Positions 1 to 64,000 of a stretch of DNA of 64,000 nucleotides are shown piece after piece. Every line of letters begins with the position of its first letter. Positions within the stretch are counted from its first letter, which is position 1. Under the pieces are notes generated by a model. The model was not told the DNA's origin, did not search any database, and worked only from the letters and a program-made list of their open reading frames with translations. The stretch lies in NCBI RefSeq assembly GCF_023703795.1, contig NZ_CP098520.1, positions 124,001-188,000 of the forward strand, given 5' to 3'. This DNA comes from Haloplanus sp. HW8-1 (lineage in GTDB: Archaea > Halobacteriota > Halobacteria > Halobacteriales > Haloferacaceae). The position numbers and the translations under genes were made by a program.

Positions 1-2164
1 GCAGGATATAGAGGAGTCGGTCACCCTTGTAGTAGGGGTCGCCGGGTGACCAAAACACGTCGCCGTCGTAGCGAGCGCGGAGAACCGATCCGTCCCACGC
101 GATCTTGGCACGGCCATTATTGTCAGTCGTAACCGTCGATGTCGTTCCGTCATCTTGGGTGACAGTGATTTCCTTATTTTTGATGGAGTTGCCGTCAGTG
201 TCCGTGAGAACGAGGACGCCATCGTGATCCGCGCCGGTAGATGAGACATTAACATCTGTCATCTGGAGGACGGTTGACTCGTATGGTTGGCTATAGACTT
301 CGAGCTGGTCTTCGCCGGAGACTGTCTTCCCGTCGAGTGGAGCACCGAACGGATTCGAGGCGTCGACGGTGACAGCTTCACCTGTGTCGAGGTCACTCGA
401 TCTGACGTCGATGACGTGATGTGTGTAGAGGTCGGTCGGCTGATCGTTATCGGGATCGTTGACGTTGGCAGGAAGTGGTGCTCCCGGGAGCGTCGTCGAA
501 ACTTGGCTATCGACGGTTTTCGTGTATCCCCATACTTGGTTGTCTTCACCCTTCTGTGGGAAAGCGGCGGTGACGTTGGCGACGCCTGTCTCGTAGCGGT
601 AGATGGCAGGCCAGCGGTCGTTGTGGGTGTGCGTCGCGTTATGAGAGGTTGACCCGCCTCCGGTGAGGACTTCTACCTCGTCGTTGCGGGAGATACCGTA
701 GAACCGCCACGGAGAGGTGAGGTGGATGGTTTTGTTGTCGATATTGACACTGATCCTTCTCCAGGGGTCGCTCGGGAAGTCTTGATTGCCCTTCCACCTC
801 ACGGCGAGGCGGTCGTGACCAGCGCCGTCGATGTGAGCGACATCGATCTCGAGATTCGGGGAATCCCAGTCCGTGATGGTGACGGGGACGCTGTATTTCG
901 TCGTGTGAGTGTTCGTGCTCACACTCGTTCGCGACCATTCACTGCACTTCGAGCTGGTGACACCCCACCGAGTTTCGACTTCGCTGGTGACTTCGAGGGT
1001 CGCCGTCAGGGTGTATTCCCCTCGAGGATATTCGAGATTCTTACTCGATATAGATTCAATCGCGATCCAGGTTACCTTACCGAATCGGTTCCATTCGGAC
1101 TCGCCCGTGAATCCGGGACGATCGAGTCGGACGGACGTGACGTTCGCCGTCGAATTGAGGAGATCGTATTCGGCCCACTCGGTCTTCGGGTAGGTGTGTG
1201 AGTGAGTACTGTTTCCGTGCGTGTGCGATCTCGTACACGTTGCACTTCGACTGAAATCCGCTGGGGCAACGGCTCGGTGATCATAGGGAACGTACGCACC
1301 TCGGGTTGGGGTCGACCCGGAAACGTATCTGTCACGATACCAGGCACCGCCAAAGAGGTCGTTGATGCCGACCCATGACTCGCGGACTGTATTGAAGTCA
1401 CTCTGCCCCCATTTTCGGGACATACTCGCGCCGCTCGAGGTGGGGTAAAGCTCCCTGCCGTTCATTTTCGGGATGGCGATCCGATCTGAGTCCTGTGCGT
1501 ACTTCGTGTATTGTTCGGCCGCGTGGAGGTTCCGTGAGATGATGCTCTCGTGCTTGGCCTGGTGAACGAGGGCGTCGTCAGGGTTTGAGACGTAGAGTTC
1601 TTCCGCGTCTGGATCCCATTTCACGTCGGCGTTATAGACGGGCCGCCACTCACCGTACTGGTTAGTAGCACGCACGAACCACTCACCGTCGTTACTTTTT
1701 GGCCCGTCGTAGGTGTTCTTCTCATGCACGTTGATGAATTGCGTTTCTGTATAGAACGGCATGCTGGAGTAGGGTTTCCACTCATCCTGGATGGGAATCG
1801 CGTTGTAATCGGAGAGGTCCGTGATGTAGACATCGCTTGTTGTGGAATACCGAAGCGATTGCGAGGGTGACAGTGTAGCCCGCCCGAGGTCGACTGGGTA
1901 GGCCGGGTAGTCGTTCTCGAAGTAGCCGGTGTAACTGACATCCGCGGGATCGACATCCACGTCGTTGTTCGCGAGGACACGATAGGTTTCGTCGTAGGTA
2001 TTATCGACGCCAGGCTCGGGACTCGGAATGTCATAGATTGGGCCGATACCTGCAGCGTAGACAACGGTGACGGGTGCGATCACGAGGCTGGTCGCTAAAA
2101 GTACCGTCACGAGGATGCGGAATCCGTGTGACCAGCCCCGGAAAGCGTTCGCGGTGGCCTTCAT
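1..2164 (-). CDS. Large secreted surface protein, 3' end outside window
   Basis: An open reading frame runs from ATG at 2164 through the left edge without a stop (about 721 codons visible). The N-terminus is a clear signal peptide: charged start, then a hydrophobic stretch ILVTVLLATSLVIAPVTVVY ending AAG around residue 38. The mature part is acidic, rich in Thr/Ser/Asn and aromatic residues, with no membrane segment seen so far. Near residues 640-690 there is an Ig-like stretch (DGVLVLTDTDGNS, then TVTQDDGTTSTVTTDNNGR). It lies 125 nt downstream of the membrane-protein gene at 2289-2855 on the same strand and divergent from the conjugation-type operon at 3.0-6.3 kb. I infer an exported component of the same transfer or surface apparatus; the exact role is not recognisable. 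Confidence 0.8.
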   Translation of the reverse strand, partial: MKATANAFRGWSHGFRILVTVLLATSLVIAPVTVVYAAGIGPIYDIPSPEPGVDNTYDETYRVLANNDVDVDPADVSYTGYFENDYPAYPVDLGRATLSPSQSLRYSTTSDVYITDLSDYNAIPIQDEWKPYSSMPFYTETQFINVHEKNTYDGPKSNDGEWFVRATNQYGEWRPVYNADVKWDPDAEELYVSNPDDALVHQAKHESIISRNLHAAEQYTKYAQDSDRIAIPKMNGRELYPTSSGASMSRKWGQSDFNTVRESWVGINDLFGGAWYRDRYVSGSTPTRGAYVPYDHRAVAPADFSRSATCTRSHTHGNSTHSHTYPKTEWAEYDLLNSTANVTSVRLDRPGFTGESEWNRFGKVTWIAIESISSKNLEYPRGEYTLTATLEVTSEVETRWGVTSSKCSEWSRTSVSTNTHTTKYSVPVTITDWDSPNLEIDVAHIDGAGHDRLAVRWKGNQDFPSDPWRRISVNIDNKTIHLTSPWRFYGISRNDEVEVLTGGGSTSHNATHTHNDRWPAIYRYETGVANVTAAFPQKGEDNQVWGYTKTVDSQVSTTLPGAPLPANVNDPDNDQPTDLYTHHVIDVRSSDLDTGEAVTVDASNPFGAPLDGKTVSGEDQLEVYSQPYESTVLQMTDVNVSSTGADHDGVLVLTDTDGNSIKNKEITVTQDDGTTSTVTTDNNGRAKIAWDGSVLRARYDGDVFWSPGDPYYKGDRLLYIL

Positions 2165-2288
2165 CCCCACACTAGTTGTGGTAGTGAGTTTCGCTGCACA
2201 CGCGGCGTAGAAGGCGTATATACGTCCTCTAAGCCTATCGGCCCAACTGTCCTCGTGTACCGATCCAGTCTCTCCGTCCCGACGTGAA

Positions 2289-2855
2289 TCAGCCTGAGAG
2301 GACATAGTGAATCAGGCTGATGAAGATCGGGAAGGCGAACCCAATGATTGTGAGGACGAACCCGGTTGTTGCCATCGCGAACCCTCGACGGCGGTTGTTG
2401 ATGGACGGGCTGATGAAGTACGCAATTATGCCGATGACAAGCGTGATAAGACCCGTCCACTTGAGTGCGCTCCCGACCCAACCAGGGAGTGTAACAGCGG
2501 CCTTTAGATCGGAAATAAGTGTGCTGAGGTCGGGGCCACTCTGGAGTGGGATAACCGATGCCTGCTGTGTGTGGGTGTCGGTATACAGGAGTACGCTCGC
2601 CGCAGTATCAACGACAGGATATAGGAGGGGACCGTGGCTGTACCCGACGAGTTCTGCTAGTATACGCGTGAACGTGGAGATGGCCTGATACCCTCCGAGT
2701 GGTACGAGTGGGCCGGTGATTTCTCGAATGTATGATCCCGTAAGATAGGCAACATCGGTACTTGCCGACAGTACTCCACCGACGGGAATGAGCCAGTTGA
2801 TAAACAGTTCAAGCGCCTCTAGTTGGAGGGGGTTCATGAGATGGTGTTCTGTCAT
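2289..2855 (-). CDS. Multi-pass membrane protein of conjugation-type cluster
   Basis: 188 residues. Hydrophobic segments lie near residues 15-35 (INWLIPVGGVLSASTDVAYL), about 120-140 (WTGLITLVIGIIAYFIS) and 150-180 (TTGFVLTIIGFAFPIFISLI), ending in a short hydrophobic tail. A basic loop (NNRRRG) between the last two helices suggests the cytosolic side. It precedes the secreted protein gene on the same strand and is divergent from the operon starting at 3006, so it probably belongs to the same transfer-associated locus. No catalytic motif is visible. A VirB6-like channel role would be a guess and I do not assert it. Confidence 0.75.
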   Translation of the reverse strand: MTEHHLMNPLQLEALELFINWLIPVGGVLSASTDVAYLTGSYIREITGPLVPLGGYQAISTFTRILAELVGYSHGPLLYPVVDTAASVLLYTDTHTQQASVIPLQSGPDLSTLISDLKAAVTLPGWVGSALKWTGLITLVIGIIAYFISPSINNRRRGFAMATTGFVLTIIGFAFPIFISLIHYVLSG

Positions 2856-3005
2856 CGCCAGCGGTGCCGACGACGCTTGGAGTGGCTAATCTGAGGCTAT
2901 CTGCGACTAAATATTCTCTTTACTCACACCCTCCACATGCGCTACATTCACCACAGTTGTTGTAGATTTGAAAAGTCCTTAACTGCCTGCTGCTTATGAC
3001 GGCTG

Positions 3006-3185
3006 ATGGCAAGTCCTGCAAAAATCCAGTCGCTCACCGGTACGTTGAGTGATGGCTCGCCCCTCCAGGACGAGCGCGAGTCGCCTGCACGTGACGATAC
3101 GTGCGAGGGTGACTGCGTCTGTCCGGTGAGCTCCAAACAGGGCCCTTCCTCTAGCCTGGAAATGCGAGCACCCTCCCATGCCTGA
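3006..3185 (+). CDS. Small acidic Cys-containing protein, first gene of operon
   Basis: A 59-codon frame from ATG at 3006 ends at TGA 3183-3185, overlapping the ATG of the next gene (3178) by 8 nt. It contains a CEGDCVCP motif near residues 33-40 with three closely spaced cysteines that could bind metal or form a disulfide. Codon use is haloarchaeal (GC-rich third positions) and the overlap with the following genes, all of which overlap each other, suggests translational coupling. I know no family for it. A chance open frame cannot be excluded because it is short, but position, composition and overlap favour a real gene. Confidence 0.55.
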   Translation: MASPAKIQSLTGTLSDGSPLQDERESPARDDTCEGDCVCPVSSKQGPSSSLEMRAPSHA

Positions 3186-3843
3186 AATTCAAGTCGACTG
3201 GTACTCTCGGGAAGAAGCTGACCGCCTACGCGATCTCCGTGATCGGCACGGGATGATATGGCGCGGCGTCCTCCTTGAGGGAGCCAAACACGCAGAAAGT
3301 ATAGACCTCCTCAAAGCCCTCGTTGAGTTACACCCAGAACTCGCATACTCTCGACCGGGTGACCACGCTGGCGTTTCTGCCGAGAGAACAAATGTCACCG
3401 AGCAACTGCACGAGCAGATTCGCGAACGACAACGTGCTCGCTCAACGACCGAAATTCCACTGTCTGGTTTCACAGATACGGATATGGACGCTAACGCGAA
3501 CGGCAGTAGTGACGTCGATAGTGAGGGCAACCGTGACGATGAGGATGCCGGGCACTTTGACGTGAGTGCTGCCGTCGCTCAGGTGCAGGAGAATCGTACC
3601 CCCTCTTCCAACCATGTGCAGCGGTCGGTTGCGGCCGAACGTACCCGGGAAAGAGAATACAAACGTTGGGATGCCCAAGCGGCACAGGCCGCCGAAGGCG
3701 GCGAAACACTTCACCCCGCGGACGCACACGAGGATGTCGAAGATGTGCTTCGACACCCCGGCGACCGCGACGAGTGGGATATCGTCGACCCGCGCTATGA
3801 TTACGAGGGCTACGCTGACGAATACGGCGGTGATTTTCGATGA
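3178..3843 (+). CDS. Conserved-type acidic protein with WRGVLLEGA motif
   Basis: 221 residues, very acidic, no signal or membrane helix. The first 40 residues form a compact charged region (SREEADRLRDLRDRHG then MIWRGVLLEGAKHAE), followed by a long disordered-looking tail rich in Asp, Glu and Gln. The next gene (3840-4145) starts with a related segment (SQEEYEWLDSVRKGLGLTWR), so the two share a paralogous N-terminal domain. The two genes overlap by 4 nt (ATGA). Role unknown; a small DNA-binding or relaxosome accessory domain is possible, inferred only from the position in a transfer-type operon. Confidence 0.8.
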   Translation: MPEIQVDWYSREEADRLRDLRDRHGMIWRGVLLEGAKHAESIDLLKALVELHPELAYSRPGDHAGVSAERTNVTEQLHEQIRERQRARSTTEIPLSGFTDTDMDANANGSSDVDSEGNRDDEDAGHFDVSAAVAQVQENRTPSSNHVQRSVAAERTREREYKRWDAQAAQAAEGGETLHPADAHEDVEDVLRHPGDRDEWDIVDPRYDYEGYADEYGGDFR

Positions 3844-4145
3844 GTCGGCCGTCGAGTCCCTCGGACTACAATACGCGAATCAATATCCCATCTCAAGAGG
3901 AGTATGAATGGTTAGACTCGGTTCGGAAAGGTCTCGGGCTGACCTGGCGTGGGATGATGCTGAAAGCCGAACAGCGACTTCTCGCTGCTGAACGAACGTG
4001 GCCGCCGGCACTCCGAACCCAGCATGTGGTTTCGGCCCCTGATCAATCGGACGCCGATATCGAAGCGGAACGCGACGTTGAGGCCGATACCGAAGCCGAA
4101 GCAGAGAGTGACAGTGACTCCGAGATTGACGAGGTGGCGAAATGA
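3840..4145 (+). CDS. Short paralogue sharing the WRG N-terminal domain
   Basis: 101 residues: an N-terminal 45-residue region resembling that of the preceding protein (EEYEWL...LTWRGMMLKAEQRL) and then an extremely acidic tail of Asp/Glu/Ser repeats. It overlaps its neighbours by 4 nt on both sides (ATGA at 3840 and 4142), so all are likely co-translated. No enzymatic motif. The shared domain suggests that the two proteins bind the same kind of ligand or each other; this is inference. Confidence 0.8.
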   Translation: MSRPSSPSDYNTRINIPSQEEYEWLDSVRKGLGLTWRGMMLKAEQRLLAAERTWPPALRTQHVVSAPDQSDADIEAERDVEADTEAEAESDSDSEIDEVAK

Positions 4146-4633
4146 GCCAGGACGTACCGGTGGCATCTAATCTTCTCGCCTCGAAGATGTTCGGTGTCTC
4201 GGCCCGCAAATTGGCCGAATCGATGGGGCCGCCCCTTATTCTCCCGCTTATACTCTACACTATCGGTCTCCCGCTGCTGGTGACGCTCCCGTTGGTGTTC
4301 GTCGGATTCCTCGTGGGACTGTTCATCTATAGCCGCACTCCGCCGGGACAGCGCCCTCTGCAATATGCAGCAGCGATGGCACGGCACCTGCGTGGGCGAA
4401 CGGATTACGTCTGGAAGCCTCCGGAGCCTAACAAGGACGATCTCGCGTATCATGAACCCTTTGAGGCGTGGATCACGCGACGCCCAAAGCCAGTTGTCGC
4501 CGATGCTGACGGAGTTCGTGATGATGCTGACGAGATAGGTGCGGAGACGGAGACGGACGAACCAACGGACTCGGACGACGGCCTTGACACGGATTGGCCG
4601 ATCGCGACGTATGGAGGACAAACAAATGACTGA
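4142..4633 (+). CDS. Small membrane protein, VirB3/PrgI-like position
   Basis: 163 residues with a hydrophobic hairpin at about residues 30-62 (LILPLILYTIGLPLLVTLPL, then VFVGFLVGLFIYSRT) and soluble charged ends. The residue after the helices is a conserved-looking RTPPGQRPLQYA segment. A short two-helix protein directly upstream of VirB4-type components is typical of VirB3/PrgI-type subunits in conjugation systems; assignment here rests on topology and position only. It overlaps the next gene by 8 nt (ATG at 4626). Confidence 0.7.
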   Translation: MSQDVPVASNLLASKMFGVSARKLAESMGPPLILPLILYTIGLPLLVTLPLVFVGFLVGLFIYSRTPPGQRPLQYAAAMARHLRGRTDYVWKPPEPNKDDLAYHEPFEAWITRRPKPVVADADGVRDDADEIGAETETDEPTDSDDGLDTDWPIATYGGQTND

Positions 4634-6260
4634 ATACGAAGACGCCGGTTCGACGCTGGACCTCATGGATTTCAAGAATGTCCGTGACGGCGGCGTCGTG
4701 GAAACGCCTACCACCTATGCGATGGTGATGCAGATACAGCCTCGAGACTGGCTAATCCTCTCTGAAGAACGCAAAGAAAGCCTCTATCTATCGTTCTTGA
4801 CGTTCCTGCGCGGGGTTCAGTTCCCAACACAGATCCTCTCGATGACGACGGCATACGATCCCGAACCCTACCTCAAGCAGTTTGAGGGAGCCGAAAATAT
4901 GCTCATCAACTCGGGCGACGACGAGGAAGATGTTGACCCGTTGGATGAGTCGCCGCTGCTCGACTACGGCCGAAAGTACCACACTGAGTGGCTCCGGGGC
5001 GTCGTCGATGTCGCGGAAATTCGTGACCGCGACTTCTACTTCGCGGTTGCAGTCGCTAAAGATGAGGAGGCTGACGATGGCCTCAAGGCCCAGATCCAGT
5101 CGTTGATGCCTAGCGGGAACGACGTTGAGGTTGATGACGAAGCTAAGTATATCGAGGAAGTGAAAGCCCGCGCCCAGCGTGTGGCGTCGAAGCTCCCCCA
5201 GACGCAGGTGGAAGCCGAGATTCTGGACACTCGCCCGGCTGTCCTTGAGGTCCTCTACGAAGTCTATCACGGAGAGAAGCCACCTATCTCGTTCGAACAA
5301 GGTAGCTTCTCACTCCCGGCCAATAAGGCACAGGAGGTCGCCAACGCAGCCTATACTCCCGAAGAAGCGGCACAGGCCGAGGCGAATGAGGATGGTGACT
5401 ACGAGTTCGACCGCGCTTCCGACGAACATCCCGAAATCGAACCCGAACCAGATTCCGAATTTGATTCCGACCCGCTGGCAGCGGTTGGTGATGGTGGGTA
5501 CGCACACCCAGACTCCGTTGAGCGCGTCGCAGAATCGCGTATCCTGAGCTGGTACGCTCGTAATATCGGGCCTATTGGACATGGATCACTCCCAGTCGTC
5601 CCGCGAGCGGTCTACGCGGGTGTGTTTCTGGGCCTCCTAAGCCTCATACTCAGTGTGGGGGCGCTCGGCACGTTCATCTGGTCGATGAATATCGCCGAAC
5701 GCGGTACGGACATCTATTGGCTGGCTCGGACCGTGTCGTTCGCGACGGCTGCGGCGAGTCTGCCTGGATTCGTGCTGAGTCTTGTCGTATTGTTCCCTTC
5801 GGAGCGAAGAACGAAGGGACTCGGAGTGGCCGGCCTCGCAGCGGCAGGCTATGCACTCACTCTGTTCCTTGGAGCGTATCCCCAAGACTGGGACTCAAAT
5901 CCCGCCGTGACCACGTTCACGCTTGAGGTGTACGCGATGGGCATCTTCGCGCTGCTCATCGCTGTCGTCCTCGCGGTACGTTCGCGACAAAAGGTGGACC
6001 TCTCGAACCTAGTAGTCGCTTCTGACCCCGACGCGTCTGATGTGGCGACCGACGGTGGGGGCGCAGGCATTCCTTCCATCCCCGTCGATGACACTGACGA
6101 TGAAGACGCTGGCGTTGACCTCGATGAGTGTCGTGACACTGACATCGGTGTTGTCGAGGTCGACACCGACGGCGTCGATATAGAGGGCCCCGATGCTGAT
6201 ACTGGCGCTGACACCACGGACCCCAGGACGACTGAAAATGAATCTGAGGTTACAAAATGA
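4626..6260 (+). CDS. Conjugation-cluster protein: VirB4-N-like region plus membrane domain
   Basis: 544 residues from ATG 4626 (the frame extends upstream, but this ATG overlaps the previous stop). Residues 1-240 resemble the N-terminal, non-ATPase part of VirB4/TraC-type proteins (VVETPTTYAMVMQIQPRDWL, then LYLSFLTFLRGVQFPTQILS), without any Walker A motif. A second half carries five or six hydrophobic segments (about 330-460: AVYAGVFLGLLSLILSVGAL, GFVLSLVVLFPS, YALTLFLGAYP, YAMGIFALLIAVVLAV) and a long acidic tail. The split of the VirB4 N-domain from the ATPase is consistent with the ATPase being the next gene, which is truncated here. Comparison with database VirB4 N-terminal domains would settle this. 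Confidence 0.75.
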   Translation: MTEYEDAGSTLDLMDFKNVRDGGVVETPTTYAMVMQIQPRDWLILSEERKESLYLSFLTFLRGVQFPTQILSMTTAYDPEPYLKQFEGAENMLINSGDDEEDVDPLDESPLLDYGRKYHTEWLRGVVDVAEIRDRDFYFAVAVAKDEEADDGLKAQIQSLMPSGNDVEVDDEAKYIEEVKARAQRVASKLPQTQVEAEILDTRPAVLEVLYEVYHGEKPPISFEQGSFSLPANKAQEVANAAYTPEEAAQAEANEDGDYEFDRASDEHPEIEPEPDSEFDSDPLAAVGDGGYAHPDSVERVAESRILSWYARNIGPIGHGSLPVVPRAVYAGVFLGLLSLILSVGALGTFIWSMNIAERGTDIYWLARTVSFATAAASLPGFVLSLVVLFPSERRTKGLGVAGLAAAGYALTLFLGAYPQDWDSNPAVTTFTLEVYAMGIFALLIAVVLAVRSRQKVDLSNLVVASDPDASDVATDGGGAGIPSIPVDDTDDEDAGVDLDECRDTDIGVVEVDTDGVDIEGPDADTGADTTDPRTTENESEVTK

Positions 6261-6346
6261 ATCCCCTTGAGAAACTCCTCGGAACAGAAGTTGAGACTGG
6301 TTTTCTCAATGCATATGGCTCGTCTTTCGGTACGTCCACGGATTAG
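6257..6346 (+). pseudogene. 5' stub of the next conjugation gene
   Basis: An ATG at 6257 overlaps the preceding stop in the same ATGA style as the rest of the operon, but the frame encodes only 29 residues (starting MNPLEKLLGTEVETGF) before TAG at 6344-6346. The operon spacing says a full gene, plausibly a VirB4/TraC-type ATPase, once began here and was cut off by the arrival of the toxin-antitoxin block. About codon 25 (AYGSSFG) is where gene-like sequence ends. A genuine 29-residue peptide is the alternative. Confidence 0.6.
6284..6319 (+). repeat. Left copy of 36-nt imperfect direct repeat
   Basis: This segment matches 7160-7195 at 31 of 36 positions. It lies inside the truncated gene stub and encodes TEVETGFLNAYG. 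Together with the right copy it brackets the AbrB/PIN module. Substitutions are scattered, so it looks like related coding remnants rather than a fresh target-site duplication. Confidence 0.7.
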
Positions 6347-6393
6347 TGAGGCGGGGAAAGACTTACCTATGAATAAAACCAATACTATGAATA

Positions 6394-6696
6394 ATGAGTA
6401 AGTCAGAACGCTTGGATAACTCTGAGAAGGAAGTCGTTGCTGTCACCAAGCACGGTCAGGCGACCATTCCGAAGCGGTTCCGCGAGAAGCTCGGGATCGA
6501 GGCTCCCGGAAAGGTGCTGTTCCGGGAGACCGAGGGCGGCGAGGTGATCGTCGAACACGTCCGCTCGCCGAGTGAGATGCGCGGCTTTGCCGCCCGCAGC
6601 GAAGCGTCCACCGACAGGCCCGCGACCGAGATCCTCCAAGAGAAGCGCGAACAGGATCGAGAGGAACGTGACGCGCAGTTCCCCTCGGAGGAGTGA
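6394..6696 (+). CDS. AbrB/MazE/SpoVT-type antitoxin
   Basis: 100 residues. The N-terminal 50 residues form a swapped-hairpin AbrB fold signature (VTKHGQATIPKRFREKLGIE followed by PGKVLFRETEGGEVIVE). The C-terminal half is charged and likely disordered, the part that would bind and cover the toxin. The stop overlaps the GTG start of the PIN gene by 4 nt (6693-6696), the usual TA organisation. The protein probably represses its own promoter; an AT-rich stretch at 6366-6393 lies immediately upstream of the ATG. Confidence 0.9.
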   Translation: MSKSERLDNSEKEVVAVTKHGQATIPKRFREKLGIEAPGKVLFRETEGGEVIVEHVRSPSEMRGFAARSEASTDRPATEILQEKREQDREERDAQFPSEE

Positions 6697-7115
6697 CGGT
6701 GGTCCCTGACAGCGTCGTCTTTGACGCTGAGCCGCTGATCGCACACGCTGATGATGAACCCGGGAGCGACGTGGTTGAGGAGTATCTCGACGCAGTCGCC
6801 GTCGAGGACACCGCCGGCTACGCCAGCTGCGTGAACCTCGCCGAAATCCGCTATACTATCGCCCGGAAGTACGACCGGACCACCGCTGACGAGTATCTCG
6901 ACTGGCTCACCGATCTCGGAATCGAGACCATGGCGGTCGGTGACTCCTGGCAGGAGGCCTCAGAGTACATCCTTCGGTACAACCCGGCGCTCGGTGACTC
7001 CTTTGCACTGGCGACCGCTGAAGAGGTCGAGGCGACGCTCCTGGTCGGCGGTGACGACGACTATGACGAAGTCTCCGAAGTCCCATTAGAGCGGTTCCGT
7101 GACGGCTCCGCATAG
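6693..7115 (+). CDS. PIN-domain ribonuclease toxin (VapC-like)
   Basis: 140 residues from GTG 6693. PIN acidic positions are visible: D near residue 10 (VVFDAEPLIAHA), E in NLAEIRY (about 51), and D in ALGDSFALATA (about 97) followed by GGDDDYDE. The family cleaves RNA, often tRNA or rRNA, using Mg ions held by these acids. It pairs with the AbrB-type antitoxin immediately upstream, with a GTGA overlap. The combination AbrB antitoxin plus PIN toxin is well known in archaea. Confidence 0.88.
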   Translation: MTVVPDSVVFDAEPLIAHADDEPGSDVVEEYLDAVAVEDTAGYASCVNLAEIRYTIARKYDRTTADEYLDWLTDLGIETMAVGDSWQEASEYILRYNPALGDSFALATAEEVEATLLVGGDDDYDEVSEVPLERFRDGSA

Positions 7116-7156
7116 ATGACTGAAGACGTCGATCCTGAGGCTCCCCGACCCCACCA

Positions 7157-7207
7157 GAAACAGAAGATGAGACTGACTTTCTCAGTGAATATGGCAGTCT
7201 GACGTAG
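7157..7207 (+). pseudogene. Coding remnant related to the 6257 stub
   Basis: Between the first and second TA pairs the frame ETEDETDFLSEYGSLT followed by TAG parallels TEVETGFLNAYGSS in the 6257 stub at the amino-acid as well as the DNA level. Nothing precedes it that looks like a start or gene body. I read it as a relic of a second copy, or of the other side, of the interrupted gene. The 130-nt gap 7116-7245 holds this remnant and the promoter region of the next gene. Confidence 0.45.
7160..7195 (+). repeat. Right copy of 36-nt imperfect direct repeat
   Basis: Partner of 6284-6319 (31/36 identical). See the left copy; the pair brackets the AbrB/PIN module but not the second TA pair. Confidence 0.7.
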
Positions 7208-7245
7208 TTCATAAATAGTATGAAGATGTAGTCTGGGATAGAACG

Positions 7246-7614
7246 ATGGCTCGAATCACCGGCTCCTACCCAGATGATCTCGACCTCCTCATTGAGGGCG
7301 CTGTCGAGGCTGGTGTGTTTAGTGGCAAAAGCGATGCGTTGCGAGAGTTCGTGCGTGAATACTTCGAGGACCACGAAAGCGAGCGCGTTGCAGCTGCGGT
7401 CGCCCTCTACGAACGCGAGCGGATCACACTCGGTGATGCTGCGAGACTCGCTGATGTCGATCGGTGGACGATGCGGGATCTCCTCCGTGAGCACGGTGTT
7501 GAGCTCCGCCTCGGACTCGTTGACGAAGACGACGCAGCCTACGAAGTAGAGGCAGCGAGCGAACTCGACTTCGGTGATGAGGACTCGTCTGATGAGGAGC
7601 CACGTGCTAAATGA
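7246..7614 (+). CDS. UPF0175-type antitoxin
   Basis: 122 residues. Residues 25-90 match the UPF0175 pattern: a helix ending in LREFVREYFEDH, then VALYERERITLGDAARLADV and RWTMRDLLREHGVELRLG, which contains a helix-turn-helix-like segment. The acidic C-terminus is likely the toxin-binding arm. It is followed after 3 nt by a PIN-like gene. A TATA-like CATAAATAG lies about 35 nt upstream of the ATG. Confidence 0.85.
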   Translation: MARITGSYPDDLDLLIEGAVEAGVFSGKSDALREFVREYFEDHESERVAAAVALYERERITLGDAARLADVDRWTMRDLLREHGVELRLGLVDEDDAAYEVEAASELDFGDEDSSDEEPRAK

Positions 7615-7617
7615 CAG

Positions 7618-8115
7618 ATGACGATTCCAGCGAACCGGAGCGTCCTGAACACGACTGTCCTCTCGAATTTCGCCTATATCGACCAGCTGTGGGTTGTTGC
7701 TGACCTCTCTGGAATCTGTACGGTACCGGTCGTCCGTGAGGAGCTTGAACACGGCGTTGATGACCATCCATATCTTCAGTCGGCACTCGATACACTCGAC
7801 GACGAGATTCCCGTCGCGACGATTTCGGACACCGTCGCAAACAGAGAGGCGGTTGTCAGTGACCATCTCGATCCTGGTGAAGCACAGGCATTTGCTTTGG
7901 TAGATGCTGCGGACGGTCGTCTACTGACCGACGACGGGGATGCCCGATCGTTTGCGAAAGATCGAGGCGTGACCGTTGTCGGGTCGGTCGGGGTGCTGTT
8001 GGCTGCGATCGATGCTGGAAAGATTGATGAGCCAACTGCCGATGAGTGGCTGTCGACATGGATCGATGAAATGGGGTACTACGTGCCATACCAGTCGATT
8101 TCGGAATATCGGTGA
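7618..8115 (+). CDS. DUF3368/PIN-like toxin
   Basis: 165 residues. The start is a PIN-like strand (VLNTTVLSNFAYI) in which the first catalytic Asp is Asn, as often seen in DUF3368 members; further acids are present at REELEHG (about 42) and GEAQAFALVDAADGRLLTDD (about 88-107). The closing segment DARSFAKDRGVTVVGSVGVL is typical of the family. Partner of the UPF0175 protein upstream; UPF0175/DUF3368 is a known pairing. Whether the Asn variant is active as an RNase cannot be told from sequence. Confidence 0.82.
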   Translation: MTIPANRSVLNTTVLSNFAYIDQLWVVADLSGICTVPVVREELEHGVDDHPYLQSALDTLDDEIPVATISDTVANREAVVSDHLDPGEAQAFALVDAADGRLLTDDGDARSFAKDRGVTVVGSVGVLLAAIDAGKIDEPTADEWLSTWIDEMGYYVPYQSISEYR

Positions 8116-8196
8116 GATACGCATACCGCTCCCTCCATAGCGGATGCCGTCTTAATGCATGGACGACAGGGCGTGCCTGAGTACTGGCCATCCCTC

Positions 8197-9618
8197 CTAT
8201 TGTGACATCACGAGTTCGAACCGCGCCCCGCCCTCAGACCCGTCTGTCATAGACACCGTCCACCCGTGAGCTTCTACGATCCGCTTCACGATGGTTAGTC
8301 CGAATCCGGTGCCGCCACTCGTCGAGGAATGGCCCGGTTCGAAAATCTCCTCGCGCCGATCTGCGGGGATCCCAGACCCATCGTCTTCGACGTAGATAGT
8401 GTCCTCATCGACACGTCCGACACGAACGGTCACGTCCGTGCCACCGTGTTCGATAGCGTTTCGGAACAGATTCTCGAACACGTGCCGTAATCGGTCGCGA
8501 TCGCCCTGGAAGGTCATCTTATCAGTTATTTCGAGGGTCGCCGCGTCTGTGTCTACCGTTCCCCAGCACTTCCCGACGAGATCGGTCAGACTGACCGACT
8601 CCGTTTCGTCTATCGTCTCGCCCTGCCGAGCGAGCGTCAACGTGTCCGCGATGATCGCCTCCATCCGGTCGAGCGCCCGCAGGAGTGGATCGAGGTGTTC
8701 GCTCTCCGTTTGTTCGTCGAGGATTGTTGCGCGGCCCTGTGCGACGTTGAGCGGATTGCGCAGGTCGTGGGAGATAACACTCGCAAACTCGTCGAGACGC
8801 TCTTTTTGACGGCGAAGCTGTCGTTCCCGTTCGACGCGGTCGGTGACGTTCCGGGTGATTCCCACGAGACGGGTTACGTCGCCGTCAGTGAGTACCGGCG
8901 CGAGATTCGTCTGCCAGATGCGTGCCTCCTCATCGATTTCTAACTCTTCCTGATACGAGATCGGCTCACGAGCCTTGACACACCGGTGATAGTTCGCTTC
9001 GAGTTCGGCTCCCGCTTGCTCACCAAATACATCGGGAGGTGTTTCTCCCCGCACCTCTTCGGTCGTGAGACCGGTTTGTTGCTCGTATGCCGGACTGAGA
9101 CGGTCGAACTCGAACGTAATGTCGTCGTCTGAAACGTTGACATCAACGAAGAAAATCGCATCCTCTGCATTGTTGAGGAGGGCCTCGTACTCTTCAGCCA
9201 GTTTGCGGAGTTCGCGTTCCTGTTCTTTCCGCTCAGTAATCTCCCGGCTGTTGAGTAGAATACCGTCGATGACATCGTCTTCGAGTCGATTCCGCATCGT
9301 AGCCTCGATCCAGCACCACGACCCGTCGGCGTGTTTGAATCGGACTTCGACGGTCCGGGGTTCGTCCGGGGTCTCAAGAACAGCTTCGACCGCCTCGGCG
9401 TTTTTCTCCCGGTCGTCGGGATGGACGTATTCGTAGCCAGAGTTCCCGGCTAATTCCTCGGGATCGTAGCCGAGCACTCGGGTGACCGCGGGGCTCACGT
9501 ATGTCATCGTTCCGTCAGTGTCGATGATCGTGGCGACGTCGCTCGACTCTTCGACGAGCATCCGATACCGATCCGCCTGATTCTCGATCCGTGTGTCCGA
9601 AGTCTCAGTGTCTTCCAT
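8197..9618 (-). CDS. PAS-PAS sensor histidine kinase
   Basis: 473 residues, no membrane segment, so cytosolic. PAS 1 is about residues 15-130, ending in the PAC motif REITERKEQ; PAS 2 is about 135-262 (FFVDVNVSDDDITFEF onward). HisKA lies near 265-330 with the phospho-acceptor in VISHDLRNPLNVAQG. HATPase_c is about 365-470 with N box FENLFRNAIEHGG, G1 DDGSGIP and G2 GGTGFGLTIVK. It is third in an operon with a KaiC-like ATPase and another kinase (3-nt gap). No cognate stand-alone response regulator is adjacent, so the phosphate acceptor is unknown. Confidence 0.93.
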   Translation of the reverse strand: MEDTETSDTRIENQADRYRMLVEESSDVATIIDTDGTMTYVSPAVTRVLGYDPEELAGNSGYEYVHPDDREKNAEAVEAVLETPDEPRTVEVRFKHADGSWCWIEATMRNRLEDDVIDGILLNSREITERKEQERELRKLAEEYEALLNNAEDAIFFVDVNVSDDDITFEFDRLSPAYEQQTGLTTEEVRGETPPDVFGEQAGAELEANYHRCVKAREPISYQEELEIDEEARIWQTNLAPVLTDGDVTRLVGITRNVTDRVERERQLRRQKERLDEFASVISHDLRNPLNVAQGRATILDEQTESEHLDPLLRALDRMEAIIADTLTLARQGETIDETESVSLTDLVGKCWGTVDTDAATLEITDKMTFQGDRDRLRHVFENLFRNAIEHGGTDVTVRVGRVDEDTIYVEDDGSGIPADRREEIFEPGHSSTSGGTGFGLTIVKRIVEAHGWTVSMTDGSEGGARFELVMSQ

Positions 9619-9621
9619 TGG

Positions 9622-11844
9622 TCAGTGGTGTTCGACGGGTGTTCCCCGAACGGATGAGTCGGCAGACACCCGGGGAAGGCTCAATACGACGCCTGTTCCA
9701 CGCGGTGAGTTATCCACGAATGTGACTTCGCCACCGTACAGCGAGACAGTCCAGTAGACGATCCAGAGCCCGAGTCCGATGCCGTGCTGGAGCGGCGTTT
9801 CCTCGCCCTGTTTGATCGTCTCCAGTTCTTGATCCGGAATGCCCGGTCCGTCATCCACAATTTCGATGTCGATCCACCGTTCAGACTGCTTTTCCCTGGA
9901 CGGTCTGGTGGTGACCGTCACCTCGGGTTCGGGTTGGTCGTTGTGGACGACAGCATTATCCAGCAGTTCCTTCACTGCCAGCTTCAACCGGCTATCTGCT
10001 CGAACGTAGAGTGGGTCAGAACCATCAAGATCGAATGAAGCGGTCGAATACTCTTCAGAAACGGTGGTGGCGATATCGCTAACTAACTCCGTCACATTGG
10101 TAGCAGTCTCAGCTGATACTTCTTTTTCGAACAATGAGCGCACAGTTTCGGCTTTGTCACCCAGCGACTCCATGGCATCCGATCGTCTTTCGATCGCCCG
10201 CACGTGCGCCTGCGATTCGTCATCGCCCAGCGATTCGCGGAGTAGTTCGGCCCGGCCCTGAATCACGTTCATCCCGTTCTTGAGGTTGTGGCGCAAGACG
10301 CGATTGAGCACGTCGAGTTGCTGTTTGCGCAACCGACGATTCGTCACGTCGGACTCGATCGTGACGAAGTGCGTGATCTCTCCGTCGTCGTTCGCTATGG
10401 GCGAGATCGTCTGGTCGACGTGATACAGCTCCCCGTTTTTGCGCTGATTGATGAGACTTGCATTCCACTGCTCGCCCGAAAGGATCGTCTGCCACATCCG
10501 ATCGTAGAACTCCTCGTCCTGTTTGCCTGATTTGATGATGCGGGGGGTTCGACCGACGGCTTCCTCACGAGTATAGCCGGTTCGGGCTTCGAATTTCGGA
10601 TTCACGTACTCGATAGTTCCTTCCCTGTCAGTGATGAAGACCGCATGTCCTGCGTTCTCGACGGCTTTTTTGAACAGCTGTAAGTCCATTTCGCGCTCTT
10701 TGCGCTCGGAGACGTCCTCCTGGAACCCGACGTAGTTCTCGACGGTTCCGGCGTCGTCTCTCACCGGCGCGATACTGACGCGGTTCCAGAACTGACTGCC
10801 GTCCTTCCGGTAGTTCCGGAGTTCCACGGACACCGGTTCGTCCTTCTCAACTGCCGTGCGCATTTCGGCGACGGGTTCCTCTCGAGTCGCCTCACCCTGG
10901 AGAAACCGACAGTTGCGCCCGAGCGATTCCGATTCAGAATACCCCGTCAGCGCTTCGAATCCCTCGTTTACGTAGATCATCGGGTTATCTTCTTGATCGG
11001 GATCAGTAATGGTGATCCCGACGGGCGCTTTGTCCATCGCCTGGGACTTCAGTTCGAGCTCTCGTGCGTACGCTTTCCGGTCTGTCACGTCGCGTGCAGA
11101 GAGGATTACCGGTGACTGGTCGGAATCCTCGAGCGTCGCGGCCGACACCTCCAACTGTCGCGTTTCTCCTTCCTTCGTCTGACACGTGAGGTCGTCGGTC
11201 GATCCCTGCCCCGCCTCCTGTACCTGCTGGAGAAAGGACCGAAACCGCTCTCGATCGTCGGCGTGGATCGTCTCAGTCGGGGATACAGAGAGCAATTCGT
11301 CGCGCGAATATCCCACGAGGTCACACGCTGCCGGATTACACTCGGTGATCTCGTCGCCAGATGGAGCAACAACGAAGATCGCGTCGTTCGTCGAATCGAA
11401 CAGCCGCTGAAATCGAATCTGCACGTCCTCGTAGCGCGTGGACAACTCCACCGACTGCTCACGCCTCGCCAACAAATTCCCCACACGACGAAACAGGGTC
11501 GTCCGGTCGACGGGTGCAGCCACCACTTCGTCAATGAGCGGTGGGCCGTCGCCGTTCTGCTCTGACGGCAGCGGGACCGTTCCCCTTGACCCTTCCTGTT
11601 GGATCAACAGTACGGGCGTGAAGGTCGGATGGGCCTCTTTTTTGTGCTCGCGTAACGCCTCGCGGTACGTCGGTACCATCTGTTCACCAACGAGATAACA
11701 ATCGACGGGCTGGAGGGTGTCATCGACGATGACGTCGTATCGGTCGTCGAGGAATTCTTCGAGCGCTTCCCGGTCGTTGTCCCCGTGAATAAAGAGTTGT
11801 ACCGTGTGTCGCTCACTCACTTCGCGACTCGACCGGTCGGTCAT
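9622..11844 (-). CDS. Multi-PAS histidine kinase with N-terminal receiver-like domain
   Basis: 740 residues, soluble. Residues 10-120 look like a degenerate receiver (YDVIVDDTLQPVDCYLVGEQ). Three PAS domains follow (about 145-260, 268-385, 390-505); the second contains a GRNCRFLQG motif, which is the flavin-binding signature of LOV-type PAS domains, so light or redox sensing through FMN is plausible. The HisKA-like helix carries VLRHNLKNGMNVIQG, the form common in haloarchaeal kinases, and the HATPase has VKELLDNAVVH, DDGPGIP and GIGLGLWIVYW. It overlaps the KaiC-like gene by 4 nt. Confidence 0.92.
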   Translation of the reverse strand: MTDRSSREVSERHTVQLFIHGDNDREALEEFLDDRYDVIVDDTLQPVDCYLVGEQMVPTYREALREHKKEAHPTFTPVLLIQQEGSRGTVPLPSEQNGDGPPLIDEVVAAPVDRTTLFRRVGNLLARREQSVELSTRYEDVQIRFQRLFDSTNDAIFVVAPSGDEITECNPAACDLVGYSRDELLSVSPTETIHADDRERFRSFLQQVQEAGQGSTDDLTCQTKEGETRQLEVSAATLEDSDQSPVILSARDVTDRKAYARELELKSQAMDKAPVGITITDPDQEDNPMIYVNEGFEALTGYSESESLGRNCRFLQGEATREEPVAEMRTAVEKDEPVSVELRNYRKDGSQFWNRVSIAPVRDDAGTVENYVGFQEDVSERKEREMDLQLFKKAVENAGHAVFITDREGTIEYVNPKFEARTGYTREEAVGRTPRIIKSGKQDEEFYDRMWQTILSGEQWNASLINQRKNGELYHVDQTISPIANDDGEITHFVTIESDVTNRRLRKQQLDVLNRVLRHNLKNGMNVIQGRAELLRESLGDDESQAHVRAIERRSDAMESLGDKAETVRSLFEKEVSAETATNVTELVSDIATTVSEEYSTASFDLDGSDPLYVRADSRLKLAVKELLDNAVVHNDQPEPEVTVTTRPSREKQSERWIDIEIVDDGPGIPDQELETIKQGEETPLQHGIGLGLWIVYWTVSLYGGEVTFVDNSPRGTGVVLSLPRVSADSSVRGTPVEHH

Positions 11845-13358
11845 GATTGGTCGGTTGTCTGGTGGTACTCGTCTGGAATGCGATGCGTTGAACTACCCTG
11901 CATGATCCCCCGAACGGTATCGAACGGTCCTTCGATAACCAGCCCCTCGCCGGACTCGATAGCAAACCGCTGGAACCGGCTGTCGAAATCCCCGAGCCGT
12001 TTTTTTACAACGCCGATCGCTCGGTCCAGTTCGCCGTCGACCTCCACATAAGTGAGAAACACGATGTTGTCCGCGATGTAGCTGGTGTTCGTACTCGTGG
12101 CTTCCGGGATGCCGGTGAGACGGTCCGCCTCGTCCGTGACGATGACCGCGATACCGCGATTTTTGAGTATCCGGGTGAGACCGTGCAGCCGGCGAACGAG
12201 TCGCTGATCGCTGCCCTGGAGTGAGATCTTGTAGCCCGAGAGCCCGTCGATGAACACCGCGTCCGGTGCGTGCTCGTCGACCTGGTCGAGGACGTGCTGA
12301 TCGAACTCCTCGGCGGAACGCACGAGCGGTTCGGTCTCTGTCAGCCCCAGTGATCCCTGCGTCCGCATCTCCGAGATCGGGAGTCCGAGGGTTTCCGAGC
12401 GATGGACGAACTGGTCGATCGACTCCTCGAAGAGGTATCCGAGCGCTGTCCCACCGTCTTCGACGATGCCCGAAAGTATCTGTGCGCCGGTGGTCGATTT
12501 GCCGATGCCGGTCGGACCGCTGATAAACGAAACGGTCCCGCGTTCGATTCCGCCACCGAGGAGACCGTCGAGGGATGCGTGTCCGGTAGAAACGAGTTCC
12601 GGATCGAACGTTCGGTTGTCGTGTTCCGGGATGGTCTGTGGGTAGACTTCGATCCCGTGCTCGCGGATTTCGAGTCCGTGGGTGCCGTCGACCTGTCCGA
12701 GGCCACGGTGTTTCGGGACCGCGATCCGGCGTTCATGCTCATCGAGGTACAGGTTGATGACGCCGTCGCTGAGCGATTCGAAATCGTCGTGCGTGCTCTC
12801 GCGAGTCCGTTCCCTGTCGAGTGTTCGCGTTGCGACTGTCGTCACCTGCCGGTCCCGGAGAAAGCGGATGAGCGATTGCAAGCGCTTCCGGTACTGGTAT
12901 TCGTCCCGTTCGACGTACTGGAGTTGTGTGATCGGGTCGATGAGAATCCGGGCCGGGTCGACCTCCTCGATTACGTGTTTGATATCCTGCGTGAATTGCT
13001 CGGATTCGACTTCGGTCGCCTCGACTAGGTTGTATGACTTGTCCTCGGCGAAAAAGTCCGTTCCGGGCCCGATGTCTAAAAACTCGGCGTCCCGAATGTC
13101 GACATCGAGCCGTGCTGCGTTGACGAGAATGTCGTGTCTGGACTCTTCGCCGTGGATGTAGACGACTGTCTCGTCGGCATCGAGTCCCGCTCGTAGGAAG
13201 TGCTGGCCGAGCAGGGACTTCCCCGTTCCTGAGGCGCCCTGGACGAGGTACGTACGGCCCCGGATATACCCTCCGTTGAGCAGTTCGTCCAGCTCGGGGA
13301 TACCCGACGCCACCAGCTTGATTTCTTCGGTCGCCGCATCGCGAGAGTGATCCGACAT
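11841..13358 (-). CDS. Double-domain KaiC/RadA-like ATPase
   Basis: 505 residues with two RecA-like KaiC domains. Domain 1 (about 15-235) has Walker A GASGTGKS and Walker B-like ARILIDPITQL; domain 2 (about 250-480) has GPTGIGKS and DAVFIDGLSGY. The family hydrolyses ATP and in haloarchaea is often fused or linked to sensor kinases as a signalling ATPase rather than a clock. First gene of an operon with two histidine kinases, its stop overlapping the next start by 4 nt (ATGA). The promoter should lie in the 95-nt gap 13359-13453. Confidence 0.9.
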   Translation of the reverse strand: MSDHSRDAATEEIKLVASGIPELDELLNGGYIRGRTYLVQGASGTGKSLLGQHFLRAGLDADETVVYIHGEESRHDILVNAARLDVDIRDAEFLDIGPGTDFFAEDKSYNLVEATEVESEQFTQDIKHVIEEVDPARILIDPITQLQYVERDEYQYRKRLQSLIRFLRDRQVTTVATRTLDRERTRESTHDDFESLSDGVINLYLDEHERRIAVPKHRGLGQVDGTHGLEIREHGIEVYPQTIPEHDNRTFDPELVSTGHASLDGLLGGGIERGTVSFISGPTGIGKSTTGAQILSGIVEDGGTALGYLFEESIDQFVHRSETLGLPISEMRTQGSLGLTETEPLVRSAEEFDQHVLDQVDEHAPDAVFIDGLSGYKISLQGSDQRLVRRLHGLTRILKNRGIAVIVTDEADRLTGIPEATSTNTSYIADNIVFLTYVEVDGELDRAIGVVKKRLGDFDSRFQRFAIESGEGLVIEGPFDTVRGIMQGSSTHRIPDEYHQTTDQS

Positions 13359-13453
13359 CGTGTATCATGTTTTGCCAACCGGCCCCGAGGGAGATAAGAC
13401 GACAGTCTAGATAACGGGATTCGGCGGAGAAGGTGTCTAAAAAATGGGTTCGC

Positions 13454-15259
13454 TCAATGTGCGGTTTCGACGCTGATAATCTCGAAGCGGACGCCGCCTG
13501 TCTGGCTGTCAGTCACGCGGATTTCCCAGCCGTGTGCCTCCACGATCTCCTTGACGATTGCGAGACCGAATCCAGTGCCATCGTCAGCGGTCGAATAGCC
13601 GGCCTCGAAAATATCGTCGCGTTCTTCGTCGGGGATTCCCGCTCCATCGTCCGCGACGTAGAACCCGTCAGCTATCTCCCCGACGGTCACCGTTATCTCA
13701 CCGCCTCCGTGGTTGACGGCGTTTCTAAAGAGATTCTCGAACAACTGCTGAAGTCGGCTCCGGTCAGCCGATATCGTCTGGTCTGTTTCGACAGCGAGCG
13801 TTGCGTCCGCACTCGGCGTCGTCTGCCAACACTCCTCGGCCAGTTCCGACAGGGTGACCGGTTCCGTCGTTCCGACTGCGTTCCCACTCTGGGCAAGTGC
13901 CAATAGATCATCGATGAGCGCCTGACAGCGATCGACCGCGTCACCCACTTCATCGAGGTGAGGGGAGTCACAATCGGCCTGTGCCAGTTCGAGGCGGCCC
14001 TGGGCAGTCATGAGCGGATTTCGGAGATCGTGGCTGACGATGCCTACGAAATCTTTGAGACGGGCGTTTTGCCGTTCAAGTTTCCGTGCACGCTCTTTGC
14101 GCTCTGTGATATCTCGGAGTGTCCCGACTGACCCGTCGAACTCGTCACCTTCGTAGGGAAGGACACCCATGTGATCCTCACAGACGATCGGGTCGCCGTC
14201 ACATGGCTGGATCGTCACTTCGAATTGTACCGTCTCCGGGCCGTCACTCGACAGCAACCGACCCAAGTGGTGTTCTGCCCGTTCGACGGCATCCTCGTCC
14301 TTGATGAGTGACGGCGTGCTTCCGAGAATGGTTTTCCGGTCGTAGCCGACCAACTCGACGAGTTCGTCGCTGACATATGTGAATCGCCCCTCCTCGTCGA
14401 GCACGTACACGGCGTCGGTCAACGCCTCGATGATCGTCTCGTGCTTTTCGAGTTCCTGCCGACGCTCCTTGCGGTCGGTGATATCGTGACCAGCTCCACG
14501 GAGTTTCGTTACCTTCCCACCGGATTCTACGACCGGAGTTATCGTCATCTCGATCAGACGCTCGTCGCCGTCCCCTGGCTGAAGTCGCCACGTGTTGTGC
14601 AGTTCCTCGCCCGTCTCGAAGGCCCTGGTGAGTGTTTGCTGAATGTCTTCGCGGTCGTCCGGATGGAACAGTGCTATCGCCTCCTCCAGAGAGATTTCGG
14701 CCTGGTCAGGGTGACCGATAATTCGCCGGGTGCCAGCCGTCAGCAGGACAGTCCCGCTCTCTCTGTCCAGTTCCCATCCACCGGTGTCGCCGGCAAACTC
14801 CGTCAGCCGGGTCAGTTGTCGCTGTCTGTCGACCCGCTGTGCCTCGCGTCGTGCCTGGACGGCATTGCGGATCCGGTTGGCCAAGAGTTCGTACCGCTCG
14901 GTGCCGGAGCCCTTCTGGAGATAGTCGGTAACGCCGGCAGAGATGGCGTCGCTGGCGATGGACTCGCTTCCCTTGCCGGTAAACAGGATGAATGGCAGGT
15001 CGGGATACCGCTCTCGGACAGCCTGCAAGAACTCGAACCCGTTCATGCCGGGCATGTTGTAATCCGAGACAACACAATCGGGCCGACGATCATCTATCCT
15101 CTCTAACCCACTGTCGGCGGTCGTCGCTGTCTCGACAGTGAACTGGTGGTCCTCTCGCTCGAGAAACATCGCGGTGAGGTCGGCGAAATCGGGTTCGTCA
15201 TCGACGTGAAGAACCTCCATCATTTCCTCCGTCTCAGTCAGGGCCCTTGCCTCACTCAT
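13454..15259 (-). CDS. Receiver-PAS-PAS hybrid histidine kinase
   Basis: 601 residues. The receiver domain (about 14-130) has DDE at its start, the phospho-acceptor Asp in VVSDYNMPGMNG, Thr in LFTGKG and the conserved Lys in YLQKGSG. Two PAS domains follow (about 140-265 and 268-385), then HisKA with IVSHDLRNPLMTAQG and HATPase (FENLFRNAVNHGG, DDGAGIP, DGTGFGLAIVK). Start overlaps the cheW stop by 4 nt. Having a CheW and a transducer in the same operon, but no CheA, is unusual and suggests either crosstalk with chromosomal CheA or a kinase that uses them differently. Confidence 0.92.
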   Translation of the reverse strand: MSEARALTETEEMMEVLHVDDEPDFADLTAMFLEREDHQFTVETATTADSGLERIDDRRPDCVVSDYNMPGMNGFEFLQAVRERYPDLPFILFTGKGSESIASDAISAGVTDYLQKGSGTERYELLANRIRNAVQARREAQRVDRQRQLTRLTEFAGDTGGWELDRESGTVLLTAGTRRIIGHPDQAEISLEEAIALFHPDDREDIQQTLTRAFETGEELHNTWRLQPGDGDERLIEMTITPVVESGGKVTKLRGAGHDITDRKERRQELEKHETIIEALTDAVYVLDEEGRFTYVSDELVELVGYDRKTILGSTPSLIKDEDAVERAEHHLGRLLSSDGPETVQFEVTIQPCDGDPIVCEDHMGVLPYEGDEFDGSVGTLRDITERKERARKLERQNARLKDFVGIVSHDLRNPLMTAQGRLELAQADCDSPHLDEVGDAVDRCQALIDDLLALAQSGNAVGTTEPVTLSELAEECWQTTPSADATLAVETDQTISADRSRLQQLFENLFRNAVNHGGGEITVTVGEIADGFYVADDGAGIPDEERDDIFEAGYSTADDGTGFGLAIVKEIVEAHGWEIRVTDSQTGGVRFEIISVETAH

Positions 15260-15681
15260 GTTTCAGCCGAGATAGTTTCCGGATCGATCCAGACGATGTG
15301 TCCATCCTCCCGGGCGATGAGGCCGTTGACCATCTCCTCATCGACTGCTTCGACAGAGTCAGGATCGATCGTCAGGATCCGGCGCACGTCCGTTACCGCC
15401 CAGCCGGAACGCTCGCCCGTCGTCATTTCGGTATCGAAGACGATCATCCTGTCCTGGCTGATCCCATTCTCTTCGTGGCTATCTGACAAGAGCCTGGCAC
15501 TCGGATCGATGACTCTCGTCGTCTCACCTCGGAGATCGATCGCCCCTTCGACGTGCGGGGGCGAATCCGGGATCGAAGTCACGTCTTTTTTCGAGCGACT
15601 CACGACCTCGGTGACGTACTCGATATCGATGCAGTACTGTTCCTCCCCGAGCGTGAACTCAAGGACCTGGTGTGATCCCAT
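15256..15681 (-). CDS. cheW: CheW-like coupling protein
   Basis: 141 residues covering a single CheW domain: EFTLGEEQYCIDIEYVTEVV at the start, an INLRG-equivalent EGAIDLRGETTRVID near residue 50, and a C-terminal strand pair. The family bridges chemoreceptors and CheA. It sits 4 nt downstream of the transducer gene and overlaps the receiver-kinase gene by 4 nt, so the three are one operon. A dedicated coupling protein for this one transducer is the natural reading. Confidence 0.92.
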   Translation of the reverse strand: MGSHQVLEFTLGEEQYCIDIEYVTEVVSRSKKDVTSIPDSPPHVEGAIDLRGETTRVIDPSARLLSDSHEENGISQDRMIVFDTEMTTGERSGWAVTDVRRILTIDPDSVEAVDEEMVNGLIAREDGHIVWIDPETISAET

Positions 15682-15685
15682 GGGT

Positions 15686-17923
15686 TCACATCTCCGCGTC
15701 GTGATCCGGCGTCCGGCCCGCAGTGTCCGACGCGTGGTGCCCGCCGTCAGCCGCGGCCGGCGATCCCGCTCTCGCCTCAGTTGCTCGACCGGTGCCCGAT
15801 CCGGTTTCGAAATCCGACACCTGGTCGTGCAGGTCTTCGGCGAGACCGGACAGTTGCTGGATATTCTCGGAGGCTTCGGACAGGGAAGCGGTCTGTTCTT
15901 CTGTCGCGGCAGAGACGTTGCTCGCCTCGGCTGCAGTCTGCTGACTGACGCTGGAGACCTCGTCGACCATGGAAACCACTTCCTCCGACGAGGCCGCCTG
16001 GTCGTCGGTGGCGTCGCTGATTTCCCGAATTCCGCTTTCGGCCTCTTGCACGGCGTTGGCGATCTCGTCGAACATCTCGATGGCGTCCTCGATCGTGTCA
16101 GACCCGCGTTGCACCTGATCGCTCATCTGCTGCATCCCCTCGACGGTATCCTCCGTCGTCCCCTGGACTTCTTCGATGCGCTGTTCGATGTCGGCAGTCG
16201 CCTCGGCAGCCTCCTCTGCCAGGGATTTGATCTCGTTTGCCACGACCCCGAATCCTTCACCTGCTTCGCCGGCACGGGCGGCCTCGATCGACGCGTTCAA
16301 CGCGAGCATGTTCGTCTGTTCGGCTATCTCAGTGATCATCTCGACCACCTCACCGATCTGGTCCATCTTCTCGTCGAGCGTTTCGACCTGCGTGGCTGCC
16401 TCGTCGGCCCGGGTTTCGATGGACTGGATCTCCTCGGTCGCCTCCGAGGCATACTGCCGCCCCGTCTCGCCACGCTCGACGGCCGTACTGGCAGTCGAAG
16501 TCACCTCTTCGGCCGAGGAAGCGATTTCCTCAACGGTCGCCGACATATCGTTCATTTCGCCGGCCACCTCTTGGAGGTTCTCGCTTTGCGTGTCCGCACC
16601 GCGTGAGATCTCTTCAACGGACTCCGCGACCTGTTCGCTGGCCTGTTCGATCTCCTCCGAACTGCCCGCTACTTCCTCGCTTGACGTCGCGACGTCGTCT
16701 GCGATCGCCTGAACGCGTTCGACGCTCGCATTCAGTTGTTCGATCCCGTCCGCAAGGTCGCTCAACGCAGTTCCAAACGCTCCCGGGTAGTCCGTGTCGA
16801 TGTCCTGGGCGAGCCGTCCGTCTCGCAGTCCCTGACTCGCGGTGGCGATCTCGTCGAAACTTCCCGAGACCGCCCCCATGCCGTCGTCGAAGGCGGTGAG
16901 GATCTCCCCGTAGTTGCCGGCGCGGTCGGTGTCGATGTCCTGCTCGAGATTACCGGTTTTCAGGTTCTGGCTGGCGGTGCGGATCTCTTCGAAACTGCTG
17001 ACCATTTCGGTAGCACCGTCGTCGAGGTTGGTCATGATGTCGCCGTAGGTGCCGGGGAAGTCGGTCCGGCGGTCCCGGGTCTCGAGGGCGTCGTCACCGG
17101 TTGCGAGGTTGGTGCTGAAGGTGTCGATTTCGTCGAAGGCACTGCGGAGATTGGCCTGCATTTGCTGGAATGCATCGCTCATACGGCCGAGTTCGTCGTC
17201 TTCGAGGTGGTCGTCGACTTCGGCGGTGAGGTCGCCTTCACTCATGGCTTGTGAGGCCTCGGAGAGTTGTTTGATCGGGGTGGTGATGCGGCTGGCGACG
17301 AAGAGGCCGATGAGGGTAGCCGCGACGAACGCTCCGACAGTCAGTCCGATAATCGTCATGTGGCTATTGTTCGTCGTCGTCGCCGCCGACGCGACTGACG
17401 CTTCCATTTTCGCGTCGGCGTCTTCCTCGAAGGCCGTGGTGTCTTCGTCGAGTTCAGTGTAGACGCTGTCTAGCTCGTCCATCTGCTGGTTTGCGCGCTC
17501 CTCGTCTCCCGCCTCCATCGCGGCGATGATTTCTTCGCCCTTGGTTTTCGCCTCTTCGTGTTCGGTTTTCATCTCCGAAAGCAACTGCTGTTGCTCCTCG
17601 GTGAGGTCGTCACGTTCTGCCAGCGTCGTGTACCACTCTTCGAAGTCTGCCTGGGAGGCACGGAATTCTTCGGCTGCCTCCATCTCGCCCGTTAACACTT
17701 CGTGCAGTGCCAGCCGCTCCGATTCGAGGTCGTACTTCATTTCCATCGCTGCGTCTGCCTCGGCGACGTCGTCGTGGACGACGGATTCGAGCTGGTTGTC
17801 CACAGTCGTGACACTCGTATATCCGACGAACCCTGTCACGGCCACGAGTACCGCCACGAGCACGAACGCCAGGATGAGCTTCGGCCGCAGGTCGAACCGA
17901 TCGATTGTCACCTTCTCTAGCAT
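15686..17923 (-). CDS. Membrane methyl-accepting transducer with repeated HAMP units
   Basis: 745 residues. TM1 about 14-34 ([20 protein letters not shown]), an extracellular helical region of about 150 residues rich in Glu/Gln (four-helix-bundle type ligand domain), TM2 about 190-212, then HAMP ([20 protein letters not shown]). Three successive cytosolic segments repeat a pattern of FP/AGxYGxI...DDG...SFxEIxTASQxLxxGxLxQDIDTD (about 275-400), consistent with poly-HAMP. The signalling tip is canonical ([20 protein letters not shown]) with Glu/Gln-rich methylation helices on each side. First gene of a transducer-cheW-kinase operon. Confidence 0.94.
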
Positions 17924-18136
17924 GTGTCATCGTCTCTTGACTATCGCTATAATTAATGTCTCTAGATGACGGGATGAGTATCACACCTGAGAACCGACGA
18001 CGGTCTCGTTCGCCAACCTCTCCGTTCGAGCCGTTCCCGGGGGTCGCATCCGAGAACGCCTTCCGGACCGCGCTCCTGAGAGTATCCGGTTATCTAGATG
18101 AGGGACTTATGACCACATTTAGTCTACACTCACCCC

Positions 18137-19894
18137 ATGTCCGGTTCACCAGAGTATAGCCGGGACGATTTTGGACGGGGCGGTCTCAACGACCAGCTGG
18201 ACGCGGACTCCTTAGTCGAGGAAATCGGCCTGGATAGATCCGAAATCCGGTGGCGGAAGGATTTCATCGGTTTCACCGACGACGATGTCCGTCGTCTTCG
18301 GACGTATCGAGATGACTTCGCGGACAACGCCGACCAGGTGGCCGAGGACTTCTACGACAATCTGACCGACCACGAGGAGACAGTCGAGGTCATCGGGCGG
18401 TCGCCCAAGAACGTCGAACAACTCAAGCGAACGCAATCGGCGTATCTCACGACGCTCGTGGAGGGGGAGTACGGCAGGGACTACTTCCGTGACCGGGCCC
18501 GTATCGGCAAACTCCATGATATACTGGATATGCCGATGAAACACTACCTCGGCCAGTACGGAGTCTACTACGACCTCATCCTTCCGCTGGTGGGCGACCG
18601 CCTCGTCGCATCACTCACTGACCGCCTGACAGATACTGTCGCAGACGGAGGGATGGAGGCCGCCTCTACCGAGGAAGAGGATGCACTGAACCCCGCCGAC
18701 CTCTCGCGTCGCGCGATCGAAACAGCGGTCGAAGAAGAGGTCGACGACGCCGTGGGGGATATTCTTGCGCTTCTCCGAATCATCAATCTCGACATGCAAG
18801 TCGTCACAGACACCTACATTCACTCCTACAGCCAGCAACTCGAAGAGGAGATCGAGCGCAACAGACAACTGATGGCCGAGGTCGAGGAAGACGTGAAACA
18901 ACCGGTGAGTGACCTCCAGACGAGCGCCGAGGACGTCGCCGAGAGTTCCACCGCAATCAGCGACGCAGCGTCCCAACAGTCCGAACGGGTGGACGAGATT
19001 TCGTCCGAGGTAGCGAACCTCTCGGCGACGATCGAAGAGGTCGCCTCGACGGCCGACCAGGTCGAGAGTGCGAGCGACCGGGCGGAAGCCCTCGCGGAAG
19101 ACGGCAAGGAAGCCGCCGATACTGCTGCCGGGGTGATGGACGGTATCGGTGAGGCAGTCAACGACGTCGCGGACGATGTCACCTCCTTACAGGACCGTGT
19201 CCAGCAGATAGATGAGTTCGTCGATGCGATCGACGAGATCGCAGAGCAGACGAACATGCTCGCGCTGAACGCCTCGATCGAGGCCGCGCGTGCCGGCGAA
19301 GCCGGTGAGGGGTTCGGCGTCGTCGCCGACGAGATCAAGTCACTCGCCGAGGAATCACAGACCCACGCCAGCGACATCGAGACGATGGTCGATGGCATCC
19401 AGACCGATACTGAGGAGACGGCGGCGAATCTCGCCGACACTACCGAACAGGTCGATCGAGGCATCGAGCGGGTTCAGGATGCAATGGATAGCTTGACTGA
19501 AATCGTCGAGGCCGTCACCGAAACGGCGAACGGGATCAGCGAAGTCGCAGACGCGACCGACGACCAGGCGGCTGCCGCCGAAGAGATTGCGTCGATGGTC
19601 GACGAGGTAGTCGATCGGACCGACCGCGTCGCAGAGGAAATCGAGAGTTTGGCTGCGGCGAACGAGGAACAGGCGGCAATGGTCTCCGAAGTGGAGGCGT
19701 CAGTAACGCGTCTGTCTGGTGACCGCTCCGCGACTGACGGCGGGCGGGAAATCGTCACCACGACTAACTCCGAACAGGTGTCGATTCCACAAGACCTTCC
19801 CGACGACATGCCGGACTTCGTGATCGAAACGCTCTCGGAGGAGCAGCTGCGGGAGGTGGCTATCGGGAACCGTGATCCGACAGACCTGCTGTGA
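18137..19894 (+). CDS. hemAT: Globin-coupled soluble transducer (HemAT-like)
   Basis: 585 residues, no membrane helices. Residues 25-190 resemble the HemAT sensor globin: IRWRKDFIGFTDDDVRRL, and RIGKLHDILDMPMKHYLGQY, where His of GKLH fits the proximal haem ligand. A helical linker is followed by a methyl-accepting signalling domain (about 255-540) with tip [20 protein letters not shown] and a Glu-rich adaptation region. The family senses oxygen and relays to CheA/CheW. Transcribed divergently from the membrane transducer operon; the 213-nt gap 17924-18136 must hold both promoters. Confidence 0.93.
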   Translation: MSGSPEYSRDDFGRGGLNDQLDADSLVEEIGLDRSEIRWRKDFIGFTDDDVRRLRTYRDDFADNADQVAEDFYDNLTDHEETVEVIGRSPKNVEQLKRTQSAYLTTLVEGEYGRDYFRDRARIGKLHDILDMPMKHYLGQYGVYYDLILPLVGDRLVASLTDRLTDTVADGGMEAASTEEEDALNPADLSRRAIETAVEEEVDDAVGDILALLRIINLDMQVVTDTYIHSYSQQLEEEIERNRQLMAEVEEDVKQPVSDLQTSAEDVAESSTAISDAASQQSERVDEISSEVANLSATIEEVASTADQVESASDRAEALAEDGKEAADTAAGVMDGIGEAVNDVADDVTSLQDRVQQIDEFVDAIDEIAEQTNMLALNASIEAARAGEAGEGFGVVADEIKSLAEESQTHASDIETMVDGIQTDTEETAANLADTTEQVDRGIERVQDAMDSLTEIVEAVTETANGISEVADATDDQAAAAEEIASMVDEVVDRTDRVAEEIESLAAANEEQAAMVSEVEASVTRLSGDRSATDGGREIVTTTNSEQVSIPQDLPDDMPDFVIETLSEEQLREVAIGNRDPTDLL

Positions 19895-19981
19895 CGGGCG
19901 CTTCCGGCGGAAACAGGAACGTATCGACAGTGACAAAGGCGGCACCAGACGCCGGAGATAGAAACAAGAGAGGAGTACTGG

Positions 19982-20758
19982 ATGGTTTCATATTCGGATG
20001 CGTCGATGGGTCTACGGGATAGTATCGAGTATATAAGAGACCACGAGAAGGAACTCCGTCTGTTCAACGTCGATCCCGCCGACACGATACACGAGGAACT
20101 CGGCGCGTTCTTCAACACACAAAACGTGCGAATTACCGTCAATCGAACGGCATCGGGAAAACCGGAAGAGCTCGCAGTTCTCAGCAACGCGACCGAAGTC
20201 CTCGCTGTCGTCGATGTGTCGACTCTCAGGGAGTTACTCGAAGACGTTTCAACAGGGACCGGCGACCTTGGCATTGCCGACAGAGAATACGAGAGTGTTC
20301 TCCGTCATCTCAAAGAAACCACGTTCACGTCATGCGATACGGAACAGTTGCTCTACGCGTCCCGGGAGATCGAGGACCGTGCTCGTCGGGTCGGCCAGGG
20401 TTCGATTCACACGGGGTTCCAGCGATGTTCAGTCATCGTAGAACAGCGGTCGATTTACGCTGACCTCGCTCGCCGAGGCGTCTCCGTGCGCGCCTACGGC
20501 GTCCCCGACGCCACGCCGCCGGATCTCGGTTCCGGTCACGTTCATGCGGTCTCGACAGACGAGGTAGCCGAGACGTGGTTCGTCGTCTTCGACGGGGGTG
20601 GCAATAATACCCAGAAGACTGCCTTACTCGCCCACGAACGCGACAAGGACGCGTTCCACGGCGTTTTGACGTACGACCCGGGATTCGTCGACCACATCCT
20701 CGAATATTTGAATCGGAGTTACGGATCCCCCTCCGACGGCGTACTCTCCGGCCCCTGA
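19982..20758 (+). CDS. DICT-domain sensory protein
   Basis: 258 residues. N-terminal region (LRDSIEYIRDHEKEL onward, then FNTQNVRITVNRTASGKPEE) and the mixed alpha/beta body ending in TWFVVFDGGGNNTQKTALLA and YDPGFVDHILEYL fit the DICT sensory domain found with two-component and cyclic-nucleotide proteins. In haloarchaea such proteins frequently accompany Bat/HTH-10 regulators, as here with the next gene. An in-frame ATG at 20006 is an alternative start (MGLRDSIEYI). Its ligand is unknown. Confidence 0.8.
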   Translation: MVSYSDASMGLRDSIEYIRDHEKELRLFNVDPADTIHEELGAFFNTQNVRITVNRTASGKPEELAVLSNATEVLAVVDVSTLRELLEDVSTGTGDLGIADREYESVLRHLKETTFTSCDTEQLLYASREIEDRARRVGQGSIHTGFQRCSVIVEQRSIYADLARRGVSVRAYGVPDATPPDLGSGHVHAVSTDEVAETWFVVFDGGGNNTQKTALLAHERDKDAFHGVLTYDPGFVDHILEYLNRSYGSPSDGVLSGP

Positions 20759-20903
20759 CGCCAGTAAATCGAGAGTTCATACCGAAATCGGGCGCCTGGA
20801 TACAGAAACCGACAAACACTCCGTTGGTGGTATTAGCGGAACGTTCTCAGAACATGAAATCAGTAGAATGTTATTTATCTCTGGTTGATAGACTTGGTCT
20901 ATA

Positions 20904-23351
20904 ATGGTAGAACAGAACCGACAAAGAGGAGGTGAGGAAGGGAAGAAGTCGAACCAGGCCGAATCCGTCGAGACTGGTTCTGTTTCGTGGCGCGATACCT
21001 TCGTATCCGAAGAGGCCACACAGGAGAGAGCCGGCACAGCAGACGCTTCCCACGGGCTCGGAGAGTCAAAAACCACGCGAGAACTGCGAGCGCGGACGAA
21101 AGCACTGGAAGCACTCACACGGGCGAGTGACCTCTTCGTCGGTCTGTCCGCCCCTGTTGACGAGAGTGTCCGCACGCTCGTCACCGAACTTCCACAGTGG
21201 TTCCAGCATCCTGAAACGATTGAGGTCAGAATGCGAGTCGGCAATGACCTGTTCGAAACCGACGGCTTCCAGCGGACTGGTGATCCTCAGACGGCGGAGG
21301 CCCGAACACGCACTGGCACGGCTGTCTCGATGACGGTCGTGTGCGCGGATCAGCGACCCGACACCGGAGAGCGGGAATGGCTCCCAACAGAACGAGAACT
21401 CGTTGAGACGCTCGTTTCACTCGTTAAAGAAGGAATCGATCGATGGGAAATAGACAGTCTGAAGCGCGTGTCCGATGGTATTGCTGTACTCGACAGCAAC
21501 CTCAACTACGTATACGTGAACCAGCAGGCTGCACGGCTTCTCGGTCAAGACAGCGAGGAACTGCGTGGCGAATACGTCTGGGACATTTTTCCTGAAGCGG
21601 CAGACACCATCGCCGAAGAGAAAATCCAGACGACTCTCGACACGCAGTCGCCGACGTCCTTCGAGCGATATAACGCCGACAAAGAGCAGTGGATTGAAGC
21701 CACAGTCTACCCGAGCGACGACGGCGTCATTATCGTCTTCTCAGAGATCACCAACAAGAAGGTAGCCGAACGAGAACTGGAACACGTTCTGGAAACGACT
21801 CCCGTTGGAATCGTCCTCCTGAACGCCGATAGAAATATTACCCGCGCAAACTCCCGTGCCGAGGAGTTACTCGGCTTATCCAGACGCAAGATAGGTGAAA
21901 CGGCGTACGACCACCCCGACTGGGATATCTGGGACGAGGTGGGCAATCCGATCCCACGCGAGGACCATCCGATCACGCGTGTCTTCGAAACCGGCGAGAC
22001 TATTACGGGGTTCACCCACGGAATCACGCTCCCGGACGGCTCCGAACGGTGGCTGTCAAGCAACGTCGCCCCGATCAAAACTGAAGACGGATCCATTGAA
22101 CAGATCATCGTTGCGCTGGAAGACATCACCGTTACCAAACGCCTCGAACAGCTCGTCGAGACTTTCCAGCCAGTCAACGAGATTCTCAACAGTGCAACCG
22201 CAGACGAGGAGACCAAACAGGCCATTTGTGAGTTGCTGACGGACACGCGGGAATACCAGTACGCACGGGTCAGTGAACACACCCCAGGCACAGCACCAAC
22301 CGAGTCGGATCTCTTGGAGGGGAGGGGGGCTGTCGCTGCCAACGAGTCTGTTCCCCTCCCGATACAATCGCAAACAGAGGTCGCTCCGGCAGAGGTCGCT
22401 GTTGAAACAGGCGATATACAGGTCGTTACGAGGAACCGAACCGACTCACGGTTTGACCGGTGGCGAGCAGACACACTCGACCAGGGGTTCCAGGGCGGAG
22501 CTATCGTTCCCCTTCAGCATAGGGGACGCGTCTACGATCTACTCGTCCTGTATACAGACCGTGGAGAGGCGTTCGGGAGCCGCGAGCAGACACTCCTGAC
22601 GACGCTCGGTGAGCGGATTGGGCAAGTTCTTCACTCACTTAGGACAGAGCGCATTCTCCACGCCGACACAATGGCTACACTCACGTTCGAGAGCACTGAC
22701 TCGGCGTCGTTTTTCATCTCCGCTTCCGAACAGCTGGATTGTACGATCGAGATTAGGGACACGATTCCGGCTTCGGATGGCATGCTCGTCCACTATGCGT
22801 CCGTTCAGGACGCTTCGTTGGATGCTCTGGGTGATATCGCGGAGAACGGAGATTGGGCCGCCCAGGTGCGACAGATCCGTCACACTGAGGACCCGCCAGG
22901 TGGAGAGGTCGAAATCAGACTGCACCGACAATCCCTGGCACAGACTCTCGTCACAGAGGGTGCAGTCGTCACGACGGATACGGTAACTGACGGCCGGGCC
23001 GAGGTCGTCTGCGAAGTGCCACTCGGTACCGATATTTGTTCGCTCGTGACACGTGTTCAGGAGTCGTTCCCGGAAACGACGTTGGTCTCAAAACGTGAAT
23101 ACACTCCCGCTGCGAAGTCGGATGCACACGCAGTCGGTCGGGTCCTGGGAGACATCTTCGAAACCGAACTCACAGACCGGCAACAACAGGTCCTGCGAGC
23201 TGCGATGTACGGTGGGTACTTCCAATCACCGCGACGAAGTACGGCAACCGAGATCGCCGACGCGCTCTCACTGACCCAATCGACCTTCTCCTATCATTTA
23301 CGAAACGCGCAGCAAACACTTTTTGAGAGACTATTCGACCGATTGCAGTGA
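20904..23351 (+). CDS. Bat-type PAS/GAF HTH-10 transcription regulator
   Basis: 815 residues. After a charged N-terminus come a GAF-like region (about 65-190), PAS (about 195-290, DGIAVLDSNLNYVYVNQQAA), PAS with PAC (about 295-410), GAF (about 420-580, with GFQGGAIVPLQHRG), the Bat-specific beta-rich domain (about 590-745, STDSASFFISASEQL), and a C-terminal HTH-10 (LTDRQQQVLRAAMYGGYFQS, ADALSLTQSTFSYHLRNAQ). Relatives of bacterio-opsin activator control phototrophy, DMSO respiration and stress genes. A TATA-like TTATTTATC lies about 30 nt before the ATG, compatible with a leaderless or short-leader mRNA. Confidence 0.93.
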   Translation: MVEQNRQRGGEEGKKSNQAESVETGSVSWRDTFVSEEATQERAGTADASHGLGESKTTRELRARTKALEALTRASDLFVGLSAPVDESVRTLVTELPQWFQHPETIEVRMRVGNDLFETDGFQRTGDPQTAEARTRTGTAVSMTVVCADQRPDTGEREWLPTERELVETLVSLVKEGIDRWEIDSLKRVSDGIAVLDSNLNYVYVNQQAARLLGQDSEELRGEYVWDIFPEAADTIAEEKIQTTLDTQSPTSFERYNADKEQWIEATVYPSDDGVIIVFSEITNKKVAERELEHVLETTPVGIVLLNADRNITRANSRAEELLGLSRRKIGETAYDHPDWDIWDEVGNPIPREDHPITRVFETGETITGFTHGITLPDGSERWLSSNVAPIKTEDGSIEQIIVALEDITVTKRLEQLVETFQPVNEILNSATADEETKQAICELLTDTREYQYARVSEHTPGTAPTESDLLEGRGAVAANESVPLPIQSQTEVAPAEVAVETGDIQVVTRNRTDSRFDRWRADTLDQGFQGGAIVPLQHRGRVYDLLVLYTDRGEAFGSREQTLLTTLGERIGQVLHSLRTERILHADTMATLTFESTDSASFFISASEQLDCTIEIRDTIPASDGMLVHYASVQDASLDALGDIAENGDWAAQVRQIRHTEDPPGGEVEIRLHRQSLAQTLVTEGAVVTTDTVTDGRAEVVCEVPLGTDICSLVTRVQESFPETTLVSKREYTPAAKSDAHAVGRVLGDIFETELTDRQQQVLRAAMYGGYFQSPRRSTATEIADALSLTQSTFSYHLRNAQQTLFERLFDRLQ

Positions 23352-23619
23352 TAATTATCATCTCCCTGGCTAGTATGCGAAAATCCATGGAGAAGAATAC
23401 CCGATTGTGCGTTGTGGGGGCATCTGGAACACGTTCTCAGGGGATCTCGACGTTTGGCATCCAATTACACCCTGTGCTTTCTAGGGCCTATTCGAGTCTA
23501 CGTTCTTCTTCCCCGATCGGGCCAGCGTCAACGAATCCGGCATCAGGAGATTCAACCTATGAGTCCGTGAGGTTAGTGGCACGATGGTGTTTTGAGCATG
23601 TCATGGTCAAAGGCTTCTA
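23352..23619. other. Gap upstream of transposase, left IS flank
   Basis: 268 nt with no convincing gene; the frames present have poor haloarchaeal composition. A 12-mer CCCGATTGTGCG at 23400-23411 recurs at 25485-25496 on the far side of the transposase and may be the target-site duplication. If so, the insertion lies just downstream of the Bat-type gene. Confidence 0.5.
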
Positions 23620-25484
23620 GTGACAACTTCTCGGGAGTCTCGATGTGTTGTCTTTCGACGGATCGCACGCCAGCCGCACGTTGCGTGGCCAGTCTATGAT
23701 ACGACACCGCTGTACGATCGAACGTCGCTCGCTGGGCTGGAATCAGATATCCGGACAGTCTCGGCGACGTGGTTCGATCACGAAAGCCACGACTCGGTCG
23801 AGGGGTTCGTCTGTGCACTCCCCCTGGCCTACTTCCGGTTCAGCGCCCACGACCGATATGAGGGGTCGCCACGCTACCGGATGGACACCCTCTTTCGGGT
23901 GTTTGTACTGAAAGAACTCCACGGGTGGGAGCACGAAACAGCACTCGTCAACTACCTCGGGACCCGTCCTGAACTCTGCGAGCAACTCGGTTTCGAGACG
24001 ATTCCAGACCAGTCGACACTGTGGCGAAGCTGGCACGAGCGGTTTACCATTGACCTCAGGGAGACTGTCGAGACGGCGGCTCGAACGATCCTCATCAAAG
24101 CCCAGGATGCGGGTGTTGAGGTTCCGCGTGAACCGACACAAAAGCCCCGATACCACGGGAACGAGTCCGGTGAGTCAGACCCGGATGATCAAACTACGTT
24201 GGAGCAGGCAGAGAAGATTACCGACCACGTCAGCCGCATCGTGTTCCCGGCGTTTTCGTTGGACCGTGGGGACGGCTGTGAGATCCACGAGAACGCCTAC
24301 TTGGGCTTGCAGACCTATCTCGGACTCCGTGAGAGACTGGCTGCGAACGAGGGCGCTCGTAGCTTCACCTACGAGTCGACTCGGGAACGGACACCGCTGG
24401 GCCACGCCCATCGCGAGCAGATTCGAGACCTCTCGATTGAACAGGTTCGCGAGATGTACCGGCAGGCCGTCAACAGGCTCCTGAGCGAAGTCGCGGAGAC
24501 AGAGGAGTTCTTCCGAGCCGGGATCGTCGCAATCGATATCACCGAGGCTGACCCGTTCACCGGCGATAGAACGGGCCACGAAGACGAAATCATCGGCACC
24601 AAGGAGAAAACTGACGAGTACGCCTACCAGTGGGCTACCGTCCAGTTAGTCGGGAATGCCGTTCCGATTGTACTGGACGCACGGCCAGTTCGAAAGGGAG
24701 AGTCCCGCTTGGAAATCGTCAAGGACCTCTTGGATTCTGCTGAAGAGATGGTACACGTTGATAACGTGTTGATGGATCGGGAGTTCGACAGTCAGCACGT
24801 CCTGGAGATGCTCAGCCAGCGTGGCCTGTCGTATGTCGTTCCCAAGCGGATGCAGTCCAGCGAGAAGGCTCAGGCGAAGCGGTTGCTTCAGCGCGACCAA
24901 GACCGATACGAGACTGACCGAAAGCTCCACCTCGGGAAGAACGAATGGCACGAAACGACGCTGATCTACCGCCGGAAAGAAGACTCCGAGCAGGACGACC
25001 ATCGGCAGTACTCGGTGTTTATGACGAATTGCGGGAGCGGGCATCTCACGGAGTACGGTTACCGGTGGGAGATTGAGAGCGGCTACAGATCGATAAAGCG
25101 GTTCATGGCGGCGACGACATCGAAAGATTTCGGGCTACGGTTCTTCTACTTCGCATTCGCCTGTCTGTTATACTCGATCTGGCGAGCTGTCGATCTGCTC
25201 GTGCAGGTTGAGTTGACTGGTGAGTACGAACATTCGCCGATCGTAACAGCCGACAACACGCTGACGCTGCTGAAGAAGGAGACTGGAATTGGGTAGAGAG
25301 ACACTCTGTTTAGGTTAGCGCGCCGTCTGAGTGGCTACACTGTTGGAAGTCGCGAAAATTCGTCCATACGATTGGAAGTATGACAGGAATGACCGCTTGG
25401 GGAGTGATTTGAGGTGGTCTGCGTTGACTGACCCGGCCAAATTCACGCATCACAGCCCCGCTGAACCCGGTATAGTCTCAACTT
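23412..25484 (+). mobile_element. IS4-superfamily insertion sequence (ends tentative)
   Basis: Boundaries are set by a 12-bp direct repeat (23400-23411 and 25485-25496) flanking the transposase gene. IS4-type elements commonly duplicate about 8-13 bp on insertion, and an exact 12-mer in the two short flanks is unlikely by chance. I cannot see good terminal inverted repeats at these ends; only a weak GTTGxG match two to three bases inside. The element would be 2,073 bp. Treat the ends as provisional. Confidence 0.5.
23620..25296 (+). CDS. DDE transposase, IS4 superfamily (ISH-type)
   Basis: 558 residues. The DDE catalytic set is visible: first Asp in GIVAIDITEADPF (about 309), second in DNVLMDREFDS (about 385), and the Glu motif YRWEIESGYRSIKRFM near 488, matching the Y-R-E-K signature of IS4 transposases. 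An N-terminal region with RVFVLKELHGWEHETALVNY followed by RPELCEQLGF and DQSTLWRSW is the usual DNA-binding part. No frameshift or internal stop, so it may be active. It sits downstream of the Bat-type gene in the same direction. Confidence 0.9.
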   Translation: MTTSRESRCVVFRRIARQPHVAWPVYDTTPLYDRTSLAGLESDIRTVSATWFDHESHDSVEGFVCALPLAYFRFSAHDRYEGSPRYRMDTLFRVFVLKELHGWEHETALVNYLGTRPELCEQLGFETIPDQSTLWRSWHERFTIDLRETVETAARTILIKAQDAGVEVPREPTQKPRYHGNESGESDPDDQTTLEQAEKITDHVSRIVFPAFSLDRGDGCEIHENAYLGLQTYLGLRERLAANEGARSFTYESTRERTPLGHAHREQIRDLSIEQVREMYRQAVNRLLSEVAETEEFFRAGIVAIDITEADPFTGDRTGHEDEIIGTKEKTDEYAYQWATVQLVGNAVPIVLDARPVRKGESRLEIVKDLLDSAEEMVHVDNVLMDREFDSQHVLEMLSQRGLSYVVPKRMQSSEKAQAKRLLQRDQDRYETDRKLHLGKNEWHETTLIYRRKEDSEQDDHRQYSVFMTNCGSGHLTEYGYRWEIESGYRSIKRFMAATTSKDFGLRFFYFAFACLLYSIWRAVDLLVQVELTGEYEHSPIVTADNTLTLLKKETGIG

Positions 25485-25496
25485 CCCGATTGTGCG

Positions 25497-25831
25497 CAAT
25501 TTGTATAGCGACATAGAGTTTATAAACTCCCGTAATGCTCGAATTCCTTTTCTCAAGGGCCTCTACCCCCAGAATCTTGGATCTATGCCATAATTCAATT
25601 TGGTTATGATTACACGAATAATCACGACCACTTTGAAGTACCCCGCCGCCGTCGGTGAAGCACGAATGCTACAATCGGCTCAGAAAGACTCCCCGGGGGT
25701 AGAGCCGCCAATAACGGGGTTCGATATTTCTCTGGGTCGCCTCAGCCGAGTCCGTGGAGATGGCGAGGGCTGTTTTCGTGATAGACCAGATGCCTGTGAC
25801 CTATATTGCGACAAAGTACGAACGGTGTTCT
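25497..25831. other. Intergenic region right of the IS element
   Basis: 335 nt, AT-richer than its neighbours at 25500-25610 (TTTATAAACTCC, AATTCAATTTGG). No gene-like frame. It probably contains the promoter of the DUF7342-type gene that begins at 25832. Confidence 0.5.
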
Positions 25832-26356
25832 ATGCCTGGAGGTGAATCGAGCTCCGAGGACCCGATAAAACGCCAACCCACTGGTGAAGACCGGATACGG
25901 ATGGTTGCCCGGCAGGTATCAGAGCCGCGGACAGCGAACTGGATCGCCTCCGAGGCGGACTGGTCACACGGGCCGACCAAGCGCGTCCTCGAACGGCTCG
26001 TCGACGGCGGTATCCTCTACCGTAACGATACCGGGGCCCACACGACATACTTCCCCGATTATCGTCGTCAAGCGATTACGGAGGCCATACGCCTTCGGGA
26101 TAGCGACCACACCGCCGAAGGCCTCACCGAACGGCTCACCGATCTGAAAGCACAAATCAGTGACTGGGAAGACGAATTCGATGTCGAATCACCGAATCAG
26201 CTTCGCGGGACGCTTGTCGACGAAACGCTTGAAGCCGATGAGGAAGACCGACGGCGTGAAATCGCCCGTGAATGGGAACACCTTCAGCGCCGTATCGAGA
26301 TCGTCGGATTCGCCGTTCGTGAGTGGGACTTCCTCGCCCCCACAACAGACCGGTGA
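25832..26356 (+). CDS. DUF7342-type winged-helix regulator
   Basis: 174 residues from ATG 25832; the frame continues upstream to 25754 but composition changes there. A winged-helix region (about 18-75: RMVARQVSEPRTANWIASEA, then GPTKRVLERLVDGGILYRND and a wing THTTYFPDYR-like) is followed by a long amphipathic helical part (about 95-165) ending REWDFLAP. The second half resembles that of the protein at 47529-48041, which has the same layout. The family is probably DNA-binding, dimerising through the coiled coil. Target unknown. Confidence 0.78.
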   Translation: MPGGESSSEDPIKRQPTGEDRIRMVARQVSEPRTANWIASEADWSHGPTKRVLERLVDGGILYRNDTGAHTTYFPDYRRQAITEAIRLRDSDHTAEGLTERLTDLKAQISDWEDEFDVESPNQLRGTLVDETLEADEEDRRREIAREWEHLQRRIEIVGFAVREWDFLAPTTDR

Positions 26357-26563
26357 GGTTCGATCCATATAGGGTACTTATGTCGAAGCCGCACTACGTA
26401 TAATCAATATAAATCAGTGGTCCGTCTTACGGTGACTATGCCGTGTCACGAACGCGTCTCTAACTTGGAGGCAAGTTACACAGATTTCTGACTCGGTGAT
26501 TTCTGTACCAACGTGTTCACACATTGGGGAACAACTAACATCCCGGCCCACGTAGACCCGCGT

Positions 26564-26875
26564 ATGAGCCAAGAATCGCTCGATGATACGATCAAATTCC
26601 GTGCTGGCCCGCTCAAAGAGGCGGCTACTGAGCTGGACTCGGTCCATCTGGGGGGAATCAACGTTAGTGAACTCGCACGCGAGGGACTCACCCAGATGCT
26701 TCGCCGAGCGATGACGGACGACGATAAGATCGCGATTTATGAACGCTATTCGGCTGGTGAGCTCTCCGAAGACGCTGCCCGCGTGCTACTCGGTGATGAG
26801 TTTGATCTGCTCCAGGAAGACATCGATGCCTTCCGTGAGGCTACCGACGACGACACCAGTGACTATCTCGTCTAA
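26564..26875 (+). CDS. Putative antitoxin paired with PIN-like protein
   Basis: 103 residues from ATG 26564. The C-terminal part (IYERYSAGELSEDAARVLLG then DEFDLLQEDIDAFREA) resembles the recurrent helix-turn-helix-like end of UPF0175-type antitoxins. Its stop is immediately followed by the ATG of the next gene (26876), which encodes a PIN-like protein. Upstream, the perfect hexamer inverted repeat AACTTG-GAGG-CAAGTT (26462-26477) could be an autoregulatory operator. Confidence 0.65.
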   Translation: MSQESLDDTIKFRAGPLKEAATELDSVHLGGINVSELAREGLTQMLRRAMTDDDKIAIYERYSAGELSEDAARVLLGDEFDLLQEDIDAFREATDDDTSDYLV

Positions 26876-27481
26876 ATGGCTAGCGCCGACACACGGTATC
26901 CGATCCTCGTCGATACGGACACGCTGATCGCCGTTGCGAATAGCTCCTTGTGGACGCAAATAACGAAACACGTCGGTCTCACGACGACGAACGTCTGCAA
27001 ACAGGAACTACAGCGGCACGTTGAGAACACGCGCGAGACCGCACCAGAGGGAAGTCGTCCATACCGGCTTCATTACGGGAGCCGTACCGCGCTCGATGCG
27101 CTCGAAGATGACGAGAAACCGCTTACCCAAGTGACGAGCGTCCCCCGGCCCCACGGAGCGGACGCCGGCGAGGAATCGCTCCGACAGGAAGTGGTACAGA
27201 ATCCCGAGGCTATCGACTACGTCATTTTGATGGACGCAGCGGGCCGGCGTTCGATTCGCCGCGCTGTCGACGACCAAGCCGAAGATATCCGTGTTGTGAC
27301 ACCGCCGTTTCTGTTCTATATCCTCTACGACAACGAGCTCATTTCGCGGCGTGAGTTCTGCGAAGCGTGCGGCGAGCTGTTAGAACGTGAGGGCTGGACC
27401 GGATACAACGCCGTGAAGGCTGCGTGGGAGGGGATTCCGATTGACTGCAATGATATTCTGGATGACCACTTGCTCCCGTGA
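26876..27481 (+). CDS. PIN-like domain protein
   Basis: 201 residues. It opens with a PIN-type strand and loop (ILVDTDTLIAVANSSLW); a second acid is in CKQELQRHVE (about 43) and later ones in YVILMDAAGRRSIRRAVDDQ (about 123), followed by IRVVTPPFLFYILYDNELIS. This matches the order of PIN catalytic acids, with a long insertion. The start directly abuts the antitoxin-like gene and the stop overlaps the recombinase start by 4 nt (GTGA), so all three are one transcription unit. Likely toxin; nuclease activity is inferred. Confidence 0.7.
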   Translation: MASADTRYPILVDTDTLIAVANSSLWTQITKHVGLTTTNVCKQELQRHVENTRETAPEGSRPYRLHYGSRTALDALEDDEKPLTQVTSVPRPHGADAGEESLRQEVVQNPEAIDYVILMDAAGRRSIRRAVDDQAEDIRVVTPPFLFYILYDNELISRREFCEACGELLEREGWTGYNAVKAAWEGIPIDCNDILDDHLLP

Positions 27482-28743
27482 CGAAACCTATGAATCAGAA
27501 CACCTCATCGACACGCGATGGTTCGACACCGCTCGCGAGTTCCTTCGAGCGCTATCTGCAGGACAAAGGGAAAGGCCGTGGCGGCGACGGCGGGAACTAC
27601 CGACGAAACGCTGGACGGGAACTCGAGCGGTTCGCCGAGTGGGCCGCCGGCGACTGCGGCGCCGACGACTGGACCGGGGTCGTCCCCGACGACGTCGACC
27701 GCGACCCCACCTTCGAGGACCTCGACGAACGCGTCTTCCGCGAGTACGCCCGGCATCTCGCTGGTGACCGTGGCCTCAAGCAGAACACGGTCCAAACCTA
27801 TTATCGCTATATCTCTGCGTGGTGTGGCTGGTGTGTCAACGAGGGATATCTCGAGGCGCATTACGCGCAGCGGGCGAGTGCGATGGCGCCGCTGCCGGAG
27901 GACGACGGCCGCAAGCCTGGAGATCAGCAGGCCTGGACGTCCGAACAGCGCCACGCTCTCACCCGCCACGTCGACGAACGAGCCCGCGACGCCGTCGAGG
28001 CGTACACGACACTTCCGGAGGATACTGCCCCCCTCGACAAGCAGCGAGCGCGCTACGCAGCACTGAAGGCGGCTCGTGACCGGGCACTGGTGTTCGTCCT
28101 CGCGTATACCGCCGTCCGCGTCGGCGAACTCGTCCGGGACCCGAATGATCCGCGCCGACGCGGTGTTCGCTGGGAGGACCTCTCCCTCGACGACGGGAGT
28201 ATGGATGTCTACCGGAAGAAACAGCAGTGGGACGCCGCCAGTCTTCCCGACCCGGTGATCTCGCCGCTCCGGAGCTATCGCCAGCTGATGGACCCACCAA
28301 CGGAGCGCTGGCCGGTGTTTCCGACGTTCGACCAACGGACGCTCGCAGAGCTCGTCCAGGATGAGCTCGCCGACCGAGGGGAACCCCCAGAAGCAATTAC
28401 TGAGCTCCGAGAAGAATACGCTCGCGACCTCCTGCTGGCTCTCGATGAGGACATTCGGCCGCCGTCAATCACGACGGACGGCGCACGGTCGATTCTCCAA
28501 CGACTCTCGGAGGCCGCAGAGATCGACATCGACCATCCGAAACACGACTATCTTGCTCCGCACGGCGGTCGACGTGGGATGGGTGAGGTGCTTGTCCGGG
28601 CGTTCGGGTACACGGTGGCGGCTAGGTATCTCGATAACTCCGAAGAGATGGTTCGAGAGCGGTATTCACATATTGAGGCCGGAGAACTTGGAGATGTGGC
28701 GACAGAAGCACTCGACGAAATCGAACCACGCTCACGGGGCTGA
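27478..28743 (+). CDS. Tyrosine recombinase/integrase (XerD-like)
   Basis: 421 residues from GTG 27478 (ATG at 27487 is an alternative). SAM-like N-terminal core-binding region about 20-140 (SSFERYLQDKGKGRGGDG, QNTVQTYYRYISAWCGWCV). Catalytic domain: first Arg in AYTAVRVGELVRD (about 213), then HGGRRGMGEVL with His and Arg, and the nucleophile in RERYSHIE (Tyr about 402). All residues needed for strand exchange appear present. Co-transcribed with a TA-type pair, suggesting a module that stabilises and excises or integrates an element. No att site was identified in the window. Confidence 0.9.
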   Translation: MTKPMNQNTSSTRDGSTPLASSFERYLQDKGKGRGGDGGNYRRNAGRELERFAEWAAGDCGADDWTGVVPDDVDRDPTFEDLDERVFREYARHLAGDRGLKQNTVQTYYRYISAWCGWCVNEGYLEAHYAQRASAMAPLPEDDGRKPGDQQAWTSEQRHALTRHVDERARDAVEAYTTLPEDTAPLDKQRARYAALKAARDRALVFVLAYTAVRVGELVRDPNDPRRRGVRWEDLSLDDGSMDVYRKKQQWDAASLPDPVISPLRSYRQLMDPPTERWPVFPTFDQRTLAELVQDELADRGEPPEAITELREEYARDLLLALDEDIRPPSITTDGARSILQRLSEAAEIDIDHPKHDYLAPHGGRRGMGEVLVRAFGYTVAARYLDNSEEMVRERYSHIEAGELGDVATEALDEIEPRSRG

Positions 28744-28753
28744 ACGACCGCAG

Positions 28754-29377
28754 TCAGCCATCAGTCTTTGCTCGTCGAGACCCCTCGTAGAGGGCTGGGA
28801 GGCCGAGCGGAAGGGCCAGTATGCCGAACCCGATTAGTGCATACTTGGTTCCGCGTGTTCGCTGTAGTATCAGAATCGTGGCGACAGCGCCGAGAAGAGC
28901 AATTAGGAACGCTGCGTTACTCCAAATGGCGTCGTAGGTCGAACAGTACAGCCAGCAAACGAACGTGTAGGCCGGGGCGTTCCAGGTCGGAGGATGGAGT
29001 TTCGGCCAGAAGAACCGGCAGTACGTGGTCAAGCCCAGCATCGCCAGGGTCGGCAACCCGACGAGCCATACCGCGGCCCCACGGCTCCCGTCGCCGTATC
29101 GCCGGTATCCGGCGAGGAAGAGTGCGGGGAAGCAGAAAACCCACAGCCAGATGCCGATAGTGTAGGTCACCGGCCAGTGTTCGATTCTCGGCTGCTGAAG
29201 CGGGAGTCTCAGCGATGGAGGAAGCGTGGCCCAGGGGAACGATGGGTCCGGGACGGGATTGGTGAACAGAGCGACGAGACAGAGAACTGTCCCAAGTACC
29301 AATCCATAGAGGCCAGCAGTCGTGTACTGCCCTATTCGAACCGGAAGTGATGGTGCTGTGTCTCCCGTGGTGGCCAT
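28754..29377 (-). CDS. Multi-pass membrane protein, unknown
   Basis: 207 residues from ATG 29377; the frame reaches upstream to 29449 but MATTGDTAP is the natural start. About five hydrophobic helices: near 20-40 (AGLYGLVLGTVLCLVALF), 72-92 (YTIGIWLWVFCFPALFLAG), 104-122 (AAVWLVGLPTLAMLGLTTY), 140-170 and 175-195. No recognisable motif. Ends convergently 11 nt from the recombinase gene, with the SHOCT gene 10 nt upstream on the same strand. Confidence 0.7.
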   Translation of the reverse strand: MATTGDTAPSLPVRIGQYTTAGLYGLVLGTVLCLVALFTNPVPDPSFPWATLPPSLRLPLQQPRIEHWPVTYTIGIWLWVFCFPALFLAGYRRYGDGSRGAAVWLVGLPTLAMLGLTTYCRFFWPKLHPPTWNAPAYTFVCWLYCSTYDAIWSNAAFLIALLGAVATILILQRTRGTKYALIGFGILALPLGLPALYEGSRRAKTDG

Positions 29378-29387
29378 GGTTTTCGAG

Positions 29388-29759
29388 TTATGAGTCTCGT
29401 TCGAGTGCCTCTTTCCGTTGTTCGTACTCGTCGTCCGTGAGATCACCACGGGCGTAGGCGAGCCGGAGCTCCTCGAGGGCTTGATCAGTCCCGCTATTAG
29501 AGGTGGTCACTGCGCGATAGATGAGGTACCCTGCGCCGACGATGGCAGCGATGAACAGCAACTGCATCAGTAGTCCGACGAGGACCATCCATCCGGGGAC
29601 TGTTCCGTCACCCCACATATGACCACCCCACATTCCACCCATCATCGGGCCGAATCCCATCATCCCAAATCCCATGAAGAGGACGGGGAGAATGAGCAGG
29701 GCACCAAGGACGACGAGGACGATCGTGACGAGTTGGTTATCGGTTGAAGTAGTTGGCAT
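29388..29759 (-). CDS. SHOCT-domain small membrane protein
   Basis: 123 residues. Two helices (about 9-32 and 60-82) flank a Met/Gly-rich loop (FMGFGMMGFGPMMGGMWGGH). The C-terminal 30 residues are a SHOCT domain (ALEELRLAYARGDLTDDEYE). SHOCT proteins are widespread in haloarchaea; many lie beside copper-handling genes, and a Met/His-rich loop could bind Cu(I). Here a CopB-type ATPase follows within 600 nt on the other strand. Metal binding is inference. Confidence 0.82.
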   Translation of the reverse strand: MPTTSTDNQLVTIVLVVLGALLILPVLFMGFGMMGFGPMMGGMWGGHMWGDGTVPGWMVLVGLLMQLLFIAAIVGAGYLIYRAVTTSNSGTDQALEELRLAYARGDLTDDEYEQRKEALERDS

Positions 29760-29980
29760 AATTATTCCCTGAGAGTGGTCTCGGTTGAATATAGGGTCTC
29801 CTACTTGATGCTCGTTTCTCTTTATAAACCAAGGCTCAGGGGTGCTGATACTTTTGAGATATTGGATCTATTCTACGGATTCCCACTGAAGGAGAGGGTC
29901 AACAGCGGCCGGTCGACGTCGCTGATACGTCAACCGAGTTCTCTACGAAACTCTTTCAGTAGCTCTCCGCTAGTAGAGGT

Positions 29981-30202
29981 ATGTCTACGACCGTCGCAAC
30001 ACCTGATGTGGACGAGACGTGTACGTACTGTGGGTCGCGTATTTTCGATCACGACCCTATCTGTGTTCGCGACTGTGACGACGACTGTGGATCGCCCGAG
30101 TACTTCTGTAATTATGCCTGTCTCTCGACGTATATCGATGAGAACGATCTGACAACGGGGAATGCGTGTGCGTGGTCACCCAACGACGGTGATTGCTGTT
30201 AA
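29981..30202 (+). CDS. Cysteine-rich small zinc/copper-binding protein
   Basis: 73 residues with ten Cys: CTYCGSRIFDH, CVRDCDDDC, FCNYACLSTY and a final CC pair. The spacing C-x2-C ... C-x3-C-x3-C ... C-x3-C is that of a treble-clef or MYM/TRASH-like metal site. It ends 90 nt before the CopB-type ATPase on the same strand, so a role as metal sensor or chaperone in the same response is likely. A TATA-like CTTTATAAACC lies at about 29819-29829, a long way upstream. Confidence 0.75.
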   Translation: MSTTVATPDVDETCTYCGSRIFDHDPICVRDCDDDCGSPEYFCNYACLSTYIDENDLTTGNACAWSPNDGDCC

Positions 30203-30292
30203 TCAGGTTTCTTGCTGTGCTCTCGGTCGGCGCAGGGATATTTCACACTCCGCCGAGTAGGTAGAGGGAGTAACCTGATGTGAGGTCTCACG

Positions 30293-32404
30293 ATGGATTC
30301 TGATTCCCCTCCAAACCACTCGTCTGCCACGCACGAGCACCACGACCACAGCACCGATTCTGGTGAACACGACCATCACCAGGGGGGCCACGGTGGGATG
30401 CACGAAGGCCACGAGCAGATGTTTCGACGTCGGTTCTTCGTCTCCACGCTCCTCTCGATTCCTGTCCTGCTCTACAGCCCGACTCTCCAGGAATGGCTGG
30501 GCTTCACCGTCCCGACGTTTCCCGGCAGCGAGTGGATTAACCCCGTCTTCGCGGTAATCGTCTTCGCATACGGTGGGATTCCGTTCCTCCAGATGGCGGT
30601 GCCGGAGCTGAAAGACCGGGCGCCGGGGATGATGACGCTGATCTCGATGGCGATCAGCGTCGCGTTCGTCTACAGTCTCGCGACCGTGGTCTTCCCGACG
30701 CAGTCGGCGTTCTTCTGGGAGCTCGTCACGTTGATCGACATCATGCTGCTCGGCCACTGGATCGAGATGCGGTCGGTGCGGCGGGCTTCGAGCGCCGTCG
30801 ACGAGTTGGCGAAACTGATGCCGGACACGGCGGAACGACTCACCGATGACGGCGAGACCGAAGAGGTCCCTGTCAGTGAACTCTCCGAGGGCGACCTCGT
30901 GCTCGTCCGGCCGGGCGCGAGCGTGCCCGCCGACGGCGTCGTCGAGGAGGGCGATTCGGACGTCAACGAGTCGATGATCACGGGTGAGTCCAAGCCCGTC
31001 TCGAAGGAGCCTGGCGACGAGGTCATCGGCGGCACAATCAACGGCGACGGCAGTCTCCGCGTCCGTGTTGGCGCAACGGGCGAGGAGACGACGCTCGCGG
31101 GCATCATGCGGCTCGTCGAGGAAGCCCAGCAGAGCAAATCGAAGACCCAGGTGCTGGCCGACCGCGCGGCCGGCTGGCTGTTCTACGTCGCGCTCGGGGC
31201 GGCAGTCGTGACCGCAATCGCGTGGACGGTCGCGGTCTCGTTCGACGCGACGGTCATCGAGCGGGTCGTCACGGTGCTCGTCATCGCCTGCCCACACGCC
31301 CTCGGGCTCGCCATCCCCCTCGTCGTCGCGATCAACACTTCCCTGGCGGCACGGAACGGGATGCTCGTCCGCGACCGCATCGCGATGGAGGACGCACGGA
31401 AGCTGGACGCCATCATCTTCGACAAGACGGGGACGCTCACCGAAGGCGAGCACGGCGTCGTGGATATGGCGACCGTCGAGGGCGTCGACGAGGACGACGC
31501 GCTCGCACTGGCGGCAGCTGTCGAGAGCGACTCCGAACACATGATTGCGCGAGCCATCCGCGAGGCAGCTGCCGAGCGCGATCTCAGCGCCCCTGATGCG
31601 TCCAGCTTCGAGGCAATCAAAGGGCGAGGAGTCCGGGCGAACGTCGATGGAAGCGAGGTGTACGTCGGCGGGCCGAACCTGCTCTCCCAGCTCGATAGCG
31701 AGGTTCCGGGTCACCTCCAGCGGTTCGCTGACGATGCAGGAGAGAACGCACAGACGGTGGTGTATCTCGTTCGTGACGGAGCGTTGATCGCCGCGTTCGC
31801 GATGGCCGACGTGATCCGCGAGGAGAGTTTCCGCGTCGTCGACGCCCTCCACGATCTGGGGATCGAGGTGGCGATGCTGACTGGGGACTCTCAGGACGTC
31901 GCCGACGCCGTCGCAGACGAACTCGGCATCGATACTGTGTTCGCAGAGGTTCTCCCCGAAGACAAAGACGAGAAAGTCCAGGAGCTCCAAGACCAGGGGA
32001 AGCTGGTGGGGATGGTCGGCGACGGCGTGAACGATGCGCCGGCGCTGACGCGAGCCGACGTCGGCATCGCGATCGGGAGCGGCACCGACGTCGCGGTCCA
32101 GTCGGCCGACGTCATCCTCGTCCAGAACAACCCAATGGACGTCGTTCGGCTGGTGAAGCTCAGTAAGGCGAGCTATCGGAAGATGCAGGAGAACATCGTC
32201 TGGGCCGCCGGCTACAACGTGTTCGCGATTCCGCTCGCAGCAGGCGTCTTAGCACCGATCGGGATTCTGCTGTCTCCCGCCGTGGGCGCCCTCCTGATGT
32301 CGCTGAGTACGGTGATCGTCGCGGTCAACGCACAGCTGCTTCGGCGCGTGGACCTGTCCATTCCCGAGCTTCCGAGCGGGACACCCTCGACGGAGGCACA
32401 GTAA
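30293..32404 (+). CDS. copB: CopB-type heavy-metal P1B ATPase
   Basis: 703 residues. The first 45 residues are His/Asp/Gly-rich ([20 protein letters not shown]), a cytosolic metal-binding tail. The transmembrane metal site is CPH ([16 protein letters not shown]), which defines the CopB/P1B-3 group associated with Cu(II), Cu(I) or Ag export. Other signatures: actuator MITGESKPV, phosphorylation [11 protein letters not shown]-domain [10 protein letters not shown] in the HP-equivalent position, and hinge [16 protein letters not shown]. Full length, eight predicted helices. Most likely an exporter giving copper or silver resistance. Confidence 0.95.
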
Positions 32405-32502
32405 TCGTATAGACCTGAAATTTCCAGCAGCGAGGTAGACACCATAGAGTGTGTCCTATGATCCGGACTGGTGTCTCCGCCTATGGAGACGCTCTGACTC
32501 GG

Positions 32503-34368
32503 TCAGTTGGATTGGTTCTCTTCAACTGCTTCACGGACGATCTCGTCCATCTCATCGCGGACAATTTGGCGGATGTCCTCCTCCGAAAATCCACTATCAT
32601 GTCGTTCAACGGCGAGCTGACCACTCAACGTGCGCAGTGCTAATTCAAGAGCTTCGATCTGATCGCTGAATTCAGATAACGTCCCGTGGATTGCGTCTGA
32701 CCCGAATTGGGCATTATCACCAACCTCGATGTCAGCACCACGCTCGTCTAGTATCCGTTTTGCAGGCCTGTCACCAACGATCTCTTCTTCGGGAAGGTCC
32801 GGTGTCACGGATACCGGATGCATCATTCCTGTCAGCTGGATCTCGGAAACTGAGTCTAGATTATCTACCAGGTGCTGCGCCATCTTCTCCTGCTGCTCCT
32901 GTTCACCGTGAATAAGGTACACCTGGGACGGTGAAACTTGGCGAGCGAATTGAAGCAACGTGTTTCGGGCTGCGTGGGCTGAGAGCCCATGATATCGACT
33001 TATCCAGCTTACAGGTACCTTCACACGGGTTCCATCGCCCTCATCTGGTATCCCTCCGTTAAGTCCGTTCGAGGGAAGAGTGACACCAACTCTCTCGAGA
33101 TCTTCCTCTATAGCATCCTCCAATTGACGACCAGGTGTCCCCTCGGCTTGATATCCACAGAGAATTACGCGTGCATCATCGTATCGCTGGCAGAATTCGA
33201 GTAAGTAGGTCGGTGAAAATCCACCCGAGAGCATTCCAGATGGAGCAATAATGATCGGTGTCTCATCAGCTTCGAGCAATTCCTCGCGAGACATCGGCAT
33301 TCGTCTAGCAGCCGACGCCTGATCGAAGAGGAACGGTTGTTGGTCACCCGAATTCACTATGTAATTCCGGATCGATTCGGCTGCGAACTCGGCTCTACAG
33401 TGCTCGTTATACGTGTCTGTAGCGCTTTGCGCCATCCCATCGTAGACTACGTTGAGCTGCTTTCGGTCCTCTTCCGGAAGCGTGTGAATCCGGTTTTTGA
33501 ACATATAGAGCAACTCTTGGGATCGCCCGACCCCGAAGCAGGGGATGAGGACTGGCTTCCCATCGGTAGCTGCGTCGACAGCCTCGTTGTAGATGTCCGT
33601 TCGGGTGTCAGTGGCACTGGTGTGCGAATGGGTGTCTCCGTATGTCGATTCAAGAAAGAGGGCGTCTGCCTGCGGAGGCTCATCGATTTCGGGAAGATGA
33701 TTCGACCGGCCGCCAACATCTCCCGAGAAGACTACCCGTGAGCCGTCTACTGTTAGTGCTAACCAGGCACTACCCAGTAGGTGGGCCGCATTTCCAAATT
33801 CGAAATGGAGCGTTTCGGTATCCTCAATATGTGCGACGTGATCACTGAGGTCTGCCGCCTGGTATCCGCAGGGACGGAATCGGTCGATGACTTTCCTCAG
33901 ATCGGTTTCCGAGTATTGTTGTTCTCTCCCTGGTTTTTGCGTCGCTCGTCGGTGAAGCTTCAGTGAATCTCGGAGTAATGTGTCTGCAAGCGCAGCTGTT
34001 GGCCTCGTTGTAATCACTGGTGCCTGATCAGAGAGGAAGTCGTGACTCTCCAACAGGGGGAGCGAGCCGACGTGGTCGATATGAGCATGGGTGAGAAAAA
34101 CCGCGTCTATCTGTCCCTCATCGAGTCCCCTTAGATCAGGGAATAATCCCCCGTCACCTTGATTCAGTCCGACGTCGACGAGATACGTTCCATTACGCGT
34201 CTCAACCTGATAGCAACTCCGGCCGATCTCCTTTGCTCCCCCACGAGGGATAACCACGAACGGGGATTCGCTGTCAACCGAAATATCGAGATCAATCCCC
34301 CCACCGACTCGTGGGATGTATTCATTTTGCGACCCCTCGTCATCAGATTCTTGAACTGCTTCACTCAT
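32503..34368 (-). CDS. Beta-CASP metallo-beta-lactamase nuclease
   Basis: 621 residues. The MBL core (about 35-240) carries the metal motif THAHIDHVG, then HLLGSAWL and SGDVGG; the beta-CASP insertion follows (about 245-380: LESTYGD, IPCFGVGRSQELLY, DGMAQSATDTYNE), and motif C region YHGLSAHAARNTL and LIHGEQEQ (about 490-520). This is the layout of archaeal RNase J/CPSF-type RNases. The C-terminal 100 residues form a charged helical extension not part of the core. It lacks the KH domains of the housekeeping archaeal CPSF. It overlaps the upstream unknown gene by 4 nt, suggesting a dedicated two-protein system. Confidence 0.9.
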   Translation of the reverse strand: MSEAVQESDDEGSQNEYIPRVGGGIDLDISVDSESPFVVIPRGGAKEIGRSCYQVETRNGTYLVDVGLNQGDGGLFPDLRGLDEGQIDAVFLTHAHIDHVGSLPLLESHDFLSDQAPVITTRPTAALADTLLRDSLKLHRRATQKPGREQQYSETDLRKVIDRFRPCGYQAADLSDHVAHIEDTETLHFEFGNAAHLLGSAWLALTVDGSRVVFSGDVGGRSNHLPEIDEPPQADALFLESTYGDTHSHTSATDTRTDIYNEAVDAATDGKPVLIPCFGVGRSQELLYMFKNRIHTLPEEDRKQLNVVYDGMAQSATDTYNEHCRAEFAAESIRNYIVNSGDQQPFLFDQASAARRMPMSREELLEADETPIIIAPSGMLSGGFSPTYLLEFCQRYDDARVILCGYQAEGTPGRQLEDAIEEDLERVGVTLPSNGLNGGIPDEGDGTRVKVPVSWISRYHGLSAHAARNTLLQFARQVSPSQVYLIHGEQEQQEKMAQHLVDNLDSVSEIQLTGMMHPVSVTPDLPEEEIVGDRPAKRILDERGADIEVGDNAQFGSDAIHGTLSEFSDQIEALELALRTLSGQLAVERHDSGFSEEDIRQIVRDEMDEIVREAVEENQSN

Positions 34369-35261
34369 CGTGACAGTACTTCGTTTGCGTAAAATCGCTC
34401 ACTCGTCTCAGTGCGTCCCTGTAGCTGAATGAACTCGAGGAGATCAGTCTCTGCGAGCTGTGGGAAAAATCGTTCAATTTCGGAGAGTACCGGATCAAGC
34501 GGCCGGTGACTCTCAGATGCCGCAGCAACTTGGTCCAGCATCCAGGCGGCAGGAGTTGCATCAAGTTTGTCTACCCGCTCAGCTTCACCCTCTGTGAAGT
34601 ATTTGTGTCGTCCCGCTGGTTGCTGTGTCTCTCGACTTGACCGAGCCGGTTTAGCCGTTGCTTCAGTGATCTGGATGAGCTGTGGGGGAGATCGCGTTTC
34701 ACCAGGCATTGCAGTATCGAGGGAATCCCGAACTTCGGTTGCAGAGAGACTCCCCTCACGACGGAAATACCCGAGGGTGATGTCCCCCTGGTCGCCGTAC
34801 AATTCTGGTGTGGCGACGGTGTCACCTGTTTGTGGGTCGCTGGTAGTATACCGGGGTGCTATCTCGGCCACACAAAGGTCGGTGAATTGTAACCGATCTG
34901 GATCGACATGTGGTGAGTCCTCGATTTCATCTAACAGCTCAGAGAGCGAATCAACGAATTCGCGTGGCCGCCAGGCCGCTGCATTTCGTGGCGGCCGCTC
35001 TGCAGGATTATCGAAATAGACTGTAGATTGCGGGATGTATGCTCCCTGTGGAATTCGCACGTCTACAGGGTAATCTGGTGTCCTTAGCGACTCGTGTGCC
35101 CGGTCACCACTCGTCGATTTCTGGAGAGCAAATCGAATCATGACCGGGAAGACGGTATTTGGTAAGCGTTCTATCACCGTTCGTGGATCTGACTCATCCA
35201 AAATAACTGCCCCCCGGCTGCTTGTTTCTACAGAACCTGTCTCGGCTCCACTGTCGCTCAT
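34365..35261 (-). CDS. Unknown partner of the beta-CASP nuclease
   Basis: 298 residues from ATG 35261. The frame continues to 35339, but a TATA-like GTTTATC (minus strand, about 35282-35288) lies 24 nt before 35261, as expected for a leaderless mRNA. No catalytic or membrane motif is recognisable; there are short strands such as VFPVMIRFALQKS and VDVRIPQGAYIPQ and a helical C-terminus (DPVLSEIERFFPQLAETDLL). The ATGA overlap with the nuclease gene means coupled translation. A defence or RNA-processing role is suggested only by the partner. Confidence 0.75.
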   Translation of the reverse strand: MSDSGAETGSVETSSRGAVILDESDPRTVIERLPNTVFPVMIRFALQKSTSGDRAHESLRTPDYPVDVRIPQGAYIPQSTVYFDNPAERPPRNAAAWRPREFVDSLSELLDEIEDSPHVDPDRLQFTDLCVAEIAPRYTTSDPQTGDTVATPELYGDQGDITLGYFRREGSLSATEVRDSLDTAMPGETRSPPQLIQITEATAKPARSSRETQQPAGRHKYFTEGEAERVDKLDATPAAWMLDQVAAASESHRPLDPVLSEIERFFPQLAETDLLEFIQLQGRTETSERFYANEVLSR

Positions 35262-35339
35262 AAATCGGTCAAGGGTCCGAGATAAACTAAATGTCCGCAT
35301 AGCAAGGTGAAAGTGGTCACACGATTTAGGGTAGCTCAC

Positions 35340-35552
35340 CGGGATTCTCCGAGTTCTTGATGGCTCGCTGAGGGTCTTCCCCTAGAACAGCCCTTGCTTA
35401 TTCTATATGAATACCTATTTGCTCACATTTAGGAATTCCTATAGTATTTCAATAGTAGCTAAACTGCTTGTACGGATGTCACTATTGTATGGTGAAGATT
35501 TTGGTGACGCTCTCCTCGATGCTACTGGGGTCAACGGTGGGCTTTGATGTCG
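35340..35552. other. AT-rich intergenic gap
   Basis: 213 nt between two minus-strand genes. Notably AT-rich at 35398-35460 (TATTCTATATGAATACC). No gene-like frame; likely the promoter region of the beta-CASP operon plus the 3' region of the ribbon-helix-helix gene. Confidence 0.4.
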
Positions 35553-35948
35553 TTAGGAGTGTGACTCGCCATCCGATGCATTAGGCGAACTCGAGTCCTT
35601 CCATTCGGAAACCCCTCCATCGTAGAAAGTATCGTCACTCGGGAGATCGCCCTCGATCTGGGGGATAATTAGAGTCTGGTCGATCGACTCTCGAAGGAGT
35701 TTCAGCCGCATCGCTTCTTCACGACCGAGAATTGCTTCGACGGTGTCGCCGTCGACACGACCGTCGTAATAGGCCCTGTTCAGGCGCTGGCGGAACTCCT
35801 CGTCGTCGGCGAGGGCGGCGAGTTTGTCCTCCAGAGCGTCAATCAGAAGGCGAGTCCGAGAGATCCCGAGGATTTCACCGACGCTATCAGCACGTTCGAT
35901 GAGGGGCTTCGGGGCGTTGAAATCGACTCGGGTTCTCTCTTCAGTCAT
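35553..35948 (-). CDS. Ribbon-helix-helix regulator (CopG-like)
   Basis: 131 residues from ATG 35948 (the frame extends to 36005). A ribbon-helix-helix signature opens the protein: RTRVDFNAPKPLIERAD, then GISRTRLLIDALEDKL. The middle is acidic and helical and the end is likely disordered. Such proteins bind DNA as dimers and are often antitoxins or plasmid copy/partition regulators. An uncharacterised 91-residue gene lies 85 nt upstream on the same strand and may be the partner. Confidence 0.78.
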   Translation of the reverse strand: MTEERTRVDFNAPKPLIERADSVGEILGISRTRLLIDALEDKLAALADDEEFRQRLNRAYYDGRVDGDTVEAILGREEAMRLKLLRESIDQTLIIPQIEGDLPSDDTFYDGGVSEWKDSSSPNASDGESHS

Positions 35949-36032
35949 CAGGGTAGATGTAGAATCTGCATCTGCATAGTAGCCACGCTGACTAGTCAGT
36001 TGCATCTCCGTAAGCTCGATCTTATCACCGTA

Positions 36033-36308
36033 TCAGGTGAACCACGTGAACTCATCGTCATCGTCGTGCTGTTCGAGGAACTGCTTGGCGTCAGCGACGC
36101 TCGTCAGTTGAATCGTCCCCCGCCCTTTCTCCTGAAGCGGCGCAGTCGGATCGGTGACGAGATCGTCGATCGCGCCGTCGACGACGTCGCCGTCGAAACC
36201 CCCGCACCATCCCTTGATGGTGTCTTTCTGCTTGTGGTGAGACCCCACCACAGGCACCCGTACCATCTTCGCTACCACGGTCAGATGAACAGTTTTCCAG
36301 TCGCTCAT
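36033..36308 (-). CDS. Unknown small protein upstream of RHH gene
   Basis: 91 residues, basic at the start and acidic at the end, no membrane helix. Segments VVAKMVRVPVVGSHHKQKDT and GWCGGFDGDVVDGAIDDLV give one Cys and two adjacent His. I do not recognise a family. It precedes the ribbon-helix-helix gene in the same direction, so a toxin/antitoxin pair is possible but unsupported by any motif. Confidence 0.6.
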   Translation of the reverse strand: MSDWKTVHLTVVAKMVRVPVVGSHHKQKDTIKGWCGGFDGDVVDGAIDDLVTDPTAPLQEKGRGTIQLTSVADAKQFLEQHDDDDEFTWFT

Positions 36309-36689
36309 ACCTGTATCAACTCAGTACTTTATCTAGAACGCGCACGCACATATGTGTTTTGCTGAAACAACACTCTTCTATCTTCGGCAAACAGAGATGA
36401 GTATCTGATATCCACTTCTGATGTTTCAAACAGACGGTTTTGTATTTCTATACTCCAACATCTGGCTATTTTCCGAAACACTTATACCATCCAGTACACT
36501 ACAGTACTGTGTAGACAGAGCCCGACTCACGAATACTGTTACACCAGTATTCGTGAGCTCAGATCAAACAACACCCAAGCTCGGATAGATTCACACCGGT
36601 AATCCCACCGGCCACCGCTAAACCCACCACCTGTATCAACTCGATGTCCGGGGGTGATGGTGTGTCTATCCGCATCCATATCCACACCC
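36309..36689. other. Promoter-containing gap with strong palindromes
   Basis: 381 nt, AT-rich at 36330-36500 (CTTTATCTAG, TTTGTATTTCTATAC). It contains a perfect 13-bp inverted repeat (36526-36557) and, just before it, a partial palindrome around CAGTACACTACAGTACTGTG (36492-36511). Divergent promoters for the 36308 and 36690 genes should lie here. Confidence 0.6.
36526..36557. repeat. Perfect 13-bp inverted repeat, 6-nt spacer
   Basis: Arms CTCACGAATACTG (36526-36538) and CAGTATTCGTGAG (36545-36557) with spacer TTACAC. About 130 nt upstream of the winged-helix gene at 36690 and outside any coding frame. It could be that regulator's operator or a mobile-element end. Confidence 0.85.
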
Positions 36690-37022
36690 ATGGCGACCAA
36701 CCCAGACGTACAATCCGGGGGCGGATCGTTCGCAGAACAGACCGCGCTAACGGAGCTCCTCGGAAATCATCCGAAAGTGAAGATCCTTGCTGTCCTCCTG
36801 AGCGAAGGCCGTGACATCAACGTCAGTCAGATCGCCGAGCAGGCTGGGATGAGTCGCAGCACCGTGTACGACCATATTGAGGATCTTCAGGCGCTGGAGG
36901 TTGTAGAACAGACGCGGAAAATCAGTGGGAGCCCGCTTTACCAGATCAACAAGGACAGCGCTGTCGCTGAACAGCTGCACAAGCTTGAGTGGACGCTGAT
37001 CGATTCCGTTGCCAGTGAGTGA
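36690..37022 (+). CDS. Winged-helix transcription regulator
   Basis: 110 residues from ATG 36690 (the frame opens at 36654). One winged-helix domain: HPKVKILAVLLSEGRDINVS, recognition helix AEQAGMSRSTVYDHIEDLQA, and a wing with KISGSPLYQINKDS. This is the ArsR/HTH-24 style common in haloarchaea. No sensor domain is present, so it may be a simple repressor acting on the palindrome-rich region just upstream. Confidence 0.85.
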   Translation: MATNPDVQSGGGSFAEQTALTELLGNHPKVKILAVLLSEGRDINVSQIAEQAGMSRSTVYDHIEDLQALEVVEQTRKISGSPLYQINKDSAVAEQLHKLEWTLIDSVASE

Positions 37023-37184
37023 ATGGTCGGACGAGTAGCTCAGCGGAGTGTTTCTCCCACACAGTGAGAGCTCTTCTCTTCGGTCCTAACGACCACCCCG
37101 TAGAACTGGGTGATTCAGTTCGATAACGGTTCGTTCTCCCGGCGCGCTTTTGCTGTCTTCGTAATAGTAACAGCGCGGAAACCC

Positions 37185-38541
37185 ACCCCTTCAGGGGTTG
37201 AAGAAAGCGTACACTCTGTGAACCAAATCACCGACTACGACAGAGCTGATTCCCCAATGATCTTGACCTACCGAGCCTACGTATGATGTATGGAGAAGCG
37301 GCGCACTGTCCCAGTGAAGCTCGACGCGGACAGTGCTGACGCTGCGCTTCTTCAAGACACCATAGACGAGTTCCTGTGGGCTGCTAATTACGTGACACGC
37401 CACGCTTTCGAAGGCGAATACGTCACCACCAGCAAGACCACGCTCCACGACGAGACATACGAGGACGTGCGCGGCGAAACCAATCTCCACAGCAACCACG
37501 TCCAGGCCGCTCGCAACAAGGCTGCTGAAGCCTGCAAAAGCGTTGTCGAGAAATGGAAGCAGGGCAAGAAGGCGTCGATGCCACACTTCACTAGCTCCCA
37601 CCTCGTCTACGACCACCGCACTGCCACTTTCCACGAGGAGTATGTGACCCTCGCTACCACGGACGATCGCATCGAAGCCGACTACGTGCTTCCCGACGAG
37701 GATCGTGACACACCGCACTCGGAATATCTCTTTTCAGACGAGTACGAAACGACGGGTGCGGAACTGCACTACCGAGACGGCAGCTGGATGCTTCACATCC
37801 ACTGCAAGACGGACGTGGAGTCTGACACGTCGGTACAGGTGACCGCTGAGAACGGAACGGTTCTCGGTGTTGACCTCGGCGTGGACAATCTTGCTGTCAC
37901 TTCGACGGGGATGTTCTGGGTGGGCGACGAGTTCGACCACTGGCGCAGAGAGTACGAGAAACGGCGTGGTGACTTGCAGGAACACGGGACACGGTGGGCT
38001 CACAAAAACATCCAGTCTGTCGGTCGCAAAGAAGAAGGTCGGTTCAAACAGACGCTCCATCGAATCAGCAACGATCTAGTTTCTGAGGCCCGCAAACACG
38101 GATGTTCGGTGATCGGGTTCGAGGAGCTGACCGACATTCGTGAACGAACCGGCGCGTCGTGGGGCCACAAGTGGGCATTCGACCGTCTCTACGAATACGT
38201 CGAATATAATGCCGCAGAATACGGTATCGACGTAACTCAGGTAGACCCAGAGAACACATCGCGGCGTTGCTCTGAGTGTGGGTTCACTCACCCCGACAAC
38301 CGGGACAGCGAGGACTTCGAGTGCCTGAAGTGTAGCTACGAGAACCACGCCGACTACAACGCCGCCAAAAACATCGGCTTGCGGTATCTCCGCCGGAACC
38401 AAACCGGAGACGGCGGAGGCGCACCCGTAGGCGTGCGCTTGAACAGCGGGACGCTGAACGTGAACGGAGAATACGAGCCTCCTGCCGAGGATTCGGCCAG
38501 AACGGGAGTCTACGCTGAAAACTCACGGCTTTAGCCGTGGG
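37185..38541 (+). mobile_element. IS1341-type (IS200/IS605) element with tnpB only
   Basis: The left subterminal hairpin ACCCC-TTCA-GGGGT (37185-37198) and right hairpin CACGGCT-TT-AGCCGTG (38524-38539) bracket an intact tnpB. No tnpA is present, as in IS1341-type elements, so it can move only with a helper. Exact cleavage ends lie slightly outside these hairpins; they cannot be fixed without an empty site. Confidence 0.85.
37290..38534 (+). CDS. tnpB: TnpB RNA-guided nuclease of IS1341-type element
   Basis: 414 residues. RuvC-like catalytic residues are intact: Asp in [13 protein letters not shown] (about 194), Glu in [15 protein letters not shown] (about 277), and the final Asp in [13 protein letters not shown] (about 356) after a zinc ribbon CSECG...CLKC. 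The N-terminal region contains the usual wedge/REC-type helices. TnpB proteins use an RNA from the element's 3' end to cut DNA next to a short target motif. The right-end hairpin overlaps the end of the gene, where the guide RNA scaffold should be. No tnpA companion here. Confidence 0.93.
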
Positions 38542-38560
38542 TTAGCTTACTGTGTAGTGT
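38300..38560 (+). ncRNA. Predicted reRNA/omegaRNA region of the TnpB element
   Basis: In characterised IS200/IS605 elements the guide RNA overlaps the 3' end of tnpB and runs through the right end into flanking DNA; overlapping sense RNAs from such genes have been reported in Halobacterium. Here the hairpin CACGGCT-TT-AGCCGTG (38524-38539) directly follows the coding region. The RNA borders are estimated; the guide would be read from the flank beginning shortly after 38541. Confidence 0.5.
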
Positions 38561-38928
38561 GGTGGATTCTCGATTACTACGAGTGACAGTTCTTCGGCGT
38601 GAGTCCGGACACTGTTTATTACGGTAGTCTCTCTTATATAACCGATTCACTCCGTTCTTGAGCAGTTTTCCTAGTTCCGATTTCCCCCTGGTTCCGGCGA
38701 TACTGTACAAATAAGACACTAAATCCGGATTTCACAATCGGAATTCGCTCCGCTATTAGACGGTGTTATCTCGATTATGATCGAGTGTGGGACTTCTCCG
38801 CCCCCCAGAGAGTACAAGTTCCATACGGTCCTGTCACTCACTAATGTCGCCCTCCAAGTATCGACGCTCTACAGGACTGTGGCCCAGTTCGGACAAGACG
38901 AGACATCTTGGTCATAGAGGTCGCGCCG
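38561..38928. other. Gap between TnpB element and primase-like gene
   Basis: 368 nt, AT-rich to about 38800, then GC-rich. Frames here are short and not gene-like. It should contain the promoter of the 38929 gene; no repeat was seen. Confidence 0.4.
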
Positions 38929-39885
38929 ATGCCCGGTGAACGCATCCCCGGCTGGGAGACCGTTCCCGAAGCGCTTCGCAAGCGCGAGCAGTGGGTCTGT
39001 TGGCGGGCAGCTGATACTGACGACTCGGTAGACGGGATTTCACTCACACCGATCGATCCGGCGACCGGCGAGCGCGCAACCTTCGATGATGAGACTACGT
39101 GGAGCGGTTTCGAGGATGCATACGCCACGGCGACAGCGTCCGACTTGGATGTCGACGGACTCGCCTTCTATCCCACACGCGATGATCCATTCACTGCTGT
39201 CGAACTCACCGCTTGTCGTGACCCTGAGACTGGTGACCTCGATGACTGGGCCCAGACGGTGATCGAGACGCTTGATTCCTACACTGAAGTTACGTCCGAC
39301 GGCCAGAGTATTCGGATTCTCGTTGCGGGACGGCCACCGAGCTGGACCTTCGGGGCGATCGATATCTGTGATGCGGAGTTCTATATCCCAATCACGGGCG
39401 AGTGGCTGTCGTCGACGCCGGCAACGATCACCGAGCGAACGACGGAACTCCGGGGTGTCTACAAGGCGTGGAAAGGAGCTGCTGACCCATCCGAAGCCGC
39501 GGCCACGCTGTCTGCCGTTGATATCCAGGAATTCGGTGGACTGCCATCAGAGCCCGGTGTCGACGTTGATTTGAGTGACACTACAGTCATCGAACGGGCA
39601 CAGTACGGACCCGCTGGTGACGTCTTCCGGCGGTTATGGACTGGCAGTAGTGTAGGGTATGCGAGTCAAACAGAGGCTGACGTCGCGTTCTGCAGCCAGC
39701 TTGCGTATTGGACTGGTGGTGATGGCGAACAGATGGAACAGCTGGTTCGACAATCGGATCGGCATCGGGCCAGGTGGGTGCGTCTTGTTTCAGAGGATAC
39801 GCTGTACGACGAGCGAACTATCGAACAGGCACTCGAGCTTGTCGACGATTACCACGATCCCCAGTCAGAACCTGGTAGGCTTTGA
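38929..39885 (+). CDS. NrS-1 primase/polymerase-like accessory protein
   Basis: 318 residues from ATG 38929 (a TTG at 38908 in frame is less likely). The opening PEALRKREQWVCWR and the following TPIDPATGERATFDDETTWS, FEDAYATA and LDVDGLAFYPTRDDPF are the hallmarks of haloarchaeal and phage primase-associated proteins related to NrS-1. The C-terminal part (EADVAFCSQLAYWTGGDGEQ, RQSDRHRARW) matches the helix-bundle domain of NrS-1 polymerase. No helicase domain follows, so this is either a stand-alone form or a truncated one. Likely involved in plasmid or phage replication. Confidence 0.75.
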   Translation: MPGERIPGWETVPEALRKREQWVCWRAADTDDSVDGISLTPIDPATGERATFDDETTWSGFEDAYATATASDLDVDGLAFYPTRDDPFTAVELTACRDPETGDLDDWAQTVIETLDSYTEVTSDGQSIRILVAGRPPSWTFGAIDICDAEFYIPITGEWLSSTPATITERTTELRGVYKAWKGAADPSEAAATLSAVDIQEFGGLPSEPGVDVDLSDTTVIERAQYGPAGDVFRRLWTGSSVGYASQTEADVAFCSQLAYWTGGDGEQMEQLVRQSDRHRARWVRLVSEDTLYDERTIEQALELVDDYHDPQSEPGRL

Positions 39886-39950
39886 GAGCTCTCCGGATCC
39901 CGATTCAAAAAGCCGGTAAGATTGTACGTCGCGGCCTTGAGTGACTGAGT

Positions 39951-40409
39951 ATGAAATTCAGCGGTGAGATCCTCGTTGAGCACACACATAGCGAGGTCAA
40001 AACACATTGGCTCGAGCGAGCTGGGCCTCAATTAGTTCTTGATATCGACGATGCCGAACTATTGGATGAAGAAATCGAGAACACGATTGAACAGTACATA
40101 GCAGACACGGGGATACATTACGTGGATGAGTTCGCCAGCGGTGGTGACTGGGTGACCTGCCAATTCGGACGAGTTGAAGTTCCTATCGATAGTTGGCATT
40201 GCAAGATTACAGGTACTAACTGTCCGATCCAAGCAAAAATCGATCTAACCGACAAAGAGCGATTCCTCCATGGATGTAACATAGAAGCCTCTGAGGAGAC
40301 TGTCCAAGCGAAGTATGATCGCAGCCCAGAAGAGTTCAAGGAAGACATTTCGTCTCTCTGGAAGAGTCTTACCCGTCAGTCGATTTCAGTGAGTATGGGC
40401 TTGACTTGA
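39951..40409 (+). CDS. Unknown 152-residue protein
   Basis: No family recognised. Predicted alternating strands at the start (MKFSGEILVEHTHSEVKTHW), two Cys in DSWHCKITGTNCPIQAK, and an acidic helical end. Third positions are AT-richer than its neighbours, a hint of recent acquisition from another host. It follows the primase-like gene by 65 nt on the same strand. Confidence 0.65.
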   Translation: MKFSGEILVEHTHSEVKTHWLERAGPQLVLDIDDAELLDEEIENTIEQYIADTGIHYVDEFASGGDWVTCQFGRVEVPIDSWHCKITGTNCPIQAKIDLTDKERFLHGCNIEASEETVQAKYDRSPEEFKEDISSLWKSLTRQSISVSMGLT

Positions 40410-40713
40410 ATACCTATGATACGGTTGAATATACGTTTGAGCCATAGATCCAACGCAGCAATTTGTGCGATCCGTCAGGGTATATTCTAGTATTTTTACC
40501 ACTCCGGATTTGAACCTCCGTAAATTAGTCCCGATCTGAGAGTGGGCATTTACACAGGTGTTTCAGGACTATTCTGCAGGTTCTGGGTACTGAAACACTC
40601 TCAAACCGGTGGCTCTCACCTCTGTAAATCTCCGCGATTATTAGGGGGTAGTGAGGGTTGGTTATTCTGCGAGAGAGATGTCTAGGTGAGGTATGTTCGG
40701 GAGGTGAGAGGTA
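40410..40713. other. Gap with nested inverted repeats
   Basis: 304 nt without a gene. TGTTTCAG (about 40559-40567) and CTGAAACA (about 40590-40598) are inverted, and outside them ATTTACACAGGTG (about 40549) is matched by CACCTCTGTAAAT (12 of 13 inverted). Such nesting could be an operator or a small structured RNA. A tRNA T-loop-like string on the minus strand near 40505-40520 does not pair as a T-arm. Confidence 0.45.
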
Positions 40714-41682
40714 TCAGGAGTGGGTGGTGGATGTCGATGTCGCGAGGTGGGTGCGAGCGGCGTCGTCGTAGTGGCGGCCGTACCAGCCGGTGATCGTGTC
40801 GATCCGGTCGATGCCGGGACAGTGGTAGTCGGCGTCGGTGTGGCTCTGATCGAGGTAGCGGTTGCCGACCTGGATGCTGTAGTTCTCCGGCGTGTCGAAC
40901 GGTGCGTTCGCGATCTGGCAGTCGACGTCAGCAGCCTCGTGGAGGCGATTTAGCGTCTCGAAGGCTGTCCGTCGATTCTCGAAGATCCAGAGGTGCTGTC
41001 GCTCCGGCTGTTCGGCGAAGGTCGCGAACTTCGAGCGAGGCATAGCCCGGTCGTGGTGGTCAGTCAGCACCTCGGCTTCCCAGGTGGCCCCGTCGAGTGC
41101 TGTACTCCGGATGTCCGGCTGAGCCTGCCCCTGTTCACCGGGATACAGCTCGACGGAGCGGCCCTGCTGGCGCCAGATTGCGGAGACGACGGCGACGCCG
41201 GTGCGGTGGAGAAGCGATTCGTCCCAATCACCGACGAGCCCAGTGTTGGCCTCGAGCTGGTGCCGTGGGAGGTCGTCGGCGTCGAATAGGCCGGTGAAGA
41301 GCGTGTCCATCGCGGTTCGGGCAGTCTGGGTCGGTGTCCACCGAACCTTGCGTCGGAGGATGTACTGCTCTGTGAGCCACGGCTGTGACTCCTCGCTCTG
41401 GCCGCTGTGCCGGTCGTCGACGAGCGTCGGCGACATCGCGGGGGCCTGGAGGTCGGTGAATACAGCTTCGTATCGTTGCTCCCACTCCGCGTCGGAACAG
41501 CCGAGGAGCGTCTGAAGGTCCGGCGGACGGTGCCACCCGATGTGATAGCGCTGGTTGTCTCGCTCCAGCACGGCGCCGTTGTACCACTGTGCGATCGCCC
41601 AGAGAATATCGAGCGCCGGCGGGGACCAGTCCTCGAGGACGTCGTCAGCTCGCCTTCGAGCTTCTGGCGGTGCGTGATCCAT
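40714..41682 (-). CDS. Unknown protein with possible nuclease-like core
   Basis: 322 residues, soluble. The first half is helical with many Trp and Arg (LDILWAIAQWYNGAV, SDAEWEQRYEAVF). In the second half the order ELYPGEQGQAQPDIRSTALD then ATWEAEVLTDHHD (about residues 180-215) resembles a PD-(D/E)XK nuclease core, with Asp in PDI and E-x-E; a Lys at the usual place is not obvious. I do not know the family. The gene is isolated, on the opposite strand to its left neighbours. Confidence 0.65.
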   Translation of the reverse strand: MDHAPPEARRRADDVLEDWSPPALDILWAIAQWYNGAVLERDNQRYHIGWHRPPDLQTLLGCSDAEWEQRYEAVFTDLQAPAMSPTLVDDRHSGQSEESQPWLTEQYILRRKVRWTPTQTARTAMDTLFTGLFDADDLPRHQLEANTGLVGDWDESLLHRTGVAVVSAIWRQQGRSVELYPGEQGQAQPDIRSTALDGATWEAEVLTDHHDRAMPRSKFATFAEQPERQHLWIFENRRTAFETLNRLHEAADVDCQIANAPFDTPENYSIQVGNRYLDQSHTDADYHCPGIDRIDTITGWYGRHYDDAARTHLATSTSTTHS

Positions 41683-41832
41683 TCGTTGTGCCCTCGGTTA
41701 CACTCATCTAATTGTGCTGTCGTCTTGAAACTCATCTTGCGGCATTCACCCAGAGAAACTGAGCTGCTCTCCCGGTCGATAGCTTCTAAGAAAGTCCGCC
41801 CGTTTGACGCTCTTATGCGTATTTAGAACGGC

Positions 41833-42162
41833 CTACCAACCGCCGAACAGTTGATCATCATCGTCGATTTGGACCAAGCGCTCATCTGGACCAATCCCAG
41901 ACTCAAGATCATCTAGTTGGCGTTGATCGCGTTTGGAGGTCGTCGTACCGCTATCTATCTCCACGACAGGATCACGGCCAAACGGGCTATCAGCTGTTAC
42001 ATCGGGTACTCGTCCGTTTCGTTGCTCGGGGTCAGGATAGTCCGATGTGTGATCCGCCCGCACATCTGAATAACCGAGTGTGTTGAACAGATCTGCTTGG
42101 GCCTCCACACGGTCGTCGTGGCCGTCGTCGCCGAAGAGATCGAACATGTGCTTCGATAGCAC
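41833..42162 (-). CDS. Small acidic protein, possible PD-(D/E)XK remnant
   Basis: 109 residues (ATG at 42147 is an alternative start). Contains FNTLGYSDVRADHTSDYPDP and VPDVTADSPFGRDPVVEIDS, a PD...E arrangement seen in restriction-endonuclease-like folds, then a positively charged KRDQRQ. Too short to be confident. An inverted repeat TTAACCAAC-N-GTTGGTTAA lies 112 nt upstream of its start. Confidence 0.6.
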   Translation of the reverse strand: MLSKHMFDLFGDDGHDDRVEAQADLFNTLGYSDVRADHTSDYPDPEQRNGRVPDVTADSPFGRDPVVEIDSGTTTSKRDQRQLDDLESGIGPDERLVQIDDDDQLFGGW

Positions 42163-42273
42163 GCGCCGCCCCTAAGGATTATTGGTGGGCTGAGTGTATC
42201 AGGCAGATCGAAGGGCCACTTCACCGCACATCACGCCCGGACAAAGCTCCGGAAACAGTGGAGGGGGTGGATT

Positions 42274-42316
42274 ATTAACCAACAGGCTCTGGTTTTGATT
42301 CGGATTGTTGGTTAAT
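42274..42316. repeat. TTAACCAAC-type inverted repeat, copy 1
   Basis: Arms ATTAACCAACA (42274-42284) and TGTTGGTTAAT (42306-42316), perfect 11-bp inverted repeat, 21-nt spacer. One of five copies in the window; this one lies 112 nt upstream of the minus-strand gene starting at 42162. Confidence 0.9.
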
Positions 42317-42689
42317 ACTCCGAACGTGTCCACTGTCGAGTACAGGCTGTGAACAGGCCGACCTCTCAGGATATCGAGAGGATAGCTGTCGTACTGTCGA
42401 GCTTGTACCGAAACCTCGTCGGGCAATTTTGAGTGGGTTCAGAGTCCCGAATTCGCCGGAATCGGGGGTTTCTTTCGCCATCTCCAGGGGGCACGTGGCC
42501 ATCCAGCGAGGCGTTCATGTCACAGGGCCAGTCGTGTTTCTCATCGGTACTCCCCGAATTTGCCCCGTTTACCCCGTGGTCGAGCAATTTTAGCGAAATA
42601 GTGGTGAGGCGGCAGCTCGTCGAGGTATTTTCTATCGGCTCAAATCGGCCCGACGGGGTTCTTCTGCGATTTGAGTGCGTTATTCCGCC

Positions 42690-42732
42690 TTGCATATCGC
42701 GGGTTTCGTCCAAAGAAAGGGGCGATATGCAA
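42690..42732. repeat. Unrelated palindrome with identical 11-N21-11 geometry
   Basis: Arms TTGCATATCGC (42690-42700) and GCGATATGCAA (42722-42732) are a perfect 11-bp inverted repeat with a 21-nt spacer. The sequence is unrelated to TTAACCAAC but the arm length and spacer equal those of copy 1, 416 nt away. Arm starts are 32 nt apart, close to three helical turns. Confidence 0.85.
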
Positions 42733-42921
42733 TGTGCGAAGGCCGCCGGCTCTCTCCGGCCGAGGGGCCATCTGTGGAGTCCTGACTTCCAAGATGTATC
42801 AGTTTGAGAGAACAGTCTCGTATACTGATTCACCGAGGTAATTGTCGTCCCAACGACTTGCTCGGGTATCGGGATCGGGTCCTCGACAACACCATTTGTG
42901 AGTCTGTCTCGTGGGGCCCCG

Positions 42922-43311
42922 ATGTTGATGACCGCGGCGCGCATCCTGTCGGATATGGACTGTCCTGCGTGCGGTGGCCCGGTCACGCTCGAGGTCGGGC
43001 CGGACCGACCGCCGTCGACGTCACTGTCCGACGCGGTTCTCGATGCTGCTGAAGACGAGCGTCTCGACGTCGTCCGGACGTGCTGGGACTGTGGGTGGCA
43101 AGAGGAGCGCCAGCTCCGCGTTGAGGCAATCGAGACGACTGCCGGCGATGCAGACGCAATCGAGCGTGCCCGTCTTCTAGAGGCGATCACCGAGGAACTC
43201 GAAGCCATCGAGGCTCTCGGGACGCTGGAGGACACGCTCGCGGAGGTTCGTCGACGGCGACGACTGGGGCCAGCGGCGGAAGACACGAACGAGAACGTGA
43301 CGGAGGAGTAG
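42922..43311 (+). CDS. Zinc-ribbon protein
   Basis: 129 residues from ATG 42922 (42928 also in frame). A two-knuckle zinc ribbon: CPACGG near residue 14 and CWDCGW near 54. The rest is helical and acidic (RARLLEAITEELEAIEALGT), probably a coiled coil, with a basic patch EVRRRRRLG. Similar small zinc proteins are frequent on haloarchaeal plasmids; function unknown, DNA or protein binding likely. The next gene starts 3 nt after the stop. Confidence 0.75.
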   Translation: MLMTAARILSDMDCPACGGPVTLEVGPDRPPSTSLSDAVLDAAEDERLDVVRTCWDCGWQEERQLRVEAIETTAGDADAIERARLLEAITEELEAIEALGTLEDTLAEVRRRRRLGPAAEDTNENVTEE

Positions 43312-43313
43312 TG

Positions 43314-43643
43314 ATGGCCGACGCTGAGCCCCTCTATGACGTTCGTGAGCGCACCGGGAACCCCGAGCATCCATCGGTTGATGACGTCGTCGACCTCATC
43401 CTCGAGCGAGCAGAGCACCCACGAGCGGACCACCAAGACGCCCACCTAGACGAAGTGATGGCGACTGTTGTCGACAGATATGGCTCGGAGGCTGTCCGGA
43501 CTATTCTCCATCGGATTCTCGTTGAGGAGTATCCGTTTCGAACTGCGACGGCGGACCTCGACGTCGACAACGTCGACGGCGTCCGAATCGGGACGGCGGC
43601 CGGCCAATTCCTTGCAGAGCTGAACGTGAGAGAGGACGATTGA
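43314..43643 (+). CDS. Unknown small helical protein
   Basis: 109 residues from ATG 43314. Acidic, helical (PSVDDVVDLILERAEHPRAD, LDEVMATVVDRYGSEAVRTI), no motif recognised. It directly follows the zinc-ribbon gene and is probably cotranscribed with it. Confidence 0.7.
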   Translation: MADAEPLYDVRERTGNPEHPSVDDVVDLILERAEHPRADHQDAHLDEVMATVVDRYGSEAVRTILHRILVEEYPFRTATADLDVDNVDGVRIGTAAGQFLAELNVREDD

Positions 43644-43766
43644 GATTGATTCCTGCCGCAGCGTCCGGGGTATCCTTCTGATAGTGGCGTTGGTTGTTAG
43701 CGAAGCCTGTAATAATTCCTATAGCCCCGAATACGGCCATCTACCGCGATATCCCCTGTCTTCGTT

Positions 43767-44327
43767 CTACAGCAGGTATGGGGCATAGGGCCCGAAGGCG
43801 ATGAGCAGCCCACTCAGTACGTGGGGCCACTCGTTCGACAGTTTCCAATTCTCGATCAGCAGATGCAGGTACCACATACCGACTACGAGCAGGAGGCCGG
43901 TCGTCTGGACAACGACGAACGGGAAGGGCTCCACCAGCTGGGGAATGACGACGTCAATCAAGAGGCCAGCGCCGACACCGACGCCGAAAATAATCAGGAG
44001 CGCCCGTTCCTTGCTCTGGAGTGTCTGCCGACTCCGGAACGAGATGTCGCTCGTACTGTAGGCGAAGTGTGTAATCATCCCGGCGGCAACCCCCTTCAGT
44101 GCCATCACCAGCAACTGTCGTAGCTGCGTGAATCCGTCAAGCGACGCCAGAAGTTGGTCCAGGGGCCGGACATCGACGAGCGCAACGAGGACGACGATGG
44201 TACCAATCCCGAGCGGCCAGACGTGTTCGGGATCGATGTACTCACTGTCCGCAGCCCACGACATAATCGCATCATACAGGCCAGACATTCGGGTGCCGAT
44301 AGCCAGCCCGCAATTGTAAAGCATCAT
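43767..44327 (-). CDS. Multi-pass membrane protein, unknown
   Basis: 186 residues from ATG 44327; ATG 44288 (MSGLYDAIMSW) is equally plausible. The frame continues upstream to 44855 but that part has none of the hydrophobic pattern and looks like a mirror of GC-rich DNA. Five hydrophobic helices: about 35-52 (LGIGTIVVLVALVDV), 72-92, 110-130 (ALLIIFGVGVGAGLLIDVVI), 137-160 (FVVVQTTGLLLVVGMWYLHL) and 170-186 at the C-terminus. No function assigned. Confidence 0.7.
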   Translation of the reverse strand: MMLYNCGLAIGTRMSGLYDAIMSWAADSEYIDPEHVWPLGIGTIVVLVALVDVRPLDQLLASLDGFTQLRQLLVMALKGVAAGMITHFAYSTSDISFRSRQTLQSKERALLIIFGVGVGAGLLIDVVIPQLVEPFPFVVVQTTGLLLVVGMWYLHLLIENWKLSNEWPHVLSGLLIAFGPYAPYLL

Positions 44328-44854
44328 CGTCGAAAGCCCTCGGCCGCTCGACGCCCCGCGACCGCCCCTGGGCGCCTCGTCCCTGCGGTGCTTGCGGGGT
44401 CGGGGGACGACCGAGGCGGCCTCGCCCTGGCCTGGTTCCTCATCGACGATCTCGCCTGTCCGGTGTGTCTCGAACGGCTCGCGCCGCTCGCCGCTGCCGC
44501 CCTCCGCGTCGCTCGCTACCGACCATTCCGGGCGGTCTGCCTGCAGTAGCGGGCGGACTGCCGGGCTAAAGTGAATGTGCCCTCGACGCCAGCGGGAAAG
44601 CGCGGGGGGCTGCGCGGCGTAGCTGCTCACCCCCCACGCTTTCTCCGCTGGTCGCTCGCTCCGGGCGGGTCGGCGCGCGGTGCTGGTTGGGGCCACCTCA
44701 TGCAGGCGCGCTCTCGCTCGCGCCCATAGGGCGCTCGCGAAGGCGCGAGCGAGAGCGCGCAGATGGTTCTGTCGGTCGTTGTCGTCTGAAAACCGCGATG
44801 TTGGAGCATCGCGGAGTCGGCGCGTGAGCGCCTTCGGAATCTGGTGAGATTCCA
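44328..44854. other. GC-rich leader region of the RPA-like gene
   Basis: 527 nt, very GC-rich. Besides the 19-bp stem-loop at 44706-44760, three hairpins follow before the ATG at 44855: CCGCGATG/CATCGCGG (44793-44800, 44807-44814), GGCGC-GTGA-GCGCC, and GGAATC-TGGTGA-GATTCC, whose loop displays the Shine-Dalgarno-like GGTGA. A plus-strand frame at 44383-44549 containing CPVCLE is possible but not convincing. Confidence 0.55.
44706..44760 (+). repeat. Perfect 19-bp GC-rich stem-loop
   Basis: Arms 44706-44724 and 44742-44760 are exact reverse complements over 19 bp (GCGCGCTCTCGCTCGCGCC), with a 17-nt loop. It lies 95 nt upstream of the RPA-like gene. There is no T-run after it, so it is not a terminator of the usual kind. 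Stability this high suggests an RNA element or a protein-bound cruciform. Confidence 0.9.
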
Positions 44855-45757
44855 ATGTCTAGTAACAACGCTAGCGGAAAGGTCGTTTCGGTCGATGAAC
44901 AGGCATTCGAGAAAGCGGGCGGTCAGGCGGTCGATGAGGACGGCTTCCCGGTCGTCGACGAGACACCGGAGTTCGAGGCAGCGGTCGAGCAGGAGACGCA
45001 GGCGAAGGTGGATGCGAACCACCCGGATGGGATCGCGGACACGAGCAAGGACCGGATTCACGGTGTCACCCTCGAACAGGAGGAGCGCATTCGGGCGCGA
45101 GAAGCCGAACTGGAGCGCATCAGTGCCCAGGCCGAGCTGGGGATGCAGGAGGGACGCGCGAAGCGGACGCGAGCGATGGCCGCGAAGCGAAGTGCGAATC
45201 AGCATGAACAGTTCCAGAAACAGGCAGCGAGTGCGAATCCGATGATGGCGGACCCGGAGCGGGCGGATCCCCGAGCGGGCCTCGATCAGGACCAGTTGGC
45301 GGCGGTGAACAAACACGCAAAGCGGTTGGCGGCGCAGTTGGACGGGTGGTCGCGAGCAACTATCGGGCGTCGACTGGGCGAAGCAGTAGCTAGTGGAAAG
45401 AGCCTGATGGCGGCAGTCGTCGGGACGTTCGAGGCGTTGCAGACGGCGCCTGGGCGGGTCGTTCCAATCGAGAAACTCGAAGATGTCGACCGCAAGGAGG
45501 TGAGCGTCGAAGGGCGAGTCGAGACGTTGTGGGATCCCTCGCATCCGAGTATCGCCCAGGTGGGGCTCATCGCGGACGACAGTGGGAAGACGCGCGTGAC
45601 GATCTGGGAGGCATCGGACGCGCCGTGGATCGAGGAGGGGGAGCGGATTCGACTTCACAAGGCGGCCCGGAACTGGTACGAGGGGCGTGTCTCCCTAGCC
45701 GTGACTGGGTGGACGACAATCCACTTCCCAGAGCGCGGTCGGTGGTGGGAAGCATAG
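44855..45757 (+). CDS. RPA/OB-fold single-strand DNA-binding protein
   Basis: 300 residues. The C-terminal third contains an OB-fold of RPA type: VEGRVETLWDPSHPSIAQVG, LIADDSGKTRVTIWEASDAP, and EGERIRLHKAARNWYEGRVS. The rest is a long helical region (about 70-200) rich in Ala, Arg, Gln. Haloarchaeal plasmids often carry such RPA-like proteins, which protect single-stranded DNA during replication or transfer. It is transcribed from an unusual leader with three successive hairpins (44793-44854). A T7 run follows 20 nt after the stop. Confidence 0.82.
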   Translation: MSSNNASGKVVSVDEQAFEKAGGQAVDEDGFPVVDETPEFEAAVEQETQAKVDANHPDGIADTSKDRIHGVTLEQEERIRAREAELERISAQAELGMQEGRAKRTRAMAAKRSANQHEQFQKQAASANPMMADPERADPRAGLDQDQLAAVNKHAKRLAAQLDGWSRATIGRRLGEAVASGKSLMAAVVGTFEALQTAPGRVVPIEKLEDVDRKEVSVEGRVETLWDPSHPSIAQVGLIADDSGKTRVTIWEASDAPWIEEGERIRLHKAARNWYEGRVSLAVTGWTTIHFPERGRWWEA

Positions 45758-45775
45758 GCGAGCGCGACGCCGTTC

Positions 45776-45782
45776 TTTTTTT
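45776..45782 (+). terminator. T7 tract after the RPA-like gene
   Basis: Seven T residues 19 nt past the stop at 45757, preceded by GC-rich sequence. Archaeal RNA polymerase terminates at such T-tracts, so this probably ends the 44855 transcript. Confidence 0.6.
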
Positions 45783-45881
45783 GCTGTACGCCGGACCGAC
45801 CCTGACCCCGACGCCCCACCCTCCGCTCCGTGCTCGCTTCGCTGCGCGCGCAGCCACAACCTCGTATGGCTTGGTCTATAG

Positions 45882-46331
45882 TTAGAGCTCTTCGTAGTAT
45901 ACCTCTCCGGGTTCTCTTATTCGATCAACTTCGTCGTCCTCGATGGAGCCTTGTAGAATGTAGCTCCACACTTCGACATCGTCCATCAGGCCTCCGTAGT
46001 GATCGACGTAGTATTCGGCGAGACTTTTGCCGTCGCTGTCTCTGAAATCGTCCTGTATCACTATCATTTTCTGTTCTGCTTCAACCCGACTCAGAAACAG
46101 GAGAGTCTCGTTCAGAGTGGAGACCTTGGCTGGAGGAATATCTTCTCCATTCACCCACGTATAACTCTTGCATTCAATGACGATATCACCGTCTTCTGAT
46201 ACCGAATCGAACTTATGGACTTGTTCTTGACCGACTCGCCATTCCTTCTCCCGGATGAAGTTGCGCTCGAAATACTGCTCAAAGTAGCGTTTTACCCGGT
46301 CTTCGAATGCTCTCCAGTCGACCCGCTCCAT
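45882..46331 (-). CDS. PD-(D/E)XK nuclease-like protein
   Basis: 149 residues. The core HKFDSVSEDGDIVIECKSYT fits the Asp-(x)n-Glu-x-Lys motif of restriction endonuclease-like folds (D at GDIVIE, E-C-K). It begins with a helix (WRAFEDRVKRYFEQYFERN) containing a Glu often completing the active site. No methylase is nearby, so it may be an orphan nuclease or a repair/defence protein. AT-richer third positions than neighbours suggest transfer. Confidence 0.75.
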   Translation of the reverse strand: MERVDWRAFEDRVKRYFEQYFERNFIREKEWRVGQEQVHKFDSVSEDGDIVIECKSYTWVNGEDIPPAKVSTLNETLLFLSRVEAEQKMIVIQDDFRDSDGKSLAEYYVDHYGGLMDDVEVWSYILQGSIEDDEVDRIREPGEVYYEEL

Positions 46332-46460
46332 AGAGCTATCTCAATACCCTGAAACAATAAAGTAGCATAATCTTGAGTAGCAGATTGCTTGTTGTAAACG
46401 GTGTCTGGTGTTGAGAGATCTCTTCTGCGCCCGGTATAGACCCTTCAGCCCCGCGTAGAG

Positions 46461-46526
46461 TTTATTTCCCCCTCAATGGGTGAGGGGCTCGCTGTACTGG
46501 CGAGTTCCCGAAACACGGTGAGAACG
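46461..46526 (+). promoter_or_regulatory. Dual-hairpin leader F, upstream of tfb
   Basis: Stem 1 CCCCTCA/TGAGGGG (46469-46475, 46481-46487). Stem 2 CTCGC/GCGAG (46488-46492, 46500-46504) can be extended into the 3' strand of stem 1 through GGGG pairing with TTCC. A Shine-Dalgarno-like GGTGAG (46517-46522) is 4 nt before the ATG at 46527. A T-rich TTTATTT (46461-46467) precedes the first stem, so this could also be a promoter. Confidence 0.55.
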
Positions 46527-47453
46527 ATGGCAACTAGAGACATCTACGAGAGCGGATTCGACGAAGACGTCCGAACGGAATCGAGTGCGAACCAGTGTCC
46601 CGAGTGCGACGGCCGGGTCACCACGAACGCGGTCGAAACGGTCTGCGAGGAGTGTGGCCTCGTCATCGACGAGCAGCGGATCGACCACGGGCCAGAGTGG
46701 CGAGCGTTCGACGACGAGGAGTGCGAACGAACGGGCGCCCCACTTACTGCGGCCCGCCACGATCGCGGCCTGTCGACGGAGATCGGTCGCGGCACCGACG
46801 CGAAGGGGAACGAGATCTCTGGGCAGAAGCGACGGCGACTCGCGCGGATGCGCCGTGAGCAGACCCGCGGTCGCTGGCGGTCGAAAGCGGAACGGAACCT
46901 CGCACACGGACTGGGCGAGATACGTCGGTTGGCGAGTGCGCTCGAACTCTCCGATTCGGTTCGCGACCAAGCGTGTCAGCTCTTCCGGAGCGCCCAGAAC
47001 GAGGATCTGCTTCGTGGCAGATCCATCGAGGCGATCGCCGCGGCCAGCGTGTACGGGGCCTGCCGGTGCAACGGCCTCTCGCGGTTAGTGGACGACGTCA
47101 GCGAGATGGCCCGCGTGGCGGAGTCACGGGTCACGAACGCGTACAAAACGCTGAACGAAGAGCTGGGCCTCCCCGCTGAGCCTATCTCCCCCAGCATGTT
47201 CGTGCCCCGCCTCGCCTCTGACCTCGAATGTCCGGACGAGATCCGACAGCGGGCCCGAACCCTGGTGGAACAGGCCGAGGAGCGCGGCGTCACGACGGGC
47301 GTTCATCCGGCCGGGTTCGCCGCGGCCTGCCTCTACAAGGCCGGTCGCGAGGAGGGGCGATGGTTGACGCAATCCGAGGCCGCGAACGTGGCGAACGCTT
47401 CGAAGGCGACCGTCCGGGCACACCGGGATACGTTGGAAGAACAGGTCGCCTGA
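46527..47453 (+). CDS. tfb: Transcription initiation factor TFB (TFIIB)
   Basis: 308 residues. N-terminal zinc ribbon CPECDGRVTTNAV...CEECG (about 23-45), B-finger region with PEWRAFDDEECERTGAP, then two cyclin-like repeats (about 115-205 and 215-300), the first with IEAIAAASVYGACRCNGLSR and the second with GVHPAGFAAACLYKAGREEG. TFB binds TBP and BRE to recruit RNA polymerase. Haloarchaea have many TFB paralogues that select different promoter sets; this is probably a replicon-specific one. Start ATG 46527 follows a GGTGAG ribosome site. Confidence 0.95.
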   Translation: MATRDIYESGFDEDVRTESSANQCPECDGRVTTNAVETVCEECGLVIDEQRIDHGPEWRAFDDEECERTGAPLTAARHDRGLSTEIGRGTDAKGNEISGQKRRRLARMRREQTRGRWRSKAERNLAHGLGEIRRLASALELSDSVRDQACQLFRSAQNEDLLRGRSIEAIAAASVYGACRCNGLSRLVDDVSEMARVAESRVTNAYKTLNEELGLPAEPISPSMFVPRLASDLECPDEIRQRARTLVEQAEERGVTTGVHPAGFAAACLYKAGREEGRWLTQSEAANVANASKATVRAHRDTLEEQVA

Positions 47454-47479
47454 CAACGCTCGCCTACAAAAATACCTCA

Positions 47480-47502
47480 GATAATTTTCTCAGGAAATTA
47501 TT
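47480..47502. promoter_or_regulatory. Imperfect inverted repeat before DUF7342 gene
   Basis: ATAATTTTC and GGAAATTAT (47481-47489, 47493-47501) form an 8/9 inverted repeat in an AT-rich island 28 nt ahead of the ATG at 47529. CTCAG occurs twice (47476-47480, 47489-47493). It is well placed to be both promoter and autoregulator operator. Confidence 0.5.
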
Positions 47503-47528
47503 TGCTCTTCGGCCGCATAGCACCCAGT

Positions 47529-48041
47529 ATGACCGAGACGTGGGACGACGTCAACGAGCAGGTCAAAGCGGACTGGAAAGCGGAGACCACGCCGTTCGAG
47601 CGGGTGTACGAAATCGTCGAACAGACCCGCGATGGACAATCGGCAGCCGAGATCGCCGACCGCGCCCTCGTGAGCGAACCGACGGCCCGTCGCCACTGCA
47701 AGGCGCTCGTGAACACCGGGTTCGCCGAGACGGAACAGGACGGCCAAACAACGCTGTACAAGCGCAACAGTGATCGGGTGTTGATGTCCCGGATCCGTGA
47801 ACTCCGTGAGGAAGTCGATCGGTCGGAGTTACTTGACAGCATTCAGGAGATGAAGGCCGAGATTCGGCGCTACGAGGACCGCTACGACGCGGTGTCACCG
47901 GAGGAACTTGCCCAGCAACTCGACGCCGACGAAACGGAGGGGTGGGACGACCTCACCGCGTGGCGCACGACGCGGCAGAATCTCGCCGTCGCACAAGCCG
48001 CACTCGCCTACGACGAGGCCAGCCACCAGCTCGCCGTATGA
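47529..48041 (+). CDS. DUF7342-type winged-helix regulator
   Basis: 170 residues from ATG 47529. Winged-helix region: FERVYEIVEQTRDGQSAAEI, VSEPTARRHCKALVNTGFAE, then wing QDGQTTLYKRNSD. The C-terminal coiled coil (RELREEVDRSELLDSIQEMK onward) includes RYEDRYDAVSPEELAQQLDA, homologous in layout to the protein at 25832-26356. Immediately followed by a small gene that commonly accompanies this family. Probably DNA-binding; target unknown. Confidence 0.8.
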   Translation: MTETWDDVNEQVKADWKAETTPFERVYEIVEQTRDGQSAAEIADRALVSEPTARRHCKALVNTGFAETEQDGQTTLYKRNSDRVLMSRIRELREEVDRSELLDSIQEMKAEIRRYEDRYDAVSPEELAQQLDADETEGWDDLTAWRTTRQNLAVAQAALAYDEASHQLAV

Positions 48042-48053
48042 ACTGCGACGACC

Positions 48054-48188
48054 GTGCTGGCGAGTTCGGCCCAATCTATCTTCCGGCTCCAGCGAATTCG
48101 TGACTGCTGGCTCGAACTCGACTCGCTCGTCGACGAAACGGCGTACGATGATGTCCTCGCGCCCACGGAACTGCAGATCAAACGATGA
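48054..48188 (+). CDS. Small companion gene of DUF7342 protein
   Basis: A 44-codon frame from GTG 48054 to TGA 48186-48188. Contains LQRIRDCWLELDSLVDE and DVLAPTELQIKR. It begins 12 nt after the stop of the regulator gene and ends by overlapping the 3' end of the convergent membrane-protein gene by 11 nt. The coding bias fits. I infer a co-transcribed partner; I cannot assign a role. Confidence 0.55.
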   Translation: MLASSAQSIFRLQRIRDCWLELDSLVDETAYDDVLAPTELQIKR

Positions 48189-48936
48189 CCGACACCAGCC
48201 CGACGAGCGCGATGGCGACGAGCACACTGGTGAGGGTCCCGACGAGGAAGTACTCCGCGAACGCCTGTTCCTTGAGTTCCTCGAAGCGAGCGATCGACTT
48301 CGCGGCCACGACGAGCCCGACCGCGCCCCACAGCCCAGCCACGCCGAGGAAGAGGATGATCCACCGTTCGAGGCTCCCGATGAGCGACCCCGCCTCCAGG
48401 TCGTCATCCGAGTCGGGGATCGGATCCTCGGCCGGGAGCACGCCACGGACGATGGCGTTCCCTCCCTCGTGGGCGAACACGAACGCTGCGAGGTACACCG
48501 CTCCCGTGGTCACCGCCGCCCAGGGGAGATGCGTCACGCCACGAATCCCGGTCAGCAGCGGTGTGAGGCGCCAGACACCGGGGGCAAGCAACGCCCACCC
48601 AGCGAGGATGACCAGAAGATGGGCCAGTTGGTCACCGAGAAACAGAAGTGCTGACCCACCTCTGCGCTCGCGGAGCTGCGCCGAGACGGCGTCGATGGGG
48701 AGATGAAGCAACCCGATCATCGCGACGACCACCACTGACTGGACGGTCAACAGCGGTGCGAATACGGCCACGTGGACGAGACAGACGATGCCCCAGTGTG
48801 TGAGTAACGGCCGGAGGCGGTGTTTGGCCATCGCCAGCGCGTCGGTCTGGAACACGAAGTCACCGAGGACGTGGCCCAGCACGAGCAGCGCCAGTGCGGT
48901 ACCCGCTGGCCCAAGGCTTGTCAACCACGCGCTCAT
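48178..48936 (-). CDS. DUF3307-type membrane protein
   Basis: 252 residues with six or so hydrophobic segments: LLVLGHVLGDFVFQTDALAM at the start (a DUF3307 hallmark), 45-65 (HWGIVCLVHVAVFAPLL), 100-125, 140-160, and a pair at the C-terminus. The family commonly sits next to SatD-type genes, as here, where the starts overlap by 4 nt. It is thought to be part of a regulated membrane system of unknown substrate. Confidence 0.82.
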   Translation of the reverse strand: MSAWLTSLGPAGTALALLVLGHVLGDFVFQTDALAMAKHRLRPLLTHWGIVCLVHVAVFAPLLTVQSVVVVAMIGLLHLPIDAVSAQLRERRGGSALLFLGDQLAHLLVILAGWALLAPGVWRLTPLLTGIRGVTHLPWAAVTTGAVYLAAFVFAHEGGNAIVRGVLPAEDPIPDSDDDLEAGSLIGSLERWIILFLGVAGLWGAVGLVVAAKSIARFEELKEQAFAEYFLVGTLTSVLVAIALVGLVSVIV

Positions 48937-49595
48937 GCTCGCTCCTCCTCGAACGCCGTCTGGAGCCGCTCCCCGAGGGAGGTCTCGGCGTTCCGTACCT
49001 CCTGGACGTGCCCCGCACTCAGAGATTCACTCACCGTGGATTTCGAGACGTCGAAGCGCTCAACGACGCATTTCTGAGCGCCTTCCTCCTTGAGGGCTTG
49101 CGCGAACTGGGCCTGCCGATCCGTCCAATCCTCTCGGACACACTGGACCAGGTCGAACATCGCGTTGACGTGCGCCACCAGCTCGCTCGACCAGCCATCG
49201 ACGCGGACCCACGCTCCCGCGTCCTCGGCCGCTTCGATCGCCTCTCGTGCCCGGTGGAAACACGGGCCATCCATCCCGATCGCCTGGTTTGGGTTCAGCT
49301 GCGTATCCAGCGCCCCGAGTCCGATGCCGAACCGGAGTCGAGCCGGGTGGAACCGGTCGCTTACCGAGACTACCGCTTCGACGGCATCGGTCGCGTCTGT
49401 CAGGAGCACCTGGAACTCGTCGCCCGTCGTGACGGTGAACTGGGAGGCGATGGAACTGTCCGGGAGCTCGTCGTTCAGGGAGTTGACTACCTTCTTGAAC
49501 TTCCGCTGTGCTTCGCTCCGATCCGCGAGCTCCCGAGACCCCCGGATGTCCCCGATGACGGCCACGAACACGGCGTTGGCTTGATTCTTGGTCAT
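48933..49595 (-). CDS. SatD-family regulator
   Basis: 220 residues. The N-terminal region AVIGDIRGSRELADR and FTVTTGDEFQVLL is the SatD core, which resembles a nucleotidyl-cyclase-type fold. The C-terminus has an HTH motif (CVVERFDVSKSTVSESLSAG), so it likely binds DNA. Partner of DUF3307. Four GTTCGCC/GGCGAAC half-sites plus a palindrome occur just upstream, which makes autoregulation probable. Confidence 0.82.
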   Translation of the reverse strand: MTKNQANAVFVAVIGDIRGSRELADRSEAQRKFKKVVNSLNDELPDSSIASQFTVTTGDEFQVLLTDATDAVEAVVSVSDRFHPARLRFGIGLGALDTQLNPNQAIGMDGPCFHRAREAIEAAEDAGAWVRVDGWSSELVAHVNAMFDLVQCVREDWTDRQAQFAQALKEEGAQKCVVERFDVSKSTVSESLSAGHVQEVRNAETSLGERLQTAFEEERA

Positions 49596-49597
49596 TT

Positions 49598-49722
49598 GTT
49601 CGCCTCTATTACCGAACCAGGCGTTGGTTCGGTTTTTCCACCGAACTCAGATGAGTGTTGTGGTTGGGAATGTGTTCGGCTATAGGGGCGAACTAATTTT
49701 GAGTTCGCCGATAATGGCGAAC
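49598..49722. promoter_or_regulatory. Multi-site operator region of satD-type gene
   Basis: Half-sites GTTCGCC at 49598-49604 and 49703-49709 and GGCGAAC at 49687-49693 and 49716-49722 give GGCGAAC-N9-GTTCGCC-N6-GGCGAAC. Between them lies ACCGAACCA-GGCGT-TGGTTCGGT (49611-49633), a perfect 9-bp palindrome with a related core. The promoter of the satD-type operon should lie here, so repression by the SatD protein itself is a fair guess. Confidence 0.7.
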
Positions 49723-49788
49723 AAAAATGACCGGGGGGTAGGGCGGAAATGCTCGGCTGCGACCGTCCCGATCAGTGTGTCAACTGGG

Positions 49789-50108
49789 TCAGCCATCTGT
49801 GTCAGGCTGAGTGGACGGATCATCGACGAGCCTGAACGATTCGTCGCTACCGTGCCACTCGTCGACGAGATCGGCCTCTTCGCGAGCGTCTGTCGCCGCC
49901 GAGGCTGGAAGGGGCTCGTCCTCGAAGTCGTCGAGAACGGTGAACGCCGGGCCGTTCGGATCGGCGTGCTGCTGGCGTTCGATCCACTCGATAAGCGCCT
50001 CGTGGCCGGCTTCTTTCAACGAGAGACCGTGCTTGCGAACTCCCGGAAGCGTTCGTATTCGTCCTCGGTCAGTTCAGTTTGAACGTGCTTGGTGTCGTTA
50101 CTGCTCAT
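49789..50108 (-). pseudogene. Frameshifted ribbon-helix-helix/antitoxin-like gene
   Basis: Reading from ATG 50108 gives MSSNDTKHVQTELTEDEY and then REFA, but one base is missing near 50034-50037: the frame that continues encodes KHGLSLKEAGHEALIEW and more, to a TGA at 49789-49791. Restoring one base would give about 106 residues, a typical haloarchaeal antitoxin with Arc-like start. A downstream overlapping 38-codon frame (49680-49796) begins like a partner but is not a PIN domain, so the toxin is missing or replaced. The frameshift could also be programmed or a sequencing error. Confidence 0.7.
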
Positions 50109-50377
50109 AGGGGCCCCAGTTGCTACTCCCATCTACTTGCTCATGAAATAAGATGTTTGCATGGCTTAGTTCATGGCCCATGCTCAAACGGGAGACGGAG
50201 CGGACTACTGGCCCGGAAGTTGAAATACGAATTCGGGACAAACCACACCAACCGATGAGTGATCGATATCTCGATCTCGAGGAGCTGCGTCCAACTGGAG
50301 AAGCGTCCCATATTTCGGACCCGAAGTTCAACGACGAGTGTGAAGGTGAGCCCCGGCGACAACGCGTCGCGACGACC

Positions 50378-51136
50378 ATGGGTGGCACCCCCGACACGCC
50401 GACGGCCACCGACGGCGAGTGCAGGTCCTGTGGGGCGCCAATCCCGGACGGCCAGACGAAATGCCGGTTCTGTCTCACCAACCATCTCGGGAGTGACGCC
50501 ACCAGCACGGACGAGACAGCGTCGACGACGTTCCTCGGCATCATCTACCTAGTCGTCGAGTCGACCACGTTCTACGGCGCCGTCGCGAAGGGCGGCGCGG
50601 CAGCGAACCTCCTCTCCGCCAACGAGGCGGAGCCGGCCGTCGACGACTATACGCTTATCTACGACCTCGACGAGGCGCCGGCGCGCCAGCTGGCCGAACA
50701 ATGGCCCTCACTCCCCGACGCTGTACAGGTGTCATCAGAGGAGGGAGAGCGGCTTCTCAGTGCCGCCTGTGACCGGACAGAGTGGCACGGGCAGGGAGCG
50801 TCGGAGCGCCAAGAGCAGGCCCCGACGCGGCTCTACGACCAGCGTGGGGACGGAATCCGCAACGCGTCACGGCTCACTGAGGTACTCGACGACGCCGCCG
50901 ACGCGGTGTGGCTGGTTCCAGCGATGGTGTTGACCGAATCCGCTCGGGAGGATGAAACTGACAGCCAGGTGTCGTCGGTACCGACGACGGAGCAGCTCGA
51001 CTGTCAGAACTGTGGGCGGGCGACCGACCACCGGTTCAATACCTACGAGTCGATTCCTGATGAGTCGTGGACGGGCCAACCGATCTGGGAGTGTCAGGTA
51101 TGTGTCACAGCTCGCTACGGGCCCAGTCTCGAGTAG
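50378..51136 (+). CDS. Zinc-ribbon plasmid protein, unknown
   Basis: 252 residues from ATG 50378 (MGGTPDTPTATDGE); the frame opens at 50153 with an alternative ATG at 50255. Two zinc knuckle pairs: CRSCGAPIPDGQTKCRFC near residue 15 and CQNCGRATDH ... CQVC near the C-terminus. The middle is an acidic alpha/beta region (EAEPAVDDYTLIYDLDEAPA). No enzymatic motif. Both ends carrying zinc ribbons suggests nucleic-acid or protein binding. Strong haloarchaeal codon bias throughout the later two thirds supports 50378. Confidence 0.7.
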   Translation: MGGTPDTPTATDGECRSCGAPIPDGQTKCRFCLTNHLGSDATSTDETASTTFLGIIYLVVESTTFYGAVAKGGAAANLLSANEAEPAVDDYTLIYDLDEAPARQLAEQWPSLPDAVQVSSEEGERLLSAACDRTEWHGQGASERQEQAPTRLYDQRGDGIRNASRLTEVLDDAADAVWLVPAMVLTESAREDETDSQVSSVPTTEQLDCQNCGRATDHRFNTYESIPDESWTGQPIWECQVCVTARYGPSLE

Positions 51137-51155
51137 CGCCAGCGCTGGGCGTCGA

Positions 51156-51197
51156 TTAACCAACAGCCTGCGCATTTCCCCGCGCTTTGTTGGTTAA
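51156..51197. repeat. TTAACCAAC-type inverted repeat, copy 2
   Basis: Arms TTAACCAACA (51156-51165) and TGTTGGTTAA (51188-51197), perfect 10 bp, 22-nt spacer (one more than the others). Ends 13 nt before leader G. Lies in the 136-nt gap between two plus-strand genes. Confidence 0.9.
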
Positions 51198-51210
51198 GGC
51201 TGTGACCTCC

Positions 51211-51272
51211 TCGAACCCCGGCGCCAGTCTCGTAGGAGTCTTTCCGCGCCGGCGAGCGGTGAGGCGCTTCCG
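51211..51272 (+). promoter_or_regulatory. Dual-hairpin leader G
   Basis: Stem 1 CCGGCGC/GCGCCGG (51218-51224, 51246-51252). Stem 2 GCGCC/GGCGC (51246-51250, 51263-51267) uses the same 51246-51250 strand, so the two are mutually exclusive. GCGGTGAGG (51256-51264), a Shine-Dalgarno-like sequence, sits in the loop of stem 2, 9-15 nt before the ATG at 51273. Confidence 0.6.
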
Positions 51273-51461
51273 ATGGAGCAAGATTTCAAACAAGGCTACC
51301 GGATGCATCGTGTACTCAGTAATCTCAACCGGCTCGATGTCGACCGGTTGGACGACGCGGATCGAGAGCGAGTCGAAACCGCGAGAGAACTCCTAGAAGA
51401 GGTGAGCATTCTCACGCGACCGGGCGACGGAGCCGGGGAGGATGCCCACGCAGACTCCTAA
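51273..51461 (+). CDS. Small helical protein, unknown
   Basis: 62 residues, no motif, likely two helices (VLSNLNRLDVDRLDDADRER, RELLEEVSILT). Codon bias and its leader architecture, shared with the neighbouring genes, support a real gene. Function unknown. Confidence 0.65.
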   Translation: MEQDFKQGYRMHRVLSNLNRLDVDRLDDADRERVETARELLEEVSILTRPGDGAGEDAHADS

Positions 51462-51505
51462 CTGGAGTCGCCGGCCACACCTCGTCGGGAGGCACCTCTC
51501 GCGTC

Positions 51506-51555
51506 GGTTTATCGCCCCCGACAGGGGTGCGGGGGCGACCCCGTGAAGTCCAGAT
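51506..51555 (+). promoter_or_regulatory. Dual-hairpin leader A
   Basis: Stem 1 CGCCCCCG/CGGGGGCG (51513-51520, 51530-51537). Stem 2 CGGGG-GCGA-CCCCG (51530-51543) has a GNRA tetraloop and shares 51530-51534 with stem 1. The loop of stem 1 contains AGGGGTG, a block seen in leaders B and C as AGGGGTGCGG. A TTTAT lies immediately before, a possible TATA. Confidence 0.65.
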
Positions 51556-51936
51556 ATGGCGACACTACAAGCTGCGACGACGTCGACTGGCGCACTCGTA
51601 TCGAATCCACAGGCAGTCCGCGAGCTCTGTGAGAGCTACTGCTTCGGAACGCTCAACTGGGAAGTCACCGAGGACGGAGAGCTCACTATCTGGGGACACG
51701 ACGACTTCGAGGTGTACGAAGCGCGGGAGAACGGTCTCCCGGACTACGAGGGCGGTATCGTGACCTATGAATTCCTGCGAGAACTCGCCGATCATCTCGA
51801 AGGCAACGAGGAACTCGACATCCAAACAGCGGGGTTTACGAAGTGTCGCTTCCCAGTGCTGGCGAAGCGGTACGTCGTTCGTGACGGCGAAGTCCTCCAC
51901 GCGGACCTCAGTTCCCCCGAACCAATCGACGAGTAG
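51556..51936 (+). CDS. Conserved-type plasmid protein, unknown
   Basis: 126 residues. Alternating strands in the middle (NWEVTEDGELTIWGHDDFEV, YEGGIVTYEFLRELADHL) and a C-terminal strand ending LHADLSSPEP. No motif or membrane helix. It ends 68 nt before the next start. Its leader shares the architecture of leaders B to G, so it is probably regulated in the same way as its neighbours. Confidence 0.72.
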   Translation: MATLQAATTSTGALVSNPQAVRELCESYCFGTLNWEVTEDGELTIWGHDDFEVYEARENGLPDYEGGIVTYEFLRELADHLEGNEELDIQTAGFTKCRFPVLAKRYVVRDGEVLHADLSSPEPIDE

Positions 51937-51940
51937 CGTT

Positions 51941-52004
51941 GTTCGTCCCCCGGAAGGGGTGCGGGGCGATCCAGTCGCAGTCGCCCCGTGAGGTGAGTGT
52001 TCAA
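51941..52004 (+). promoter_or_regulatory. Dual-hairpin leader B
   Basis: Stem 1 CGTCC/GGGCG (51944-51948, 51964-51968, one G-U) around inner CCC/GGG with GGAA loop. Stem 2 CGGGGCGA/TCGCCCCG (51962-51969, 51981-51988), perfect 8 bp, shares 51964-51968. GAGGTGA (51990-51996), a good match to the anti-SD, lies just after stem 2 and 8 nt before the ATG at 52005. Confidence 0.7.
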
Positions 52005-53234
52005 ATGGGTCACCGCGCACTCGTTGCGTATGAACGCACAGACGGACAGTACACGCTCCACTACAGCCATTGGGGGGCAGCGAACCTGAAGCTCAAGCAC
52101 CGAATCTCGGCTGAGTCGCCGTTCGGTGGCGACAACACCGACTCCAAGTGGGCGAAACAGCTCCTCGCAGAGCTTGCCGATGGCCTCGAGGCAGATGCCG
52201 TCGACGGCTACCTCGCCGGCGAGGACCGACCGTCGACGGTCGTCGAACCGAAGCCCCGCGCCACCGGGCTCACCCTCGACGAGATCGTCGCTGACCATCT
52301 CGACTACCTCCACCACGAGGCGTTCTTCGTGGTGTCGACGACGTTCGAGGTGACCGCCTATCGGACGCTGTGGTTCGGGCTCCAGTACGACTCGGAGACG
52401 GTCGAACAGGGAAAGACCGTCGGGAACGGCGCGCTCGCGACGGTGCGCTGGTACGACGGCGAGCCGGTCGGCGACGGCCACCTGCAGGGACAGTTCGCGG
52501 CCCTCAAAGACGTCGTCGGCGACATGATCGACAAGGGCGTCTTCACGCCGTCGACGGCGAGACAGTACCTGAAACGGAAGGTGGCCGAGCTCATCGTCGT
52601 TCCGAAGTCGCGGGCGGTGATCGACGCGATACCCGAGGACCTCGTGCTCGGGTATTCACGGGGATACGCCGACCGCCTGGCCCACGAGTTCTCCGACCCA
52701 GCCGATTGGAGAGGGCGACGTGTCCACATCCTCGGCGGGAGTCCGCCCAAGCAGCTCGACGCCATTCGACAGCTGACCAGACCGATACTCACGGACGAGC
52801 CACCAGCCGACATCGTCGGTGTCGACTGGAACGGACTGCATCGCGGCGCACAGTTCGGTGAGTTCTGGACGGCCGACGGCTGGGACGACAGCGGTCGCGA
52901 CGCCGACCACGTTACCGTGCGAAAAACGGTGCGCCATAGTCTCGCTCGCATCCGCGAGTTCTGGCAGTCAAATGGGATCTGGCCCGAGACGACACCAGAG
53001 GACGCTGGGTTACACTTCGAGTACGAGGGACCGAGTCCTGCCGATCTCGAACAGGCAGCTTGTACCGAATGCGGAGCGAACGTCTGGCGAACACGTCGCG
53101 GCCCCTTCGTCGCTGAATACGATACCGGTGCAGTCTGTGGGTACTGCAGTTACGAGTGCTACTTCACCCATCGCCATCGGAACGACCTCGAGGAAATCGC
53201 TGGCGAACAGAGTGTCTACATCCCTCCAGCGTGA
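52005..53234 (+). CDS. DUF6735 family protein
   Basis: 409 residues from ATG 52005 (frame opens at 51939). The N-terminus GHRALVAYERTDGQYTLHYS is the DUF6735 hallmark. The second part has more Trp and Arg-rich segments (WRGRRVHILGG, EFWTADGWDDSGR) and the C-terminus a zinc finger CTECGANVWRT ... CGYCSYECYF. Known in haloarchaeal plasmids and proviruses, function unknown. Confidence 0.85.
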   Translation: MGHRALVAYERTDGQYTLHYSHWGAANLKLKHRISAESPFGGDNTDSKWAKQLLAELADGLEADAVDGYLAGEDRPSTVVEPKPRATGLTLDEIVADHLDYLHHEAFFVVSTTFEVTAYRTLWFGLQYDSETVEQGKTVGNGALATVRWYDGEPVGDGHLQGQFAALKDVVGDMIDKGVFTPSTARQYLKRKVAELIVVPKSRAVIDAIPEDLVLGYSRGYADRLAHEFSDPADWRGRRVHILGGSPPKQLDAIRQLTRPILTDEPPADIVGVDWNGLHRGAQFGEFWTADGWDDSGRDADHVTVRKTVRHSLARIREFWQSNGIWPETTPEDAGLHFEYEGPSPADLEQAACTECGANVWRTRRGPFVAEYDTGAVCGYCSYECYFTHRHRNDLEEIAGEQSVYIPPA

Positions 53235-53246
53235 CGCAGCGTGCTG

Positions 53247-53309
53247 TTTTTCGAGCCCGGGGAGAGGGCGGAGGCTCGGTCGTGAGCCTTCGTCCAGAGG
53301 TGACTTTCC
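53247..53309 (+). promoter_or_regulatory. Dual-hairpin leader E
   Basis: Stem 1 GAGCC/GGCTC (53253-53257, 53273-53277). Stem 2 GGCTC/GAGCC (53273-53277, 53284-53288). The central GGCTC can pair with either flank. GAGGTGA (53297-53303) is 6 nt before the GTG start at 53310. TTTTT at 53247-53251 directly precedes the first stem. Confidence 0.7.
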
Positions 53310-53657
53310 GTGAGCCAGCAACAAACTGCAGACGACGTTTCAGTCGATGAGATTCCAATCGATATCTCGAACACCCAGTCCGGGGAGATAGAACCAGCCG
53401 ACGTCCCCGACGAAATCGAATCGATCACCCGTGGTCTAGCGAGCGAACAGCCGCCGACGAATCCGCTGGTCGTGCTGAAAGCGGCCCGATGGTGGTACAT
53501 TCACGGCAAGGGCGGCACGGATCCCGCCTTCCAGTGGGCCATTGAGTGGGCACGTCACCTTGCGACCGAAACGCCTAGCGACGTTGAGCGGTTCGACGAG
53601 TTCCTCGAGTACCTCGTCACGGTCGGCTTCGCTGAGGAGCGATCAACGCTTCGATAA
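53310..53657 (+). CDS. Unknown 115-residue protein
   Basis: Starts at GTG 53310, consistent with the Shine-Dalgarno at 53297-53303. An acidic disordered N-terminus is followed by a helical core rich in Trp (LKAARWWYIHGKGGTDPAFQ, WAIEWARHLATETP). No family recognised. A convergent zinc-ribbon gene ends 1 nt after its stop. Confidence 0.7.
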   Translation: MSQQQTADDVSVDEIPIDISNTQSGEIEPADVPDEIESITRGLASEQPPTNPLVVLKAARWWYIHGKGGTDPAFQWAIEWARHLATETPSDVERFDEFLEYLVTVGFAEERSTLR

Positions 53658-53804
53658 TCAGATCTCGTAGCACGCGACATCTTCGGCACCGCAAGTTGGA
53701 CACTCATCAGCACCCTCTGAGAGTGTCTTTCCACAGTGCCGACACTCCCACACCGTCGACGACTTCCCCTCGACGGCTTTGCGGAGTGTAGTCAGTATCC
53801 CCAT
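53658..53804 (-). CDS. Small rubredoxin-like zinc ribbon protein
   Basis: 48 residues, missed by common length cutoffs. Two knuckles CRHCGK and CPTCGAED form a zinc ribbon after a basic helix (LTTLRKAVEGK). Stop TGA at 53658-53660 directly abuts the stop of the plus-strand gene. Similar tiny zinc-ribbon proteins are common in haloarchaea. Confidence 0.75.
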   Translation of the reverse strand: MGILTTLRKAVEGKSSTVWECRHCGKTLSEGADECPTCGAEDVACYEI

Positions 53805-53885
53805 TCGGGCGAGGTGAGGTCCCCTCGGTTGTTAACACTATCCTCTAACTCCCGCCCCCACTTAAACAAAATTCGCGGAGAGCTG

Positions 53886-53946
53886 TTTTTGCTGCGCCCC
53901 TGAGGGGTGCGGCGCGTTCTCAACTGCCGCAGCCACGGTGAATACA
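53886..53946 (+). promoter_or_regulatory. Dual-hairpin leader C
   Basis: Stem 1 GCGCC/GGCGC (53894-53898, 53911-53915), or the alternative GCGCCCC/GGGGTGC. Stem 2 TGCGGC/GCCGCA (53908-53913, 53926-53931) shares 53911-53913. Block AGGGGTGCGG matches leaders A and B. TTTTT at 53886-53890 precedes stem 1. A GGTGA (53937-53941) lies 5 nt before the ATG at 53947. Confidence 0.65.
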
Positions 53947-54879
53947 ATGGCTACGATCAGAGACTCGTCGGTCTCCTTCGAGCAGACCGACACGCGATCC
54001 GACGAGATGAACAGTACGATCAAACAGTGGATCGACGACCTCGTCGCCGGCGTCGACGACGCGCAGGCTAGCGCGGAGTTCCAGGAGTGGCTTGACGTCC
54101 AGAGTCGCTTCCACGACTACTCGTATCGGAACACGCTCCTCATCAAGCGGCAGTGTCCCGAGGCGACGAAAGTCGCCGGCTACCGGACGTGGCAGGAGGA
54201 GTTCGACCGTCACGTCACGGAGGGTGAGTCGGCCATCTGGATCTGGGCGCCAATCATCGCGAAACAGTGCCCGGAGTGCGAGAACTCGCCGAGCTACCAC
54301 GAGGAAAGCGATTGTGAGTACGACGAGACACCGCCCGAAGGGTGGTCCGAGGGGCTGGTCGGGTTCAAGCCCGCGCCGGTGTTCGACATCTCCCAGACCG
54401 AGGGCGAACCGCTTCCCGATCTGGACACGGAAGCGACTGGGGACGCCGGCGACCTCGTCGAACAGTTGACTGCCGCCGCTGATGAACTCGGCGTGACGGT
54501 GCGAATCGTTCCAGCCGAGGAGTGGACGCACGGCGAGGCGAAGGGCATCTGCGAGCAGCTGAGTCTCGTCGATATGCAACCGCGGGTTGAGGTGCGTGAT
54601 CGGGAGAATGAGGCCGACCTTGCGCGGACACTAATTCACGAGTACGCACACGCCCTGCTCCACTTCGACGTCGACGACGACACCGAGCGGGCGAAACGCG
54701 AAGTCGAGGCCGAAGCCGTCGCCTACATCGTCGGGCGGTACTGGGGGCTGGATACCAGTGGGTCGGCGTTCTACCTCGCTGCGTGGGAGTCGGACGATCC
54801 CGAGATCGTTCGCGACCGTCTCGACCGGATCAGTTCCACAGCAGAAGAGCTCATCGACGTGCTCGAAGACGGCGTTTGA
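53947..54879 (+). CDS. ArdC-like anti-restriction protein with metallopeptidase domain
   Basis: 310 residues from ATG 53947 (a GTG at 53938 is in frame). The N-terminal ssDNA-binding region (SAEFQEWLDVQSRFHDYSYR, TLLIKRQCPEATKVAGYRTW, EGESAIWIWAPI) is ArdC-like, with a zinc knuckle CPECENSPSYH. The C-terminal part has HEYAHALLHF (HExxH, about residues 230-240) with a downstream Glu in EVEAEAVAYIVGRYW, the ImmA/IrrE-type peptidase signature. ArdC proteins protect incoming single-stranded DNA from restriction. Typical of transferable plasmids. Confidence 0.9.
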   Translation: MATIRDSSVSFEQTDTRSDEMNSTIKQWIDDLVAGVDDAQASAEFQEWLDVQSRFHDYSYRNTLLIKRQCPEATKVAGYRTWQEEFDRHVTEGESAIWIWAPIIAKQCPECENSPSYHEESDCEYDETPPEGWSEGLVGFKPAPVFDISQTEGEPLPDLDTEATGDAGDLVEQLTAAADELGVTVRIVPAEEWTHGEAKGICEQLSLVDMQPRVEVRDRENEADLARTLIHEYAHALLHFDVDDDTERAKREVEAEAVAYIVGRYWGLDTSGSAFYLAAWESDDPEIVRDRLDRISSTAEELIDVLEDGV

Positions 54880-54883
54880 ATCC

Positions 54884-54924
54884 TTAACCAACGCACGGTT
54901 CCACACCCCAATTCCGTTGGTTAA
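54884..54924. repeat. TTAACCAAC-type inverted repeat, copy 3
   Basis: Arms TTAACCAACG (54884-54893) and CGTTGGTTAA (54915-54924), perfect 10 bp, 21-nt spacer. The tenth pair is G-C here instead of A-T in copy 1: pairing is kept while sequence changes. It lies between the ArdC-like and AbiEi-like genes. Confidence 0.9.
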
Positions 54925-54976
54925 GTCTGCTCGTCTCCGTCGTCCGCGGCAGTCGCAAGGCTAAAGCAGGCCCGTG

Positions 54977-54983
54977 TTTATAC
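54977..54983 (+). promoter_or_regulatory. TATA-like box of AbiEi-type gene
   Basis: TTTATAC lies 21-27 nt before the ATG at 55004, the spacing expected for a leaderless haloarchaeal transcript. Confidence 0.6.
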
Positions 54984-55003
54984 TCTATGTAAGAAACGCA
55001 GGT

Positions 55004-55834
55004 ATGAGCGCCATAGAACAATCGCAAAATATACGCCAGGGCCTCTCGACTCGAGAAAGTCGACTCCTTGCACGACTCGCTGGCGCGGGTCACCAGATCA
55101 TCTCCGTCGACGACATCGAGACGACGCTGGAGGTCCCCCCAAACACCGCCCGCGAGATCGCCTCCCGGCTCACCGAGAAGGGCTGGCTCGGCCGGCTCTT
55201 CCCGGGCACGTATCTCATCATTCCACTCACTGCCGGCGAGGAGGCCGTGTACACCACCCACGAGTACCTCATCGCCGCCCACGTCGCCGAGCCGATGTAC
55301 ATCGGCTACTACAGCGCCCTCAGCCACCACGGGCTGACCGAACAAGTACCTCGGACGGTGTACGTCGTCACGCCGACCCGAGCGCAAAGCAGGGAGATCC
55401 ACGGCGTCCCGTACCGCGTCACGACAGTCACTGAGCAGAAATTCTTCGGCTGTGAGCCGACATCGGTCGAGGGCACGACCGTTCAGGTCAGCGACCTGGA
55501 GAAGACGCTGGTCGACTGTGCGGACCACCCCGAGTTCTGTGGTGGCCTTCGGGAACTCGCAACCGCGATGCGCACCGCCGACGACCGGGGTTGCGACTGG
55601 GACACAGTCGGCGAGTACCTCGAGCGCCTCGACAACGGCGCGGCGACCAAGCGGATCGTCTACCTCGCCGACCAGCTCGGCATCGGCCTCCCCGCCCGCG
55701 AGGAACTCGTCACGTCGTTCACGAGTGGATACTCGCTGCTGGACCCGACGCAGCCAGAAACGGGCTCGACCGACAGTACGTATCGCCTCCGGATCAACAT
55801 CACGCCAGCCCAACTGGAGGCGACGGAGTCCTAA
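55004..55834 (+). CDS. AbiEi-type antitoxin/regulator
   Basis: 276 residues from ATG 55004 (MSAIEQSQNI). An N-terminal wHTH (about 25-75: DIETTLEVPPNTAREIASRL, KGWLGRLFPGTYLI) and a body with AEPMYIGYYSALSHHGLTEQ and VPRTVYVVTPTRAQSREIHG match AbiEi-type antitoxins. The C-terminus is a YRLRINITPAQLE tail. No AbiEii-type NTase is fused; an NTase gene follows separately (55921). A C-terminal remnant of a paralogue lies at 63051-63149. Confidence 0.88.
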   Translation: MSAIEQSQNIRQGLSTRESRLLARLAGAGHQIISVDDIETTLEVPPNTAREIASRLTEKGWLGRLFPGTYLIIPLTAGEEAVYTTHEYLIAAHVAEPMYIGYYSALSHHGLTEQVPRTVYVVTPTRAQSREIHGVPYRVTTVTEQKFFGCEPTSVEGTTVQVSDLEKTLVDCADHPEFCGGLRELATAMRTADDRGCDWDTVGEYLERLDNGAATKRIVYLADQLGIGLPAREELVTSFTSGYSLLDPTQPETGSTDSTYRLRINITPAQLEATES

Positions 55835-55879
55835 CCGGATCACTCGCGAAGCAGAGCACCTGGCTACCTGATGCCACTA

Positions 55880-55889
55880 TTTATTTATA
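55880..55889 (+). promoter_or_regulatory. TATA-like box of NTase/HEPN genes
   Basis: TTTATTTATA lies 32-41 nt before the ATG at 55921. It suggests the NTase/HEPN genes have a promoter of their own. Confidence 0.55.
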
Positions 55890-55920
55890 CGTCGTTGCAC
55901 AAAATCAGATAGTGTCTGAA

Positions 55921-56601
55921 ATGGCGAAACAGGATATAACGATCTGTATCGATGCGTATCCCGACCCGGACGCCGACGTTTTTCGCATCGGCGCCGCGGA
56001 CGACATCCTCCGCCTGCTCGCTGACGCCCACGACACGGAGTTCTCGATTCCCGAACTCGTCGACGCCACGGGTGTGACTCGCTCGACGGTCTGGCGGGCC
56101 GTCGACCTCCTCGACAGTATCGGTGCCATCCAGATTCGAGAAACACCTCAGCGCAACTACGTCGCGATCGACCCAGACCGTCTCCAGAAGGACGATCCGA
56201 TCCTCGCTGTCCCCCAGTCGGAATTCCACGCGCCGATCCGAGCATTCGTCAACCGCGTCCAAGCCACGACCACCGACACCGACGACATCAACGATCTCCT
56301 CGGTATCGTCATCTTTGGAAGCGTCGCCCGCGGGGAGGCAGACCGACAGAGCGATATCGACTGCTTCGTGGTCGTCGATGGCGACCGGACGACAGCCCGC
56401 CAGCAGATTACCGACGTCGTCGCCGATCTCCAGTCCGAACAGTTCGGCGGTGACCGATTCGTGTTTGAACCGTACGTCGAGTCCGCAGAGAGCGCTGGGA
56501 GAGCCGGATCGAAACTCCGCGAGATCTTCGCCGAGGGGATTACGGTATCCGGGAGCGACCGCCTCGACGCGCTCCGCAAGGAGGTCATCGCCGATGAGTA
56601 G
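55921..56601 (+). CDS. wHTH plus MNT-type nucleotidyltransferase (antitoxin)
   Basis: 226 residues from ATG 55921; the frame extends to 55591 but composition and the TATA-like box support 55921. An N-terminal wHTH (about 20-75: LRLLADAHDTEFSIPELVDA, VTRSTVWRAVDLLDS) is fused to a minimal NTase (about 110-180) with signature GSVARGEADRQSDID, where the two Asp after Ser bind Mg. In MNT/HEPN systems such NTases modify and silence the HEPN toxin. Its stop overlaps the HEPN start by 8 nt. Confidence 0.88.
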   Translation: MAKQDITICIDAYPDPDADVFRIGAADDILRLLADAHDTEFSIPELVDATGVTRSTVWRAVDLLDSIGAIQIRETPQRNYVAIDPDRLQKDDPILAVPQSEFHAPIRAFVNRVQATTTDTDDINDLLGIVIFGSVARGEADRQSDIDCFVVVDGDRTTARQQITDVVADLQSEQFGGDRFVFEPYVESAESAGRAGSKLREIFAEGITVSGSDRLDALRKEVIADE

Positions 56602-57091
56602 TACGCGCATCGAGACCCTCATCGACGAGGTCCAAGCCGCATTTGATCGCTGTCCAACGGACATCGAAGCCGGGCTCGATGTCGAGGACGCCGCCCTGCT
56701 CCAGCTGCGGAAGGCCTGTCGCTTGCTCGCCGGCGCTGAGTCCCTCCAGGATGCCAGCTACTATACGCTCGTTATCGAAGCGTCGTTTGTCGCCATCGAA
56801 CGCACCGTCGAATTTCGGCTTCTCGAGCGCGGCACGATGCAGCCGGATGGTCTTCCCGGCACGCATCCTGGTGTCTATCGGGAGGCTGCAGCGGCCGGTG
56901 TCTTCGGGGAATCGATAGCCGCGGACCTCGCGGATCTCTGGCGCGACCACCGGGCCAAAACGTACTATCAGGACGGACTGGCCTCTGCAGCGCGTGCCGA
57001 CGCGATGTACGAGCTCGCCACCGAGATTCATGCATACGTTACTGGACGGTCTCGACAGGGCCACGAGTGCCTCTGCGGAGAGACGACGTAG
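56594..57091 (+). CDS. HEPN-domain toxin
   Basis: 165 residues. All-helical, with VIEASFVAIERTVEFRLLE and, in the last helix, LWRDHRAKTYYQDGLASAAR. In HEPN RNases the active motif is R-x4-6-H; here the comparable place shows R-A-K-T-Y-Y, with no His in the canonical spot although RDH precedes. It may use a variant motif or be attenuated. Pairs with the NTase upstream. Confidence 0.75.
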   Translation: MSSTRIETLIDEVQAAFDRCPTDIEAGLDVEDAALLQLRKACRLLAGAESLQDASYYTLVIEASFVAIERTVEFRLLERGTMQPDGLPGTHPGVYREAAAAGVFGESIAADLADLWRDHRAKTYYQDGLASAARADAMYELATEIHAYVTGRSRQGHECLCGETT

Positions 57092-57131
57092 CGAATTCGG
57101 TCTGCCAGAAGACGACAGTAGGTGAGTCAGG

Positions 57132-57172
57132 TTAACCAACGCGGGAGGTGATATCACGAATCTGTTGGTTAT
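57132..57172. repeat. TTAACCAAC-type inverted repeat, copy 4
   Basis: Arms TTAACCAACG (57132-57141) and TGTTGGTTAT (57163-57172), 21-nt spacer. The outer and inner pairs are lost; an 8-bp core TAACCAAC/GTTGGTTA stays. Sits directly before leader D. Confidence 0.85.
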
Positions 57173-57219
57173 GTTTTTGCGCCCGCCGAGGGGCGGAGGC
57201 GCATTCCGACCTCCGTCGA
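57173..57219 (+). promoter_or_regulatory. Dual-hairpin leader D
   Basis: Stem 1 GCGCC/GGCGC (57179-57183, 57198-57202) with inner CGCC/GGCG (57184-57187, 57192-57195) and GAGG loop. Stem 2 CGGAGG/CCTCCG (57194-57199, 57210-57215) shares 57194-57199. TTTTT (57174-57178) precedes stem 1. Here stem 2 would hide a GGAGG. The ATG is at 57220. Confidence 0.65.
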
Positions 57220-58041
57220 ATGATGACTGAGGACTATCTCACAACGATCCTTGAGGAAGCCGAGCACGTCGCGGAGCAGCACGACCAGGTCGCACGCACG
57301 GCGGACAACCAAGCCCACGAGTGGCTTCGATACGCCGTCCTCCGGATACTCGAGGGGCAGACAGACCACCTCCCGACGAACTGGACGCCGACCGACGGCG
57401 TCACGGTCGGCTACGGCACCGACGACGCGATGTTCGACAGCTGGGGCTCTAACGAAGACTGGTGGGAGACCGTCCCGCCGCAGGAGGCGTGTACACGCTT
57501 CCGGGTGTTCTTCTCGGACGACCACCAGACGGTTCCCCGTGACATCGTCGACGTGATGGCCGCGCTCGGTGCCTGGCGCGTCTGGACAGGGAGCGCAGCC
57601 GCGTGCGGTTCCTACGATCATCGCGAGCGCCGCGAGGTCCACTACCTCTGGCCGGAAGGCCATCCGGTAGAGGAAGTACTTCACAAGCGGCTCAGTGGCC
57701 CTGCGGAAGCCGTCGCGCCGGACGGAGGCCGAACGGGCGACGTTCGCGACCGACTGGTCGTCGACGAGAACGCAGAGTCACAGGACGATCTCGAGCCCCG
57801 CACGAAGCGTGCTGTCGCCGAAGCGATGGACGTCTCACTCCTCTCGAAAGGTGGCCGCTACGAGGTACAGTCCGCGTCCGGCAACAGGTACGAAGTCGAC
57901 GTTATCGATGAGTCGTGTACCTGTCCCGACTGGCAACAGCGCTCACCAGAAGGCGGCTGCAAGCATCTGCGTCGCGTCGACCACGATATCAAACGAGGCC
58001 GCGTCCCCCGTCCAGATGGTCGCCTCCCATCACAGCTGTGA
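57220..58041 (+). CDS. SWIM zinc-finger protein
   Basis: 273 residues (two adjacent ATGs, 57220 and 57223). The SWIM motif is C-x-C-xn-C-x-H: CTCPDWQQRSPEGGCKH near residue 232. The N-terminal 170 residues have Trp-rich stretches (FDSWGSNEDWWETVPPQEAC). SWIM domains bind DNA or proteins in recombination and transposition contexts. Common on haloarchaeal plasmids; function unknown. Confidence 0.82.
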   Translation: MMTEDYLTTILEEAEHVAEQHDQVARTADNQAHEWLRYAVLRILEGQTDHLPTNWTPTDGVTVGYGTDDAMFDSWGSNEDWWETVPPQEACTRFRVFFSDDHQTVPRDIVDVMAALGAWRVWTGSAAACGSYDHRERREVHYLWPEGHPVEEVLHKRLSGPAEAVAPDGGRTGDVRDRLVVDENAESQDDLEPRTKRAVAEAMDVSLLSKGGRYEVQSASGNRYEVDVIDESCTCPDWQQRSPEGGCKHLRRVDHDIKRGRVPRPDGRLPSQL

Positions 58042-58078
58042 CCCCCGCCTTCTCACCACCAGTTTAACCGGTTCAAGC

Positions 58079-58098
58079 AGTTTACTTCAGAGTAAACT
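58079..58098. promoter_or_regulatory. Operator-like palindrome before wHTH gene
   Basis: AGTTTACT-TCAG-AGTAAACT, perfect 8-bp arms. It ends 31 nt before the ATG at 58129, overlapping or near the expected promoter, so the winged-helix protein encoded there probably represses its own gene. Confidence 0.75.
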
Positions 58099-58128
58099 AC
58101 TTAGGTAGATTTGGTCGAATATTCTGCT

Positions 58129-58542
58129 ATGGATGACAGCCTTGGTGACGGTGCCGAGACGACACCACGGGAACTCCTCCACTTCATCACCCAACAGACA
58201 CGGTTCACGCTGATCAACAACATCCTCCAGCACCCCGACCAGCTTCCTTCGATGTACGAGCTCGAGGAGCTCAACCCCAGCGTGAGCGAGGCTACCGTGT
58301 ACAAGCACATCCAGAAACTGATCGACGCCGGCATCGTCAAGGAGGTCAGCCTTGATGATGATCAGCGCCGGCAGGGGTATCCCTGGAAGTTCTACGGGCT
58401 CACGGAGGTGGCTCGGGAATTTCTGAAGACGCACAATCTGCTCGCCGCCGAGGAGACGCTGCAGCAGATTTACGACGCCATTTCCGACAAGCCCGAGAAG
58501 ATGGTCAAGTACGAGAACGCACCCCGTCCAGCCGACACCTAA
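58129..58542 (+). CDS. Phage-repressor-like winged-helix regulator
   Basis: 137 residues from ATG 58129 (MDDSLGDG). Winged helix with TRFTLINNILQHPDQLPSMY, VSEATVYKHIQKLIDAGIVK, and wing GYPWKFYGLTEVAREFL. The layout recalls haloarchaeal phage phiH-type repressors. The palindrome at 58079-58098 is a likely operator. Confidence 0.82.
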   Translation: MDDSLGDGAETTPRELLHFITQQTRFTLINNILQHPDQLPSMYELEELNPSVSEATVYKHIQKLIDAGIVKEVSLDDDQRRQGYPWKFYGLTEVAREFLKTHNLLAAEETLQQIYDAISDKPEKMVKYENAPRPADT

Positions 58543-58646
58543 TCACGTCTCCGAATCTGGAGCGAGGGATCTCAGGTCTAGATCGTCCTTGAGCTTACTA
58601 TTACAGTAATTTATTTGACTGTTCCCAGAATATTGGTACCTGCTAG

Positions 58647-59321
58647 ATGTACGAACCGTTTGATGAGACAGCTGCTAGAGTGTTGCTCGCAGTTAATCCT
58701 GGAGATTCTATCCGAACGGTAGCACAACATCTCCACAGCCCCTACGAAACGGTTCGACAGACAGTCAATCAGTTAGAGGATGCAGGGTATCTTCGGTATG
58801 ATGACGGATTGTTCCTGACCAACGATCGCGTCGTTGAGGCGGCACGAGACCTGCTGGCCACGAGTGCAGCCGTGAACCCACCGTCCATCGAAGAGGCGTA
58901 TGTGCTCCCACAGTTTGGTGATTGGCCCTTCGCTTTTACACGAGTGGACGCTGTCTACGTGTGGACCCAAGGCGGCTATCAGGTCAGTCGCGATCCCGAC
59001 GATTATCCGCTGTTTCTTGCCGTCCTCGAGGAGGATGTCGACGCCTGGCAGTGTTTTTTCGAACGATTTGGAATCCCGACAGGATTTGAGCGTCGACCGG
59101 AGGACTCGTTTGAAGGCCCTCTCCAAATCGTCCTCAACGAGCATTCAGTGCTCAACCCCGACCACGTCGAAGGATATCCAGTCATCTCTCGGGGCGAAAC
59201 GATAGCGTTCATGCAGGAGCATTATGCGACGTTTCAGTCGGCACTTGCTATGCTCGATCGTATGTACGACGATCTCGATCTCGACGTTTCCTACCGTGAG
59301 TCAGAGAGAAAATGGTCGTGA
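58647..59321 (+). CDS. HTH plus unknown domain protein, copy 1
   Basis: 224 residues. N-terminal HTH (about 15-60: VAQHLHSPYETVRQTVNQLE, YLRYDDGLFL) followed by a region with PPSIEEAYVLPQFGDWPFAF, TRVDAVYVWTQGGYQVSRDP and DDYPLFLAVLEEDVDAWQCF. The C-terminus (MLDRMYDDLDLDVSYRE) is helical. A close paralogue lies at 63346-64000. The unknown domain is alpha/beta; it lacks NTase or kinase motifs. Probably a ligand-sensing regulator. Confidence 0.8.
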   Translation: MYEPFDETAARVLLAVNPGDSIRTVAQHLHSPYETVRQTVNQLEDAGYLRYDDGLFLTNDRVVEAARDLLATSAAVNPPSIEEAYVLPQFGDWPFAFTRVDAVYVWTQGGYQVSRDPDDYPLFLAVLEEDVDAWQCFFERFGIPTGFERRPEDSFEGPLQIVLNEHSVLNPDHVEGYPVISRGETIAFMQEHYATFQSALAMLDRMYDDLDLDVSYRESERKWS

Positions 59322-59468
59322 GCTTCACAGCACCAATTGAGTTATCGACCTCCGCTACGGTGAGGTTTCTTTGATTGCCGCCGGTTTGACATCGACAGCG
59401 TCCTCCGGTTGCTATTTGTGAATAGTTTGCTATTCATACTCTTCAGCCCGTGACGGAGCGCTATCTGA

Positions 59469-59509
59469 TTAACCAACAAATCTATGCCGGTACGCACTTT
59501 GTTGGTTAA
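59469..59509. repeat. TTAACCAAC-type inverted repeat, copy 5
   Basis: Arms TTAACCAACAAA (59469-59480) and TTTGTTGGTTAA (59498-59509), perfect 12 bp, inner 17 nt (21 when measured with 10-bp arms). Ends 16 nt before the ATG at 59526, so it would overlap the promoter or 5' UTR. Confidence 0.9.
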
Positions 59510-59525
59510 CACGAGGCGACCGCTG

Positions 59526-59849
59526 ATGTCTTACGAGCCACCCAACCCGCCGGCGGAACTCCCGACAGACCTCGTCAATAGGCTCAACGAGTCTTCTTCT
59601 GAGCAGCTCCAGCACGTTGCCCGCTACGCTGAAGAGCTAGCTGAGCACAAAGCTCGCGAGGCACGTCTCGAAGAGGACTCAGATGAGAACGAAATCGAAG
59701 AGCGTCCCGACGATCTGCCGGACGACGTCCCGTCGAAAGCGACGATCACGATCAAGGAGATCAACGACAACCGCTACTACTACTGGCAGTGGCGAGAGGG
59801 AGACAAAGTCACGTCCAAGTATAAGGGGCCAGTCAATCCGGACGAATGA
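59526..59849 (+). CDS. DUF6788-like plasmid protein
   Basis: 107 residues from ATG 59526 (frame opens at 59484). Helical acidic N-terminal two thirds (SEQLQHVARYAEELAEHKAR) and a basic C-terminus ATITIKEINDNRYYYWQWRE followed by TSKYKGPV, the recognisable part of DUF6788. The family is frequent on haloarchaeal replicons and proviruses. Function unknown. Confidence 0.78.
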   Translation: MSYEPPNPPAELPTDLVNRLNESSSEQLQHVARYAEELAEHKAREARLEEDSDENEIEERPDDLPDDVPSKATITIKEINDNRYYYWQWREGDKVTSKYKGPVNPDE

Positions 59850-59874
59850 GAGGGCGATTCGTCCGTTTATAGAG

Positions 59875-60294
59875 TTCCCACACCCCGTGTGCTATTTGAT
59901 TTTGGTGCACTTGGAAAAGTTGTGACTACACACCCCTCGTCCAGAGTGAAAACAGTGGGAACGAGAAAGAATTTGAGATTAAATTAAGCCGATAATAGTC
60001 GATAGAGCCGTTTTTACGCACGAACAGTCGAACAGGGTTCCACAGTTGAAGCATGGTTTTCTATTTGAGACAGACCACACCCCTGATCACGAGTGTATCC
60101 ACTGATAGGTTCTCATCACACACCCCGTGTGCAAAGTGTAAATGTGCCGTATTCCGACGATAGAGAGTTATTGGGCTGGTTTTGTATATTGAATATGGCC
60201 TACAATCCGTGGGATGACACAGACATACTGGACTCCGTGTAAGAGATGAATTGAGTAACAAGTCGAGCGGGAACACCCCATGTGCAAAATGAAA
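59875..60294. repeat. Degenerate, inverted origin repeats
   Basis: At 59880, 60121 and 60272 the block CACCCCGTGTGC or CACCCCATGTGC is followed by A/G/T-rich sequence. The middle copy, CACCCCGTGTGCAAAGTGTAAA, is a plausible inverted variant of the 60336-60510 repeats. The rest of 59850-60335 has no gene. Confidence 0.5.
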
Positions 60295-60335
60295 TTCGAA
60301 CGGTGAACATCAAGAGAGCCGGAGACTGAACCGAT

Positions 60336-60540
60336 TTTCACTTCGATGACGGGGGGATGGTCGACCCTGCGTTTACACTTCGATGACGGGGGGTGTCAGA
60401 CGTGCGGCTTGCACTTCGATGATGGGGGGGTGGAACAACTAAGTCCAATCACAGATGCGCAAATTCACATGAGGGCCGCCGATTTTGCGTTACACATCGA
60501 TGACGGGGGGTCTTCCACCAGATGTACTTCGGTGATGGTC
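60336..60540 (+). repeat. Origin repeats (ORB-like), left array
   Basis: Four direct copies of TTTACACTTCGATGACGGGG or near matches, at 60336-60356, 60372-60393, 60409-60430 and 60490-60510, all ending in a G6-7 run; a worn fifth at 60523-60540. Such repeats next to an orc gene are origin recognition boxes in haloarchaeal replicons. This marks a candidate replication origin. Confidence 0.85.
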
Positions 60541-60650
60541 CTTACTGACGATCCGTGAAACAGCTGAATTCACGGGAAATATTGGATACAACGGGCGAAT
60601 AAACATCGACGAGGGTTAATCTTTTTAATGCTCCGGCGTACAGCAGACAT

Positions 60651-62105
60651 ATGGCCGGTAGGGATCAAGAAGGGGCGGATCAATCCACCCTTGATGAAGG
60701 AACTAGTTCTACATCGGATGGACAGCAGTTAGAATCCGCCCGTGAGGATGCTGCCGGAGACTCAAGTCAAAATCAGGAATCGACTGAAGAGAGCCCTCAG
60801 CGGTCGATTCGTGATATGCTCGATGATGAGGGGGAGGCATCAGTTTTCGTCAACCGGGACCTCGTCGAGCCTGACACCATTATCGACGAAGAGCGAATCG
60901 TCGGCCGTGACGACCAGCTCGAGTCCGTCGTCTCGTTTCTGAAGCCGACTCTCCAAGGAAATCGGCCGCCGAATATGCTGCTGTACGGTCCCGCAGGGAC
61001 AGGTAAGTCACTCATCATCGGGGCCGTCACGCAACAGATCATCGAGCTCTGTCAATCCAAAGGCGAACGTTTCGGCGTTGTCGATATCAACTGCCAGCCA
61101 ATCAATACGCTCGATCAGGCCGTCTACGAACTCGTCCAAACTGTCGCCCAAGACGTTGGTACTGAAGTCGGAGTTCCAGAGACCGGCGTCTCGACGAAGC
61201 GCAAGTACCGACGTCTGTACGAACTCATCAACGAGCACTACGATTCAGTCATCTTCATTCTCGACGAGATCGATCTCTTGGTTGGCCGGCGCGAAAACGA
61301 CGAACCCGCATACTCAAAGCTTCTCTATCAGCTATCACGGGCGAGTAACACGAATGAAATCGAAGGCCGCGTGTCCGTCGCAGCGCTGACGAACGATCCA
61401 AAATTCATGGAAGACATCGACGGACGTGCCGAGAGTTCATTCAATCCACGTGACGTCTACTTCCCTGACTACGACGCAAACCAGCTGCGCGAAATTCTCG
61501 AAAATCGACGCGATGCGTTCCGTCAAGATGCTCTCGAGGACGACGTGATTCCGCTCGTGGCGGCGTTCGCTGCACAAAGTCACGGTGACGCACGGAAGGC
61601 GATCGACTTGTTCCGCGGTGCCGGTGACCTCGCAGACGAACGGAGAGAGGAAGTGGTCACGGAGGACCATGTCCGAGAATCCCAGGAGGAGATTGACAAA
61701 GACCGGTCGCTGAAGCTCGTTGAGGGGCTTACGACACAAAAGAAGATTTCACTGTACGCAACTGCAGCCGTTGCGTATCACTCGAGTCGGACGGGTAGTT
61801 CCGTCCCAAGTCCGGTTGGATTCAAAGTTTATCAGTGGGTCACGAACGAACTCGATGCGGACCAGATGACTCGTGAAACGTACGTCAAATATGTCAAAGA
61901 ACTCTCGACGTACGGGTTGATTTCAACATCCCGGAAAAGCCGCGGCCGAGGCGGCGGAATGTATATGGAGTTCACATTCACGGGTGATCCTGAAGCAATG
62001 ATGACCCGGATCGTCGATGATACACGCCTGGAAGGAATAGCCCAGCAGGAAGAACTCCTGAGTTCAGTCGTGAATGCTCAACTGAAAGAATTTCACGAGG
62101 AGTGA
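60651..62105 (+). CDS. orc: Orc1/Cdc6 replication initiator
   Basis: 484 residues. Disordered acidic N-terminus about 1-55, AAA+ domain about 75-330 with Walker A GPAGTGKS, Walker B FILDEID, sensor 1 VAALTNDP and sensor 2 SHGDARKAIDL; winged-helix DNA-binding domain about 385-470. It binds origin repeats, loads MCM. It lies between two repeat arrays (60336-60540 and 62136-62678), so this is the initiator of this replicon. Confidence 0.97.
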   Translation: MAGRDQEGADQSTLDEGTSSTSDGQQLESAREDAAGDSSQNQESTEESPQRSIRDMLDDEGEASVFVNRDLVEPDTIIDEERIVGRDDQLESVVSFLKPTLQGNRPPNMLLYGPAGTGKSLIIGAVTQQIIELCQSKGERFGVVDINCQPINTLDQAVYELVQTVAQDVGTEVGVPETGVSTKRKYRRLYELINEHYDSVIFILDEIDLLVGRRENDEPAYSKLLYQLSRASNTNEIEGRVSVAALTNDPKFMEDIDGRAESSFNPRDVYFPDYDANQLREILENRRDAFRQDALEDDVIPLVAAFAAQSHGDARKAIDLFRGAGDLADERREEVVTEDHVRESQEEIDKDRSLKLVEGLTTQKKISLYATAAVAYHSSRTGSSVPSPVGFKVYQWVTNELDADQMTRETYVKYVKELSTYGLISTSRKSRGRGGGMYMEFTFTGDPEAMMTRIVDDTRLEGIAQQEELLSSVVNAQLKEFHEE

Positions 62106-62135
62106 GGTCCGGTCGAGCATCCGATGGAGAACACA

Positions 62136-62678
62136 CCCCCCGTGTTCGATGTGTAAAGTCGAGATAGGAGCGGGAGAGAATTCGAGAGAGTCCTGAACTG
62201 GGATCGGTGAGTCAGAGAACACGAACCAGCCGCTTCCAAACCGGATCCTCCTAACGGACTGAAAATGAGATCAAGCCACGAAGTCTCGTGACCCCCACCC
62301 CCCATCATCGATGTGTAAACAGCAGGGGATGGAAGGGGGAACTCACGTGGAGCAAATCACGAAAGTCGGGATTTACACCACGAGACGGTTGAAAACAAGG
62401 AAGATCGTGTATGAAGACGAGAAGTGTGGTGGAGCCATTCGTGTTCGGTTAGTCGAAGTTTCACTTCTCCTAACCTTCACATCCAATTCCAGTACGGTTT
62501 CGGTTATAACGCACTGTATATAAAACTTCTTCAGACAATATGCATTGCTTACGAGAATATAGATTCGACCGCTGAGGCGTCCTCCTTCGTGTTTGTGGTC
62601 TCATCGCCGGTTTTTGCGGTTCTCCGCTCGTCACCCCCCTCCCTCCTCTCATGGTTTTACACATCGATGACGGGGGGA
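62136..62678. repeat. Origin repeats (ORB-like), right array
   Basis: Inverted copies at 62136-62157 and 62298-62319, and a direct copy TTTACACATCGATGACGGGG at 62657-62678. Together with the left array the orientation is inward on both sides of orc for two of the three. No gene is seen in 62106-62726. Confidence 0.82.
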
Positions 62679-62726
62679 GGGAGTGTGACCGTGGTTCTCT
62701 GTTGGAAAGTATTCGCCGATCGGTCA

Positions 62727-63045
62727 CTAGAAATCGGTTAACTCTGGCTCACGTCTCCCTGCAAGCTCTTGTTGAATCTCCGTCCGATCCCAGCCAAGCG
62801 GTGCCAGCACACTCTCGACCGCTCTGACGAGTTGCGTCTCGTAGTACGACGCATCGTACGACTCTACCTCTTCGTGGGCCAACGCGACCCGCTCTCGCGA
62901 ACTCTTCTCGTCGTCGACGACCACGTACTCGATGTCCTGTCCTGGGTGGATGGCGAGATCCTGGTCCCGAGCCCGCTTCAGCGCCGCCACGTTCTGTGTG
63001 TTCTGCGTGTACCCTTCCAGCGGCTTGGAGACACGATTCCGTTCG
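62727..63045 (-). pseudogene. polB: C-terminal fragment of family B DNA polymerase
   Basis: The last about 105 residues of a haloarchaeal PolB: SKPLEGYTQNTQNVAALKRA, LAIHPGQDIEYVVVDDEKSS, REQRVALAHEE-type helix and SYYETQLVRAVESVLAPLGW. All catalytic motifs are missing. Upstream of RNRVSK, around 63045, homology stops: the rest of the frame to 63155 mirrors an AbiEi remnant. A rearrangement junction. Confidence 0.8.
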
Positions 63046-63050
63046 ACGAG

Positions 63051-63149
63051 CTGCTCGACCCAACGCGAGGCAAGCAGGGAAGTTACGACAGTGAGTATCG
63101 CCTCCGAATCAACGTCGACTGGGAGAGACTCGATTCGATGGAATCCTGA
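63051..63149 (+). pseudogene. C-terminal fragment of AbiEi paralogue
   Basis: LLDPTRGKQGSYDSEYRLRI and NVDWERLDSMES stop, compared with LLDPTQPETGSTDSTYRLRI and NITPAQLEATES in the 55004 gene. 33 residues in frame, ending at TGA 63147-63149. It begins at the polB junction. Confidence 0.8.
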
Positions 63150-63181
63150 TTCCATCCGGAATCTCGAGTAAACGGCGTGCG

Positions 63182-63286
63182 CTAATCTTGGAGCGTCGCG
63201 ACCATTCGGCCGGTTTCCTCGGCCTCCTCGCTCCGCGTAATCCCGTATGTTGCGAGAGCTTCTTCAACCGCGTCGTCCAGACTCAT
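63182..63286 (-). CDS. Possible 34-residue small protein
   Basis: ATG 63286 to TAG 63182-63184. Acidic and helical (DDAVEEALATYGITRSEEAE). Lies 59 nt downstream of the HTH gene on the same strand. Could be a translated partner or leftover; length is insufficient for more. Confidence 0.35.
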   Translation of the reverse strand: MSLDDAVEEALATYGITRSEEAEETGRMVATLQD

Positions 63287-63345
63287 TGGTCAAGCGAATC
63301 TTGGCTCTGTCGTCTGATAAAGTCTCGTACGAGTTGCGTATCTGC

Positions 63346-64000
63346 TTAGCTACGCTCGGTTTCACGGTGAGCAACATCAAGACCGAGGTCATCGTACATT
63401 CGGTCAAGCATCTCCAGCGCCGACTGGAACTGGGCGTAGTTCTCGCGCATATACTCGATCGTCTCGGCTCTCGGGATCACCGGGTAGCCTTCAACGTGCT
63501 CGATGTCGAGTGACGGGCGTGGCTCGAGGACGACCTGTAGCGCACCATCCAGTTCCTCTCGGGGCCGGCGCTCGAATGCGGACGGGAGGTCGAACGACTC
63601 GAAGAACGTCTCCCAGGCGTCGACGTCGCGGTCACGGACGGCCAGGAACAGCGGATAGTCATCGGGTTCGCGACCGACCTGGTAGCCGCCCTGAGTCCAC
63701 ACGTAGACGGCGTCGATCCGCGTGAACGCGTATGGCCAGTCACCGAACTGTGGGATGATGTAGGCCTCCTCGATGGAGGGTGGACTGATGCCGGCACTGG
63801 CAGCGACGAGCTCGAGCGCTGCGTCTCTCACGCGCTCGTCGACGACTGTGAGACCATCATCGTAGTGGACGTAGCCTGCGTCTTCCAGCCGATTGACGGC
63901 CTGTCGCACCGTCTCGTAGGGCGTGTGGAGGTGTTGGGCGACACGGCGGATGGAGTCGCCACTCTCGATGGCGAGGACGATCTGCGCCGCCGTGTCGTCG
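63346..64000 (-). CDS. HTH plus unknown domain protein, copy 2 (5' end outside window)
   Basis: 218 residues visible; the start lies a few codons beyond 64000. Strong similarity to the 58647 protein: GDSIRRVAQHLHTPYETVRQ, PPSIEEAYIIPQFGDWPYAF, DAVYVWTQGGYQVGREPDDY, ML-DRMYDDLGLDV. The two copies flank the origin. In both places AbiEi-type sequences lie within a few kb. Confidence 0.85.
   Translation of the reverse strand, partial: DDTAAQIVLAIESGDSIRRVAQHLHTPYETVRQAVNRLEDAGYVHYDDGLTVVDERVRDAALELVAASAGISPPSIEEAYIIPQFGDWPYAFTRIDAVYVWTQGGYQVGREPDDYPLFLAVRDRDVDAWETFFESFDLPSAFERRPREELDGALQVVLEPRPSLDIEHVEGYPVIPRAETIEYMRENYAQFQSALEMLDRMYDDLGLDVAHRETERS

Follow-up and report, generated by a model that had tools for sequence, protein, structure and literature searches.

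The window, by which we mean the whole 64,000-nt stretch of Haloplanus sp. HW8-1 DNA that was analyzed, belongs to a 200-kb contig (G000:C3) in a genome whose chromosome is 3.5 Mb, in agreement with its initial annotation as part of a mobile replicon. On its minus strand are two overlapping genes, P2 (35261-34365) and then P1 (34368-32503). The features of the locus are as follows.

32503..34368, minus strand: P1, putative beta-CASP endoribonuclease, 621 aa (open reading frame)
34365..35261, minus strand: P2, partner protein of no recognized family, 298 aa (open reading frame)
34365..34368, minus strand: ATGA overlap, made up of the P2 stop codon TGA and the P1 start codon ATG (from sequence)
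35281..35292, minus strand: TATA-like ATTTAGTTTATC, at -31 to -20 relative to the P2 ATG (from sequence)
35301..35315, minus strand: CACTTTCACCTTGCT, UV/DNA-damage promoter element of haloarchaea, situated 54 nt 5' of the P2 start codon
27490..28743, plus strand: tyrosine recombinase/integrase, which abuts P1 in three related loci
28725..32409, no strand assigned: insertion of about 3.7 kb with small genes and a P-type metal ATPase (by Pfam), in the window copy only (by locus comparison)

The ATGA overlap, already described in the initial annotation as fusing the two genes, is shared by them at 34365-34368 and is kept in 12 loci (the window, L061, L035, L063, L064, L065, L066, L068, L069, L040, L042, and L045); two loci have a 1-nt overlap, TAATG, and the remaining loci have short gaps. 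This overlap probably represents translational coupling of P2 and P1. An Rfam scan of positions 26000-40500 found no RNA family.

The nuclease P1 and its partner P2

Pfam identified Lactamase_B, Beta-Casp, and RMMBL domains in P1, which together form an MBL/beta-CASP/RMMBL core from about residue 38 to residue 505, and gave no match to a KH domain in this protein. All of the expected motifs (MBL motifs 1-4 and beta-CASP motifs A-C) are present in the P1 family, with D65, H94, H96, D98, H99, H196, E240, H465, and H487 invariant in 33/33 members and D217 kept in 32 of them, the remaining member having N. The earlier description of P1 as a full-length beta-CASP enzyme without KH domains is consistent with these results. 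The beta-CASP members that cut RNA have His at motif C, and the DNA-type enzymes reportedly have Val at this position. We assign P1 to the RNA type because its motif C residue, H487, is His in every family member, not Val. Its closest solved structures, by PDB sequence search and Foldseek, are archaeal CPSF/aCPSF1 and CPSF73, and from its domains, catalytic residues, and motif C we infer that P1 is a CPSF73/aCPSF1-type metal-dependent endoribonuclease. P1 also has a C-terminal helical tail that ends in FSEEDIRQIVRDEM and, among the genes called in the loci, is common to family members only; one P1 subclade has an added helix-hairpin-helix domain.

P2 had no match in Pfam, NCBIfam, PADLOC, or PDB sequences, and a Pfam search over 12 P2 homologs likewise gave no match, including none to a protease domain. 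Searches of PHROGs with 12 P2 members matched two of them, and only at E 0.063, and no P2 relative was found in the phage and viral collections. The protein is nevertheless not a chance open reading frame, because it is conserved beside P1 (36-99% identity across the haloarchaeal homologs that adjoin P1) and is under purifying selection (dN/dS of 0.06-0.10), as is P1. Its near-invariant blocks include VYFDNPAERPP and TAKPxR. The structural prediction that had been proposed for P2 produced a poor AlphaFold model (mean pLDDT 49) and no confident fold, and the protein still belongs to no known family, as first described. Foldseek against the PDB returned nothing below E 0.001, with rows for TBP and Cascade at noise level, and the best VIA-align Z score, 3.6, supports no fold assignment. 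Two candidate identities were rejected by hhalign: Cas7 or Cas5 of type VII systems (probabilities of 0.0 and 0.1 percent, respectively), and a detached KH module (0.5 percent), which survives as a functional analogy only.

Several known systems resemble the pair in part. The best structural match is aCPSF1/FttA (TIGR03675), the archaeal transcription-termination endoribonuclease, which shares its core and catalytic residues with P1. However, P1 lacks the KH domains, is neither single-copy nor universal, falls into a separate clade, and has an extra C-terminal tail and an operon partner; its score against the TIGR03675 equivalog was 235.5 bits, with a cut-off of 580.2. Cas14 of type VII CRISPR-Cas (NF045584) resembles P1 in being a beta-CASP RNase that lacks KH domains, is extended at the C terminus, and has partners in its operon, but P1 scored 231 bits against the Cas14 model (cut-off 800) and lies outside the Cas14 clade, and P2 has no similarity to Cas7 or Cas5. 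An exact-repeat scan of the locus stretches revealed no CRISPR array at the P2-bearing loci. In Haloferax volcanii a beta-CASP complex, RecJ3/4-aRNase J, is needed for survival of DNA damage (PMC10470531) and so provides a precedent for the role that we propose below; it is chromosomal, of the RNase J type, and has RecJ partners, whereas P1 is of the CPSF type (40.9 bits against the RNase J equivalog, cut-off 400) and P2 is not a RecJ protein. Lastly, the HamM/CanC-type systems likewise pair an MBL nuclease with a neighboring gene and act in conflict, although their nuclease is a ComEC-like DNase without beta-CASP and their partner is a trypsin-like protease, a domain not found in P2 (PMC12799240). 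A search of a limited literature collection found no account of the P2-P1 pair, in keeping with its having been called undescribed, and a class name for the P1 lineage may exist in Phung et al. 2013 (aCPSF1 family).

A DNA-damage promoter element upstream of P2

The initial annotation missed the UV/DNA-damage element in the P2 promoter. In Halobacterium, TTTCACTTTCA is situated approximately 50 nt 5' of the UV-B-induced genes radA1, top6B, vng17, and vng280 (Boubriak et al. 2008, PMC2556686), and the variant TTTTACTTTCA is present at npa, a UV-B-induced transposase gene; the link between element and UV induction there is a correlation, causality not being proven (PMC2556686). P2 has the layout of this haloarchaeal regulon, with a TTTCACTTTCA-type element about 50 nt before its start and ahead of the TATA-like sequence. 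The regulon members in strain NRC-1 (radA1, top6B, vng17, vng280, and npa) have the same element at about -50, before the TATA, but they are repair genes, genes of unknown function, and a transposase, and no RNase pair is described among them (PMC2556686). A UV hexamer of Sulfolobus, A(N)TTTC, resembles the core of the element, as a parallel only (PMC5817253).

The pattern CACTTTCACCNNGCT had 56 sites in 40 haloarchaeal genomes, as opposed to 0 for the reversed pattern, and 5 sites (0 reversed) in the genome of the window. The genes behind it, named from their translated N-termini, include top6B, hef, radA, RPA, and Lhr-like and XPD-like helicases. The 2008 study named four genes, and the reach of CACTTTCACCNNGCT is wider (example loci L128, L131, L145, L151, and L173). 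The element-TATA-ATG layout of P2 matches that of the top6B, hef, and radA promoters of its own genome, and the spacing of the TATA fits leaderless initiation at 35261, which is why we favor this start for P2 and rejected an upstream in-frame ATG at 35300.

Alignment of the P2 upstream regions revealed CACTTTCACC at an equal distance upstream in related loci. At -54 the window and L061 have the exact element, L035 and L063 have TTTTACTTTCACT, the npa-type TTTTACTTTCA variant, and L064 and L065 have TTTCACTTCCAC, the variant present in the radA promoter of the genome of the window; L046/L048 have the exact element at -106. With up to two mismatches it was present in 7 of 18 P2 upstream regions (0.03 expected), close relatives being counted separately, and none of 300 shuffled motifs scored as high in these 18 regions. 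When one locus was taken per lineage, the 11-mer TTTCACTTTCA was found within one mismatch in 3 of 13 representatives (0.02 expected). The upstream regions of P2 in L066, L067, L069/L042/L045/L040, L036, L037, L060, and L092 are without the element, as are most partner-less P1 relatives. Since several P2 lineages lack it, damage control would be a property of some lineages only.

A damage promoter would also suit an SNM1/Artemis-like nuclease that processes DNA, not RNA, in repair or plasmid transfer, as would the helix-hairpin-helix domain of one P1 subclade and the divergent ExoVII genes that accompany the pair, along with transfer genes, in L035 and L063. However, the motif C His of all 33 family members is of the RNA type, and the RMMBL domain and CPSF-like fold also argue against such an enzyme, which we consider the least probable of the readings discussed here.

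Distribution, evolution, and genomic neighborhood

P2 was found in 15 of 391 Halobacteria genomes, representing 10 genera, and P1 accompanies every occurrence, either as the neighboring gene or at the contig end that faces it. Relatives of P1 were present in 38 of 382 Halobacteria genomes from 18 genera, with a patchy and mostly plasmid-borne distribution, although some are chromosomal (e.g., G163:C1, G202:C1, and G190:C1). These counts confirm the co-occurrence of the two genes, which the initial annotation had proposed for examination, and show the pair to be neither universal nor housekeeping. In the tree, the P1 family is a single 33-member clade (support 100/100) on a long stem, separate from aCPSF1, and Cas14 joins another KH-less archaeal beta-CASP lineage apart from this clade. 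The P2-bearing members of the P1 clade, whose inner branches are weakly resolved, are paraphyletic, since two groups that lack the partner are nested within them. The simplest interpretation of this nesting is an ancestral P2-P1 pair with at least two losses of P2, and the persistence of P1 without P2 in two subclades indicates that P2 is not always required.

The genome of the window has a second P2-P1 copy on another plasmid. The two copies are 97% identical, but they look separately acquired as they have different partners in the tree, the window copy grouping with G008 and the second copy with that of Halorientalis litorea. In Natrinema sp. SYSU A 869 (L093 10387-12231), P1 is split into two frames and P2 is only a fragment, representing a decaying copy. 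In Halococcus morrhuae, insertion-sequence DNA interrupts P2 twice, at a first site with CTTTGCACGTT-type ends and a direct duplication of 9 nt (gaccatttc) and again near residue 263, and the P1 frame is still open (L117 7360-7941, L039 560-1800).

These cases bear on whether the pair is a toxin-antitoxin system with P1 as the RNase toxin and P2 as the antitoxin, as might be expected of two overlapping genes on a plasmid with the partner first. Both the partner-less P1 lineages, which arose twice, and the open P1 beside the twice-interrupted P2 of H. morrhuae disfavor an obligate antitoxin role, with the caveat that toxicity may have been lost or P1 silenced, possibly by the insertions themselves. 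In addition, P2 is large, and no operator-like element was seen besides the damage motif. We therefore regard a toxin-antitoxin system as very unlikely, and the toxin-like character originally suggested for the pair is not supported.

The metal segment (28725-32409) is missing from L061, L035, and L063, where the integrase and P1 are adjacent. As this insertion occurs in the window copy only, the metal genes are not part of the system, and we rejected a link to metal resistance; the metal context of the pair is recent. The metal and RHH-like neighbors noted in the initial annotation are real, but the setting that they provide is incidental. The integrase was also rejected as a system component, since it adjoins the pair only in the close relatives of the window and is scattered elsewhere; it is local mobile linkage rather than a conserved component. 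Beside it, at 26564-27481, are two adjacent genes resembling an antitoxin and a PIN-like toxin, the second without a Pfam match, which are also next to the integrase in L061.

From 35315 onward the window matches L061, not L035 or L063. In the latter two, which are conjugation-like plasmids, a T4SS-like block is near P2, and genes for the ExoVII large and small subunits are divergent from it (L035 12701-13938, L063 11795-13033). Across the loci, the neighbors serve plasmid replication, partition, or transfer or belong to insertion sequences, with no constant third gene. A plasmid-borne pair with a CPSF/aCPSF1-like nuclease, and with genes for Orc1/Cdc6, ParA, or transfer in its vicinity at many loci, could be a plasmid-specific factor for 3'-end processing or termination that serves plasmid expression, copy number, or transfer. 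However, the neighbors are not constant, some relatives are chromosomal, and a promoter of the damage type would be unexpected if the pair processed plasmid RNA constitutively, so that such a housekeeping role seems quite unlikely to us.

A somewhat better candidate, though still an unlikely one, is defense against viruses or plasmids, in which the pair would degrade invader or host RNA during infection and P2 would be the sensor or specificity subunit. The patchy, horizontally shared, and plasmid-borne nature of the pair would fit this role, a damage-responsive promoter would sense viral replication too, and 5 of about 12 P2-bearing loci have defense-type genes within about 6.5 kb (a BrxHII-like helicase, an IIG-like methyltransferase, another helicase, and MkoA-like and PbeA-like genes). 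However, partner-less control loci likewise have Cas1/Cas4 of a type I-D locus and a methyltransferase, so we make no claim of enrichment. The sole PADLOC match for either protein was a weak one to LmuA (E 0.011), and the lack of CRISPR arrays near P2-bearing pairs also counts against defense. In L055, a RadA-like gene adjoins a partner-less P1 gene, and about 4 kb from this P1 gene is a CRISPR array accompanied by type I-D-like Cas1/Cas4-type genes (10990-11979, 14159-15914).

Proposed role of the pair

The damage-type promoter in several lineages gives the pair the appearance of a mobile RNase turned on by DNA damage. Our tentative reading, which we favor while placing it a little short of an even chance, is that P2-P1 is a mobile, DNA-damage-responsive, two-subunit RNase of the CPSF type with a dedicated partner, which cuts RNA during damage. 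The initial annotation is partly supported: an undescribed RNA-directed pair, with an RNA-type beta-CASP enzyme and an unrecognized partner, was indeed found, its toxin-like character is not supported, defense is a lesser possibility, and its metal context is incidental.

The course of events that we infer, from damage induction through complex formation to RNA cutting and its purpose, would be as follows. Transcription would start leaderless at P2, from the promoter with the UV/DNA-damage element, and expression should rise upon DNA damage or fork stalling. The ATGA overlap would couple the synthesis of P2 to that of P1, and P2, as the dedicated partner, would dock on the family-specific flanks of P1. 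It probably replaces the missing N-terminal KH module, either in the choice of RNA or target or in the gating of activity. The RNA that the complex would cut during damage is most likely nascent or host-wide mRNA, and its cleavage may clear transcription off damaged DNA or lower expression while the element and host survive. Plasmids would carry the pair as an optional accessory. The purpose that we favor is RNA cleavage at times of damage for the benefit of both element and host, with repair aid, arrest, or immunity as its possible forms. A bolder version, which we consider doubtful, is that the pair is an archaeal mobile SOS-like effector, a damage-induced CPSF-type RNase complex that includes a new specificity subunit, halts expression upon DNA damage or viral replication, and so protects plasmid and host.

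Beta-CASP enzymes are central to RNA 3'-end formation in archaea and eukaryotes, and type VII CRISPR systems illustrate their recruitment to immunity. P2-P1 would represent another, unrelated recruitment of a beta-CASP enzyme, here to mobile elements and alongside a partner of unknown fold, and several of its lineages appear tied to the poorly understood DNA-damage response of haloarchaea. The pair may offer a way into the targets of the TTTCACTTTCA regulon and into archaeal RNase effectors in the response to damage or infection.

The contig of the window carries a second, plasmid-borne aCPSF1 paralog (G000:C3:28024-29424; L062 9976-11892) that includes the KH region. Its GxxG loop is VIGRRAS, compared to VIGRHGS in the chromosomal protein, and it is possibly a divergent termination factor.
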